Source: Clostridiales bacterium
GTDB lineage: Bacteria > Bacillota > Clostridia > Oscillospirales > Oscillospiraceae
Assembly: GCA_022781505.1 (NCBI GenBank)
Contig: JALETK010000093.1
Span: forward strand, 1-48,683
Direction: 5' to 3'
Length of the DNA: 48,683 bases
Positions 1 to 48,683 of this stretch are shown here, one piece after another (the first letter of the stretch is position 1; each line of letters begins with the position of its first letter). The notes below the pieces were generated by a model. That model was not told the origin of the DNA and made no database searches. It saw only the letters and a program-made list of their open reading frames with translations. The position numbers were made by a program, and so were the translations under genes.

Positions 1-2
1 AG

Positions 3-206
3 CAGGAATGCGACAACACCTTCCACATTCAAAACGACTTCCGGGCCACTCTCTCTGCCCTTCGCCCGGTGATTCTGGAGGATGTGACCTACAACGCCGC
101 AAAGGAGGCCGCCCTCCGGTATTACGAGGGCAAGCTCACCGCCCAGGAGGCCGCCGACCAGGTGGCAGAAGCCACAGCCATCTACCTGGCTGAGCACCGG
201 CAATAA
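3..206 (+). CDS. C-terminal end of a sugar-type ABC solute-binding protein (partial)
   Basis: The reading frame is open from the window edge to TAA at 204-206 and gives 67 residues. The tail contains YYEGKLTAQEAADQVAEAT followed by a YLAEH end, the usual C-terminal helix of family 1 extracellular solute-binding proteins ('G..t.eeAa..v......YL.E'). The two genes downstream are MalF/MalG-like permeases, which fits the order binding protein, permease, permease. The N-terminus with the expected lipoprotein signal lies outside the window. Substrate cannot be told. The call rests on the motif and neighbours, since only the last sixth or so of such a protein is visible. Confidence 0.72.
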   Translation, partial: QECDNTFHIQNDFRATLSALRPVILEDVTYNAAKEAALRYYEGKLTAQEAADQVAEATAIYLAEHRQ

Positions 207-231
207 GCCCCGCCCCCGCCCCCTCCCCCAT

Positions 232-848
232 TGTCATCCTGAGGCGCAGCCGAAGGATCTCACGCACCAGCCCCCCTACTTGTCATCCTGAGGCAAAGCC
301 GAAGGATCTCACGCGCCAGCCACCCATTTGTCATCCTGAGACAAAGCCGAAGGATCTCACGCACCGGGGCTCCGTCTCGGAAGTCTTCCGCGCCAGATCC
401 TTCGCTTTTGGCTCAGGATGACAAGTGGGAGGCCCCGACCTGTCATTCTGAGGCGCAGCCGAAGGATCTCATGCACCAGCCTCCCCCACCTGTCATCCTG
501 AGGCAAAGCCGAAGGATCTCATGCACCAGCTCCCCCACTTGTCATCCTGAGGCACAGCCGAAGGATCTCACGCACCGGGGTACCGTGTCAGAAGTCTTCT
601 GCACAAGATCCTTCGCTTTTGGCTCAGGATGACAAGTGGGAGGCCCCGACCTGTCATTCTGAGGCGCAGCCGAAGGATCTCATGCACCAGCCTCCCCCAC
701 CTGTCATCCTGAGGCGCAGCCGAAGGATCTCATGCACCAGCTCCCCCACTTGTCATCCTGAGGCACAGCCGAAGGATCTCACGCACCGGGGCACCGTGTC
801 AGAAGTCTTCCGCGCCATATCCTTCACTTTTGGCTCAGGATGACAGCG
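232..848. repeat. Array of dispersed short repeats (TGTCATCCTGAGGC...GAAGGATCTCA family)
   Basis: The whole gap between the binding protein and the first permease is made of one roughly 29-base unit, TGTCATCCTGAGGCGCAGCC followed by GAAGGATCTCA. Nine forward copies begin near 232, 281, 329, 441, 491, 540, 652, 702 and 751. Three inverted copies lie near 395, 605 and 816. Forward and inverted copies can pair into hairpins. A larger period of 211 bases is superimposed: about 410-620 and 621-831 are near-identical, and 232-409 is a more diverged third unit. The same family recurs at 35922-36155 and 38813-38907. No credible gene is seen here; the two 74-codon frames are translated repeat. Confidence 0.93.
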
Positions 849-888
849 GAAATCATTTCCCCAACAATCCGGAAAAGGAGGTCTCCTG

Positions 889-1767
889 ATGGATAGAAAA
901 AAGGTCAAACAGCGCTCTCCTTTCCGGGAGGAGGGCCGGGCGGCCCGGTGGTTTCTTTTGCCCAGTCTCCTCGGCATCGGCTTTCTGGTGCTGGCCCCCT
1001 TTGTGGAGACCATCCGCCGGAGCCTTTACAACAACCCGGGCACCCAGTTTGTGGGACTGAAAAACTACCGCTCCGTTTTGAACAACCAGGCCTTTCAGCT
1101 GGCCGTGTCCAACACCGGCCGGTTTCTGGTGGTCTGCGTCCCCCTGCTCCTGGCCGCCTCTCTGGGGCTGGGGCTGATGGTTCAGAAGGTGGGAAAGGGG
1201 GGACGCCGGTTCAAAACCACCTTCCTTCTGCCCATGGCAGTGCCCGTGGCCTCTGTGACCCTCCTGTGGCAGGTGATGTTCGCCAAAAACGGGCTGGCAA
1301 ACGCCGTCCTCACAGCCCTGGGCGCAGAGCCGGTTCATTTCATGGGAACCGGGGCCGCCTTTGGGGTGCTGATCTTCACCTATCTCTGGAAAAACTGCGG
1401 CTATGACATGATCCTGTGGCTGGCGGGGATGGACGGAATCTCCAAGGCCCTCTATGAGGCGGCGGAGGTGGACGGGGCCAACGCCTTTCAGCAGTTTCGT
1501 TACATCACCCTCCCCGGTCTCGTGCCCACCATGATGATGGTCTCGGTGCTGAGCCTGCTCAACACCTTTAAGGTCTTTCGGGAGGCGTACCTCGTGGCGG
1601 GCCGGTATCCCCATGACAGCATCTATTTGCTCCAGCACCTGTTTAACAACTGGTTTCTGGATCTGGATCTGGGCCGCCTCACCGCCGGGGCCGTGCTCAT
1701 GGCAGCTGTGCTCCTGGTACTGATTCTTTTGCTCCAAAAGCTCCTGGAGAGGAGGGACGGCACATGA
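889..1767 (+). CDS. Sugar ABC transporter permease, MalF/UgpA-like
   Basis: This 292-residue inner-membrane permease has about six hydrophobic segments. The first is near residues 22-45, after a basic cytoplasmic N-terminus. The cytoplasmic EAA loop that docks on the ATPase is clear near residues 186-210 (EAAEVDGANAFQQFRYITLP), as in carbohydrate importer permeases of the MalF/UgpA class. Length is normal for the class. The start follows a strong AAGGAGG site six bases upstream. It overlaps the next permease by four bases (ATGA), so the two are translationally coupled. No ATPase gene is present in the window; such systems often share a MsmK-type ATPase encoded elsewhere. Substrate unknown. 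Confidence 0.9.
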   Translation: MDRKKVKQRSPFREEGRAARWFLLPSLLGIGFLVLAPFVETIRRSLYNNPGTQFVGLKNYRSVLNNQAFQLAVSNTGRFLVVCVPLLLAASLGLGLMVQKVGKGGRRFKTTFLLPMAVPVASVTLLWQVMFAKNGLANAVLTALGAEPVHFMGTGAAFGVLIFTYLWKNCGYDMILWLAGMDGISKALYEAAEVDGANAFQQFRYITLPGLVPTMMMVSVLSLLNTFKVFREAYLVAGRYPHDSIYLLQHLFNNWFLDLDLGRLTAGAVLMAAVLLVLILLLQKLLERRDGT

Positions 1768-2609
1768 AAAAGGGCTCCCGGCTGTATTACATTCCCCTGA
1801 CCCTCCTGGCCCTTCTGGTGTGGTGGCCATTGTGGTTCATGCTCATGGGGGCGGTGCAGCCTGTAGATGAGCTGAACGCCACCATCGGCCCCGCCCTGGG
1901 GGTGGGCACGGGGCAGGCCCACTGGACCCTCCTTCCCAGTTGGCCCACCCTCCAGCCTCTCACGGAGCTGCTCCTGGACACCCCCTCCTTCTTCGCCATG
2001 TTCTGGAACTCCTGCCTCCTGGCCTTTCCCCAGGTGCTGGGGCAGCTCCTCATTGCCGCTCCGGCGGCCTGGGCCTTCTCCCGGCTGCGGTTCCGGGGGA
2101 AAAAGCCCCTGTTCACTTTGTACATTGTGCTGATGCTCATGCCCTTCCAGGTGACCATGGCCCCCAGCTACCTGGTTTTCTCCAGGCTGGGCCTCATGGA
2201 CACCGTCTGGGCGGTGATTCTCCCGGGGATCTTCTCGGCCTTTCCCGTGTTCATCATGTCCAAGAGCTTTGACGCCATCCCCCGGGAGCTGCTGGAGGCG
2301 GCAAAGCTGGACGGAGCCAGTCAGTGGCAGATCTTCCGGCGCATTGGCCTGCCCCTGGGGCGGCCGGGAATTCTGGCGGCTCTGGTGCTGGGCTTCCTGG
2401 AGGCCTGGAACGCCATTGAGCAGCCCATGAACTTCCTGAAAAGCCAGAATCACTGGCCCCTGAGCCTGTTCCTGCCCACCATCACCTCGGAAAATCTGGC
2501 CTTTGCCATGGGGGCCAGCCTCATCGCCCTGGCCCCTGCGGCGGTGATTTTCCGGTTCGGTCAAAAGTATCTGGAGCTGGGCATTCAGTCCAGCGGATTG
2601 ACGCAGTGA
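1764..2609 (+). CDS. Sugar ABC transporter permease, MalG/UgpE-like
   Basis: This 281-residue membrane protein is the partner permease of the preceding gene, with an ATGA overlap. Its EAA loop (LLEAAKLDGASQWQIFRRI) lies near residues 175-195 and ends in the LPLGRPG turn typical of MalG-type subunits. About six transmembrane stretches are visible, the first at residues 9-30 (PLTLLALLVWWPLWFMLM). Together the two permeases should form the channel of a carbohydrate-family importer. The next gene, a HlyD-like adaptor, begins only ten bases after the stop, so all appear to be one transcript. Substrate cannot be inferred from sequence. Confidence 0.9.
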   Translation: MKKGSRLYYIPLTLLALLVWWPLWFMLMGAVQPVDELNATIGPALGVGTGQAHWTLLPSWPTLQPLTELLLDTPSFFAMFWNSCLLAFPQVLGQLLIAAPAAWAFSRLRFRGKKPLFTLYIVLMLMPFQVTMAPSYLVFSRLGLMDTVWAVILPGIFSAFPVFIMSKSFDAIPRELLEAAKLDGASQWQIFRRIGLPLGRPGILAALVLGFLEAWNAIEQPMNFLKSQNHWPLSLFLPTITSENLAFAMGASLIALAPAAVIFRFGQKYLELGIQSSGLTQ

Positions 2610-2619
2610 GGGATCGCCC

Positions 2620-4059
2620 ATGAAGAAAATCAATTGGAAACAAAAGACGGAAGCCCTCCGGGAAAAACTCCGGGAGGACCCGGCCCAGACCAGGGCTCTT
2701 TCCCATGTGGTGAAGTTTTTCCTTCTGATGCTCCTGCTGACCCTCATCGCCCGGGGCGCCTCCGGGGCGATTCTGGCCCGGGTGGAGCTCTGCACCCCCA
2801 GCCAGCAGACCTTCAGCCGCAGCCTCAGCGCCACAGGCGCCGCAGAGGCCCGGGGCCATGCCTCCGTCACCGTTCCCGGGGCGCTCACAGCGGCGGAGGT
2901 GCTGGTGCAGCCCGGCTCCGTGGTGGCTGCGGGGGACACCCTGGCGGTCTTTGAGGCCGGTTCCGTGGAGGCGGCCATCACCCGGAAAACCGCCCAGCGG
3001 CAGCAGCTTCTGGTGCAGCTGGAGGCCCTGGAGGACCCCCAGACCGTCTCCGACCAGGGGGTGACCAGCGCCCAAAGGGAGCTGAGCCGGGCAAAAGAGG
3101 CCCTGGCCAAGGCAAAGGAATCTCTCTCCGCCGCCGGGAGCAGCGCCGAGGCGGCCCAGGCGGAGCTGCGCCGGGCGGAGGAGGCGCTTTCCCAGGCGGC
3201 TCCCGACGAGGTGGAAGCCGCCCAGGCGGCGCTCCAGGCGGCCCAGGCCCGGGCCCAGGAGGCAGAGGCCGTCTATTCCGCCGCCTCCGACGCTCTGGAA
3301 GGGGCGGAGCTTCAGGCACAGGACGCGGCGGAGCGGCTGGAGCAGGCGGAGGAGGCCTATGCCCAGGCCCAAAAGCAGGCGGGCAGAACCGATGAGAGCA
3401 ACGCCGCTTCCGCCCGGCTGCTCCAGCTGGACATAGAGGCCCTGGAGGAAGAGCTGCTCTCCCTCACCGGGCTTCAGGCAGCGGACTGCCGCCTCACCGC
3501 TCCCGCCGGCGGGATTGTCCGGGAGGTTCCCCTGGACCAGGGCGGGGCCACCGGAGGCGGCGAGCGCATCACCATGGACACGGAGGAGGCGGGCTACCTT
3601 CTGACCTTCCAGACCACCCAGGCGGAGGCGGAGGCTCTGCAGACCGGGGAGAAAATCCTCATGGTGAGTCAAAACACCCTGTGGGAAAAGGTTTCGGAAT
3701 TTCAGGCTGTGGAGACGGACGCCGGGGCCCAAACCGTGACCTTCACCGCCCTTCTGACCACACCGGGCTGGACCGGCGACCCGGTGTTCATCAGCGCGGA
3801 GCTCTCCCAGGATTCCTACGGCACCTGCGTCCCGGTGTCCGCCATTCATCGGGACGGGGATGGCGCCTATGTCTATGTGTTTCGCTCCAGGCTCACCATT
3901 CTGGGCCTGCAGAATGTGGCGGAGCGGGTGAATGTGACGGTGGAGGACTCCTACGGCGGGTACGCGGCCATCCAGGGGGACATCTCCCGGGATGATTCCC
4001 TCATCTCCGGCAGCAGCAAGCCCCTGAGCGACGGCGACCGGGTGCGGGTGAGCCCATGA
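2620..4059 (+). CDS. HlyD/RND-type membrane fusion (adaptor) protein
   Basis: This 479-residue protein has a cytoplasmic head of about 28 residues, one membrane anchor (roughly residues 30-50) and a biotinyl/lipoyl-like half-motif. A long Ala/Glu/Gln-rich coiled coil follows (about residues 120-290). The second lipoyl half comes next (LTAPAGGIVREVPLDQGG, about residues 292-310), and the protein ends in beta-barrel-like sequence. This is the order seen in periplasmic adaptor proteins; in Gram-positives they usually serve MacB-type ABC exporters. The coiled coil is rich in GC codons and low in complexity. It sits ten bases after a sugar permease and overlaps the next gene by four bases, an unusual pairing with an importer. 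Confidence 0.82.
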   Translation: MKKINWKQKTEALREKLREDPAQTRALSHVVKFFLLMLLLTLIARGASGAILARVELCTPSQQTFSRSLSATGAAEARGHASVTVPGALTAAEVLVQPGSVVAAGDTLAVFEAGSVEAAITRKTAQRQQLLVQLEALEDPQTVSDQGVTSAQRELSRAKEALAKAKESLSAAGSSAEAAQAELRRAEEALSQAAPDEVEAAQAALQAAQARAQEAEAVYSAASDALEGAELQAQDAAERLEQAEEAYAQAQKQAGRTDESNAASARLLQLDIEALEEELLSLTGLQAADCRLTAPAGGIVREVPLDQGGATGGGERITMDTEEAGYLLTFQTTQAEAEALQTGEKILMVSQNTLWEKVSEFQAVETDAGAQTVTFTALLTTPGWTGDPVFISAELSQDSYGTCVPVSAIHRDGDGAYVYVFRSRLTILGLQNVAERVNVTVEDSYGGYAAIQGDISRDDSLISGSSKPLSDGDRVRVSP

Positions 4060-5048
4060 GACGGGCGGGTAAGCTGCTGGCCGCGGGGCTGACCCTGTGG
4101 CTTTTGATTCTGGCCTTCCGCCAGGCGTCCCTGCTCACACTGCTCCTCCCCACCGTCAGCCTCCGCTATGACACGCCCCTGGAGAAGACCCAGGTGGAGG
4201 CGGCTCTGGCCTATGGGGAGAAGTCCGGAGGCCCATGTTTCACCTTCTGGGCAGAAAGCAGCACCTGGGTCTCAGCGGAGGAGAGGGGCAGCGCCGCCCG
4301 GCAGGTGATCTTCCGGGGAGAGCCGGAGGTGGCCTACCCCACGGCGTACCGCCACGGCACTGCCCCCGTGAGTCCGGGAGCCTGCGCCGTCAGCACCGGC
4401 CTGGTCTGGGCCCTTTGGGGCGGCGGGAATGTGGTGGGGCTGGAGCTCACCGTGGAGGAGGATATCTTCCGGGTAACCGGCGTATTTGAGGAGGACGAGC
4501 CCCTTCTCCTCCGGCCCGGAGAGGGGTCGTTCACGGCGGCGGAGCTCTCCGGCATTCCCCGGGGCCAGGACGGCTACCGGTTCGCCGCCTCCTATGGGGA
4601 GAGCTGCGGCCTGGGAACCCCGGAGGAGGTTTTGTGGGGCCCCGGCTTTGCAGGCTGGGCCCAGGCCCTGGCCTGGCTGCCTGTGGCCCTGGCCGGGGGG
4701 CGGCTTTTCCCATATGGACTGCGGCAGGCCCGCCGCCTCCCCGGATTCCGGCGCAGCGCACTCCGGTTCGGCCTGGCCTTTCTCCTGGCCCTGGCCCTCC
4801 CCTGGCTTTTGGAGCAGCTCCCCGCCTGGCTGCTTCCAACCAAGTGGAGCGACTTCACCTTCTGGTCCCGCCTGGGGCAGACCCTTCTGAACCGCTGCCG
4901 GGATCTCCTGTCCCTGTCCCCCCAAACCCGGGACGTGGGGGTGAAGCTGGCTATGGTGAAGGAGAGCCTCTATGTACTGGCCGCCTGCATTTTGTCCGGA
5001 GCACTGTACCGAAGCACGGAAATCACCCTCCCGCCCCATACATCGTAG
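4056..5048 (+). CDS. MacB/FtsX-like membrane protein without recognised ATPase
   Basis: This 330-residue protein starts at an ATGA overlap with the adaptor gene. One N-terminal membrane segment (about residues 8-32) is followed by a roughly 170-residue extracytoplasmic region. Two or three C-terminal membrane segments follow (about residues 205-225, 240-265 and 300-320). One N-terminal and several C-terminal helices flanking an outer domain resemble MacB-type permeases. The outer part has short FtsX/MacB-core-like stretches (FRVTGVFEEDEP). It is shorter than a full MacB permease, and no ATPase gene is adjacent. It could be a diverged exporter permease working with the adaptor, or a new membrane family. 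Function is not established. Confidence 0.55.
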   Translation: MRRAGKLLAAGLTLWLLILAFRQASLLTLLLPTVSLRYDTPLEKTQVEAALAYGEKSGGPCFTFWAESSTWVSAEERGSAARQVIFRGEPEVAYPTAYRHGTAPVSPGACAVSTGLVWALWGGGNVVGLELTVEEDIFRVTGVFEEDEPLLLRPGEGSFTAAELSGIPRGQDGYRFAASYGESCGLGTPEEVLWGPGFAGWAQALAWLPVALAGGRLFPYGLRQARRLPGFRRSALRFGLAFLLALALPWLLEQLPAWLLPTKWSDFTFWSRLGQTLLNRCRDLLSLSPQTRDVGVKLAMVKESLYVLAACILSGALYRSTEITLPPHTS

Positions 5049-5102
5049 GGAAGAAACCGGCTCTTCGTTTTTACACCATCACCGTACAGTTGACACATGA
5101 AT

Positions 5103-5123
5103 CCGCCCCCGGGAAGGGGGCGG
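5103..5123. terminator. GC-rich hairpin between convergent genes
   Basis: An 8-base perfect stem (CCGCCCCC / GGGGGCGG) with a GGGAA loop lies between the stop of the MacB-like gene (+) and the stop of the ZIP gene (-). Neither side has a good T-tract, so it is at best a weak bidirectional terminator. Confidence 0.5.
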
Positions 5124-5129
5124 AAATGT

Positions 5130-5933
5130 TTATCCCAGCATTACGTCCAGAAGCATCATCACCGCAAAGCCGGTGACAATGCCCATGGTGGCAAAATAGG
5201 GCTGGGTCTTTTGGTTTTGCTGGCACTCGGGGATCAGCTCATGAACCGCCACCAGAATCATGGCCCCTGCCGCGAAGGCCAGGGCATACGGGAGAATTGT
5301 CTCCACATACACCACCAGCACCGCCCCAATCACCCCTGCCACCGGCTCCACCAGTCCCGAGGCCTGCCCCATGAGGAAGCTCTTCCGCCGGGAGCAGCCC
5401 TCCCGCCTGAGGGGGAGAGACACCGCCGCCCCCTCTGGAAAGTTCTGAAGACCGATTCCGATGGCGATGGTGATAGCCCCCATGAGGCCCTCGGTGGTGT
5501 AGCTGCCGTTTTGCAGGCTGCCAAAGGCCACCCCTACGGCCAGGCCCTCCGGGATGTTGTGGAGGGTGATGGACAAAATCAGCATAATAATCCGGTTCAG
5601 CCGCTCGTTGGGCTGCCCCTGGGTGTTGTCCGCCCGCCCCCGGGCGTAGGATACCACTTTGTCGGAGGCCCACATAAAAAGGGCTCCGCACAAAAAGCCC
5701 GCGGTGGCCACCAGCCAGGCCGGGGTTCCGGGCATGGCCTCGGCCCGGGCAATGGCCGGCTGCAGGAGCGACCAGAAGCTGGCAGCAATCATGACCCCCG
5801 CCGCAAAGCCCAGCATCAGATTCAGAATTTTCGGATTCGGAGACTTGAAAAAGACCACCGTTGCGGCCCCCAGGGCAGTGACAGACCAGGTTCCCAGGGT
5901 CGCAATCAGCGCCATCCACACAATTTGATTCAT
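5130..5933 (-). CDS. ZIP family divalent metal transporter (GufA/ZupT-like)
   Basis: This 267-residue integral membrane protein has about eight hydrophobic segments. It carries the two ZIP signature helices that form the metal path: HNIPEGLAVGVAFG in the middle and QNFPEGAAVSLPL about 40 residues later. ZIP proteins move zinc, iron or manganese into the cytoplasm; metal preference cannot be read here. A possible metal-binding variable loop is poor in histidine. The start follows GGAGGG with a six-base gap. It is transcribed alone and converges on the upstream operon. Length matches the GufA subfamily. Confidence 0.9.
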   Translation of the reverse strand: MNQIVWMALIATLGTWSVTALGAATVVFFKSPNPKILNLMLGFAAGVMIAASFWSLLQPAIARAEAMPGTPAWLVATAGFLCGALFMWASDKVVSYARGRADNTQGQPNERLNRIIMLILSITLHNIPEGLAVGVAFGSLQNGSYTTEGLMGAITIAIGIGLQNFPEGAAVSLPLRREGCSRRKSFLMGQASGLVEPVAGVIGAVLVVYVETILPYALAFAAGAMILVAVHELIPECQQNQKTQPYFATMGIVTGFAVMMLLDVMLG

Positions 5934-6010
5934 CGTTCACCCTCCCCACCTCCAATATATTGCTCCGGGGGACGGATGGTGCGGAAATGGAATCATCCCT
6001 TCGGAATTCT

Positions 6011-6039
6011 TTGCGTTTCCGGCGGCTTCGTGGTATACT
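6011..6039 (+). promoter_or_regulatory. Sigma-A promoter for the phosphoglycerate mutase gene
   Basis: TTGCGT at 6011-6016, a 17-base spacer and TATACT at 6034-6039. The start codon follows 26 bases later, with an AAAGGAG site between. Confidence 0.72.
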
Positions 6040-6065
6040 GTAAAGAAAAACGAAAGGAGCCGCCC

Positions 6066-7241
6066 ATGCGATACTTTATCCTCATCGGTGACGGCATGGC
6101 CGACGCCCCCATGGAGTCCCTTGGGGGGAAAACCCCTCTGGCGGCCGCCCATACGGAGGCCATGGACACTCTGGCAAGGGGCGGCCGTATGGGCCTTGTG
6201 CGCACTGTCCCCCAGGGCTGCGCCCCGGGCAGCGACACCGGAATTCTCACCCTTCTGGGCTACGACCCCCGTACATATCTCACCGGACGCTCCGCCCTGG
6301 AGGCCGCCGGCTGCGGCATCCCCCTGGCGGCGGGGCAGGCCGTCTGCCGGTGCAATTTTGTCACGGTCTCCCAGGGCCGTCTCCGCTCCTACAGCGCAGG
6401 GGAGCTCAGCGGGGAAAGCACAGCCGCCCTTCTGGATGCCCTCCGGGGAGACGGCCCCTTTTCCGCCCTGGCCTCCTCCCTGGGCCTGACCTTCTTTCCG
6501 GAGGCTCCCTTCCGGCTTCTGTGCATCGGCCCGGCGGAGCTTCTGGGGGAATTGGAAACCACCCCGCCCCACGAAATTCTCGACCGGCCTGTGAACGCTT
6601 ATCTTCCCACAGGCCCCGGGGGAGCGGCCATGGGGGCAGTGATGCAGGAGGCCCGGCGGGTTCTTGCCGGGACGCCGCCCCACTCCGCCACGGATCTGTG
6701 GCCCTGGGCCCCGGGCCGGGCCATGGCCCTTCCCGCCTTTGCTTCCCTCCACAAAAAAAGGGGCGCCCTGATCACGGCCACCCCTCTGGTGCGGGGCATC
6801 GGCGCCCTGGCGGGGCTGTCCCTCCTGTGTCCCCCGGGGGCCACGGGCGACCCCCACACCGACTATCGGGCCAAGGCTGAGGCCGCCATAGCCTGCTTTG
6901 AGGAGGGGCAGGAGCTGGTGATCGTCCATGTGGAGGCCCCGGACGCCTGCTCCCACAGCCGGGATCTTCCGGGAAAGCTCCGGGCCATTGAGGCCATAGA
7001 CCGGCAGCTTCTGGCCCCTGTGGCCCGGTATCTCTCCCGGGTGCCCTCCCGGATTCTGGTGCTGCCGGACCACGTCACCCACACCGCCACCGGCCGCCAC
7101 GACGCCGCCCCGGTTCCCTGGCTGCTCTATGACAGCAGCGAGAAAAAAATCGGCGGCCTCCCCTACACAGAGGAGGCCGCCGGCCGGACCGGGCAGCGCT
7201 ACGAGGACGGAACCCGGCTGATTTTTGATTTTCTGGAGTAA
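6066..7241 (+). CDS. apgM: Cofactor-independent phosphoglycerate mutase, archaeal (ApgM) type
   Basis: This 391-residue cytoplasmic enzyme belongs to the alkaline-phosphatase-like metalloenzyme superfamily. Family members interconvert 3- and 2-phosphoglycerate with two metal ions. Visible are ILIGDGMAD (Asp9 metal ligand), GCAPGSDTGILTLLGYDP (Ser56 the likely phosphorylated nucleophile), HVEAPDACSHSRD and LPDHVTHTATGRHD with further metal ligands. The open frame extends far upstream, but ATG at 6066 follows AAAGGAG and a promoter and begins exactly where the family begins. Bacterial members have also been proposed to act as homoserine kinases, so the physiological substrate is not certain. 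Confidence 0.88.
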   Translation: MRYFILIGDGMADAPMESLGGKTPLAAAHTEAMDTLARGGRMGLVRTVPQGCAPGSDTGILTLLGYDPRTYLTGRSALEAAGCGIPLAAGQAVCRCNFVTVSQGRLRSYSAGELSGESTAALLDALRGDGPFSALASSLGLTFFPEAPFRLLCIGPAELLGELETTPPHEILDRPVNAYLPTGPGGAAMGAVMQEARRVLAGTPPHSATDLWPWAPGRAMALPAFASLHKKRGALITATPLVRGIGALAGLSLLCPPGATGDPHTDYRAKAEAAIACFEEGQELVIVHVEAPDACSHSRDLPGKLRAIEAIDRQLLAPVARYLSRVPSRILVLPDHVTHTATGRHDAAPVPWLLYDSSEKKIGGLPYTEEAAGRTGQRYEDGTRLIFDFLE

Positions 7242-7269
7242 AACCCAATTGACAGAGAAAGCTCCTTAG

Positions 7270-7400
7270 CCTTTCGCAGGGGCGGACCCATGTGTCCGCC
7301 TGCGGTACAGGGAAACAGTTTAGAAAAAACCATTGCGAATCCGTACTTTTCCGGTGCTTTGTGCGAATTCGCATTGGTTTTTGCCCAGTCTTGCATTTTT
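7270..7400. repeat. MITE-like repeat carrying a long bidirectional hairpin
   Basis: This non-coding copy of a repeat also found at 7993-8333 lies between two convergent genes. It begins with the small palindrome GGCGGACCCATGTGTCCGCC (7277-7296). An imperfect stem follows, with arms 7324-7340 and 7361-7382 (AAACCATTGCGAAT pairing with a GCGAATTCGCATTGGTTT arm). A-runs flank one side and T-runs the other, so it should end transcription from both directions. Confidence 0.75.
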
Positions 7401-7403
7401 TGC

Positions 7404-7886
7404 TCAGCCCTTAAGAATTTTGCGGAGGGCTTTATACGCCTTTTCCGGAAACGGAAAGTCCGGATTCACAAAGTCTGCCCACCCCTGCTCGGTGTTGAAC
7501 GTCTGAAACGCCTCCATGACATCGGAGGCGAACAGATATAAGGACGTATGGACGTCCACCAGCGCCGCTCCATCCACATAGGATTCCATATCCGGGCCCT
7601 CCGGCGGCAGTCTGAAGGAGCCGGTTCCCTCGTACACCTGAAGGTGCAGATCGTCCCCCTCCGCGCACAGATGCCAGAGATAGGTCATCCCCTCCGCCTC
7701 CCAGCAAAGCCAGGTCTTCCCCTTAGTCCCCTCCAGAAGTCCGCACAGCGCGGACAGGAAAAGGCCGGGAATCTGGCCGCCGCCCAGATAGGAATGGGAC
7801 AATTCAGCCATCTGCCCGTCGGCGGAAAGCCGCGCACAGAACCATCCGGCTTCCATGTCGGTAATTTCAAAGTTCACAAGCTCCAT
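7404..7886 (-). CDS. Hypothetical cytoplasmic protein, 160 residues
   Basis: I do not recognise the family. The ATG at 7886 is preferred because AAAGGAG lies nine bases upstream. A longer open frame exists, but its extra 40 codons come from a repeat element. The protein is acidic and rich in Trp and aromatic residues (GWFCARLS, TWLCWEAEGMTYLWHLC), with no signal peptide or membrane segment. The C-terminal half (SYVDGAALVDVHTSLYLF, then QGWADFVNPDFPFPEKAY) looks like a compact alpha/beta fold. Size and composition resemble small clostridial orphan proteins and some immunity proteins, but nothing adjacent supports a toxin partner. It is flanked on both sides by repeat elements. Confidence 0.7.
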   Translation of the reverse strand: MELVNFEITDMEAGWFCARLSADGQMAELSHSYLGGGQIPGLFLSALCGLLEGTKGKTWLCWEAEGMTYLWHLCAEGDDLHLQVYEGTGSFRLPPEGPDMESYVDGAALVDVHTSLYLFASDVMEAFQTFNTEQGWADFVNPDFPFPEKAYKALRKILKG

Positions 7887-7992
7887 TTCCTCGCACTCCT
7901 TTGAAGGAATTATTTCAGAACATGTTGGGCAAATTCGGTTTTTCTGGTATATTACGAATTCCCATTGGTTTTCTGCGCTATCTCGCATTTTC

Positions 7993-8333
7993 CTGCGGGC
8001 GGACACATGGGTCCGCCCCTACGAGTAGTCAGGGAAATTTCTGGCTTTCGTCCACTTTTCCGGCTCCGGAAAAGACCCGTTTCCTGTCCGTAGGGGCGGA
8101 CCCATGTGTCCGCCTGCGGTACAGGGAAACAATTCAGAAGAATCCAATGCGAATCTGTACTTTTTCCGGTGTTTTGTGCGAATTCGCATTAGATTTTTGG
8201 GAAACGATAGTTTTTTCTGCGGGCGGACACACGGGTCCGCCCCTACGAGTAGTCAGGGAAATCTCTGGCTTTCATCCACTTTTCCGGTTCTGGAAAAGAC
8301 CCGTTTCCTGTCCGTAGGGGCGGACACATGGGG
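7993..8333. repeat. Tandem MITE-like repeat, about 224-base period, running into cobA-hemD
   Basis: A unit starting CTGCGGGCGGACACATGGG at 7993 recurs at 8217. The shared run contains GTCCGCCCCTACGAGTAGTC, then a CACTTTTCCGG..CCGGAAAAG-like arm, then CCGTAGGGGCGGAC. Between the copies, at about 8110-8205, sits the same hairpin module as at 7324-7382 (CAATGCGAAT paired with GCGAATTCGCATT). The second copy is cut short at about 8333, inside the coding end of cobA-hemD. Part of a third, decayed module is visible at 7913-7992. Ends of the GTAGGGG / CCCCTAC type are shared with the element at 21600-21662. Confidence 0.85.
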
Positions 8334-9814
8334 GCGGCCCGGCAGGCCAGCTCCGTGAGGGCGTCTATGGTGGCGGCCTCTGCCACCAGGGTGGGAATGT
8401 GATGCCGGGCCGCCTCCCGGGCGGTCTGGCTGCCGATGCACAGGCCTGTGATCCGGCTGAAATCCACGTCCTGCCCCACGGAGGCCACAAAGCCCTTCAC
8501 CGTGGAGGCGGAGGTAAAGGTCACGAAGTCAAAGGTGTCCAACGCCTTAACCAGGGCCTCGCTGTGGGGATTCTCATACACCGTCTCATAGGTGGGGCAG
8601 TCCGTATAGGAGACGTGCGCCGCCTCCAGCGCCTGGGTCAGGGCCTGGGAGCCCTCCCTGGCCCTGAGAATCAGCACCCTTCCGGTGGCCAGCGCCCCGA
8701 GCCCCTGGCCAAGATGGGCTGCGTCATAGACCGGTGGGACGAAGTCCGCCCGGAGGCCGTGCTCCGCCAGCGCCCCTGCGGTGCCGGAGCCGATGGCCGC
8801 CAGCTTCACCCCGCCCAGGGCCCGGGCGTCCTTCCCCAGCCGCTCCAGAGCCTCCCAGAGGTACCGAACCCCGGCGGGGCTGGTGAGACACAGCCATTCA
8901 TAGCCGGAAATGGCCTCCAGCTCCCGCTCCAGCGGGGGATTGGGGAGGATGGGCACCGTCTCAATGCAGGGATACTCCGTCACCTCCGCCCCCAGGGCCC
9001 GGAGCTTCCGGGAGAGGGTTCCCGCCCGCTCCTTTGGCCGGGTGACCAGGATTCGCTTCCCCCGGAGGGGCAGACGATCCAGCCAGCAGAAGCCCTCCGC
9101 CAGGGCACAGACCTTCCCCACCACAATCACGGCGGGGCTGTGAATTCCCATCTCCGCCGCCCGCTCTGTGAGGGTGGCCAGGGTGGCATCCAGCCGCCGC
9201 TGCATGGGGGTGGTGCCGTTTTCCACCATGGCCGCCGGGGTCTCCGGGGCCATCCCCGCCTCCAGGAGCCCCCGGGTGATGTGGGGCAGCGCCGACACAC
9301 CCATGAGGAACACCAGGGTGCCCCCGGTGCGAACCAGGGCTTCAAAATCAATCTCCAGGGCCTTCCCCGCCCGGGCGTGGCCGGTGATGATGTGTACCGA
9401 GGAGCAATAGTCCCGGTGGGTCACGGGAATGCCCCCGTAGGCGGGAGCCGCAATGGCGGAGGTGATGCCCGGAACCTCCGCGAAGGGAACGCCGTGCTCC
9501 CGCAGCAGCTCCAGCTCCTCCCCGCCCCGGCCAAAGAGAAAGGGATCTCCCCCCTTCAGGCGAACCACCCGCTTGCCCTCCAGTGCCTTTTCCAGGAGAA
9601 TCCGGTTGATTTGATCCTGGGGCACCTTGTGGTGGGAGGCCTCCTTGCCCACGTCGATTCGCTCCGCGTCCGCAGGGATGAGATTCAGAATCTCCTGGCT
9701 CACCAGCCGGTCAAACACCACCACCTGGGCCTCTCCCAAGGCCTCCCGGCCCTTGAGGGTCAGAAGCCCCGGGTCTCCCGGGCCCGCTCCTACCAAGGTC
9801 ACAAAGCCGCTCAT
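8243..9814 (-). CDS. cobA-hemD: Uroporphyrinogen-III C-methyltransferase / uroporphyrinogen-III synthase fusion
   Basis: This 523-residue bifunctional enzyme makes precorrin-2, the branch point to siroheme and cobalamin. Residues 1-245 are the SAM-dependent methyltransferase, with VGAGPGDPGLLTLKG at the N-terminus and LKGGDPFLFGRGGEE near residue 85. Residues about 250-495 are HemD, which closes the tetrapyrrole ring with D-ring inversion (KRILVTRPKERAGTLSRKLR starts it). The last 28 or so residues (from MCPPLRTGNG to the stop) do not look like HemD and are encoded by the flanking repeat element, which supplies the stop codon. It overlaps hemC by four bases and is the final gene of the cobalamin operon. 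Confidence 0.93.
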   Translation of the reverse strand: MSGFVTLVGAGPGDPGLLTLKGREALGEAQVVVFDRLVSQEILNLIPADAERIDVGKEASHHKVPQDQINRILLEKALEGKRVVRLKGGDPFLFGRGGEELELLREHGVPFAEVPGITSAIAAPAYGGIPVTHRDYCSSVHIITGHARAGKALEIDFEALVRTGGTLVFLMGVSALPHITRGLLEAGMAPETPAAMVENGTTPMQRRLDATLATLTERAAEMGIHSPAVIVVGKVCALAEGFCWLDRLPLRGKRILVTRPKERAGTLSRKLRALGAEVTEYPCIETVPILPNPPLERELEAISGYEWLCLTSPAGVRYLWEALERLGKDARALGGVKLAAIGSGTAGALAEHGLRADFVPPVYDAAHLGQGLGALATGRVLILRAREGSQALTQALEAAHVSYTDCPTYETVYENPHSEALVKALDTFDFVTFTSASTVKGFVASVGQDVDFSRITGLCIGSQTAREAARHHIPTLVAEAATIDALTELACRAAPMCPPLRTGNGSFPEPEKWMKARDFPDYS

Positions 9815-10686
9815 TGCTCGCCCTCCTTCAGTCTGTCCGCCAGGGTCACCCCCAGGGCACTCGCCTCAGCCCGGCTACCCTGAATGGAGCCCTTGCGGAT
9901 GTCTCCTGCCTCGTCCACATAGAGCCCGGTGAGGGTGAGGATTTCCCCCTCCAGGGTGCCGTAGGCCGCCACAGGAGCGGAGCAGCCCCCCTCCAGGCGG
10001 CGGACGAAGGCCCGCTCTCCCAGGACGCAGTCCCGGCTGTCCCGATCTGCCACGCCTGCGAGAATAGACGAATCAAAGTCCCGCCGGGTCTGCACCGCCA
10101 GGATGCCCTGGCCCGCCGCCGGGAGCATCTCCTCCACGGTAAAATACCGGCTGATCCGCTCCGTGAGCCCCAGCCGCCGGAGCCCGGCTCCCGCCAGAAT
10201 CAGGGCAGAGAACTGGCCCTCGTCCAGCTTTCTGAGGCGGGTCTGCACATTGCCCCGCACCGGGGCCACCTGGGCCTGGGGCCACAGGGCCTGGAGCTGC
10301 ACCGTCCGGCGGCGGCTGGAGCAGCCGATGGGCCGGGAGAAATCCAGCTCCCGAACCCCCGCCGGCAGCACCAGCACATCCCGGGGGTCCTCCCGCCGGG
10401 AGAAAGCCATCAGGGGAAGGTCGGGATTCTCCTCCATGGGGAGATCCTTGCAGCTGTGAACCGTCAGATCCACCCTGCCCTCCGCCAGGGCCAGATCCAG
10501 CTCCCGGACAAACAGGCCCTTTCCTCCGATTTGATCCAGCATCCGATCCAAAATCCGGTCGCCGGTGGTTTTCATGGTCACAAGCTCCAGGCTAAGCTCC
10601 GGGTGCCTCTCCCGGATTGCACCCATGACCAGCTCCGCCTGAATCACCGCCAGGCGGCTGTCCCGGCTGCCGACACGCAATTTCAT
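9811..10686 (-). CDS. hemC: Hydroxymethylbilane synthase (porphobilinogen deaminase)
   Basis: This 291-residue cytoplasmic enzyme polymerises four porphobilinogens to hydroxymethylbilane. The N-terminus (LRVGSRDSRLAVIQAE), the SSRRRTVQLQAL and PVRGNVQTRLRKLDEG stretches with catalytic Arg/Lys residues, and the dipyrromethane-cofactor cysteine (GGCSAPVAAYG, about Cys235) are all present. Length is slightly short of the usual 300-315 but complete. It lies between hemA (12-base gap) and cobA-hemD (ATGA overlap), so it feeds the next enzyme directly. Confidence 0.95.
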   Translation of the reverse strand: MKLRVGSRDSRLAVIQAELVMGAIRERHPELSLELVTMKTTGDRILDRMLDQIGGKGLFVRELDLALAEGRVDLTVHSCKDLPMEENPDLPLMAFSRREDPRDVLVLPAGVRELDFSRPIGCSSRRRTVQLQALWPQAQVAPVRGNVQTRLRKLDEGQFSALILAGAGLRRLGLTERISRYFTVEEMLPAAGQGILAVQTRRDFDSSILAGVADRDSRDCVLGERAFVRRLEGGCSAPVAAYGTLEGEILTLTGLYVDEAGDIRKGSIQGSRAEASALGVTLADRLKEGEQ

Positions 10687-10698
10687 ATTCCTGCCTCC

Positions 10699-11877
10699 TT
10701 ACCGGGTGTGGGCCCGGATTTTTTCCCCGCAGGCCAGCCAGTCCTCCGGGCTGAGGTGCTCCTTCAGCCCCCCGGCCAGAAGCTCCACGGTCTTCTCCAC
10801 CGCCATCCGGGCGGCCTCCTGGCTGTCCATCTCCCCCTCCAGATAGTGGCGCACCCGCTCCCAGGCAGCCTGCTTCACCGACTCCTGGGCAGGGATGGAG
10901 GCCCGGTAGGCCCTCCACTGGCGGAAGCGCTCCAGATGCGTCTCCAGAAGCTGCCGCACCTGCTCCAGCTCCTCCCCTCCGGCGGGAAGGGCCTGTCCCA
11001 GGCTGTCCATATTCCAAAGGGTGACTCCGGGGATATCGCCCACCTCCGGCTGAATGTCCCGGGGACTGGCCAAATCCACCAGAGCCACAGGTGGCCGGGA
11101 CACCTCCCGGAAGGGCTCCTCCGTCACCGTGTAGTGGGGGCTGGTGGTGGAGGAGAAGAGGATGTCCGCATCCTCCATGGCGGCGTACCGCTCCTCATAG
11201 GGAACCGCCCGGCAGCCGGCGGGTATCACCGTCTCTCCGTGGCGGTAGGTTCGCAGGGTCACAGACACGTCGCAGCCGGCGCTGCGCAGGAGGCTGGCAG
11301 AGAGCTTTCCCATCTCCCCGTTGCCGATGACGAGGGCCCGCTTCCCCGAAAGGCTCCCCAGATGCTCCTCCACCAGGTGAACCGCCTGATGGGCGGCGGA
11401 GGTGGGGAGCTTCGTCAGCCGCACCTGGCTCTTGGCGGCCTTGCCGCAGGCCGAGGCGGTTCGGAACAGCGTCTCCAGCTCCGCCGTGGCGCTGCCCGCC
11501 TCCCGGGCCAGGGCAGCGGCGGTCTTCACCTGGGTGAGAATCTGATCCTCCCCCAGAATCTGGGACTGAAGCCCGCAGGCCACCTCCAGCAGGTGCCGGA
11601 GGCAGTCCTCCCCCCGGCGGGTGAGAAAGGCCTCCGCGAAATCCGCAAACCCCACACCCGCAGCCTGGCACAGCAGCGCTCCCGGATTCAGGGTCTCCTC
11701 GCAGTCTAAGTACAGCTCCGTCCGGTTGCAGGTGGACAGCAGCACCGCCCCCCGCACCCCGGGGAGGGCGGCAATGGCTCCGTCCAGCTCCGTGACGGCG
11801 CTTTTGGAAAAGCTCAGCCGCTCCCGCAGGCAGATATCCGCTTTTCTGTAATCCAGGCCGGACATACACAGGCTCAT
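10699..11877 (-). CDS. hemA: Glutamyl-tRNA reductase
   Basis: This 392-residue enzyme reduces glutamyl-tRNA to glutamate-1-semialdehyde, the first committed step of C5-pathway tetrapyrrole synthesis. The catalytic cysteine lies in LLSTCNRTELYL, and the NADPH domain has ALVIGNGEMGKLSA. The ATG at 11877 is chosen because it overlaps the cbiL stop as ATGA and begins the family sequence. The longer open frame upstream is a shadow of cbiL. There is no fused precorrin-2 dehydrogenase domain of the kind found in some clostridial HemA proteins. hemL and hemB, needed between HemA and HemC, are not in this window. Confidence 0.93.
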   Translation of the reverse strand: MSLCMSGLDYRKADICLRERLSFSKSAVTELDGAIAALPGVRGAVLLSTCNRTELYLDCEETLNPGALLCQAAGVGFADFAEAFLTRRGEDCLRHLLEVACGLQSQILGEDQILTQVKTAAALAREAGSATAELETLFRTASACGKAAKSQVRLTKLPTSAAHQAVHLVEEHLGSLSGKRALVIGNGEMGKLSASLLRSAGCDVSVTLRTYRHGETVIPAGCRAVPYEERYAAMEDADILFSSTTSPHYTVTEEPFREVSRPPVALVDLASPRDIQPEVGDIPGVTLWNMDSLGQALPAGGEELEQVRQLLETHLERFRQWRAYRASIPAQESVKQAAWERVRHYLEGEMDSQEAARMAVEKTVELLAGGLKEHLSPEDWLACGEKIRAHTR

Positions 11878-12569
11878 TTCCCGCCCTCCCGCTTCACAAG
11901 AACCAGGGAGAAATAGCCGGCCCCCTCTGGGGCGTCGGCGAATCTGGGATACACATGCTCGTCGGCCATGGTGCAGTTCTCCACCAGGCTGGCGTTCTCC
12001 AGAAGCCCATGCTCCCGCAGGGTCTCCCGCAGGGCACCCAGCTCCCGGCCCGCCTTCATGAACACCAGATTGGCGTCCGTCTCCAGGCAGTCGGTCACAT
12101 CCTTGTGGGAGGCGGGGACGATCATCAGCCGCTGAGACCGCTCGCACAGAGAGACACCCAGACGGGCTGCAGCGGCGCAGAAGGAGGGCACCCCGGGCAC
12201 AATCTCCGCCCGGTAGCCCCGGGAGAGCACCCGGTTGTGTACATAGAGGTAGGTGGAGTAGACGCAGGGATCCCCCAGGGTGACGTAGGCCACGGTCTTT
12301 CCCTCCTCCAGAAGGGCGCAGAGCTCCGACGCAATGGTGTCGTGGGCCTCATCCAGGGCCTTCTGGTCCCGAATCATGGGGGTGGGGCAGTGCAGCAGGG
12401 GCTTTTCCCCGATGTAGTCCTTCACGATGTTCCAGGCGGTCTTCTCTCCGGCACCCTTGTCCGGCACGGCAATCACATCCGCCTGGGTCAGAATTCTCAC
12501 GGCCTTCACCGTCAAAAGCTCCGGATCCCCGGGGCCTACCCCCAGGCCGTACAGCGTTCCTTTATCCAT
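11874..12569 (-). CDS. cbiL: Cobalt-precorrin-2 C20-methyltransferase
   Basis: This 231-residue SAM-dependent methyltransferase of the tetrapyrrole methylase family has GLGVGPGDPELLTVKA at the N-terminus and VAYVTLGDPCVYSTYLYV near residue 90. That second motif is the CbiL/CobI form of the fold. CbiL adds the C20 methyl group to cobalt-precorrin-2, right after cobalt insertion by CbiK. It overlaps cbiK by eight bases and hemA by four. The cbi-type neighbours (CbiK, CbiD, CbiG) show this is the oxygen-independent pathway. Confidence 0.93.
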   Translation of the reverse strand: MDKGTLYGLGVGPGDPELLTVKAVRILTQADVIAVPDKGAGEKTAWNIVKDYIGEKPLLHCPTPMIRDQKALDEAHDTIASELCALLEEGKTVAYVTLGDPCVYSTYLYVHNRVLSRGYRAEIVPGVPSFCAAAARLGVSLCERSQRLMIVPASHKDVTDCLETDANLVFMKAGRELGALRETLREHGLLENASLVENCTMADEHVYPRFADAPEGAGYFSLVLVKREGGK

Positions 12570-13356
12570 GGTTTTCCTCCTCCACCGCCCCCTGGGCGTG
12601 GTCTACAAATATGGCCCGAATCTCCGGGATCTCTCCCAGGCCCTCCAGAATGCACCGAACCTCATAGCCCTGGGCCTCCAGCCTGGAGCGCCAGGAATCC
12701 GGCTCCTCCCCTGCCAGGTCGTTCTTGGCGTGATCTCCCGCAACCACCATCAGGGGATAGCAGAGAACCCGCTTCACGTCCCCCGCCTCCTGGAGGCGGC
12801 GGGAGACCTCCTCAAAGCCGGGGTAGCCCTCCACGGTGCCAACCCGGATATCCCGGCGGCCCAGGTCGTGGAACATGTATTCCAGGGTGGCGTACACCGC
12901 GTTGGCGGGGTGCTCGCTGCCGTGGCCCATGAAGACGATGGCCGTCCCCGGCTCCGGCCCGGGAAGCCGGGAGAGGAGCGCCTCCGTCACCGCCCGGTAG
13001 TCCTCAATTCCCGTGAGAAGGGGCATCCCGAAGGAAAGGCGGTGGAACCGCCCGGCAAAGGGGGCCGCCTGGGCCCGGAGCTTGTCCCACTCCTCCCCGT
13101 TGATCACATGGGTGGACTGGAGCACCACGTCCTCATAGCCCTCCCCTGCCAGGGCCTCCAGGGCCTGGGAGACCGTCCGGATGGCGAGGCCGTCCCGCCG
13201 GTTGAGCTTTTTCACAATCATGCCGCTGGTAAAGGCCCGGAACAGCTGCCGGTCGGGAAAGGCCGCCGCCAGATCCGCCTCAATGGCGCCGATGGTCTTC
13301 TCCAAAGTATCTGCGTGGCTGGTGCCGAAGGACACCGCCAGAATGGCTTTTTTCAT
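12562..13356 (-). CDS. cbiK: Sirohydrochlorin cobaltochelatase, cytoplasmic CbiK
   Basis: This 264-residue class II chelatase inserts cobalt into sirohydrochlorin early in anaerobic cobalamin synthesis. AVSFGTSHADT begins the protein. The two metal-site histidines of the family are in FMGHGSEHPAN and VVAGDHAKNDLAG. No signal peptide is present, unlike the second CbiK-like gene at 29251-30246, which is a lipoprotein. It lies 12 bases after cbiC and overlaps cbiL by eight bases. Because it shares an operon with cbiL, cobalt rather than iron or nickel is the likely metal. Confidence 0.93.
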   Translation of the reverse strand: MKKAILAVSFGTSHADTLEKTIGAIEADLAAAFPDRQLFRAFTSGMIVKKLNRRDGLAIRTVSQALEALAGEGYEDVVLQSTHVINGEEWDKLRAQAAPFAGRFHRLSFGMPLLTGIEDYRAVTEALLSRLPGPEPGTAIVFMGHGSEHPANAVYATLEYMFHDLGRRDIRVGTVEGYPGFEEVSRRLQEAGDVKRVLCYPLMVVAGDHAKNDLAGEEPDSWRSRLEAQGYEVRCILEGLGEIPEIRAIFVDHAQGAVEEENHG

Positions 13357-13368
13357 ACCCGGTTTTCC

Positions 13369-14010
13369 TCACTCTCTCCGGTTGTCCGAGGCCATGTACA
13401 GCATGGCGTTGCAGATGGCGGCGGCGATGTTGGAGCCGCCCTTCCGCCCCCGGGCCACGATGTGCTCTCCCGGGGTCTTTTCCAAAATATTCTTGCTCTC
13501 CACCACATTCACAAAGCCCACAGGCGCGCCGATGATCAGCTCCGGGGCAAATTCCCCGGCCTCCACCATCTCGCAGGCCCGGATCAGGGCCGTAGGGGCG
13601 TTGCCAATGGCGAGAATCACCCTCCCCGGGAGCTTCGCCGCCCGCTCCATGGACACGGCGGCCCGGGTGATGCCCCGTTCCTTTGCCTCTGCGGCCACCT
13701 CCGGGTCGGACATAAAGCACACCGCCCTGCCTCCGAACTTCTCCAGCACCCGCTTGTTGACCCCGGAAAAGGCCATCTGGGTGTCCGTGACGATGGTACA
13801 CCCGGCTTTGATGGCCTCCACACCGGTTCTCACGGCCTCGGGGGTAAATGCCAGGTTTTTCCCATAGTCAAAATCCGCGCTGGTGTGAATGCAGCGCTTC
13901 ACCACCGGAAGCTCCAGGGCCCCATATTCCGTGGGCCCCAGCTCCGACTGAATGATTTCCATGCTCCGGGTCTCAATGTCCCCGGGCGCCACATGCTGCA
14001 GCTTTTCCAT
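13369..14010 (-). CDS. cbiC: Cobalt-precorrin-8 methylmutase
   Basis: This 213-residue enzyme moves the C11 methyl group to C12, giving cobyrinic acid. The catalytic histidine is in KRCIHTSADFDY (about residue 41), and the family run ILAIGNAPTALI and GAPVGFVNVVESK are intact. Length is typical for CbiC/CobH. It follows cbiP by two bases and precedes cbiK by twelve, so it belongs to the same transcript. Confidence 0.95.
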   Translation of the reverse strand: MEKLQHVAPGDIETRSMEIIQSELGPTEYGALELPVVKRCIHTSADFDYGKNLAFTPEAVRTGVEAIKAGCTIVTDTQMAFSGVNKRVLEKFGGRAVCFMSDPEVAAEAKERGITRAAVSMERAAKLPGRVILAIGNAPTALIRACEMVEAGEFAPELIIGAPVGFVNVVESKNILEKTPGEHIVARGRKGGSNIAAAICNAMLYMASDNRRE

Positions 14011-14012
14011 TT

Positions 14013-15509
14013 CTAGTCCTCCCCGTTCAGGATTCGGTAAATTGCGTCCATATCCAGAGCCGCCCGCAGGCCCTGGGCCAGCTTGTCGTATTGCTGCCGG
14101 GCGTAGTCCTCCCGGTCAAGGGCGGCGGCCTCCGGGGTCAGGCCCCGGGCCTCCAGCAGGCAGTTCACCAGGGCCGCGGCGGTCTCCCCGCGGTCAAAGA
14201 GGCCGTGGACATAGCAGCCCAGGACGTTTCCTCTGCACTGGCCGTCGGTCTTTTCCCGGCCGGTCTGATCCTCCATGGACAGCACCGGCGGACTCACCTG
14301 CTCCGTTGCGCCCATGTGAATTTCATAGCCCTCGAAGGGAACCCCCCGGAGACCGGCAAAAATGCCGGTGGCCTCCCGGAAGCGGCCCTCCACCTGGGTT
14401 CGGGTTTTCTCCCCCAAAAACACGGTGCTGTGGGGCAGCAGACCCAGGCCGCGCAGCCGTCCGCCTCCCTCCACGCCCTCCGGGTCCCGAACCTCCGCGC
14501 CCAGCATCTGGTAGCCGCCGCAGATGCCCAGCACCGCTCCGCCGCCGTTGGCGTGCTTCAGAATCTTCGCCTCCATGCCGCTCTCCCGGAGCCAGCGCAG
14601 ATCCTCCATGGTGTTCTTGGTGCCCGGGAGAATCACCAGATCCGGCGAGCCCAGGTCGTGGGGATCCCGGACATAGCGCAGGCGCACCTGCTCCATCCGC
14701 TCCAGGGGGTTGAAGTCCGTAAAGTTGGAGAGCCTGGGCAGCCGCACCACGGCGATGTCCAGAAGCCCCACCTTCTCCGCCCCTTCCAGCCGGGCGGAGA
14801 GGGAATCCTCGTCGTCAATGTCCACATCCAGCATGGGCACCACCCCTAAAACGGGCTTGCCCGTGAGCTCCTCCAGCTGCCCCAGGCCCGGGCGGAGAAT
14901 CTCCACGTCCCCCCGGAACTTGTTGATGATGAGGCCCCGGATTTTGTCCTGCTCCCAGGGCTCCAGGAGCTTCACCGTGCCATAGAGGGAGGCGAAGACC
15001 CCGCCCCGGTCAATGTCCCCGCAGAGGAGCACCGGGGCATTTGCCAGCCGGGCCATGCCCATATTCACAAAATCGTCGGCTTTGAGGTTGATCTCCGCAG
15101 GGCTTCCCGCCCCCTCAATCACAATGATGTCATAGGCCTCGTCCAGCCGCCGGTAGGCGGCCATCATATCGGGAATCAGGTTCTTCTTATATTGGTAGTA
15201 CTCCCTGGCGTTCATGGTGCCCCGGGGGACGCCGCACACAATCACCTGGGAGCCCACGTTGCTGGTGGGCTTCAGGAGAATGGGGTTCATATCCGCCGTG
15301 GGCTCCACCTCCGCCGCCTGGGCCTGCACCACCTGGGCCCGGCCCATCTCCAGGCCCTGGGCGGTGATGGCGGAGTTCAGGGCCATATTCTGAGACTTGA
15401 AGGGAGCCACCCGGTACCCGTCCTGGGCGAAAATCCGGCACAGCCCGGCGCACAGCAGGCTCTTGCCCGCGTTGGACGCCGTTCCCTGAATCATAATTGC
15501 TTTTGCCAC
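14013..15509 (-). CDS. cbiP: Cobyric acid synthase
   Basis: This 498-residue glutamine amidotransferase (also called CobQ) amidates side chains b, d, e and g of cobyrinic acid a,c-diamide using ATP. The N-terminus has the P-loop-like [12 protein letters not shown]. The class I glutaminase domain has its nucleophile cysteine in [13 protein letters not shown] and a downstream histidine in [10 protein letters not shown]. Length is standard. The start lies 19 bases inside the end of cobD, showing tight coupling. Confidence 0.95.
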
Positions 15510-16546
15510 GGCAATACCTCCCCAAGGGCCTCCAAAAGCCGGTCATTTTCCTCCGGAAGACGAACCGCCGTCCGGTAGAAGTCCGGCCCCAGCCCTCTGT
15601 AATTGGCACAGGAGCGGATGAGAATTCCACGCTCCACCAGAAGCGCCTTTAAATCGGTTATGTTTTCCGCCCGGAACAGCAGGTAGTTGGCCTCCCCGGG
15701 CCAGACCTCCAGGCCCAGAGACCGCAGCCCCGCCTGAAGCCTGGGCCGCTCCACCCGGAGAAGGGCTCTTGCCCGCTCCGGCCAGGCGGCGCAGCCGCAG
15801 GCCGCGATTCCCGCCGCCTGGGCCACACAGGACACGCTCCAGGCCTGGCCGGAATCCCGGCAGGCAGAGAGCAGCGCCCCATCCGAGGACAAGCCGTAGC
15901 CCAGCCGCAGCCCCGGGATGGCGAAGCTCTTGGTAAAGGCCCGGAGGAGAAACAGGTGGGGATTGTCCCCCAGGGCTCCCCCCAAACCGGCACCGTCGGT
16001 GAGGGGCAGGAAGCATTCGTCCACCACCAGCCGGGTGCCGGTCTTGCCGCACCGGGCCAGAATCCGGCGGAGCAGTGTATCATCTGCGCACAGCCCCGTG
16101 GGATTGTTGGGGCTGCAGAGAAAGAGCATGTCCAGCCCGGGCCGGATGGCCTCCAGAATATCCTCCTCCAGGACAAAGCCCCGGGAGGCACGGAGGAGCC
16201 AGTGCTCCACAGGACACCCAGCGGCCCGGAGGGCCTGCTCATACTCCGAGAAGGTGGGGGCCAGAACCATGGCCCTCCCGGGCCTTCGGGCCAGCACCAG
16301 CCGGAAAATCACGTCCGCCGCCCCGTTTCCGCAGAGAATCCAGGCCGGGCTCACCCCGTCCATGGCCCCGATGGCCTCCCGCAGGGCCCGGCATTCCGGG
16401 TCGGGGTAGTGGGCCGCGTCCCCCACCGCCGCCCGGGCCGCCCGGGCAACCGGCTCCGGCATTCCCAGGGGGTTCAGATTGGCGGAGAAATCCAAAAGGG
16501 GCCTTTTATAGTCATAAATATCCCCGCCATGGGCCGGGATTCCCAT
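15491..16546 (-). CDS. cobD: L-threonine-O-3-phosphate decarboxylase
   Basis: This 351-residue PLP enzyme makes (R)-1-amino-2-propanol O-2-phosphate, the linker used by CbiB. The aminotransferase I fold is shown by [20 protein letters not shown] and [15 protein letters not shown], in which the lysine binds PLP. The ATG at 16546 is preferred: it has GAGGTG six bases upstream, whereas the GTG three codons earlier lies on that ribosome site. No fused kinase or Cys-rich C-terminal domain is present. The gap from cbiB is 15 bases. Confidence 0.9.
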
Positions 16547-16561
16547 AGAAATCACCTCAAA

Positions 16562-17530
16562 TTACAGCAAAAACATCAGGCCCAGGGGCAGGACGCAGAA
16601 AATCGCCCAGGCCAGGGCCGCCGTGAGCAGCATGATCCGGTTGGCCCGGGGGATGTCCTCCGGGGTGACGGGGCGGCAGGGGTCTCCGATGGTGGGCTTT
16701 TCCACCAGCTTTCCAAAATAATAGCTGGGCCCCGCCAGCTGCACCTGCAGGGCGCCCGCCATGGCCGCCTCGGTCTGGGCGGAGTTGGGAGACTTGTGGT
16801 TTCGCTTGTCCCGCCGCCAGATGCGGAAGGCGTCTGTGAGGCTGCCGCCTCCCAGGGCGGCTCCCAGGCACAGGAGAAGCCCCGCCAGCCGGGCGGGAAT
16901 ATAATTCAGCACATCGTCCAGCCGGGCTGCAACCCGGCCGAAGTACAGGTATTTGTCGTTTTTATAGCCCACCATGGAGTCCATGGTGTTCACCGCCTTG
17001 TAGGCAAGGCCCAGAACACCGCCCCCCAGGGCCATGTACAACAGGGGGGCGATCACCCCGTCGGAGGCGTTCTCCGCCACGGTCTCCACGGCGGCCTTGG
17101 CAACGCCGGTCTCATCCAGGGCCTCCGTATCCCGGCCCACGATCATGGACACAGCCCTTCGGGCCTCCGGCAGGGTGCCGGTTTTAAGGGCCTTAAAGAC
17201 CTTCATGCTCTCGTCCCGAAGGGCCCGGGCGGCCAGAAGCTGGTAGCACAGAACCGTCTCCACTCCCAGCCGGAGCCAGGGAGACACCAGGTGACACAGA
17301 TAGAGCACACCGGCTCCCACACCGGCGGAGATGCTCACCACCAGCACCGTCAGCACCGCGCCCCCCGCCAGCTCGCCCCCTCTGGTCTTGGGGAACATCC
17401 GCCGGAGCAGCCGCTCCAGGCCGGAGATGAGAGCACCCATGGCCCGAACGGGATGGGGAGCCCAGTGGGGGTCTCCCAGGAGCAAATCCAACAAAAAGCC
17501 CAGAGCCAGGGCCGTCAAATGCCATTTCAT
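16562..17530 (-). CDS. cbiB: Adenosylcobinamide-phosphate synthase
   Basis: This 322-residue membrane enzyme joins adenosylcobyric acid to aminopropanol phosphate. GFLLDLLLGDPHWAPHPVRAM at the start is the family signature. Further membrane segments and ASDGVIAPLLYMALGG and the NHKSPNSAQTEAAMAGAL run follow. The ATG at 17530 overlaps the cbiA stop by four bases and gives the standard length; the longer open frame upstream is a shadow of cbiA. It is the only strongly hydrophobic protein in the biosynthetic operon. Confidence 0.94.
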   Translation of the reverse strand: MKWHLTALALGFLLDLLLGDPHWAPHPVRAMGALISGLERLLRRMFPKTRGGELAGGAVLTVLVVSISAGVGAGVLYLCHLVSPWLRLGVETVLCYQLLAARALRDESMKVFKALKTGTLPEARRAVSMIVGRDTEALDETGVAKAAVETVAENASDGVIAPLLYMALGGGVLGLAYKAVNTMDSMVGYKNDKYLYFGRVAARLDDVLNYIPARLAGLLLCLGAALGGGSLTDAFRIWRRDKRNHKSPNSAQTEAAMAGALQVQLAGPSYYFGKLVEKPTIGDPCRPVTPEDIPRANRIMLLTAALAWAIFCVLPLGLMFLL

Positions 17531-18891
17531 GGGTTCTGCCTCCTTTGATATGCCCCGCACCGCTCCACAAACCGCCGGGCCGCCTGAGGCGCGCCCGCCA
17601 GGTGCATGTGGGGAAAGCCCGCGTACAGGCTGGGGGTGTGATAGCCGCAGTCCCAATGTCTTTGGGACAGGGGCTTTTCCCCCAGGAAGGCTGCCCCGGG
17701 GTTTTCGCTCTTCCAATAGTGGAACTCGTGGGCGGGAATGGCCTCCCCCGCCGGGCACAGAAGCCCAGCTTCCCGGGCGGTGAGCTTCACATAGCCAAAC
17801 TGCTGCAGCCGCTGTGTTCTGAGGGCCCTGCCGGGAAACACCCCCGCCATGGAGCGCAGCACACCGCAATTGTCCTCCAAAGCCTCGTGGAGGTACATAA
17901 ATCCTCCGCACTCGGCGATGGTGGGAAGCCCTGCGGAAATGGCCTCCCGAACCGACTGCCGCATTCCGGCGTTGGCCTCCAGCGCCTCCCCATGGAGCTC
18001 CGGGTAGCCGCCGCCCAGGTAGAGCCCTCCGATGTCCTCCGGGAGTCCAGGGTCTTCCAAGGGGGAGAAGGGAACCAGCTCCGCCCCCAGCCGCTCCAGC
18101 AGCCCCAGGGCGTCCTCATAATAAAAGCAAAAGGCCCTGTCCCGGGCCAGGGCAATCCGGGGCTTCCCGGCCACCGGCACAGGCAGAGGCTCCTCCGGCG
18201 CCGGCAGCTGCGGGGCGGAGGCCGCCAGGGTCAGAAGGCCGTCTATGTCCAGGCTGTCCTCCGCCGCCCGGGCCAGGGCGGCCAGCTTCTCCCGGAAGTT
18301 CTCCACCTCCGGGGCCGTCACCAGTCCCAGGTGGCGGCTGTCCAGGGCCGCCTCGGGGCAGATTGGGAGAAAGCCGTATACCCGCAGCCCCGTCTCCGCC
18401 TCTATGGCCCCCTTCAGCCGGGGGTAGACCATGGGGGAAACCCGGTTCAGGATCACCCCCTGAATGTTGGAATCCGGCCGAAAATCCCGGAAGCCCGACG
18501 CCAGGGCGGCGGCGGACAGAGCGCTGCCCCGGGCGTCCAGAATCAGCACCGCCGGGGTTTGGGTTTTTCGGGCCAGGTCGTAGGCGCTGGCCCGGCTGCT
18601 CATGGCGATGCCGTCATAATAACCCATGGCCCCCTCCAGGATGGACACCCGGCCCCGGCCGTTTTCCCGGAGGGAGGCCAGAACCCCCGCCTCCCCCATG
18701 AGGAACAAATCCAGATTCCGGGAGGGGGTTCCCATGACCTCCCTGTGAAACATGGGGTCGATGTAGTCCGGGCCGCTTTTGAAGGCCACAGTGGGAACCC
18801 CCCGGTTCACCAGAGCCTGCAGAAGGGCGCAGGTGACCGTGGTCTTCCCGCAGCCGCTGGCAGGGGCGCAGAGCAAAAGTCTTCCTCTCAT
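17527..18891 (-). CDS. cbiA: Cobyrinic acid a,c-diamide synthase
   Basis: This 454-residue amidotransferase uses glutamine and ATP to amidate the a and c side chains. CAPASGCGKTTVTCALL is the nucleotide loop, and FKSGPDYIDPMFH follows, as in CbiA/CobB. The glutaminase cysteine is in IAECGGFMYLHEAL (about residue 327). The ATG at 18891 overlaps the cbiET stop (ATGA) and begins the conserved sequence, so the nine-codon upstream extension is rejected. Confidence 0.95.
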   Translation of the reverse strand: MRGRLLLCAPASGCGKTTVTCALLQALVNRGVPTVAFKSGPDYIDPMFHREVMGTPSRNLDLFLMGEAGVLASLRENGRGRVSILEGAMGYYDGIAMSSRASAYDLARKTQTPAVLILDARGSALSAAALASGFRDFRPDSNIQGVILNRVSPMVYPRLKGAIEAETGLRVYGFLPICPEAALDSRHLGLVTAPEVENFREKLAALARAAEDSLDIDGLLTLAASAPQLPAPEEPLPVPVAGKPRIALARDRAFCFYYEDALGLLERLGAELVPFSPLEDPGLPEDIGGLYLGGGYPELHGEALEANAGMRQSVREAISAGLPTIAECGGFMYLHEALEDNCGVLRSMAGVFPGRALRTQRLQQFGYVKLTAREAGLLCPAGEAIPAHEFHYWKSENPGAAFLGEKPLSQRHWDCGYHTPSLYAGFPHMHLAGAPQAARRFVERCGAYQRRQNP

Positions 18892-20081
18892 CCCCGGCCC
18901 TCCCCGGAGACAATCCACACGGGATTCAGAGGCTCCGGCATGTGGTAGGCCCCCACCTGCCTGGTGCGGGTGACGGACACCTGCACCGCCTGGGCGGCAA
19001 TGCCCAAAGCCTCAAAGCACCCCAGGGCCTGGCCAATGGTCTCCAGAGTCACCGCAGTGGCCACCACCCGCACCCGGGGATTTTTCTCCAAAGCAATTCT
19101 CAAAATTTCCTCCATGCTCCCGGCGGTGCCCCCCAGGAACACCCGGTCGGGAGCCGGAAGCCCCACAAGGGCCTCCGGGGCCAGCCCCTCCACAATGGTC
19201 AGGTTGGGAATCCGGAATTTCTCCCGGTTCTCCTCCAGAAGGGCCACCGCCTCGGGCTTTCGCTCCACGGCGAAGACCTTCCCCCGGCAGGCTGCGAAGG
19301 CGCACTCTATGGACACGGATCCGGTGCCCGCCCCCACGTCCCACACCGTGTCCTCCGGGCGAAGCCGCAGCTTGCTCACGGCGAGGCATCGGATCTCCTC
19401 CTTGGTCATGGGAACCTTTCCCCGGAGGAACTCCCCGTCCTCCAGGAAGGGGGCGGCATAGGGCCGCTCCAGGGGGTGGGGATTGTGCACCAGCACCGAG
19501 GCCAGGCTGTCAAAGGACTCCTCCGCCAGGGCCCGGGCGGCGCCCCGGACAATACGCTCCTCCGGGTAGCTCAGCCGCTGGCCCACAATGACCTCCGCCT
19601 CCCCCAGTCCCCTTTGGGTCAGCTCCCGGCATAAGTCCTCCGCCCGGTAGCTTCCCCCTGTGAGGACAAAGCTCCATGGGTGGCTCTGAATCTCCCCCAC
19701 GGCGTTGTGGGCCCTGCCGTGGGCGGAGACAAGGCGCACATCCTGCCAGGGAAGAAGACACTTGGCGCACAGATACTGGACGCTGCTGACCCCGGGAATG
19801 GTCACCACCTCATGCTTGGCAAGAAGCGGATAGAGCTTCTTCGCCCCGGAGTAAAAGCCCACATCCCCGGAAAAGAGCACCGCAGCGGGAGAGACCTCCA
19901 GGGTGTCAATGGCCTCGGCCAGCTTCTCCGGGGCGATGGCCGGAATGCACCGCTTCTGAGGCCAGCCTTCCAGAAGCCGGGGGGCTCCCAGAAGGGCCTG
20001 GCTCTCGGCGATGGCGTTTCGTGCCCCGATGGTCATGGTGTCCGGATTTCCCAGACCCACGCCGATGATATAAACCTTCAT
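18888..20081 (-). CDS. cbiET: Cobalt-precorrin-7 C5-methyltransferase / C15-methyltransferase (decarboxylating) fusion
   Basis: This 397-residue fusion corresponds to aerobic CobL. Residues 1-200 are CbiE, a tetrapyrrole methylase (IIGVGLGNPDTMTIGARNAI). Residues about 205-397 are CbiT, a class I SAM methyltransferase with VWDVGAGTGSVSIECAF. Together they methylate C5 and C15 and remove the acetate carboxyl of ring C. CbiE and CbiT are separate in many organisms; here they are one chain. It has four-base overlaps on both sides (cbiJ and cbiA). Confidence 0.95.
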   Translation of the reverse strand: MKVYIIGVGLGNPDTMTIGARNAIAESQALLGAPRLLEGWPQKRCIPAIAPEKLAEAIDTLEVSPAAVLFSGDVGFYSGAKKLYPLLAKHEVVTIPGVSSVQYLCAKCLLPWQDVRLVSAHGRAHNAVGEIQSHPWSFVLTGGSYRAEDLCRELTQRGLGEAEVIVGQRLSYPEERIVRGAARALAEESFDSLASVLVHNPHPLERPYAAPFLEDGEFLRGKVPMTKEEIRCLAVSKLRLRPEDTVWDVGAGTGSVSIECAFAACRGKVFAVERKPEAVALLEENREKFRIPNLTIVEGLAPEALVGLPAPDRVFLGGTAGSMEEILRIALEKNPRVRVVATAVTLETIGQALGCFEALGIAAQAVQVSVTRTRQVGAYHMPEPLNPVWIVSGEGRG

Positions 20082-20815
20082 TCCTCCGCCTCCCAGCGCT
20101 TCAGCTGTGCTTTGACCTCCTCCAGGCTGAGGCCGGACTCGTGGACGGGTCTTCCGATGACCACAAGTCTGCAGCCCGCCTCCTTGGCGGCGGCCACCTT
20201 CTCCCAGAAGCCCCCGGCGGCGCCGGTGGCCTTGGTCACAAGGGTTTCAATGTGACATTGGCGCAGCAGCGCCAGGTTCATTTCCTTGGTAAAGGGCCCC
20301 TGCATACAGATAATCTGCCTGGCGGGATACCCCAGCTCCAGGCACCGGCCAAGGGAGGCCAGACTGGGAAGCACCCGGGGCCAGCACCGCTCCCGAAGAC
20401 CCGCGAAGGCATCTAAGTCCTTGCTCCCGGTGGTGAGCAGCACATTTCCGGGGAGGGAGGCGAGAAGCTCCGCCTCCTGGGCGGGGCTGTCCGCCGGGAG
20501 CCAGTCCCCGTCCACGTCCCCGTCCCGCACCAGCCGCAGCCGGGGCAGACCCGCGGCGGCACTGGCCGCCGCGATGGTCTCTGTGACCACATTGGCATAG
20601 GGGTGGGTGGCGTCCACCACATGGGTGAAGCCCTCTCTCATCAGGGCCTCCATGTGGGGCGCTTCCAGCCGCCCCACGTGGGCGGGGACACCCTCAGGCA
20701 GCAGCTCTCCGCCGTATTCACTTGCCACGCAGGTGAGGGCGTCTATCCCCTCTCCCCGCATCCAAAACGCCAGCTCCCGCCCCTCGGCGGTGCCGCCAAA
20801 CAGTAAAACACGCAT
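20078..20815 (-). CDS. cbiJ: Cobalt-precorrin-6A reductase
   Basis: This 245-residue NAD(P)H-dependent reductase acts on the C18-C19 double bond of the macrocycle. The N-terminal LLFGGTAEGRELA is the CbiJ/CobK nucleotide-binding start. VDATHPYANVVTETIA and LLTTGSKDLDAF are typical internal motifs. Length is standard. A 17-base gap follows cbiH, and the stop overlaps the cbiET start. Confidence 0.94.
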   Translation of the reverse strand: MRVLLFGGTAEGRELAFWMRGEGIDALTCVASEYGGELLPEGVPAHVGRLEAPHMEALMREGFTHVVDATHPYANVVTETIAAASAAAGLPRLRLVRDGDVDGDWLPADSPAQEAELLASLPGNVLLTTGSKDLDAFAGLRERCWPRVLPSLASLGRCLELGYPARQIICMQGPFTKEMNLALLRQCHIETLVTKATGAAGGFWEKVAAAKEAGCRLVVIGRPVHESGLSLEEVKAQLKRWEAEE

Positions 20816-20832
20816 GGGTTCCCTTTCCTTTT

Positions 20833-21567
20833 CTACGGCCGCTGCAAGTACCCTCTGGGGGTCACCATTTTGCCGTCCAGAAGGACGGTCTGCTCATTTC
20901 CAATAAATACGGTGGTGAACATGTCCACATCCTCCCTGTCCCGGAGCTCTCCCAGGGTCAGGGTCACCGCCTCCTCTCCGGCCCGCCCGATGTTCCGGAC
21001 GAAGCCGCAGACCGTGGTCTCAGGCTTGTAGCGAAGGATGATGTCACAGGCCCGGCGGAGATAGTCCGGGCGGTTGTGGCTCCGGGGGTTGTAGAGGCAC
21101 AGAACAAAATCCGCCTGGGCGGCACAGGCCAGCCGCTTCTCAATCTTCTCCCAGGGGGTCATGAGATCCGACAGGGAGATCACCGCAAAGTCATGGGTGA
21201 GGGGCGCCCCCAGCACCGCCGCTCCCCCGCAGGCCGCCGTAATGCCCGGCACCACCTCAATATCCATGGGGGGATACTCCCGGGCCAGCTCATAGATGAG
21301 CCCCGCCATGCCGTAAACCCCCGAGTCTCCGGAGCAAACCACGGCCACATTCTTCCCCTTGGCCGCCTCCTCCAGAGCCAGGCGGCAGCGGTCTACCTCC
21401 CTGCGCATTCCTGTAGAGACCATCTCTTTGTCCGGAAATTGGTTCCGAATCAGGGCGATATAGGCGGTATAGCCCACAACCAGCTCCGCCGCTTCAATGG
21501 CCTGACGGGCCCGGCCGGTGAGATCCTCCCCCGCCCCGGGCCCCAGGCCCACAACCGTCAATTTCAT
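20833..21567 (-). CDS. cbiH: Cobalt-precorrin-3 C17-methyltransferase
   Basis: This 244-residue SAM methyltransferase catalyses the ring-contraction methylation. TVVGLGPGAGEDLTGRA begins the fold, and VAVVCSGDSGVYGMAGLIYE is the CbiH/CobJ form of the second motif. LYNPRSHNRPDYLRRA is also characteristic. No extra C-terminal Fe-S or CobE-like domain is present. The gap from cbiG (116 bases) is the longest in the operon and holds a palindromic repeat. Confidence 0.94.
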   Translation of the reverse strand: MKLTVVGLGPGAGEDLTGRARQAIEAAELVVGYTAYIALIRNQFPDKEMVSTGMRREVDRCRLALEEAAKGKNVAVVCSGDSGVYGMAGLIYELAREYPPMDIEVVPGITAACGGAAVLGAPLTHDFAVISLSDLMTPWEKIEKRLACAAQADFVLCLYNPRSHNRPDYLRRACDIILRYKPETTVCGFVRNIGRAGEEAVTLTLGELRDREDVDMFTTVFIGNEQTVLLDGKMVTPRGYLQRP

Positions 21568-21597
21568 AGGAAACTCCTTTTTATATAATCATTCAGT

Positions 21598-21663
21598 CCG
21601 TAGGGAACGGTCTTGACCGTTCCGAATGCTCCCGGGCGGAACGGTCAAGGCCGTTCCCCTACA
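21598..21663. repeat. Palindromic GTAGGG...CCCTAC element inside the cobalamin operon
   Basis: GTAGGGAACGG at 21600 and CCGTTCCCCTAC ending at 21662 are near-perfect inverted arms. A second nested inversion (GGTCTTGACC and GGTCAAGGCC types) lets the whole 63 bases fold as one hairpin with a small CCCGGG-containing loop. The ends match the GTAGGGG/CCCCTAC elements at 7993-8333, and the core resembles 46531-46554. It sits between cbiH and cbiG with no coding potential and could act as an attenuator or RNA-processing site. Confidence 0.85.
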
Positions 21664-21683
21664 AGCCCCGGAGCGGGATGCCT

Positions 21684-22688
21684 TTACAAATAAATCGTGG
21701 TTTTCTTTCTGGCCACGGCCACGGTGACTCCGTTTCCCGCCTGCTTGGGGAGTACCAGATCTCCCCCGGTGAGGACAGCCGCCCGCTCGCAGACGTTGTC
21801 CACGCCGGTGACCTTCCGCACCAGATCCGAGTGGGTAAACTCCCCCGGCAGGGCCTCCAGGGCCTGGGCGGAATAGGTGCGCAGGGGCAACTTCCGCGCC
21901 CGGCAGAATTCCAGAAGCCCCGGCTCGTCCTTCTTAAGGTCAATGCTGGCGGTGCAGCCCACCGCCCGGGGGTCCAGGCCCCCTTTGCCCAGGGCTTCCT
22001 CCACGGCGGCCTCCAGATCCCCGGCGGATTTCCCCCGGCGGCAGCCCAGGCCCAGAATGAGGGTTCCGGGAATGAGCCGCAGCACCCCGGGCTCCCGGTC
22101 TTCCCGGTCGGTGACCCGGATGGTCAACCGGCGGGGGCCCCAGGTCAGCCCCTTTGGAAGGGCCCCTTCCGTGGGAAAGTCGCTGACAAAGCCCACGGTC
22201 TCCCCCTCCAAAATGGCGGCGGAGACCTCCTTGGCAAGGACTCTGTCTCCAATGGCCAGATTCCGCTCCCTGGCCCATACATCCACGGCGAACAGACCGT
22301 TCACATCCGTGGCGGTGGTGACCACCGCCTGGCCTCCCGTGAGGGCGGCGGCCTGTCTTGCCAGGGCGTTGGCCCCGCCCACATGGCCGGAGAGGAGGGC
22401 TATGGCCCAGCTTCCGCCCTCGTCCAGGGCAATGACGGCGGGGTCCGTGAACTTGTCCCGCAAATGGGGGGCAATGGCCCGGACGGCAATGCCGCAGGCC
22501 CCTACAAACACCAGAGCCTCCCGGCTGCCCCAGGCCTCCGCCGTCCAGGCCTCCAGGCTGTCATAAGCCCGCTCCCCCAGCTCCTCCGCCAGCCTGGGAG
22601 GGACACAGAGGGGCGCGCCCCAGGCCTCCGCAAGACGATGCCCCAAAGCGGCGCCCCGGCGGGTGAAGGCGATGACGGCGCAGTTCAT
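21684..22688 (-). CDS. cbiG: Cobalt-precorrin-5A hydrolase
   Basis: This 334-residue enzyme opens the delta-lactone of cobalt-precorrin-5A with loss of acetaldehyde, a step found only in the anaerobic pathway. The family motif is SGHVGGANALARQAAALTGG (residues about 107-126), followed by TTATDVNGLFAVD. The C-terminal CbiG domain has LGLGCRRGKSAGDLE and the STKK-like STK-free ending of the class. It overlaps cbiF by four bases. Confidence 0.93.
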   Translation of the reverse strand: MNCAVIAFTRRGAALGHRLAEAWGAPLCVPPRLAEELGERAYDSLEAWTAEAWGSREALVFVGACGIAVRAIAPHLRDKFTDPAVIALDEGGSWAIALLSGHVGGANALARQAAALTGGQAVVTTATDVNGLFAVDVWARERNLAIGDRVLAKEVSAAILEGETVGFVSDFPTEGALPKGLTWGPRRLTIRVTDREDREPGVLRLIPGTLILGLGCRRGKSAGDLEAAVEEALGKGGLDPRAVGCTASIDLKKDEPGLLEFCRARKLPLRTYSAQALEALPGEFTHSDLVRKVTGVDNVCERAAVLTGGDLVLPKQAGNGVTVAVARKKTTIYL

Positions 22689-23446
22689 TCCCGGCTCCCC
22701 TTCCGGTAGCCGTGGGTGAATTCCGGGTCGTAGAGGCAGCTCCGCTCATAGGCCGTGCCCAGGAAGCCGCCGATGGTAATGAGGGCGGTTTTGGTGATGT
22801 GGTTCTCCCTGGCGGTCTTGGCCAGGGTGCCCACGGTGCAGCGGAATACCTTTTCATCCGGCCAGGTGGCCTTGTACACAATGGCCGCCGGGGTGTCGGG
22901 GGTATAGGCCCCTCCCGCCAGCAGCTCCTCCTGAGCCTGCTCCAAAAGCCCCGTGGAGAGGAACAGCACCATGGTGCAGCCGTGGCTGGCCATGAGGCGC
23001 AGCCGCTCCCCCTCGGGTACCGGCGTTCTTCCGGCCATGCGGGTGATGATCACGGACTGGGACACCCCGGGCAGGGTGTACTCCGCGTTCAGGGCCGCCG
23101 CGGCGCCGCAGAAGGAGGAGACCCCCGGTGTGTCGTCATAGGCAAGGCCCAGCTCGTCCAGCCGGTCCATCTGCTCCCGGATGGCCCCAAAGAGGCAGGG
23201 GTCTCCCGTGTGGAGCCGGACGGTGGACTTCCCGGCGGCCTCGTTCTCAGCCATCACGCCGATCACCTGCTCCAGGGTCATACCCGCGCTGTCATAGACG
23301 GCGCAGTTCTCTTTCTTATATTGCAGCACCTCCGGGTTTACCAGGCTCCCGGCGTAGATGATGCAGTCCGCCTGGCTCAGGAGCCTGGCGCCCCGCACCG
23401 TAATGAGATCGGCTCCCCCGGAGCCGGCCCCCACAAAATGAATCAT
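22685..23446 (-). CDS. cbiF: Cobalt-precorrin-4 C11-methyltransferase
   Basis: This 253-residue tetrapyrrole methylase has FVGAGSGGADLITVRGARLL and the CbiF/CobM-specific YAGSLVNPEVL run. VRLHTGDPCLFGAIREQMDRL is the second substrate and SAM motif. It methylates C11, before CbiG acts. It begins 12 bases after cbiD and ends in an ATGA overlap with cbiG, so the two consecutive enzymes are coupled. Confidence 0.95.
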   Translation of the reverse strand: MIHFVGAGSGGADLITVRGARLLSQADCIIYAGSLVNPEVLQYKKENCAVYDSAGMTLEQVIGVMAENEAAGKSTVRLHTGDPCLFGAIREQMDRLDELGLAYDDTPGVSSFCGAAAALNAEYTLPGVSQSVIITRMAGRTPVPEGERLRLMASHGCTMVLFLSTGLLEQAQEELLAGGAYTPDTPAAIVYKATWPDEKVFRCTVGTLAKTARENHITKTALITIGGFLGTAYERSCLYDPEFTHGYRKGSRE

Positions 23447-23458
23447 GGTGTACCTCCT

Positions 23459-24589
23459 CTATCTGTGAAGGGAAAGGAGCCGGTCTGCGCCGGGGGTCTT
23501 TCCCAAAATTCCGTATTGATTGGAGAAAAACAGGGCCCCAATCTCCATCTCCCCCGCCCGGTGGCGGAGATTCTCCTCCAGGGCCACGGCGATGGACGCG
23601 AGAACCGGTTCGTGAAGCTCTGCCTCCCGGAGCGCCGCCACGGCGGCGTCGGTGGTGGGGCTGTCAAACACCTTTTGCACCAGGGCCCGGCTCCCGCCCG
23701 CCATGGCGGTGTGGGCGGCCAGGGTCTCCCGGCGGCCGTCGGCAGTCTTGGAGTGGGTGTTCATAGCGCCGCCGGCCACCTTCACCAGCTTTCCCAGGTG
23801 CCCCACCAGAAGGAAGCTGTGAAAGCCCAGCCCCGCCGCGTGGTCAATAGCCGCTCCCACATAGTTGCTGCACAGGGCCCACTTGTTAAGGCGCAGCCCC
23901 AGCACCTCCCGGGAGAAGTCCTCCCCGTAATTTCCCGGGGTCACCAAAAGATCCCGAACCCCCCGGGCATAGAGGCTGTCCTGCTCCAGGTACAAAGACT
24001 GAATCAGCGCCTCCTCGCTCATGGGCCGGACGATGCCGCTGGTTCCCAGGATGGAGATGCCCCCCTGGATGCCCAGCCGGGGGTTGAAGGTCTTGCGGGC
24101 CAGGGCCTCCCCGCCGGGCACGGAGATGATGGCCGACAGGCCGCAGAGGGCCCCATGGCGGGCCAGAGCCTCCTCCAGCTGGCGGCGGATCATCTGCCGG
24201 GGGACGTCGTTGATGGCAGCCGCCCCCACAGGCTGGTTTAACCCCGGAAGAGTCACACGGCCCACTCCCTCGCCCCCGTCAATCACAATTCCCGGGGTCT
24301 CCAGGCGGCGCACCCGGGCGCACACCAGAATGCCGTCGGTCTGATCCGGGTCGTCCCCGCCGTCCTTCCGGACGCCGCAGAAGGCCCAGTCCGGCCCGGC
24401 CTCCCGGGCCTCCGGCTCCGCCTCCACCGGGATGCCGGCGGGGGTCAGAATCCGGAGGGTGTCCGGCCAAACCCCGGACAAAAGCCGCTCCGCAGCCCCA
24501 CCGGCTGCGGCAGCGGCACAGGTGCCCGTGGTGTATCCACAACGGAGCTTTTCCTTTCCCACGGGAATATAGTGCGAGAGCTTACCCAT
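23459..24589 (-). CDS. cbiD: Cobalt-precorrin-5B C1-methyltransferase
   Basis: This 376-residue enzyme methylates C1 in the anaerobic pathway. LRCGYTTGTCAAAAAGGAAE near the N-terminus is the CbiD signature, and ISVPGGEALARKTFNPRLG and GTSGIVRPMSEEAL are conserved. The ATG at 24589 is chosen for length and position; it lies inside the last codons of the Cys-rich gene (eight-base overlap). An ATG ten codons further upstream is possible but adds unconserved residues. CbiD is a marker for oxygen-independent corrin synthesis. Confidence 0.93.
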   Translation of the reverse strand: MGKLSHYIPVGKEKLRCGYTTGTCAAAAAGGAAERLLSGVWPDTLRILTPAGIPVEAEPEAREAGPDWAFCGVRKDGGDDPDQTDGILVCARVRRLETPGIVIDGGEGVGRVTLPGLNQPVGAAAINDVPRQMIRRQLEEALARHGALCGLSAIISVPGGEALARKTFNPRLGIQGGISILGTSGIVRPMSEEALIQSLYLEQDSLYARGVRDLLVTPGNYGEDFSREVLGLRLNKWALCSNYVGAAIDHAAGLGFHSFLLVGHLGKLVKVAGGAMNTHSKTADGRRETLAAHTAMAGGSRALVQKVFDSPTTDAAVAALREAELHEPVLASIAVALEENLRHRAGEMEIGALFFSNQYGILGKTPGADRLLSLHR

Positions 24590-24860
24590 TTTCGTCCCCC
24601 GGCTCCCGGCGTCTGGCAAGCTCTATCACCTGCTGGAGCTGCTCCAGGATTTTTTCATAGTTCTCCCGGCGATGGGGCCGGAGGCAGTTTGTGCAGTTTT
24701 TGATTCCCTTGTCCGTGTAGGTAAAGCAGCCCCCGCACCGGTCCCCCAGGGCATACAGGGGGCAGTAGCAGAACAGGCAGCTGAAGGTCTCCTTGTCCGC
24801 ACCGGGGTGGCAGGGAAAATACTCACACTCCCGGTTCTGAAAAAAGTCATAATGAGCCAT
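24582..24860 (-). CDS. Cysteine-rich small domain protein, first gene of the cobalamin operon
   Basis: This 92-residue protein has nine cysteines arranged as a likely Fe-S or zinc site: C-X4-C, C-X2-C-X-C, C-X2-C, then C-X2-C (NRECEYFPCHP, CLFCYCPLY, CGGCF, CTNCLRPHR). Proteins with this Cys-rich small domain are often found beside, or fused to, cobalamin genes; their reaction is not established. The ATG at 24860 has AAGGAGGG six bases upstream and lies 16-17 bases after the expected transcription start. An electron-transfer or metal-delivery role is an inference. Confidence 0.85.
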   Translation of the reverse strand: MAHYDFFQNRECEYFPCHPGADKETFSCLFCYCPLYALGDRCGGCFTYTDKGIKNCTNCLRPHRRENYEKILEQLQQVIELARRREPGDENG

Positions 24861-24882
24861 GGCAAGCCCTCCTTTTGAGGTT

Positions 24883-24911
24883 ATTGTATTCCCCCGGCCT
24901 CCTCTTGTCAA
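24883..24911 (-). promoter_or_regulatory. Consensus sigma-A promoter of the 17-gene cobalamin operon
   Basis: On the minus strand TTGACA (24911-24906), a 17-base spacer and TACAAT (24888-24883) are almost consensus. Transcription should start near 24876, leaving a 5' leader of about 16 bases. That is far too short for a riboswitch. The -35 box directly abuts the T-tract of the preceding terminator. Confidence 0.85.
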
Positions 24912-24950
24912 GAAAAAGCCCGGCCAGCGGGGGAATCCATCGGGCCTTTC
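24912..24950 (-). terminator. Probable terminator of the importer operon
   Basis: In minus-strand sense, an AAAGGCCCG arm and a CGGGC arm enclose a C-rich loop and are followed by TTTTTCTT. The stem is only moderately long. It separates the importer operon (stop at 24972) from the biosynthetic operon promoter. Confidence 0.6.
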
Positions 24951-24971
24951 TGAAAGCAGTACAGCGCAGGG

Positions 24972-26096
24972 TCATTCGCATGGTTCCGGATTCAGGGCAG
25001 ATGCCCGCAGCTTTCCGGACTGCTTTGCCAGCTCCAGAAGGCGGCGGTTTTGTTCATTGGCGGGGCCGAAGGTGTCCAGCGGGCAGAGAACCTCCCGGCA
25101 GCCCTTCATCACCTCCGCCGCCTCAGCCACAGCCTTCTCCCCCACGGGGGCAAAGGCCGGAACCGAAATCACCCGGGCGGCCAGGGCCTGGGCCACGGGG
25201 AAATCCAGGTCGTTTTCCGGCAGCACCCCTGCGGCAAAGGGGATTCCCTGCCGCTGGAGCCTCCGGTACACCGGGATGCCCCTTCCCCCGCCGCCGATGA
25301 CAAACACCTCCGGCTCCCCCGGAACCCGCTCCAGCTCCAGGCAGCCGAAATCGGCGTTGTAGCTCCCCCGGGTGGTTCCGTAGAGCTCCATAATATATTG
25401 GGCGGTAAAAATCTCCTCAGGAGGGCCGCAGCGGTCCACGGCGTTGTTGTGGATGCACACCACATAGTCCGACACCTTCTGGGCCAGATCCAGCTCATGG
25501 AGGGACATGACCACCGCCAGCTGCCGCTGCCGCACCATGTCCTTCAGAATGCCCAGGAGCTCCAGCTTATGCCGGATGTCCAGGACGGAGGTGGGCTCGT
25601 CCAGGACGATCACCTCCGGCTCCTGGCACAGGGCTCTGGCCAGGAGAATCCGCTGCCGCTGGCCGTCGCTGATGGCAGAGAAGTCCCGGTCCGCCAGGGC
25701 CTCCCCGTGGACCAGTGCCAGAGACTCCCGGACGATTCGCCGGTCCTCCGCCGACAAAATCCCCAGGCGGCCCGTATAGGGATAGCGCCCCGTGGCCACC
25801 ACGTCCTCGCAGGTCATAAGCTCCGGGTGAATCCGCTCGGTCATGAGCACGGACAGGCACCTTGCCACCTCGGAATCCTTCATACCGGCCATGGCCCGTC
25901 CGTCCAGGTACACGGTGCCTCCCACGAGAGACAGCTGCTTGATGATGCTTTTCAGAATGGTGGACTTTCCGGCCCCGTTGGGGCCGATGAGGGTCATAAT
26001 CTCTCCTTTGTGAATGTGGAGGTTGATGTCTTCAATCAGGGCCTTGCCTCCGTAGCCCACGGACATGTGGTCCGTATACACATAGGCGTCTTTCAT
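24972..26096 (-). CDS. FecE/BtuD-type ABC transporter ATPase with an extra C-terminal domain
   Basis: This 374-residue ATPase energises the importer of the two preceding genes. Walker A is LIGPNGAGKST (residues 37-47), the signature is ISDGQRQR (a variant of LSGGQ), Walker B is VIVLDEPTS, and the H-loop is SLHEL. A standard FecE-type subunit would end near residue 255. Here about 115 further residues start with VFVIGGGGRGIPVYRRLQRQ, a Rossmann-like glycine-rich beginning, and run through GVLPENDLDFPVAQALA. Similar long ATPases occur with B12-type importers, but the role of the extension is not known. The start overlaps the permease (ATGA). Confidence 0.9.
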   Translation of the reverse strand: MKDAYVYTDHMSVGYGGKALIEDINLHIHKGEIMTLIGPNGAGKSTILKSIIKQLSLVGGTVYLDGRAMAGMKDSEVARCLSVLMTERIHPELMTCEDVVATGRYPYTGRLGILSAEDRRIVRESLALVHGEALADRDFSAISDGQRQRILLARALCQEPEVIVLDEPTSVLDIRHKLELLGILKDMVRQRQLAVVMSLHELDLAQKVSDYVVCIHNNAVDRCGPPEEIFTAQYIMELYGTTRGSYNADFGCLELERVPGEPEVFVIGGGGRGIPVYRRLQRQGIPFAAGVLPENDLDFPVAQALAARVISVPAFAPVGEKAVAEAAEVMKGCREVLCPLDTFGPANEQNRRLLELAKQSGKLRASALNPEPCE

Positions 26097-27133
26097 GACA
26101 GATTCCCTCCGGAGGCTCCCTTGGCCCGGCGGGAGACCATCATGTAAATCACCACCGGCGCGCCAAACACCGCCGTCACAGAGCTGATGCTCAGCTCCGT
26201 GGGCGCAAAAACGGTTCTCGCCACCAGGTCGCAAAACAGGCAGAACACCCCGCCCCCCAGAAAGCAGGCGGGCAGGATGACAATGGGCTTTGCCGTGCGG
26301 AACAGGCTCTTCATCAGGTGGGGCACCGCAATGCCCACAAAGGAGATGGGCCCCGCAAAGGCCGTGACGCAGGCGGACAGGACGCTGGACAGGAGAATCA
26401 GGGCCACCCGGAAGGCCTTGATGTTGACACCCATGTTCTGGGCGTAGACCTCACCCATCTGATAGGCCCCGATGGGCTTGGACAGGAGGAAGGCCAGCGC
26501 CACCGTCACCCCCACCACGGCCCCCATCACCGCCACATTGTCCCAGGACATGCCGGAGAAGCTGCCCAGGGACCAGTTGTGCAGGTTCACAATGTTGGAG
26601 TCCTCGGCGAAGGTCACCACAAAGTCCGTGACGGCGGAGCAGATATACCCGATCATGACACCGCAGATCACCAGGATGGACATCTTCCGCACCCGCCGGG
26701 AGATCAGAAGCACAAAGCCCATGGAGATGAGGGACCCCACAAAGGCCGCCAGAATCAGCGCCAGAGACCCGGACACCATCCCCCGGCTGAGGAGGAAAAT
26801 CATGGTGAGGGACACGGTGAGCTTGGCCCCGGAGGAGATGCCCAGAACATAGGGCCCCGCAATGGGATTGGCGAAAAAGGTCTGGAGTAAAAAGCCGGAG
26901 ACGGACAGAGCGCCGCCCAGAATCAGGGCCGCCAAAATCCGGGGCAGGCGGATGCCCCACACAATGCGGTAGTTGGTGTCCCCCTCCCCCAGGCAGACGC
27001 CCCGGAGGATTCGGAAAATCTCCCCCGGGGACAGGTGTACGCTTCCCGCGTTGATATTCCAGACCAGCAAAAGCACCAGCAGAGCCCCCAGCAGCCCGAA
27101 GGCCATGCCGTATCTGGCAGAGGTTTTTTTCAT
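26093..27133 (-). CDS. FecCD-family ABC transporter permease (siderophore/heme/B12 class)
   Basis: This 346-residue membrane protein has about ten hydrophobic segments. It carries the family block IRLPRILAALILGGALSVSG followed by FFANPIAGPYVLGISSGA near residues 65-105. The cytoplasmic coupling loop is GVNIKAFRV, and GPISFVGIAVPHLMKSLF lies in the C-terminal part. FecCD permeases work as homodimers and import Fe-siderophores, heme or cobalamin. It lies 13 bases after the binding-protein gene and overlaps the ATPase gene. The upstream B12 riboswitch favours a corrinoid or cobalt-related substrate. Confidence 0.93.
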   Translation of the reverse strand: MKKTSARYGMAFGLLGALLVLLLVWNINAGSVHLSPGEIFRILRGVCLGEGDTNYRIVWGIRLPRILAALILGGALSVSGFLLQTFFANPIAGPYVLGISSGAKLTVSLTMIFLLSRGMVSGSLALILAAFVGSLISMGFVLLISRRVRKMSILVICGVMIGYICSAVTDFVVTFAEDSNIVNLHNWSLGSFSGMSWDNVAVMGAVVGVTVALAFLLSKPIGAYQMGEVYAQNMGVNIKAFRVALILLSSVLSACVTAFAGPISFVGIAVPHLMKSLFRTAKPIVILPACFLGGGVFCLFCDLVARTVFAPTELSISSVTAVFGAPVVIYMMVSRRAKGASGGNLS

Positions 27134-27146
27134 AATTTCACTCCCG

Positions 27147-28292
27147 TCATTTCAGCCGGTGTAAATAGGTGAGGCTGAGGCTCTCCGGGTCCTCCGCCCG
27201 GAAGATGGCGCTCATATCCTGAATCAGACTGCCAAGGCCCAGGCTCTCCTGAAAGAGGTTCTTCCCGGTGCACCAGACGTTTCCCTCCTGCACGGCCCTG
27301 AAGTCCCCCAGCAGGCTGCTTTTCCCCAGAAGCTCCTCCAGGGTTTGGAGCTCTCCGTCGATGGTGCTGTTATAGATCAGCACGTCCGCGTCCCGGGCAG
27401 CCTCATAAAAGGCCTCCATCTGCATGTTCATGGTGGAGGTGGCGGCGTCATCGGAGGGAATGCCGGACAGGGCGTAGACGCCTCCGGCCAGGTCGATGGA
27501 CTTTGCGATGTAATCCCCGGGCTTGCGCACGTTTACCGCGCCATTGGAGGTGATATAGAAGAAGGCCACAGTCTTTCCCGTGTTCTCCTGCTCCAGAATG
27601 GGGGTGAGCGCCTCCAGCTGCTGCCGGAAATAGGCCTCCGCCGCATCCTCCTTCCCCAGAAGGACGCCATAGAGGCGAATCCACTCCATCCGCCCCAGAG
27701 GGTGGCTCTCGTAGCTGGAGCGCTCCACCAGCACCGGAATGCCGAACCGCTCCAGCTGCTCCTTGACCTCCGGGGTGTGATAGATCATGGTGGACTCCAC
27801 CGCCAGATCGCAGCCCCGGTCCAGAATCCGCTCATAGTCCGGAGCGCTGTACTTCCCGGCATAGGAAATTTTCCCTGCCTCCATGGCCTCCCTTGCCTCC
27901 GGGATGTACCACCCGTCCGCGTCTGTGCCGGAGAGGCTGATGGAATCCAGGGCGTCCAGCTCCCGGAACAGATCCATGGCGGAGGTGGCCACCAGATAGA
28001 TGCTCTGCAGGGGCTGCCGCAGCACCGTGACCCCCTCCGGGATACCGGTGGGAGCTTCTGCGCCCTCGGGAACCACCAGATAGGTGTCCGAGTCTCCGAT
28101 GGTGACCATCCGGTAGCCTCCGGAATAGTTCTCCACGGAAAACTGCTCCGCGTAGGACAGCTCCATGGTTCCCTCGGAGGTCATGGATGCCCAGGTCACG
28201 GCGCCTCCGGCCTGGGTGGCCGCATCCCCGGCGCAGCCCCCCAGACAGAGGGCCGCCAGCAGCAGCGCCAGAAAAAACCATCTCCGCTTCAT
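27147..28292 (-). CDS. ABC transporter substrate-binding lipoprotein, FepB/BtuF class
   Basis: This 381-residue surface lipoprotein has a signal peptide with lipobox CLGGC (Cys20). The two-lobed class III binding fold is suggested by RMVTIGDSDTYLVVP, by SIYLVATSAMDLFRELDALD and by a long linker helix. The LVVPEG-type start differs from classic BtuF, so the ligand may not be cobalamin itself; heme or another tetrapyrrole is possible. The start overlaps the NEAT-like gene by four bases, and the FecCD permease follows 13 bases later. Confidence 0.88.
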   Translation of the reverse strand: MKRRWFFLALLLAALCLGGCAGDAATQAGGAVTWASMTSEGTMELSYAEQFSVENYSGGYRMVTIGDSDTYLVVPEGAEAPTGIPEGVTVLRQPLQSIYLVATSAMDLFRELDALDSISLSGTDADGWYIPEAREAMEAGKISYAGKYSAPDYERILDRGCDLAVESTMIYHTPEVKEQLERFGIPVLVERSSYESHPLGRMEWIRLYGVLLGKEDAAEAYFRQQLEALTPILEQENTGKTVAFFYITSNGAVNVRKPGDYIAKSIDLAGGVYALSGIPSDDAATSTMNMQMEAFYEAARDADVLIYNSTIDGELQTLEELLGKSSLLGDFRAVQEGNVWCTGKNLFQESLGLGSLIQDMSAIFRAEDPESLSLTYLHRLK

Positions 28293-29176
28293 TCCGCTTT
28301 TACAATGGTGGCGGAATCGAAGTACAGGGTGTACTCGATTTCGTGGGGGGTACTCATGGCGGTGGTGTCCGCCAGCACGGGAACCTTCCAGTCAAAGGCC
28401 GCCACGGGAATTTCAAAGGTGGCGTTCCCCTCCGTATTCACGGGGTCGAACTTCTGGTCATTGACCTTCATATAATCATAGTTGGAGCTGCTCCAGACCA
28501 GGGTGGCGTAAGCCTGGCCCCCCTCCACCCGGAGCTTGGCGGGAGATTCCACGGAAGCCTTGCCGGAGCCTCCCTCCAGACGAACCTCCACGGTGTAGCT
28601 GCCGTCCTCCAGGCCCAGGCTCTGGGCCGTGGCAAAGGCGCCGTCCTGAAATGCCTCCATGGGCAGGCTGTCCGCCCGGAACACCAGGGTGCGGTCGTAC
28701 CACAGCTCCTTCTTCTTGCTGTAGGCGGCGCAGGAAATCCCCGCGTCCAGGGCCTCCACGGGCACGGTGAAGCTGTGGGTTCCGTCGGCGGCCTCCTCAT
28801 AGGGGATGTAGGCCTCCTCCCCGGCCTCCGCCGCCGCCTGGGCGGTGCCCATGTACACATGAAGATAGCCGGTGCCGCCCATGTGCATGACGGCGGTCAT
28901 CTCCCCGTTCTCCACCGTCAGCTCACACTGGGTGATGCTGAACATGGAGGAGCTGGAGTCCACGGTGACAGAGTAGGTGCCGTCCTTCAGGGAGCTGCCG
29001 TAGATGGGCGTCATCCACGCCTGCACCACGTCCTCCACCGGGGCCGTGTCTGCGGCAGACGCCACGTTCTGCTCCGGCTCCGTGGTGGGAGCCGTCTCAC
29101 CGGCGCCACAGCCAGCGGTCAGCAGCATGATGGCGGCCAGGGCCAGGAGCATTCCTTTTTTTAAATGATTCATCAT
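28289..29176 (-). CDS. Lipoprotein with two NEAT-like domains
   Basis: This 295-residue protein has a lipobox (LLTAGC, Cys near residue 24). After a Thr/Pro/Glu-rich linker there are two similar beta-rich domains. The first begins DGTYSVTVDSSSSMF (about residue 65) and the second begins DGSYTVEVRLEGGSGKASVE (about residue 180). Both have the 'DG.Y.V...L...S......P..L.V..G..YA...' layout of NEAT domains, which bind heme in Gram-positive surface systems. The usual Tyr-X3-Tyr heme motif is not obvious. The ATG at 29176 is chosen for AGGAGGG six bases upstream. A second ATG follows at once. Ligand is an inference. Confidence 0.7.
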   Translation of the reverse strand: MMNHLKKGMLLALAAIMLLTAGCGAGETAPTTEPEQNVASAADTAPVEDVVQAWMTPIYGSSLKDGTYSVTVDSSSSMFSITQCELTVENGEMTAVMHMGGTGYLHVYMGTAQAAAEAGEEAYIPYEEAADGTHSFTVPVEALDAGISCAAYSKKKELWYDRTLVFRADSLPMEAFQDGAFATAQSLGLEDGSYTVEVRLEGGSGKASVESPAKLRVEGGQAYATLVWSSSNYDYMKVNDQKFDPVNTEGNATFEIPVAAFDWKVPVLADTTAMSTPHEIEYTLYFDSATIVKAE

Positions 29177-29196
29177 AAAATTCCCTCCTGCACAGG

Positions 29197-29228
29197 GGGC
29201 CGGCCGAAAGCTCCCTTCCGGCCGGCCC
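29197..29228. other. Strong intergenic hairpin in the importer operon
   Basis: GGGCCGGCCG (29197-29206) and CGGCCGGCCC (29219-29228) form a perfect ten-base stem with a 12-base loop, between the exported CbiK gene and the NEAT-like gene. There is no T-tract on the minus strand. It is more likely an RNA-stability or processing element that sets the relative expression of the first gene than a terminator. Confidence 0.7.
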
Positions 29229-29250
29229 GAAAATGACAAATTACATTCAA

Positions 29251-30246
29251 TTACTTGTTGAGACTGTCCACAGCCGCCTGAGCGTGCTCCACCAGGAGAT
29301 CCTGGATGGCCTCCAGCTCACCCAGGCCCCGGACCAGGCACTCCACCTCATAACCGGCGTCCGCGAAAATGGTCTTCCAGGAGTCCTCGTCCCCTGCCAT
29401 GTCGTTGTTGGCATGATCACCGGCCACGATCATGAGGGGCTGAAGCACAACCCGCTCGTAGCTCCCCGCCTGGACCGCCGCCAGCACATCCTCCACCGTG
29501 GGAGCGGCCTCCACCGTGCCGATGAAGTAGTTCTCATACCCCAGATCCTTCAGCACCTGCTGCATTTTGGCGTACACGCCGTTGGAGGCGGCCTCGGTGC
29601 CGTGGCCCATGAAGCAGATGGCGGTCTTTCCGTCGTCATAGGCGACGGTGGCCTCCACAATGGCCTTGGCCACAACCTGGAAGTCCTCATCGGAGGTGAG
29701 CAGAGGCTCTCCAATGACCACGGCCTCAAAGGCATCGGAATACTGGGCAACCTCGTTCACCAGGTCGTTGTACTCCAGGCCGTTCATCAGATGGGTGGGC
29801 TGCACCACCAGGGTCTTGACCCCGTTGGCAACCGCCCGGTCCAGGGCCTCGCCCACGTTGTCAATCACCTCGCCGTCCCGGCTCTTCACATGGTCGATGA
29901 TGATCTGGCTGGTAAAGCCCCGGCGCACGGCATATTCGGGGAAAGCGGTCTCCATGGCCGCCTCAATGGCGCCGATGGTCAGGCGGCGGTTGTCATTGTA
30001 GCTGGTGCCGAAGCTCACAACCAGAAGCTCCTTTTCGCCGATGCCGTCCTGGTTCCGGGGATTGTCCAGGGAGGCGTCGCCGGTGTCGTAGTTCTCCTCC
30101 TCGTCCACAGGCTCGCCGGAGGGCTCCGTGGAGGCCGTGGTTCCGGCCGTGGTGTCCTGGGGCTCCTGGCTGCTGCCGCAGCCGGCAAACAGCGCCACAG
30201 CCAAAGCTGCCACCAGCAGCAGGGTTAACAGTTTCTTGATGTTCAT
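29251..30246 (-). CDS. cbiK: CbiK-like anaerobic cobaltochelatase exported as a lipoprotein
   Basis: This 331-residue protein has a signal peptide with lipobox LFAGC (Cys23), then a Thr/Ser/Glu-rich linker to about residue 70. A full class II chelatase domain follows (LLVVSFGTSYNDNRRLTIGA). Both metal-site histidines are kept: CFMGHGTEAASN and IVAGDHANNDMAGD. The chelatase therefore sits outside the membrane. Known exported CbiK (CbiKP of Desulfovibrio) is periplasmic and binds heme. It is the first gene after the cobalamin riboswitch and heads the importer operon. Possible roles are outer-surface metal insertion, tetrapyrrole capture or metal delivery. Confidence 0.88.
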   Translation of the reverse strand: MNIKKLLTLLLVAALAVALFAGCGSSQEPQDTTAGTTASTEPSGEPVDEEENYDTGDASLDNPRNQDGIGEKELLVVSFGTSYNDNRRLTIGAIEAAMETAFPEYAVRRGFTSQIIIDHVKSRDGEVIDNVGEALDRAVANGVKTLVVQPTHLMNGLEYNDLVNEVAQYSDAFEAVVIGEPLLTSDEDFQVVAKAIVEATVAYDDGKTAICFMGHGTEAASNGVYAKMQQVLKDLGYENYFIGTVEAAPTVEDVLAAVQAGSYERVVLQPLMIVAGDHANNDMAGDEDSWKTIFADAGYEVECLVRGLGELEAIQDLLVEHAQAAVDSLNK

Positions 30247-30325
30247 GTTTCAGTTCCTCCTTTTATTTTCCTGATGTATGGTTAATTTTATTACACCAGC
30301 GAAGCAAAGGTACAGGAACCTGGGG

Positions 30326-30359
30326 CGAAAAAACGTGGCCATCCATAGATGACCACGTT
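30326..30359 (-). terminator. Riboswitch expression-platform terminator
   Basis: On the minus strand, AACGTGGTCATC and GATGGCCACGTT form a 12-base stem (one U-G pair) with a TATG loop, followed at once by TTTTTTCG. It lies about 80 bases before the first start codon and is the likely B12-controlled stop. Confidence 0.92.
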
Positions 30360-30590
30360 CGGAATCGCCTGGCGAAACGGTACAATCAAGTCCTCGTGAT
30401 CCGGAGCATAGATGCTATGTTCCCGTACCAGCAGACGGCAGGTTTCCTGACTCATAAGTCCACACGCACCGCAGGTCTTCCCAACAATTGTCAGTGACTG
30501 CCTCCTTCGGCATCAAACGGCGCGCTCGTTATATACAGTGACGAGATCGTACAGGCCTTTCACCTGTTTCCCTTTTACTCTTCCTTCTCC
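30326..30590 (-). promoter_or_regulatory. Cobalamin riboswitch
   Basis: Read on the minus strand, the leader has the conserved order of a B12 riboswitch. GGGAAACAGGTGAAAGGCCT (30572-30553) is followed by CGTCACTGTAT, then a GCCGAAGGAGGCAGTCACTG hairpin region, TTGGGAAG, and the B12 box GAGTCAGGAAACCTGCC (ending near 30438). An expression platform with a terminator follows. It controls the exported CbiK, NEAT-like and FecBCD genes, which should be switched off when cobalamin is plentiful. No second copy is seen ahead of the biosynthetic operon. Confidence 0.95.
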
Positions 30591-30631
30591 AAAAAAGAAA
30601 GAAGGCACCGGCTGCTTATTCAGTTGTCTTG

Positions 30632-30660
30632 ATTATATCACAGGCCCGGAGCAATTGCAA
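30632..30660 (-). promoter_or_regulatory. Promoter of the riboswitch/importer operon
   Basis: Minus strand TTGCAA (30660-30655), a 17-base spacer and TATAAT (30637-30632). Transcription would start near 30625, about 35 bases before the first conserved riboswitch block. It begins right after the M20 gene stop at 30674. Confidence 0.82.
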
Positions 30661-30673
30661 CCTCCGGATGAAA

Positions 30674-31894
30674 TTATTTATGCTCCTCCAGCCACCGCAG
30701 GGCCATGTAGGCATAGACGGCGCTGCCTGTGGGCAGGGCGCTTTCGTCGAACTTCACCATGGGATGGTGCTGGGGATATTGGTAGCCCTTCTCCGGCTGT
30801 CCCGCGGCCAGGGCCAGCATGAGGGAGGGCACCTGCTGGCTGACATAGGCGAAGTCCTCGGAGCCTGCGGATTTGGAGCCGCCCCCGCCCATGGCGCTGA
30901 GCTCCGCCACGGTGAAGGCCCCCTCCTTCCCCAGAAGCTCCTTGGCGTACCGCCCGGCGCACTCCGACAGGGCCCCGTCATTCACCAGGGTGGGGCAGCC
31001 GCTGCCAAAGGTCACAGTAGCCCTGGCCCGGAAGGCCCGGGCGGTGTACTCCGAAATCTCCGTCAGGCGGCTTTTGATGAAGGCCCGGCTCTCCTCGTCA
31101 AAGGTGCGGATGCTTCCCCCCATGGTGGCGGCGTCGGGAATGGCGTTGGCCGCCGTGCCGGCGCTCATGGTGCCGATGGTGAGCACCGCCCGCTCGCCCA
31201 TAGCCAGCTCTCTGGCGTTGATCTCCTGCAGGGCGATGAGGATGTGGGCCGCCGCCGTCAGGGGGTCCACCCCGTTGTTTGGCATGGAGCCGTGGCAGCC
31301 CTTGCCCTGAACCCGGATCTCAAAATAGTCCGCCGCAGGGGCGCTGACGCCGGGGGCGGAGACCACCACGGTGCCGGGCCGGAAGGGCATCCCCGCCATG
31401 ACGTGAATCATCAGGGCGGCGTCCACCTTGGGGTTCTCCAGAAGGCCCGCCTGGAGCATGTCCTGAGAGCCCTCGAAAATCTCCTCCGCCGGCTGGAACA
31501 TGAGCTTCACCGTGCCGCAAATCTCCTCCTCGTGGGCCTTCAGAAGCCTCACAGCCCCCAGGAGCATGGCGGTGTGCAGGTCGTGGCCGCAGGCGTGCAT
31601 GTTCCCGTTCCGGGCGGCGAAATCCACCTCCGCCTCCTCCCGGATGGGAAGGGCGTCCATGTCCGCCCGGAGGAGGAACACCTTGCCGGGCTTTTTGCCG
31701 CCCACCAATGCCACCAGCCCGGCCCGGCCGCAGTCCCTGGGCTCCAGGCCCATGGCGGTCAGCTCCTCCTTCACAAAGGCCAGGGTGTCCTCAATCTGAA
31801 AGCCGGTTCCGGGGTGCCGGTGCAGCCACCGCCGCTCCTGCAAAACCGTCTCCCGCAGCGCCTCCGCCTCCAGGCGGAATTCTTCCGTATTCAT
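30674..31894 (-). CDS. M20 family amidohydrolase (N-acyl-amino-acid / hippurate hydrolase type)
   Basis: This 406-residue cytoplasmic metallopeptidase has the metal motifs of the M20D group: NMHACGHDLHTAMLLGA, MFQPAEEIFEGSQDML and a late histidine region (YPQHHPMVKFDE). RRWLHRHPGTGFQ near the N-terminus is typical of amidohydrolases that cleave N-acyl or indole-amino-acid conjugates. The ATG at 31894 follows AAAGGAG by eight bases; a TTG six codons upstream lies on that site. It is transcribed alone, divergently from asnS. Exact substrate cannot be told. Confidence 0.92.
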   Translation of the reverse strand: MNTEEFRLEAEALRETVLQERRWLHRHPGTGFQIEDTLAFVKEELTAMGLEPRDCGRAGLVALVGGKKPGKVFLLRADMDALPIREEAEVDFAARNGNMHACGHDLHTAMLLGAVRLLKAHEEEICGTVKLMFQPAEEIFEGSQDMLQAGLLENPKVDAALMIHVMAGMPFRPGTVVVSAPGVSAPAADYFEIRVQGKGCHGSMPNNGVDPLTAAAHILIALQEINARELAMGERAVLTIGTMSAGTAANAIPDAATMGGSIRTFDEESRAFIKSRLTEISEYTARAFRARATVTFGSGCPTLVNDGALSECAGRYAKELLGKEGAFTVAELSAMGGGGSKSAGSEDFAYVSQQVPSLMLALAAGQPEKGYQYPQHHPMVKFDESALPTGSAVYAYMALRWLEEHK

Positions 31895-31932
31895 AGAGAA
31901 GTCTCCTTTCAACCGGATGGGGGTTTTTTCCT

Positions 31933-31961
31933 ATTATATACCCATTCTCCAGAGAAATCCA
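31933..31961 (-). promoter_or_regulatory. Likely promoter of the M20 gene
   Basis: A perfect TATAAT (31938-31933, minus strand) lies about 40 bases before the start codon. The -35 position (31961-31956, TGGATT) is poor. Confidence 0.5.
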
Positions 31962-31988
31962 CCGGTTTTTTGGAATAATCCGGAGACA

Positions 31989-32044
31989 GGGGGAATTGGA
32001 ATCCACAGATTCCGTCCCCCCGGAGAATTTTTTGAAAATTCTCC
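31989..32044. other. Two adjacent hairpins between divergent M20 and asnS promoters
   Basis: The first hairpin pairs GGGGG...GGAATC with GATTCC...CCCCC (31989-32021). The second is GGAGAATTTT / AAAATTCTCC, a perfect ten-base stem with a TTG loop (32022-32044). They lie upstream of both predicted transcription starts, so they are not part of either message as drawn. Operator sites or a leftover terminator are possible. Confidence 0.6.
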
Positions 32045-32054
32045 CACCCGGCAC

Positions 32055-32083
32055 TTGTAAAATGGGACTTTTTGACGTATACT
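32055..32083 (+). promoter_or_regulatory. Sigma-A promoter of asnS
   Basis: TTGTAA (32055-32060), a 17-base spacer and TATACT (32078-32083), 38 bases before the start codon. The short leader leaves no room for a T-box. Confidence 0.78.
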
Positions 32084-32121
32084 CTTTCTCAGAGTTTCAA
32101 GCAAAGAGAGGTTTATTTCTC

Positions 32122-33513
<1,392 letters not shown>

Positions 33514-33528
33514 GCGAAGTTTTTCCAT

Positions 33529-33567
33529 GCGGCAGCGCCGGTTTTTGGCGCTGCCGCAGATTTTCTC
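33529..33567 (+). terminator. Rho-independent terminator of asnS
   Basis: GCGGCAGCGCC and GGCGCTGCCGC form a perfect 11-base stem with a GTTTTT loop, followed by ATTTTCTC. It begins 16 bases after the asnS stop. Confidence 0.9.
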
Positions 33568-33612
33568 TTGACAAACGGAACAAATCCGGGTAATATAGAC
33601 TATATATGTAGA
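33568..33612 (+). promoter_or_regulatory. Promoter and probable operator of the orphan BlaI gene
   Basis: TTGACA (33568-33573), a 17-base spacer and TAATAT (33591-33596). Just downstream, at the transcription start, CTATATATGTAG (33600-33611) is an imperfect dyad with a TATGTAG half-site resembling the TACATATGTA core recognised by BlaI-type repressors, suggesting self-repression. Confidence 0.65.
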
Positions 33613-33630
33613 ACATAAGGAGGCTTGTTT

Positions 33631-33990
33631 ATGCGTCTGCCGGAATCTGACCGCAGTGTGATGGAAGCGTTTTGGGAGCGCGGCCCCATGACCGCCAAGG
33701 AGGCGGCAAAGCTCCTGGGAGAGCGGCTGGGCTGGAGCAAAACCACCACCTACACCATGCTCACCCGCTGTGTCAACAAGGGCTATCTCTCCCGGTCGGA
33801 GCCTCATTTCCTGTGCACCCCCGTCCTCACCAAGGAGCAGGTGTCCCGGATGGAGACCGAGGATCTGCTTCAGCACAATTACAATGGCTCTGCGGATCTC
33901 CTGGTGGCAGCCCTGGTGGACCGGAAGCTGCTGAGCGCCAAGGAAATCAAGAAGCTGTACGAATATCTGCAGCAAATGGAGGAAGCCTGA
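33631..33990 (+). CDS. Orphan BlaI/MecI-family transcriptional repressor
   Basis: This 119-residue DNA-binding protein has the family start RLPESDRSVMEAFWERGPMT. The winged helix carries GWSKTTTYTMLTRCVNKGYL as recognition helix and wing. The C-terminal dimer helices include LVAALVDRKLLSAKEIKKL. ATG at 33631 follows AAGGAGG; a TTG two codons earlier is less likely. Unlike the second BlaI gene at 36259, no BlaR1-type sensor follows; a strong terminator does. Its targets may be its own promoter and distant genes. Confidence 0.9.
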   Translation: MRLPESDRSVMEAFWERGPMTAKEAAKLLGERLGWSKTTTYTMLTRCVNKGYLSRSEPHFLCTPVLTKEQVSRMETEDLLQHNYNGSADLLVAALVDRKLLSAKEIKKLYEYLQQMEEA

Positions 33991-33997
33991 CCGCTTC

Positions 33998-34048
33998 CGC
34001 CCCGGGGTTGTCTCAAAACTTGTTTTGAGACAACCCCGGGGCGTTTTT
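33998..34048 (+). terminator. Very strong rho-independent terminator
   Basis: A perfect 21-base stem runs from CGCCCCGGGGTTGTCTCAAAA to its complement ending at 34043, with a short CTTG loop, then TTTTT. It starts eight bases after the BlaI stop. A second perfect hairpin (GAAAGGGGC / GCCCCTTTC, 34088-34110) follows without a T-tract. Confidence 0.95.
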
Positions 34049-34168
34049 CCATACCAAAGAGGTTTGGAAAAACGTTTGATTGAACGGGAAAGGGGCCCTT
34101 TGCCCCTTTCACACTTTCCCCGCTGCTCTATATCGCTAATTATTTCTCCTATTTTTCCTGGTACAGCG

Positions 34169-34196
34169 GTATATGAGGCAGCCCTGTTTTATGATT
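34169..34196 (+). promoter_or_regulatory. Possible sigma-G-like promoter of spoVAC
   Basis: GTATA at 34169-34173, a 16-base gap and TATGATT at 34190-34196 partly match the forespore sigma-G pattern (GHATR, then CATNHTA). No sigma-A promoter is seen before spoVAC. The match is weak. Confidence 0.3.
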
Positions 34197-34256
34197 AGTT
34201 TCCACGTTTTTGCTCAAACTATGGGAAAGCCCATTGGAGTGAGGGAGGAAAAATCC

Positions 34257-34703
34257 ATGAATATGAATCCAAAGCAATACAATGCCTATGTAAAAAAGCT
34301 GGGCCCCAAGTCCCCCATTGTGAAAGACTGCCTGAACGCCTTCTGGATCGGGGGCCTCATCTGCGTCCTGGGTCAGCTGATTCAGAACGGATACGCCGGG
34401 GCGGGCCTTGACAAAGAGGCCGCCGGAACCGCAACATCCATGAGCCTGGTGCTTCTGTCCGTGCTCCTCACAGGCTTCAGCCTGTATGACGACCTGGCCA
34501 AGGTAGCGGGGGCCGGAACCCTGGTACCCATCACCGGCTTTGCCAACTCCATCGCCGCCCCGGCCATTGAGTTTAAGAGCGAGGGCATCGTAACCGGCAC
34601 CTGCGTCAAGCTCTTCTCCATCGCCGGCCCCGTCCTGGTCTTCGGCACCACCGCCAGCGTGGTTTACGGGCTGCTCTACTGGGTCTATACACTATTGTGG
34701 TAA
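34257..34703 (+). CDS. spoVAC: Stage V sporulation protein AC
   Basis: This 148-residue membrane protein has four hydrophobic segments. The family start is NAYVKKLGPKSPIVKDCLNA, followed by FWIGGLICVLGQLI and YDDLAKVAGAGTLVPITGFAN. SpoVAC is part of the spore inner-membrane channel that moves dipicolinic acid and acts in germination. The ATG at 34257 follows GGGAGG by ten bases; the 28-codon upstream extension is not conserved in type. spoVAD and spoVAE, its usual partners, are not adjacent. Its presence argues for a spore former. Confidence 0.92.
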   Translation: MNMNPKQYNAYVKKLGPKSPIVKDCLNAFWIGGLICVLGQLIQNGYAGAGLDKEAAGTATSMSLVLLSVLLTGFSLYDDLAKVAGAGTLVPITGFANSIAAPAIEFKSEGIVTGTCVKLFSIAGPVLVFGTTASVVYGLLYWVYTLLW

Positions 34704-34868
34704 TTCAGGATTTGGTGGAAGCACCCTGCATGAGATTGTACAGACTGTGCCATCTTGTGCAACCATGCACAGAGAATCTCTCTCAAGCAAGAAGATATCG
34801 TTCACATCCAGTTCGCTGCTCTCATTGATTAGGTCAAAGAGCTTGTCCATGATGTAATTCAATTCCAT
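34692..34868 (-). CDS. Small acidic protein divergent from an XRE regulator (58 residues)
   Basis: This short frame begins MELNYIMDKLFDLINESSEL and ends at TAG (34694-34692). It is supported by AAAGGAG nine bases upstream of the ATG, a strong promoter (34914-34942) and an operator-like palindrome. The product is acidic at the N-terminus, has three cysteines and no membrane segment. The DNA is visibly less GC-rich than its neighbours. It overlaps the end of spoVAC by 12 bases in convergent orientation. I do not recognise the family. Divergence from a Cro/CI-like gene suggests an old mobile-element control region. Confidence 0.55.
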   Translation of the reverse strand: MELNYIMDKLFDLINESSELDVNDIFLLERDSLCMVAQDGTVCTISCRVLPPNPELPQ

Positions 34869-34888
34869 TATCGTACACTCCTTTCAAA

Positions 34889-34942
34889 ATATGGTGCGTA
34901 CACACACCATATTATTATAACCCATTCCGCGTTAGAATACAA
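34889..34942 (-). promoter_or_regulatory. Promoter and palindromic operator for the small acidic protein
   Basis: Minus strand TTGTAT (34942-34937), a 17-base spacer and TATAAT (34919-34914). ATATGGTG (34889-34896) and CACCATAT (34905-34912) form a perfect 8+8 inverted repeat across the expected transcription start, a natural site for the XRE protein encoded on the other strand. Confidence 0.75.
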
Positions 34943-34971
34943 GCATACAAACTGCTTGCAGGGTGGTGCGG

Positions 34972-35202
34972 ATGATCAAATATGACCGTCTCTGGGCGAC
35001 GCTGAAGGAGAAGAACATCAGCCAGTACCGGCTGATTCAGGAATACGGAATTGACAAGGCGCAGCTTCACCGGCTGCGGAAGAATATGGTGGTGAAAACC
35101 GTGATTCTCAGCAACCTCTGCCGCATTCTGGACTGCCGGCTGGAGGATATCGCGGAATATGCACCGGATGAAGAAGGAACACCGGCCTCACCTCAGGCTT
35201 AA
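34972..35202 (+). CDS. XRE-family helix-turn-helix regulator
   Basis: This 76-residue protein is a single Cro/CI-like DNA-binding domain of a type very common in Clostridia. MIKYDRLWATLKEKNISQYR leads into IDKAQLHRLRKNMVVKTVIL and ends LCRILDCRLEDIAEY. The ATG at 34972 is chosen because the family starts MIKYD-like; GTG codons just upstream are possible. It is divergent from the small acidic gene and probably binds the palindrome at 34889-34912. Confidence 0.88.
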   Translation: MIKYDRLWATLKEKNISQYRLIQEYGIDKAQLHRLRKNMVVKTVILSNLCRILDCRLEDIAEYAPDEEGTPASPQA

Positions 35203-35397
35203 AGCCCGGGGCAGGGCCGGTGTCCTTTTGTCCGGCGCGCAAACGGTAACGCTGTCCTTGTCCGTCCCTTTACGCCGGATGCAATTTCCCCTCCCAAGAC
35301 CTGGCAAGGGACTGGATTCCGGTTTTTGTACGGAGTTGTGACCCCCGCCTCCGCACGGCCTCACTTTGGATTCCTTCCGGCTCCGTTGCGGAGTCTT

Positions 35398-35452
35398 TTG
35401 GAATCCATTTGGAATCCATTCGGAATCCTCTTGGAATCCATTTGGAATCCTA
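35398..35452. repeat. Five tandem 11-base repeats (TTGGAATCCAT)
   Basis: Units start at 35398, 35409, 35420, 35431 and 35442. Units 1, 2 and 4 are exact TTGGAATCCAT; units 3 and 5 differ at one to three positions. Each unit holds a GGAATCC near-palindrome. A related TTTGGATTCC lies just upstream at about 35365. Non-coding. Confidence 0.9.
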
Positions 35453-35521
35453 GCATAGCAGAGCAGAGCTTAGCAGAGCAGAGCACAGCAGAGCATAGCA
35501 TAGCATAGCTTAGCCTAGCAT
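35452..35521. repeat. Fourteen-unit degenerate pentanucleotide array (AGCNN)
   Basis: Seventy bases are exactly 14 pentamers. Every unit starts AGC, with the last two bases varying: AT five times, AG five times, TT twice, AC once and CT once. It follows directly on the 11-base repeats. No gene is supported; the overlapping frames are low-complexity artefacts. The region 35203-35655 otherwise holds nothing recognisable. Confidence 0.95.
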
Positions 35522-35655
35522 TCTCTGCCGCTGTCGCAGCAGAGAAAGGGCGCGGCGGCGACGGCGGCAGGGGAAAAAATTTTCCCGGTGGATGGGTAGA
35601 GAACCGGCCGGGAGGCGTGGTACAATGGCCCCAACACCGACCGGGAGGGATTTTC

Positions 35656-36003
35656 ATGCTCTGGACACTTGCCGTAATCTTCACCGCAGCTCTGGTTTTT
35701 CTCGGAAAAACTCTGGGAAAAGCAGATTATTCCAAAGGTTTTTCCGTAGATTTCAGGGCAGCACAGGGAAAGTCCGCCCTTTTCCGCCCCGCCGGTTTTG
35801 CCCACGGACAGGCCCGGTTCGCTGTGAGAAGCGCCCGGATCTGCTGCGGAATGGTTCGGGTTTTACCGGGAAACACCCCGTTTTTACGAAAGTTCTTCAC
35901 AAAATTTCCACCGACCCCAGCATGTCATCCTGAGCGGACGGCGAAGGAGGGTTCCGTCGCAGGAGGCTGGTGCTTGAGATCCTTCGGCTGCGCCTCAGGA
36001 TGA
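35656..36003 (+). CDS. Doubtful small membrane ORF ending in repeat DNA
   Basis: An ATG at 35656 follows a good GGGAGGG site, and the first residues (MLWTLAVIFTAALVFLGKTL) look like a membrane helix. TACAAT lies 28 bases upstream. After about 85 codons the frame runs into the dispersed repeat cluster, where it ends. The middle part is basic and has no recognisable fold. It may be a decayed small membrane protein whose natural end was lost to the repeats, or chance. Confidence 0.25.
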   Translation: MLWTLAVIFTAALVFLGKTLGKADYSKGFSVDFRAAQGKSALFRPAGFAHGQARFAVRSARICCGMVRVLPGNTPFLRKFFTKFPPTPACHPERTAKEGSVAGGWCLRSFGCASG

Positions 36004-36155
36004 CAACGGGGGGAGGCCGGTGCTTGAGATCCTTCGGCTGTGCCTCAGGATGACAACGGGGAGAGGCCGATGCTTGAGATCCTTCGGCTGTGCCTCAGGA
36101 TAACAACGGGGGAGGCCGATGCGCGAGATCCTTCGGCTTTGCCTCAGGATGACAA
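35922..36155. repeat. Second cluster of the TGTCATCCTGAG repeat family
   Basis: One forward unit (about 35922) is followed by four inverted units (GAGATCCTTCGGCTG...CTCAGGATGACA) starting near 35976, 36026, 36076 and 36125. The period is 49-50 bases, with GGGGAGGCCGATGC-type spacers. Same family as 232-848 but mainly in the opposite orientation. Confidence 0.93.
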
Positions 36156-36185
36156 CGGGGGGAGCCGATGGCATATATTTGCCCC

Positions 36186-36241
36186 TTGACAAATTTGGTC
36201 GGTTGTTATAGACTAGAGTTGGTCGGTAATTACCAACCAAA
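36186..36241 (+). promoter_or_regulatory. Promoter and operators of the BlaI/BlaR1-like pair
   Basis: TTGACA (36186-36191), a 17-base spacer and TAGACT (36209-36214). TTGGTCGGT occurs at 36195 inside the spacer and again at 36219. The second copy is half of a near-perfect 18-base palindrome GGTCGGTAATTACCAACC (36221-36238) lying just after the transcription start. This is a good operator for the repressor encoded next. Confidence 0.78.
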
Positions 36242-36258
36242 TTTTTGGAGGTGTTTTT

Positions 36259-36630
36259 ATGGACGAGCCGAAGCTCTGTGAAAGTGATTTTCGATTCATG
36301 ACCGTCATCTGGGACAACGAGCCCCTGCCCTCCGGGCGTTTGGTGGAGCTGTGCGCCGCGGAGCTGGGCTGGAAGAAATCCACCACCTACACCACCCTGA
36401 AAAAGCTCTGCGGCCGGGGCTTTGCCCGGAACGAAAACGCCCTGGTCACGGCCCTCATTCCCCGGGAAATGGTTCTGTCCTATGAGAGCGAGCGCTTTGT
36501 CAAGCGAACCTTCCAGGGCTCCCTGCCCCGGTTCCTGGTGAGCTTTCTGGGGGAGCGGAAGCTCACGGAGGCCGAGGCGGCGGAGCTGAAAACCCTGATT
36601 GACGCCCACCGGAAGGAGGAGAACACATGA
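36259..36630 (+). CDS. BlaI-family repressor paired with a BlaR1-like sensor
   Basis: This 123-residue winged-helix repressor starts LCESDFRFMTVIWDNEPLPS and has GWKKSTTYTTLKKLCGRGF as its DNA-binding part. The C-terminal part (LPRFLVSFLGERKLTEAEAAEL) is the dimer region in which such repressors are cleaved. ATG follows TTGGAGG. It overlaps the M56 gene by four bases, the standard BlaI-BlaR1 arrangement. It probably represses its own operon through the palindrome at 36221-36238. Confidence 0.92.
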   Translation: MDEPKLCESDFRFMTVIWDNEPLPSGRLVELCAAELGWKKSTTYTTLKKLCGRGFARNENALVTALIPREMVLSYESERFVKRTFQGSLPRFLVSFLGERKLTEAEAAELKTLIDAHRKEENT

Positions 36631-38792
36631 CGGAGCTGTTCACCGCCGTGCTGAATCTGAGCCTCACCGGCTCCTGTGTGATCGTCTTCGTATTGCTGCT
36701 CCGGCTGCTTCTGAAGCGGGCCCCGAAAAAATTTTCCTACGCCCTGTGGGGCGTGGTGGGTTTTCGCCTATGCTGCCCCGTCTCTGTCAAAAGTAGCCTC
36801 AGTCTCTTTTCCCTTTTCTCCCTGGGCCAGTCCGCCGGGAGCTCTGTCCCTGCCTCCCTCCCGGAGCCGGTGGCCGGTTCCGCCCAGGCTGCCGGGGGCA
36901 TTTCCCTTGCAGAGCCTCTGATTTCCTCCTCCGTCCCCGCCCCCGGGGTGGGTGACAGCGTCAACCCTGTGGACATACTCCTGTTTCTGGGGGCCATCGT
37001 CTGGTGCATGGGTATGGCGGCGCGCCTTGTCTATCTGTTTTTCAGCACCTGGCGTCTTCACCGCAGCCTTCGGGGGGCGGCTTTGGGGGAAGGAGGGGTG
37101 TACCGTTCGGACAGGCTCTCCTCCCCCACCCTCTTTGGGATACTCCGGCCCCGGATTTATCTTCCGGCGGATCTTCCCCCGGAGACGACTCCCCATGTTC
37201 TGGCCCATGAGCGCTTCCACAAAAAGCACCTGGACCATCTGGTGAAGCTCCTGGCCTGGCTGATTCTCACGGTGCACTGGTTCAACCCTCTGTGTCACCT
37301 GGCTTTCTTCCTCATGAGCCGGGACATGGAGCTTCGGTGCGACGAAGGGGTGCTGGCCCAGGGTGTCTCCCCGGTAGACTACAGTGAGGCTCTCTTGTCT
37401 CTGGCCTCGGCAAAGCCTGCCCCCCTGGGCTTCAGCGGCGGCGCCAAGGGCCGCATCCGCAACGCTCTGGGCTGGAAAAAGCCCAAGGCCTGGTGCGCGG
37501 TGCTGGCCGGGGTGATTTGCCTTTTGGGCATGTTCGCCTGCGCCGCCGACCCGGCGGCGCAGGCAGAGGAAACCCTCTACCGCTCCTGGGAGACCACCTA
37601 CATGAGCCCCTACAGCTCCTATTACTCCCCTTACGGCGACTCCGGCCAGTGGTATCTGGTGGGAGCGGACAGCTTCCGGGCGGTGGACAAAAAAACCGGG
37701 GCCGAGACCCTGTCCTTTGAGGGCCTCTCCTGGGACTGGGAGGGCATCCCCATGACCACCCTCCAGTGGAACGACATGTTCGGCGGCACCGGCAGCCACG
37801 ACCCCAGCGGCTGGACATACCTGCCCCTGGACGCTTCCAACTGGCTTCTGAAAAAGGACGGTACGCTCCACTTCGCCAGACTGTCCACTGCCAAGGGCGG
37901 TCAGGAAATCTTCTGGAGCATCTATGCCCTCGCCCCCGTGGACACGGACTCCCGGCCCGCTTCCTGGTTTGATAACCCTGCCCAAAGCAGCGGCTTCGGC
38001 GGTTTTCCCATCTGGCTGGACATGACCTACACCACCGTCACCGCCCAGTGCACCGCCGGGCAGCTGCAAAGCGCCCAGATTCTGGCGGGAGAGCCTCTTT
38101 GCTGGCAGCCTGCGGACAGAAGCGGGAATCCCGTGGAGAAGACAAACCTCACCTTCCAGGTCTACAACGGCACCGTTGAGATCGCCTCCGGCGTCATTGA
38201 AATCCAATGCACCCAGGCAGACACGCTCACCCGCACCTATGAGGCAAGCCTTACCACAGGGGAGAACCTGGTGCTCTACCCCTGCGACTCCGGTGCCCTT
38301 CTCTGGGAGGCCCGCTCCTCCAGCGAGGGCCTGGCCCAATACCCGGAGGTCACCCTGGAACTCCCCGATTCCCTGCCCAATCCGGTTGCGGCCTTTGCGA
38401 AGGACTATGTCACGGAGCAGATGTACCGGATGACAGGCCTGTGCTTTGCGGAGGCGCGAATCACCGGCTGCACAGCCTACAACACCGGAACCGCCAATGA
38501 GACGGTAAACGCCCTTCTCTACCGTCTGACCTACCGGCTCCTGCCGGAGAATCCGGCAGAAGCCCGGGCGGCGGGCTGCCCCATGGAGGGCGACTGGATT
38601 ACGGAGGAGACCCCCCAGGGCCAGCCCTGCCTCCTCCTGGTGCGCCACCTGGACACCGGCAGTTGGGAGTGCCTTGCGGTTCTGGGCACGGACACCATTC
38701 GCCGCACCTATGGCACCCCGGAATACCTGGAACAATACGACTCTCCTGAGCAGGCCGCCGTCATGGAGCATTTGTCCGGAATGATGCCATAG
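36627..38792 (+). CDS. BlaR1/MecR1-type M56 membrane metalloprotease with an unknown sensor domain
   Basis: This 721-residue protein has several N-terminal membrane segments (about residues 5-30, 35-55, 115-140). The zinc protease site is HERFH (about 194-198), with a downstream RCDEG glutamate (about 240). Another membrane segment lies near residues 290-308. In BlaR1 the extracellular part is a penicillin-binding domain. Here it is about 410 residues rich in Trp, Tyr, Ser and Thr, with no SXXK penicillin motif that I can place. It therefore senses something else. Signal-activated cleavage of the partner repressor is inferred from the family. Confidence 0.88.
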   Translation: MTELFTAVLNLSLTGSCVIVFVLLLRLLLKRAPKKFSYALWGVVGFRLCCPVSVKSSLSLFSLFSLGQSAGSSVPASLPEPVAGSAQAAGGISLAEPLISSSVPAPGVGDSVNPVDILLFLGAIVWCMGMAARLVYLFFSTWRLHRSLRGAALGEGGVYRSDRLSSPTLFGILRPRIYLPADLPPETTPHVLAHERFHKKHLDHLVKLLAWLILTVHWFNPLCHLAFFLMSRDMELRCDEGVLAQGVSPVDYSEALLSLASAKPAPLGFSGGAKGRIRNALGWKKPKAWCAVLAGVICLLGMFACAADPAAQAEETLYRSWETTYMSPYSSYYSPYGDSGQWYLVGADSFRAVDKKTGAETLSFEGLSWDWEGIPMTTLQWNDMFGGTGSHDPSGWTYLPLDASNWLLKKDGTLHFARLSTAKGGQEIFWSIYALAPVDTDSRPASWFDNPAQSSGFGGFPIWLDMTYTTVTAQCTAGQLQSAQILAGEPLCWQPADRSGNPVEKTNLTFQVYNGTVEIASGVIEIQCTQADTLTRTYEASLTTGENLVLYPCDSGALLWEARSSSEGLAQYPEVTLELPDSLPNPVAAFAKDYVTEQMYRMTGLCFAEARITGCTAYNTGTANETVNALLYRLTYRLLPENPAEARAAGCPMEGDWITEETPQGQPCLLLVRHLDTGSWECLAVLGTDTIRRTYGTPEYLEQYDSPEQAAVMEHLSGMMP

Positions 38793-38812
38793 GGCTGTGC
38801 CAGCCCCCCGCT

Positions 38813-38907
38813 TGTTATCCTGAGCGGGCAGCGAAGGATCTGGCGTTTCGAGGGTTCCGTCACGGGGACCTGTACATGAGATCCTTCGGCTTCGCCTCAG
38901 GATGACA
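38813..38907. repeat. Third copy site of the TGTCATCCTGAG repeat (one inverted pair)
   Basis: A forward unit (TGTTATCCTGAGCGGGCAGC, 38813) and an inverted unit (GAGATCCTTCGGCTTCGCCT, about 38878-38907) face each other and can form one long hairpin. It lies directly downstream of the BlaR1-like gene. Confidence 0.9.
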
Positions 38908-38945
38908 ATGGGGGGCGGCGGGTGCTTAATAAACTCTTCGGCTGC

Positions 38946-38977
38946 GCCCCCTGCTTACAGCAGGGGGGCATTTTCTG
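38946..38977 (+). terminator. Terminator downstream of the BlaI/BlaR1-like pair
   Basis: GCCCCCTGC and GCAGGGGGGC form an 8-9 base stem with a TTACA loop, followed by ATTTTCTG. Confidence 0.8.
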
Positions 38978-39006
38978 TACCCCGGGCAAAAAAGGGAAAG
39001 TGTCCC

Positions 39007-39035
39007 TTGTAATTTCCAGGGCACTGTGGTAAAAT
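39007..39035 (+). promoter_or_regulatory. Promoter of the ATP synthase operon
   Basis: TTGTAA (39007-39012), a 17-base spacer and TAAAAT (39030-39035), 47 bases before atpZ. Confidence 0.78.
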
Positions 39036-39082
39036 AACAACGTTTGTTTCAAATGTCAGAATCGACGGTATAGGAGGCTTAT

Positions 39083-39346
39083 ATGGGTATCCTTCGGGAA
39101 TTGGCGTGGCTGACGCAGCTGGGCTTTTCCATTGTCAGTCCGCTTCTTTTGTGTCTCCTGGGCGCGGTATGGCTCCGGAACCGGTTCTCCCTGGGGGGCT
39201 GGGTGGTGGTTCTGGGGGTGCTCCTGGGCCTGGGGGGAGCTTTCTCCGCCGGTATGGCCTTCGCCCGGCAGGCAAAGCTCCTGACCGATTCCAAATCCAA
39301 GGACAAAAAGGACAAGCCTCCCGTCTCCTTTAATGAGCACGACTGA
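39083..39346 (+). CDS. atpZ: AtpZ-like ATP synthase accessory protein
   Basis: This 87-residue protein has two membrane helices (about residues 10-30 and 37-60) and a charged Lys/Asp tail. It is first in the ATP synthase operon, directly before atpI, as in other Firmicutes. AtpZ/AtpI proteins are thought to help assemble the c-ring and supply magnesium; the exact role is uncertain. The start has TAGGAGG seven bases upstream. Confidence 0.8.
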   Translation: MGILRELAWLTQLGFSIVSPLLLCLLGAVWLRNRFSLGGWVVVLGVLLGLGGAFSAGMAFARQAKLLTDSKSKDKKDKPPVSFNEHD

Positions 39347-39367
39347 TTCTCCCTGGAGGTCCTCTTC

Positions 39368-39772
39368 ATGAAATCCAAAAACCCTGTCTATTCCGAAACC
39401 CTGATGATCGCCATTGGGGAGGTCATCTGCGTGGCCATCATGCTGGGCCTCTTCGCCCTGGCGGGGCACTTTGACCGAAAGGTGCTCCTGGGGGGCATCG
39501 TGGGCGGTGTGCTGGTCATTGCGAACTTTTTCCTCATGGCCGTGGGCACCAGCCTGGCGGCGGACCGGGCGGAGGCCCAGAACGTGAAAGGCGGCATGAC
39601 CCTGATTCAGGTCTCCCGGCTGCTGCGCTCTGTGGGGCTCTTCGCCGTCCTGGCCGTGTGCGCCATCAGCAAGCAGTTCAACCTCTGGGCGCTGGTGCTG
39701 CCCTTCCTCTTCCAATGGCCGGTTCTGGCCCTTGGCGAATTCTTCCGAAAGTCTGGTGAGCGAAAGTCATGA
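39368..39772 (+). CDS. atpI: ATP synthase protein I
   Basis: This 134-residue protein has four hydrophobic helices (SETLMIAIGEVICVAIMLGL near the start; three more to residue 125). Position between atpZ and atpB, and size, identify AtpI, a chaperone for c-ring assembly. The start follows GGAGG with a longer gap than usual. Its stop overlaps the atpB start (ATGA). Confidence 0.85.
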   Translation: MKSKNPVYSETLMIAIGEVICVAIMLGLFALAGHFDRKVLLGGIVGGVLVIANFFLMAVGTSLAADRAEAQNVKGGMTLIQVSRLLRSVGLFAVLAVCAISKQFNLWALVLPFLFQWPVLALGEFFRKSGERKS

Positions 39773-40662
39773 ATGTCAACGGCCCCAAGATTTACTTTAC
39801 CATCCCCATTCTGGGCGGCATTCCCGTCACCCAAACCGCCGTCTCTTACCTGCTGGTCACCATCATCCTGTGCGTGTCCGGCTATCTTCTGGGGAAAAAA
39901 CTCACAAAGCGCCCGGGCAGGGCCCAGGTTCTGGTGGAAAAGGGCGTGTCCATGCTGTACAATCTGGTCTCCGAGACCATGGGCCCCCACAACGCCCATT
40001 GGACCCCCTACATCGGCACCCTGTTTCTCTCCTCCCTTTTGGGCTCTCTCATCGGCATGACCGGCTTCTTCCGGTCCACCACCGCCGATCTCAGCATCAC
40101 CCTCACCTGGGCCGTCATGACCAGCGTCCTCATCTGGTACCACAGCATTAAAAACAACGGCTTTTTGGGCTGGCTCAAGGGGTTCACCGAGCCCATCTTC
40201 GTCATGACCCCCATGAACATCATCTCCGAAATCGCCCAGCCCATCTCCATGGCCTTCCGTCACTTCGGCAACGTGGTGGGCGGCAGCGTCATCACCTCCA
40301 TGCTCTATATGGCCCTGGCCGGGGTGTCCACGATGGTTCTGAACCTGATTGCCGGCAACGGTCTCGCGGTGTGCATCGCGGTGCTGGCGGTGGGTCTCGC
40401 CGTTTTGATTCTCGCCATTGTGCGGAAAAAGAAATTTATCTGGAAGCTCCTGGGCGCGGTTATGACCATTCTGGGAACCTTCGCTCTGCTGCAGCAGCAG
40501 GAGCTTCTGGTGGGCGTTCCCATTCTGGATGTGGGCATTCCCGCCATTCTCTCTTTGTACTTTGACCTCTTCTCCGGCTTCATCCAGGCCTTTGTCTTCT
40601 GCCTGCTGAGTATGGTCTACATCAGCAGCGCCTGTCCCCCTCCCCAGGAGGCGGAGGGCTAA
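39769..40662 (+). CDS. atpB: F-type ATP synthase subunit a
   Basis: This 297-residue membrane stator subunit provides the ion half-channels. The essential arginine is in ISMAFRHFGNVVGG, preceded by FVMTPMNIISEIAQP. C-terminal LYFDLFSGFIQAFVFCLLS is the conserved last helix pair. It is longer than typical because of a hydrophobic insertion (about residues 205-240). It must pair with the unusual c-subunit encoded next. Confidence 0.94.
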   Translation: MNVNGPKIYFTIPILGGIPVTQTAVSYLLVTIILCVSGYLLGKKLTKRPGRAQVLVEKGVSMLYNLVSETMGPHNAHWTPYIGTLFLSSLLGSLIGMTGFFRSTTADLSITLTWAVMTSVLIWYHSIKNNGFLGWLKGFTEPIFVMTPMNIISEIAQPISMAFRHFGNVVGGSVITSMLYMALAGVSTMVLNLIAGNGLAVCIAVLAVGLAVLILAIVRKKKFIWKLLGAVMTILGTFALLQQQELLVGVPILDVGIPAILSLYFDLFSGFIQAFVFCLLSMVYISSACPPPQEAEG

Positions 40663-40718
40663 CCCTTGTCGTTCCTGTAAATTCAAATATATCAACATTA
40701 TCTAGGAGGAACTTTATT

Positions 40719-40958
40719 ATGGAACAAGCTATCATCAAAGCCGCCTGCGCCATCGGCGCCGGTCTGTGTATGGGTATCGGCGCCATCGGCCCCGCCATGG
40801 GCGAAGGCAACGCCGTGGGCAAGGCCCTGGAGGGAATGGCCCGTCAGCCCGAGGCAGCCAGCACCCTGCGTACCAATATGATCATCGGCTGCGCCATCAC
40901 CGAGACCACCGGCATTTACTCTCTGCTGATCGCCTTCCTGATTCTCTTTGCCCTGTAA
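40719..40958 (+). CDS. atpE: F-type ATP synthase subunit c, probable two-carboxylate Na+ type
   Basis: This 79-residue hairpin protein forms the rotor ring. Helix 1 contains GIGAIGPAMGEGNAVGKALE, the loop is ARQPE, and helix 2 contains AITETTGIYSLLIAF. The ion site has Glu62 followed by Thr63 and Thr64, with Tyr67 beyond. At the helix 1 position where Na+ rings such as Ilyobacter have Gln32, this protein has Glu29. Glu29 and Glu62 are 33 residues apart, as Glu32 and Glu65 are in the two-carboxylate Na+ ring of Fusobacterium nucleatum. Na+ coupling is therefore likely. The gene follows atpB by 56 bases with its own AGGAGG site. Confidence 0.95.
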   Translation: MEQAIIKAACAIGAGLCMGIGAIGPAMGEGNAVGKALEGMARQPEAASTLRTNMIIGCAITETTGIYSLLIAFLILFAL

Positions 40959-41002
40959 GAGGTCACTGCCTTCCGGCATTTTTACGAAAGGAGTGATTTT
41001 CC

Positions 41003-41509
41003 ATGGAGGGATTTGAAAGCCTGGTGGGCGTGAATTTCTGGACAGCCCTGTTCGGCCTGTGCAACATGCTCATCACCTTCGCAATTCTGAAAAAATTCCT
41101 CTTCAAACCGGTTAAAAAGATGATCGACGACCGTCAGAAGGAGATTGACGATCTGTATGCCGACGCCGGCAACTCCAAGGCCCAGGCCGAGGCCCTGCGC
41201 CAGCAGTATGACGCCCGGCTGAAAGACGCCCATGCCGAGGGAGACCGGATTATCCGGGAGGCCACCCGGCAGGCCCAGAGCCAGGAGGAGGCCATTTTGC
41301 GGGATGCCCAGGACAAGGCCGCCCGCACCATGGAGCGGGCCCAGGAGCAGATCGCCCTGGAGAAGAAGCAGGCCATGAACGACCTGAAGGATCAGGTCTC
41401 CGGCATGGCCCTGGACATCGCCTCCGCCGTCTTGGAGGAGGACATTGACGGGAAGAAGCACACGCAGCTTATTGACCGGTTCATCAAGGATTTGGGTGAG
41501 CAGGCATGA
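41003..41509 (+). CDS. atpF: F-type ATP synthase subunit b
   Basis: This 168-residue peripheral stalk subunit has one N-terminal membrane helix (NFWTALFGLCNMLITFAILK, about residues 10-29). A long charged helix rich in Ala, Glu, Gln and Arg follows to the C-terminus. The start follows AAAGGAG by eight bases. It overlaps atpH by four bases. Only one b-type gene is present, so the stalk should hold a b2 homodimer. Confidence 0.94.
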   Translation: MEGFESLVGVNFWTALFGLCNMLITFAILKKFLFKPVKKMIDDRQKEIDDLYADAGNSKAQAEALRQQYDARLKDAHAEGDRIIREATRQAQSQEEAILRDAQDKAARTMERAQEQIALEKKQAMNDLKDQVSGMALDIASAVLEEDIDGKKHTQLIDRFIKDLGEQA

Positions 41510-42039
41510 TCAACGAAACCGACTATGGCCGGGCCCTTTTTGAGCTGGCCCGGGAGCAGCAGGCGGACAAGGCCGTGCTGGAGGAGCTGGCAGCCGTCCG
41601 GCGGATTCTGGAGCAGGAGCCCCGGTATGCGGAGCTGCTGGACTCCCCCGCCCTTCCCAAGGAGCAGCGTCTGAGCCTGCTGGAGAAGGCCTTTGGGGGC
41701 CTCTCCCAATACCATTTGAATTTTCTCAAAATACTCTGCGAAAAGCACGCCGTGAAGCAGTACGCCGGCTGTGCCAGGGTGTATGGGGATCTGTATGACG
41801 AAGCCCACCAGATTCTCCGGGCCACAGCCATCACGGCGGTACCCATGACCCAGGCCCAGCTCTCCGCCCTGACGGACAAGCTCCGCGCCATGACCGGCAA
41901 GACCGTGGTGGTCAAGAACACCGTGGACGCCAGGGTGGTGGGCGGCGTTCAGCTCCGCCTGGGCGGCGTCCAGCTGGACGGAAGCATCCGTTCCCGGCTG
42001 GAGGACCTGCGCCGGAGCCTGGCCGGTGTGATCGTATAA
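41506..42039 (+). CDS. atpH: F-type ATP synthase subunit delta
   Basis: This 177-residue stalk subunit joins b to the alpha3beta3 head. [12 protein letters not shown] at the N-terminus and a C-terminal [21 protein letters not shown] run ending in [10 protein letters not shown] are typical. Position between atpF and atpA is standard, with an ATGA overlap on the atpF side and a 13-base gap to atpA. Confidence 0.94.
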
Positions 42040-42052
42040 AGAAGGTGAACGC

Positions 42053-43570
42053 ATGAACCTGAAAACCGACGAAATTACCAAGGTAATCAAAGATCAAATC
42101 AAGACCTACGGAGCCAAGACCAAGCAGGACGAAATTGGCTACGTCATCCAGGTGGGCGACGGCATCGCCAAGGTTCACGGCCTGGACAAGTGCCGCTCCA
42201 ACGAGCTTCTGAATTTTGAAAACGGCGCCGTGGGCATGGCCCTGAACCTGGAGGAGGACTGCGTCAGCGTGGTTATGCTGGGCTCCGATGTGGGCGTGAC
42301 CGAGGGCAGCATTGTCCGCCGCACAGGTCAGGTTCTCTCCGTCCCCGTGGGCGACCGGCTCATTGGCCGGGTTGTGGACGCCCTGGGCAATCCCATCGAC
42401 GGCAAGGGCCCCGTGGACTGCCTGGAGACCCGCCCCATCGAGCACAAGGCCCCGGGCATCATCCAGCGCAAGGGAGTCTCCGTACCTCTGCAGACGGGCA
42501 TCAAGGCCATTGACGCCATGATTCCCATTGGCCGTGGCCAGCGTGAGCTGATCATCGGCGACCGGCAGACGGGCAAGACCACCATCGCCACGGACACCAT
42601 TTTGAACCAGAAGGGCAAGAACGTGATCTGCATCTATGTGGCCATCGGCCAGAAGCGGTCCACGGTGGCCCAGATTGTAAACAGCTTCCGGATGAACGGG
42701 GCCATGGACTACACCATTGTGGTCTCCGCCACCGCCTCCGAGCAGGCCCCCATGCAGTACATCGCCCCCTACTCCGGCTGCACCATGGGCGAGTATTTCA
42801 TGGATCAGGGCAAGGACGTGCTCATCATCTATGACGACCTCAGCAAGCACGCCGTGGCATACCGGGCCATTTCCCTGCTGATCCGCCGCCCCCCCGGACG
42901 GGAGGCCTTCCCCGGCGACGTGTTCTACCTCCACTCCCGGCTCCTGGAGCGGGCAGCCCGGATGGCCCCCGAGTACGGCGGCGGCAGCCTCACGGCCCTG
43001 CCCATCATTGAGACCCAGGCCGGTGACGTGTCCGCCTATATCCCCACCAACGTGATTTCCATCACCGACGGTCAGATCTTCCTGGAGACCGAGCTGTTCA
43101 ACTCCGGCGTTATGCCCGCCGTGAACCCCGGCATCTCCGTGTCCCGGGTGGGCGGCTCCGCCCAGATCAAGGCCATGAAGAAGGTGGCCGGCTCTCTGAA
43201 GCTGCTGTACTCCCAGTACCGGGAGCTCCAGAGCTTCGCCCAGTTCGGCTCCGACCTGGACGCGGACACCAAGTCCCGCCTGGCCCAGGGCCAGCGGATT
43301 GTGGAGGTTCTGAAGCAGAAGAACGGCCAGCCCCTGGAGGTTGCCCATCAGGTGTGCATCCTCTACGCCGTCACCAAGGGCTATCTGGAGAAGGTGGCCG
43401 TGGAGGACGTGGCGGAGTACGAGGCCGCCATGCACCGCCGCCTGGATGAGACCCACCCCGAGATTCTGAAGTCCATCCGGGATACCAAAAACCTGACCCA
43501 GGAGAACGAGGAGGCCCTGAAGCAGTTCCTCGCCCAGTTCACGGAAGAGTTCCAATCCACGCATCAGTAA
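42053..43570 (+). CDS. atpA: F-type ATP synthase subunit alpha
   Basis: This 505-residue head subunit binds nucleotide without hydrolysing it. The P-loop is GDRQTGKTT (about residues 170-178), and the [20 protein letters not shown] signature is intact. Length and order are standard. The start follows GAAGGTGAACGC; the next gene begins 12 bases after the stop. Confidence 0.97.
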
Positions 43571-43582
43571 GGAGGGTGACCC

Positions 43583-45848
<2,266 letters not shown>

Positions 45849-45853
45849 GCGGT

Positions 45854-46261
45854 ATGAATGCCTTTCATCTGAAGATCGTCACCCCCGACGGCCTTGTTTA
45901 TGACGGGGACGCCCTCAGCCTCACCGTCCGCACCACTGCCGGAGATGTGGGCATCCTGGCCGGTCACCTGGATCTGGTCAGCGCTCTGGGCATGGGCCGG
46001 GCCACGGTGGTCACCGAGTCCGGCACCCGGTACGCCGCCTGCATCGGCGGTATGCTCTCGGTGAAAAAGGACCTGGTAACCCTGGTTGCCACCACCTTCG
46101 AGTGGGCCGACCAGATCGACGCCCAGCGGGCCCAGGCCTCCCTGGACCGGGCCCAGAAGGTGCTCCATAACAAGGACGCCACCCAGGCGGAGCTCCGCCT
46201 GGCCGAGGCCCGGCTGAAGCGCGCCCTGGTTCGCCAGAGCGTGGCGGGCGGCGGGAAATAA
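45854..46261 (+). CDS. atpC: F-type ATP synthase subunit epsilon
   Basis: This 135-residue subunit has the N-terminal beta-barrel (FHLKIVTPDGLVYDGDALSL, then GDVGILAGHLDLVSAL) and a two-helix C-terminal arm that can inhibit hydrolysis. A GTG at 45845 overlapping the atpD stop is an alternative start; the ATG at 45854 is slightly better placed after AAAGGGTGA. It is the last gene of the operon, with no clear terminator before the next promoter. Confidence 0.93.
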   Translation: MNAFHLKIVTPDGLVYDGDALSLTVRTTAGDVGILAGHLDLVSALGMGRATVVTESGTRYAACIGGMLSVKKDLVTLVATTFEWADQIDAQRAQASLDRAQKVLHNKDATQAELRLAEARLKRALVRQSVAGGGK

Positions 46262-46291
46262 TGGTTCCCAAATCTTTTTTCGCAAAACCGG

Positions 46292-46320
46292 TTGACAACG
46301 CCGCCACAAAGTGGTATGGT
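46292..46320 (+). promoter_or_regulatory. Promoter of the aromatic operon leader
   Basis: TTGACA (46292-46297), a 17-base spacer and TATGGT (46315-46320). Transcription should start near 46328, just before the ribosome site of the leader peptide. Confidence 0.82.
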
Positions 46321-46354
46321 ATATCCAGTTTAAAGCAATAAGGAGTTTCTTCTC

Positions 46355-46408
46355 ATGACCATGAACGCTGTTTATTTCGCATACTATTACTTTTACTTTC
46401 GCTTCTGA
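46355..46408 (+). CDS. Tyr/Phe-rich leader peptide of the aro operon
   Basis: The 17-codon frame MTMNAVYFAYYYFYFRF follows TAAGGAG by nine bases. Nine of 17 residues are aromatic: five Tyr and four Phe, with an unbroken run YYYFYF. It ends just before a region that can switch between antiterminator and terminator, and about 185 bases before a DAHP synthase gene. This is the layout of ribosome-mediated attenuation, in which shortage of charged tRNA-Tyr or tRNA-Phe stalls the ribosome. Trp codons are absent. Confidence 0.92.
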   Translation: MTMNAVYFAYYYFYFRF

Positions 46409-46508
46409 AGGTAAGAGTGATTTGTGTTGCGAAAAATAGAAATGGTCTTGGGTATAACGCCATTTTATTGAACCACACAGAATCACTTCTGTGTGGTTCA
46501 TTTTTATT
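46409..46508 (+). promoter_or_regulatory. Attenuator with antiterminator and intrinsic terminator
   Basis: The terminator is GAACCACACAGAA (46470-46482) paired with TTCTGTGTGGTTC (46487-46499), a perfect 13-base stem with a TCAC loop, then ATTTTTATT. An upstream segment, AAGAGTGATTTGTGTT (46413-46428), can pair with AACCACACAGAATCACTT and so disrupt the terminator. A small AATGG/CCATT hairpin lies between. A ribosome stalled on the Tyr/Phe codons leaves 46413-46428 free; one that reaches the stop covers it. Confidence 0.9.
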
Positions 46509-46530
46509 GCAGTCCCTTTGGATATTCCCC

Positions 46531-46554
46531 GTAGGAATCGGTCGAGACCGTTCC
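46531..46554. repeat. Small GTAGG palindrome related to the 21598 element
   Basis: GTAGGAATCGGTCGAGACCG followed by TTCC forms a short imperfect hairpin (GGAATCGGTC / GACCGTTCC). It resembles one arm of the element at 21600-21662. It lies between the attenuator and the ribosome site of aroF. Confidence 0.6.
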
Positions 46555-46592
46555 TCACCATGTATACTGTCAGATAAAAAGGAGTTACAATT

Positions 46593-47594
46593 ATGATTGC
46601 CATTATCAAAGCGGGAACCCCCCAGAGTCAAATCGATAACCTGGTTCACTGGCTGGAGCATCAGGGCATCAAGCCCTATCTCTCCGCCGGAGATTATTAT
46701 ACGGTTCTGGGCCTGGTGGGCGACACCAGCAAGATCGACATGGATCTGCTGGCCAGTCTGGAAATCGTCCAGTCCGTGAAGCGGGTGACGGAGCCCTTTA
46801 AGCGGGTCAGCCGGGATTTCCAGCCCAAGGATACGGTGATCGACCTGGCGGGGACGAAAATCGGCGGCGGCAGCTTCTGCATCATCGCCGGCCCCTGCTC
46901 GGTGGAGACCCATGAGCAGATCATCGGGGTGGCCAAGGCGGTGAAGGCCGCAGGCGCCAACATTCTCCGGGGCGGCGCCTTTAAGCCCCGCACCTCTCCT
47001 TACGACTTCCAGGGCCTGGGGGCCCTGGGCATTGAGATGCTCCTGGAGGCCAAGAAGGAGACGGGCCTTCCCATCATCACCGAGGCCATGAACATCAACC
47101 AGTTGCCTCTGTTTGAGGATGTGGACATCATCCAGATCGGAGCCCGGAACATGCAGAACTTTGACCTCCTCAAGGAGGTGGGCAAGCTCCGGAAGCCCGT
47201 CCTTCTGAAGCGGGGCCTGTGCGGCACCATCAAGGAGTGGCTTATGAGCGCCGAGTATATCATGTCCGAGGGCAACGAGCAGGTGATTCTCTGCGAGCGG
47301 GGCATCCGCACCTATGAGACCTACACCCGGAACACTCTGGATCTCTCCGCCATTCCCCTGCTCAAGAATCTGACCCACCTTCCCGTGGTGGTAGACCCCA
47401 GCCATGCCACGGGCCAGGCCCGGCTGGTGAAGCCCATGAGCCTGGCCGCCACCGCCGCAGGCGCCGACGGCATCATGATTGAGGTTCACAACGATCCCCC
47501 TCACGCCCTGTGCGACGGAGCCCAGTCCCTGACCCCGGAGCAGTTCGCGGACGTGGCGGCCCGGGTGCGAAAAATCCGGGAGGTGATTGCATGA
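46593..47594 (+). CDS. aroF: 3-deoxy-7-phosphoheptulonate synthase (type I-beta, with N-terminal regulatory domain)
   Basis: This 333-residue enzyme condenses phosphoenolpyruvate with erythrose 4-phosphate, the first shikimate step. Residues 1-75 form the ferredoxin-like domain found in Bacillus/Thermotoga-type enzymes, a site of feedback control. The barrel has [52 protein letters not shown] and [12 protein letters not shown]. The start follows AAAAGGAG. The leader with Tyr/Phe codons suggests transcription falls when these amino acids are abundant. It overlaps tyrA by four bases. Confidence 0.96.
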
Positions 47595-48424
47595 CCGTGG
47601 GAATTGTGGGCCTGGGCCTCATCGGAGGCTCCATGGCCAAGGCCTACTCCGCCGCCGGTCACAGGGTCTACGGCTGGGATCTGGACGGGAGCATTCTGGA
47701 GTTCGCCGCTCTCACCGGCGCCCACCAGGGGACGCTGGACAAAGACACCCTTCCCCTGTGCGACCTGGTGCTCCTGGCCGTGCCGCCTCAGGCGGCCATC
47801 GACTGGCTCCGGGCCCATGGGGCGGAAATTTCCCCCGATGCCCTGGTCATGGACCTGTGCGGCACCAAGCGGGTGGTGTGCGCCAGCTGCTTCCCCCTGG
47901 CGGAGCGCTATGGCTTCACCTTTGTGGGAGGCCATCCCATGGCGGGCACCCACAACTCCGGCTTCAAGTACGCCCGTGCCAACCTCTTCCGGGGGGCGCC
48001 CATGGTGCTGGTGCCCCCGGAGGGCTTCACCATGGAGCTGCTGGACCGGGTGAAGTTCCTCCTGGCCCCGGCGGGCTTCGGCAAGCTCTCGGTCACCACG
48101 GCGGAGGAGCATGACCGGCTGATTGCCTTTACCTCCCAGATGTGCCACCTGGTCTCCAACGCCTATATCAAAAGCCCCACCGCCCGGAGCCACAAGGGCT
48201 TCTCCGCCGGAAGCTACAAGGATCTCACCCGGGTGGCCTGGCTGAACCCCGCCATGTGGACGGAGCTGGTCCTCGAAAACCGGGACTGCCTGATCGACGA
48301 GCTGGACTGCCTGATGGCAAATCTGCAGCAGTACCGCGACGCCCTCGAGCAAAATGACGCTCCCACCCTGGAGCGGCTGCTGGACGAGGGCCGCAGACGC
48401 AAGGAGGAGGTGGACGGCCGGTGA
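47591..48424 (+). CDS. tyrA: Prephenate dehydrogenase
   Basis: This 277-residue NAD(P)-dependent enzyme converts prephenate to 4-hydroxyphenylpyruvate for tyrosine. [20 protein letters not shown] is the dinucleotide-binding start, and [15 protein letters not shown] holds the catalytic histidine region. [15 protein letters not shown] is also typical. The ATG at 47591 overlaps the aroF stop as ATGA; the longer frame upstream is a shadow. No ACT regulatory domain is present, unlike Bacillus TyrA. It could also act on arogenate. Confidence 0.94.
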
Positions 48425-48683
48425 GAACCATCCATGTGGACGCGTCGAAGCAATACGACGTGCTGGTCGGCTCCGGCCTGCTGGATCGGGTCGGTGAACT
48501 GACCGCCGAAGTCGTGAAGCCCTGCCGGGCCGCCATCCTGACCGACGACACCGTGGACGCCCTCTACGGGGCGCGGGTGGACGCCTCCCTGACGGCGGCG
48601 GGCTTTGAGACGCTGAAATTCGTCTTTCCCCACGGGGAAGCCTCGAAAAATCTGACCGTATTCGGCCAGGCCCTGAACTTTTT
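48421..48683 (+). CDS. aroB: 3-dehydroquinate synthase, N-terminal part (runs off the window)
   Basis: A GTG start at 48421 overlaps the tyrA stop (GTGA). The 87 visible codons read [20 protein letters not shown], then LTDDTVDALYG, then FVFPHGEASKNLTVFGQALN. These match the N-terminal NAD-binding part of AroB, which makes 3-dehydroquinate, the second shikimate step. The rest lies outside the window. The order aroF-tyrA-aroB is consistent with one aromatic operon. Confidence 0.9.
   Translation, partial: MRTIHVDASKQYDVLVGSGLLDRVGELTAEVVKPCRAAILTDDTVDALYGARVDASLTAAGFETLKFVFPHGEASKNLTVFGQALNF

Follow-up and report, generated by a model that had tools for sequence, protein, structure and literature searches.

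Surface proteins with the NEAT fold hand haem to a binding protein and a FecCD-type permease in the Isd system. Among class II chelatase structures, we take 1qgo to be the cytosolic CbiK of Salmonella, 2xvx the periplasmic CbiK of Desulfovibrio vulgaris and 9b86 the P. gingivalis protein FetB, presumably identical to IhtB. The P. gingivalis Iht system encodes the CbiK-homologous lipoprotein IhtB together with a binding protein, a permease and an ATPase, and this organism is said in an excerpt to be without the steps to precorrin-2 (PMC6461909). Excerpts on Desulfovibrio place the D. vulgaris CbiK in the periplasm (PMC4063343), as the earlier note on this DNA had stated, and describe one B12 element spanning cbiK-cbiL and btuCDF, with the cbiK concerned unspecified in that text (PMC545781). 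Predicted salvagers of late tetrapyrrole precursors are described as mostly Firmicutes that carry corrin-ring genes without the early steps (PMC6461909).

We analysed a 48,683-nucleotide stretch of DNA from a Clostridiales bacterium (the window). It contains a 22-kb stretch of B12 genes on the minus strand, headed by a riboswitch and a CbiK/NEAT/importer set:

30632..30660, minus strand: sigma-70-like promoter, TTGCAA-17-TATAAT with TG ahead of the second hexamer (consensus scan, 10 of 12 positions; a consensus match only)
30420..30627, minus strand: cobalamin riboswitch RF00174 (cmscan 90.3 bits, full length 1-189, above the gathering score)
30331..30360, minus strand: terminator-like hairpin of 13 pairs with Ts after it (RNA fold -27.9 kcal/mol, z -6.0)
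29251..30246, minus strand: CbiK, predicted to be exported as a lipoprotein, with its class II chelatase domain at about residues 72-326 (PF06180 263.5 bits; lipoprotein signal MNIKKLLTLLLVAALAVALFAGC)
28289..29176, minus strand: two-domain NEAT-like lipoprotein
27147..28292, minus strand: FecB-like class III substrate-binding lipoprotein (PF01497 98 bits)
26093..27133, minus strand: FecCD/BtuC-type permease (PF01032 263 bits)
24972..26096, minus strand: BtuD-like ABC ATPase with a C-terminal extension (PF00005)
24582..24860, minus strand: cysteine-rich small domain protein, zf-like (PF04071 102 bits)
23459..24589, minus strand: CbiD (PF01888, TIGR00312)
13369..23446, minus strand: CbiF, CbiG, CbiH, CbiJ, CbiET, CbiA, CbiB, CobD, CbiP and CbiC (NCBIfam/Pfam; CbiF named from a TP_methylase match and operon order)
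12562..13356, minus strand: cytosolic CbiK (PF06180 287.6 bits, no signal peptide)
11874..12569, minus strand: CbiL (TIGR01467 214.7 bits)
8243..11877, minus strand: HemA, HemC and CobA-HemD (TIGR01035, TIGR00212, TIGR01469, PF02602)

These assignments bear out what the earlier note had read from the letters, namely a B12 riboswitch with a terminator, FecB/C/E-type importer genes further downstream and a second, cytoplasmic CbiK. The terminator-like hairpin was absent from the list returned by the consensus scan. As annotated, HemA, HemC and CobA-HemD are part of the genome's own tetrapyrrole route. The window genome also has a separate ECF transporter locus with a B12 riboswitch.

Like Iht, the window pairs a CbiK-type lipoprotein with a binding protein, a permease and an ATPase. 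The two differ in that Iht includes a TonB-dependent receptor, of which none was seen among the identified window genes at 8.2-30.2 kb, whereas the window cassette has a NEAT protein; Iht is also discussed as a haem/iron uptake system. An extracytoplasmic CbiK is common to the window and Desulfovibrio, but the latter falls on a separate branch of the CbiK tree, and a NEAT protein goes unmentioned in the Desulfovibrio excerpts. The likeness to Isd lies in a NEAT-fold relay of a tetrapyrrole to an ABC importer, which would work alike, although Isd is controlled by iron and the cassette by B12, a chelatase stands ahead of the NEAT protein only in the cassette, and haem is not indicated as its cargo. 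Cytosolic CbiK (1qgo) has its domain family and catalytic residues in common with the exported protein, which differs in being predicted to be exported, anchored and tied to an importer. In the open PMC literature, we found no prior description of the NEAT relay and salvage role proposed below. The combination, which the earlier note suggested might be undescribed, is known in part: an exported CbiK homologue with ABC importer parts from Iht, and a B12 element over cbiK-cbiL and btuCDF from Desulfovibrio.

The chelatase domain of the exported CbiK is full length (PF06180 profile positions 1-261 of 262) and scores above the Pfam cut-off. It reached 221 bits against NF047852, the sirohydrochlorin cobaltochelatase equivalog, below the cut-off of 400, as did the window's cytosolic CbiK (305.8 bits). 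The predicted metal site, Glu89/His145/His207 in 1qgo numbering (Glu89 presumably being a metal-site residue of CbiK), was intact in all 116 exported-labelled CbiK domains, in line with the earlier reading of a lipobox-bearing CbiK that keeps both metal-site histidines. A lipobox was predicted in 72 of 80 named loci, including 45 of the 50 later surveyed as genomes; in the other 5 of these, inspection by eye showed a hydrophobic N-terminus. We saw few hints of an internal start that would yield a cytosolic CbiK: counting ATG codons alone, 5 of 73 genes have an internal one, and in 1 of 73 it is accompanied by a ribosome-site-like sequence. Phylogenetic analysis placed 108 exported CbiK rows on one branch with support of 100; 9b86 lies outside this clade, although the placement of 9b86, 2xvx and 1qgo is unsure because all three are long branches. 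By sequence, the nearest solved relative of the exported CbiK is 9b86.

Against PF05031, the NEAT-like protein scored 31.1 bits, just below the gathering score of 32.8, and the same family is present in the precomputed annotation of near-identical relatives and of others. A sequence search of solved structures with this protein alone gave a single chance-level match, while its alignment gave two weak matches to a NEAT chain. NEAT identity was settled by fold comparison: the second domain of the predicted model has the NEAT beta-sandwich fold, as expected from the note's description of a two-domain NEAT-like lipoprotein. Its invariant residues were derived from 18 sequences. The FecB-like protein gave no match in the sequence search, and its model (pLDDT 88.8) has the fold of siderophore and haem binding proteins. 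Matches for the two folds are mostly haem and siderophore binders; since those of the FecB-like model include binders of siderophores, haem, B12 and molybdate, its fold is uninformative on cargo.

We next examined the conservation of the cassette in 80 named species loci. These were drawn from at least 592 stretches that encode a relative of CbiK, a set that may contain cytosolic forms. Downstream of the exported CbiK, NEAT was found in 78, FecB in 73, BtuC in 68 and BtuD in 65; all four partners were present in 54 of the 59 loci with more than 5.5 kb downstream. The earlier note had named co-occurrence as a check, and the neighbourhood proved to be conserved. A B12 box lies upstream in 66 of the 75 named loci with at least 700 nt of upstream sequence, and an Rfam cobalamin riboswitch was found in 8 of 10 loci scanned whole. 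In relatives, the cassette lies within clusters of corrin-ring genes or close to them. Fusions among 121 loci (CbiK-NEAT in 9, NEAT-FecB in 4, BtuD-CbiD in 5 and BtuD-zf in 4) link members of the proposed chain, through the first three types.

To learn the metabolic setting, we took 50 loci from this set, from among the best matches to the window's exported CbiK, and surveyed their genomes, many of them MAGs, for CbiD, PF06180, PF01903, HemC, CobA and CbiM. CbiD was present in 45, and in 45 the exported CbiK was the sole PF06180 gene. No separate CbiX was found in the 50 genomes, every PF01903 match falling within a CbiK protein. HemC was found in only 12, and CobA exceeded its cut-off in 13, namely the same 12 plus one. 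In total, 35 of the 50 genomes carry CbiD but yielded no HemC, CobA, CbiX or cytosolic CbiK, and by sequence the exported CbiK is the only class II chelatase found in them. We regard this pattern as decisive. Judged by HemC and CobA, the two early genes covered, corrin-ring synthesis in these genomes may be without a beginning, which would place them with the described salvagers; the window genome, with HemA, HemC and CobA-HemD, falls outside that group. The 35 include five isolates (R. flavefaciens FD-1, Y1, ND2009 and YL228, and Evtepia gabavorous KLE1738), and in all four of these tested CbiL was above its cut-off, in long cbi clusters. Loss of the cytosolic chelatase is not tied solely to loss of the early pathway, since 8 of the 12 HemC+ CobA+ genomes are likewise without it. 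The 5 surveyed genomes without CbiD, and G138 and G142 of the family set below, may be explained in part by assembly gaps.

As a control, we searched 150 genomes of the window's family, of which 53 carry CbiD. Among the latter, exported CbiK was present in 16 of 20 genomes without HemC versus 8 of 33 with it (Fisher p 1.4e-4, kinship ignored), and cytosolic CbiK showed the opposite distribution, 5 of 20 versus 26 of 33 (Fisher p 1.7e-4, kinship ignored). The remaining 4 of the 20 HemC-less genomes are without an exported CbiK. Many matches in this search were signal-peptide noise at about residues 1-60 and were removed by hand before classification; in G081 the exported CbiK entry covers just a C-terminal fragment, at the end of a contig, and in G152 the second CbiK runs into a contig end, so that its lack of a signal is presumed. 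L093 (G175) of the 50-genome survey appears to be one and the same genome as G138 of the family set.

On the basis of the B12 riboswitch, gene order, export signals, intact predicted site, NEAT fold model, fusions, and relatives with corrin-ring genes that yielded no HemC, CobA, CbiX or cytosolic CbiK, we consider it probable that the cassette salvages a tetrapyrrole for the synthesis of B12. In this reading, sirohydrochlorin scavenged from the surroundings would be bound by CbiK at the cell surface and receive its cobalt there, outside the membrane. The product would then pass by way of the NEAT protein to the FecB-like binding protein, and the BtuCD-type importer would carry the cobalt-sirohydrochlorin inward to CbiL and the enzymes that complete the corrin ring. 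Sirohydrochlorin as the cargo, rather than its cobalt or iron complex or precorrin-2, is an inference, as are cobalt insertion outside the cell, the order of the relay and import itself. In the window's organism, whose genome also encodes HemA, HemC, CobA-HemD and a cytosolic CbiK and does not depend on salvage, the cassette would be a supplementary route, presumably off when B12 is plentiful. The earlier note had suggested capture, metal exchange and import of tetrapyrroles or cobalt. Conservation, fusions and B12 control lend good support to surface capture, metal handling and import of a tetrapyrrole. For the metal step, the genome survey favours cobalt insertion over exchange, and on the choice of cargo that the note left open, it points to a tetrapyrrole at about the level of sirohydrochlorin, for a corrin pathway without a beginning.

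More tentatively, and with somewhat less than even confidence, we propose that a large group of Firmicutes from gut and rumen use the exported CbiK as their actual cobaltochelatase, with surface-made cobalt-sirohydrochlorin passing through NEAT, FecB and BtuCD, a chain that is in places fused as far as CbiD, into the beginning-less pathway. If so, an enzyme step usually assigned to the cytosol would happen outside, gut and rumen communities would have a shared currency in sirohydrochlorin-level B12 precursors, and the labelling of P. gingivalis IhtB/FetB and other exported CbiKs as haem proteins would have to be reconsidered. The uptake and metallation machinery for late precursors is unnamed in the excerpt on salvagers (PMC6461909). 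How they obtain such a large metal-binding ring has the cassette as a candidate answer, a B12-controlled uptake and metallation machine and a predicted missing link in the microbial sharing of vitamin precursors.

The exported CbiK could instead be a receptor only, binding sirohydrochlorin, siroheme or a corrinoid, with metal handled in the cytosol, either by an unrecognised enzyme or without any enzyme. IhtB is described as a putative haem-binding lipoprotein, 9b86 is named haem-binding FetB, and another chelatase, for instance of the CobN or Met8 type, may exist in the 8 HemC+ genomes without a cytosolic class II enzyme. We nevertheless think this unlikely, given an invariant Glu/His/His site and the 45 of 50 genomes that show no other class II chelatase. 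Less plausible still is an importer of corrinoids (B12, cobinamide), in which CbiK and NEAT would be surface receptors feeding BtuFCD. The upstream riboswitch would fit, as would the best NCBIfam names of the permease (BtuC, 210 bits) and ATPase (corrinoid ABC ATPase, 217 bits), but both scores are below their cut-offs (334 and 537, respectively). Moreover, the set lies in or near corrin-ring clusters, CbiD is in some cases fused to the set's ATPase, exported CbiK favours the HemC-less among CbiD+ genomes, the window genome has its separate riboswitch-associated ECF locus, and corrin-ring genes kept without a beginning would be left unexplained.

A role in harvesting iron from haem or siroheme by reverse chelation, of the kind put forward for P. 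gingivalis IhtB, is very improbable for the cassette. The published view is that IhtB strips iron from haem, the closest solved CbiK relative carries a haem-binding name and the structures nearest to the NEAT model have haem bound; against this stand B12 riboswitch control, a position in front of the cobalamin genes and the BtuD-CbiD fusions. We give almost no credence to cobalt-ion scavenging, in which exported CbiK would pass Co2+ to the FecBCD importer: B12 control, the scarcity of CbiM (12 of 50 genomes have a match above cut-off, a strong one in 8) and an excerpt placing the BtuF-like CbtJ in a cobalt ABC importer (PMC7689651) would agree with it, but it leaves the missing HemC/CobA and the NEAT fold in the chain unexplained, and CbiM is scarce in HemC+ members too. 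As CbiM is rare in HemC+ and HemC- cassette genomes alike, we rejected it as a discriminator. Finally, two of the fusion proteins carry SLH domains, and in relatives the cysteine-rich PF04071 domain is fused to BtuD, in one case with CbiD as well.

The B12 genes of the window form an unbroken run, all on the minus strand, and the riboswitch and terminator read by the earlier note ahead of the exported CbiK were both recovered, in the following order:
~30.66 kb, minus strand: promoter-like site at the head of the B12 gene run (consensus match)
downstream of the promoter-like site, minus strand: cobalamin riboswitch (90.3 bits)
between the riboswitch and the exported CbiK, minus strand: stable terminator-like hairpin of 13 pairs (RNA fold)

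After the hairpin come the exported CbiK, a two-domain NEAT-like lipoprotein, a FecB-like lipoprotein, a BtuC-like permease and a BtuD-like ATPase, the order that the note had described. The run continues with a cysteine-rich small protein (zf), CbiD, CbiF, CbiG, CbiH, CbiJ, CbiET, CbiA, CbiB, CobD, CbiP, CbiC, the cytosolic CbiK, CbiL, HemA, HemC and CobA-HemD. The cytosolic CbiK, also noted earlier, is a PF06180 gene between CbiC and CbiL; a search of the genome (assembly 96% complete) found two PF06180 genes, both inside the window.

To see which genes co-occur, species genomes were scanned for relatives of the exported CbiK, giving at least 592 coding stretches, among which cytosolic relatives may be counted. 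Among the best 80 loci retained, same-strand downstream partners were NEAT in 78, FecB in 73, BtuC in 68 and BtuD in 65, and all four were present in 54 of the 59 loci with more than 5.5 kb of downstream sequence. A lipobox was predicted in 72 of these 80 CbiKs, and a B12-box pattern lay upstream in 68 (66 of the 75 with at least 700 nt). Rfam placed a riboswitch directly upstream of the exported CbiK in 8 of 10 of these loci; the two misses, L060 and L103, also lacked the B12-box pattern. The cassette lies in or near corrin genes, with importer genes at its end.

Using six-frame whole-genome searches of 50 of the 80 genomes for CbiD, PF06180, PF01903, HemC, CobA and CbiM, we found CbiD in 45, PF06180 in all 50 (one gene only in 45) and HemC in 12. 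CobA exceeded the cut-off in 13 (all 12 HemC genomes and 1 other) and CbiM in 12, 8 of them strong, while PF01903 (CbiX) matches were confined to CbiK proteins. The HemC model does give matches elsewhere: it hits the genome of the window as well as 11 of the 14 controls. HemC and CobA were both not found in 37 genomes, 35 of which carry CbiD; in these 35 the whole-genome search found no second CbiK, and the exported CbiK has a predicted lipobox (30) or an N-terminus hydrophobic by eye (5). Five are isolates, four of them Ruminococcus flavefaciens (FD-1, Y1, ND2009, YL228) and one Evtepia gabavorous (KLE1738). CbiL, the enzyme that would take cobalt-sirohydrochlorin as its substrate, was above cut-off in the four isolates tested. 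Long cbi clusters were also seen; in the draft assembly of FD-1, CbiD is split over two frames (L152, 16266-17454). Where the corrin pathway starts with CbiL and neither HemC, CobA, CbiX nor a cytosolic CbiK can be seen, the gene content indicates that a ring at about the sirohydrochlorin level must be supplied externally.

In 150 genomes of the window's family, CbiD was found in 53 and HemC in 39. Exported CbiK was present in 16/20 CbiD-positive, HemC-negative genomes versus 8/33 positive for both (Fisher p 1.4e-4, kinship ignored), while cytosolic CbiK showed the reverse, 5/20 versus 26/33 (p 1.7e-4, kinship likewise ignored). Against the simple story, exported CbiK was not found in 4 of those 20 genomes and occurs without CbiD in 2 family genomes, and a cytosolic class II chelatase was not found in 8 of the 12 HemC-positive cassette genomes.

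We also counted fusions, as single open frames among 121 loci with parts called by matches to the window's proteins. These comprise CbiK-NEAT (9, the CbiK domain being doubled in 2), CbiK-CbiK with no NEAT part (4, one truncated at a contig end), NEAT-FecB (4), BtuD-CbiD (4), BtuD-zf (3) and BtuD-zf-CbiD (1); no permease was seen in any fusion at these loci. Among 7 fusion proteins examined with Pfam, both partners scored in 3 (CbiK-NEAT of L022, BtuD-CbiD of L014 and BtuD-zf-CbiD of L023), and SLH and CbiK scored in L025 and L026. The NEAT parts of L025, L026, L103 (CbiK scored) and L106 (FecB scored) did not score. Because the set holds CbiK-NEAT, NEAT-FecB and BtuD-(zf-)CbiD, the predicted fusions run stepwise from surface chelatase to corrin-ring enzyme. 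The importer ATPase and CbiD share a frame in L014, L061, L077, L084 and L023, with a zf-like cysteine-rich domain between them in L023, which suggests that the zf-like protein acts on the importer's cytosolic side.

On the basis of B12 control, location among corrin genes, the sole class II chelatase and an importer sometimes fused to CbiD, we infer capture, metallation and import. Surface CbiK would capture a ring, probably at about the sirohydrochlorin level, and insert cobalt, presumably at the cell surface; the NEAT protein may then relay the ring to the FecB-like protein, which would bind it for entry through the BtuC/BtuD-type importer.

In the window's exported CbiK the lipoprotein signal is clear and the CbiK domain complete. 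Three solved structures match it by sequence: 9b86, named haem-binding protein FetB (E 3.6e-45), 1qgo, a cobalamin biosynthetic cobalt chelatase, and 2xvx, a putative chelatase. We aligned 157 CbiK domains from fetched loci, some genomes being present twice, with 41 labelled cytosolic and 116 exported (predicted lipobox, or a top hit to the exported CbiK of the window, including a few signal-less rows). Both metal-site histidines, reported earlier as kept, are His145 and His207, retained with Glu89 in 116/116 exported-labelled domains. In a tree of 155 rows, a single branch (support 100) holds 108 exported rows; the remaining 3 exported-labelled rows are signal-less and fall outside it. Because the solved references group among cytosolic rows, the tree, which has long branches, suggests that CbiK export arose separately more than once. 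Tandem double CbiK domains occur in exported proteins of L018, L022, L024, L033 and L037, and possibly L020, where a contig end cuts the protein. At L051 (440-2331), the neighbour of a signal-less CbiK is a double NEAT protein that looks exported and carries a membrane helix at its C-terminus; that genome also carries an exported CbiK.

The excerpted text of PMC10913741 describes P. gingivalis IhtB as a CbiK-homologous lipoprotein with importer parts IhtC-E, thought to remove iron from haem, with PgFur regulation absent; the cassette likewise joins a CbiK-type lipoprotein to importer parts. In Desulfovibrio, a single B12 element spans cbiK-cbiL and btuCDF (PMC545781, in part). Shelton et al. 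(PMC6461909), as excerpted, designate 180 species, mostly Firmicutes, tetrapyrrole precursor salvagers, list P. gingivalis as without the steps to precorrin-2, and name no system by which late precursors would be taken up. The combination that the earlier note thought possibly undescribed is therefore already known, on these excerpts, as regards exported CbiK with an importer; for the NEAT relay and a salvage role in Firmicutes, no description was found in the open PMC literature.

Other loci in the window's genome are also under B12 control, among them an ECF transporter locus and a second FecB-like gene, which lowers the likelihood that the cell relies on the cassette as its main corrinoid importer. 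The additional riboswitches are:
L172 (G000:C12) 4024-4232: B12 riboswitch before a surface protein gene (4388-9577)
L172 (G000:C12) 10068-10276: B12 riboswitch heading the ECF transporter locus (T/A/S components; 11159-17759)
L173 (G000:C29) 2724-2916: B12 riboswitch ahead of the second FecB-like gene (3466-4080)

The ECF S component matches the riboflavin type, and DUF4430 and prenyltransferase/alpha-toroid matches at L172 are weak, below Pfam cut-offs; together, the ECF, DUF4430 and toroid proteins bring to mind a transcobalamin-like corrinoid capture system. The surface protein of L172 has 1,729 aa with SLH and cadherin-like domains, and the FecB-like binding protein of L173 is cut by the contig end.
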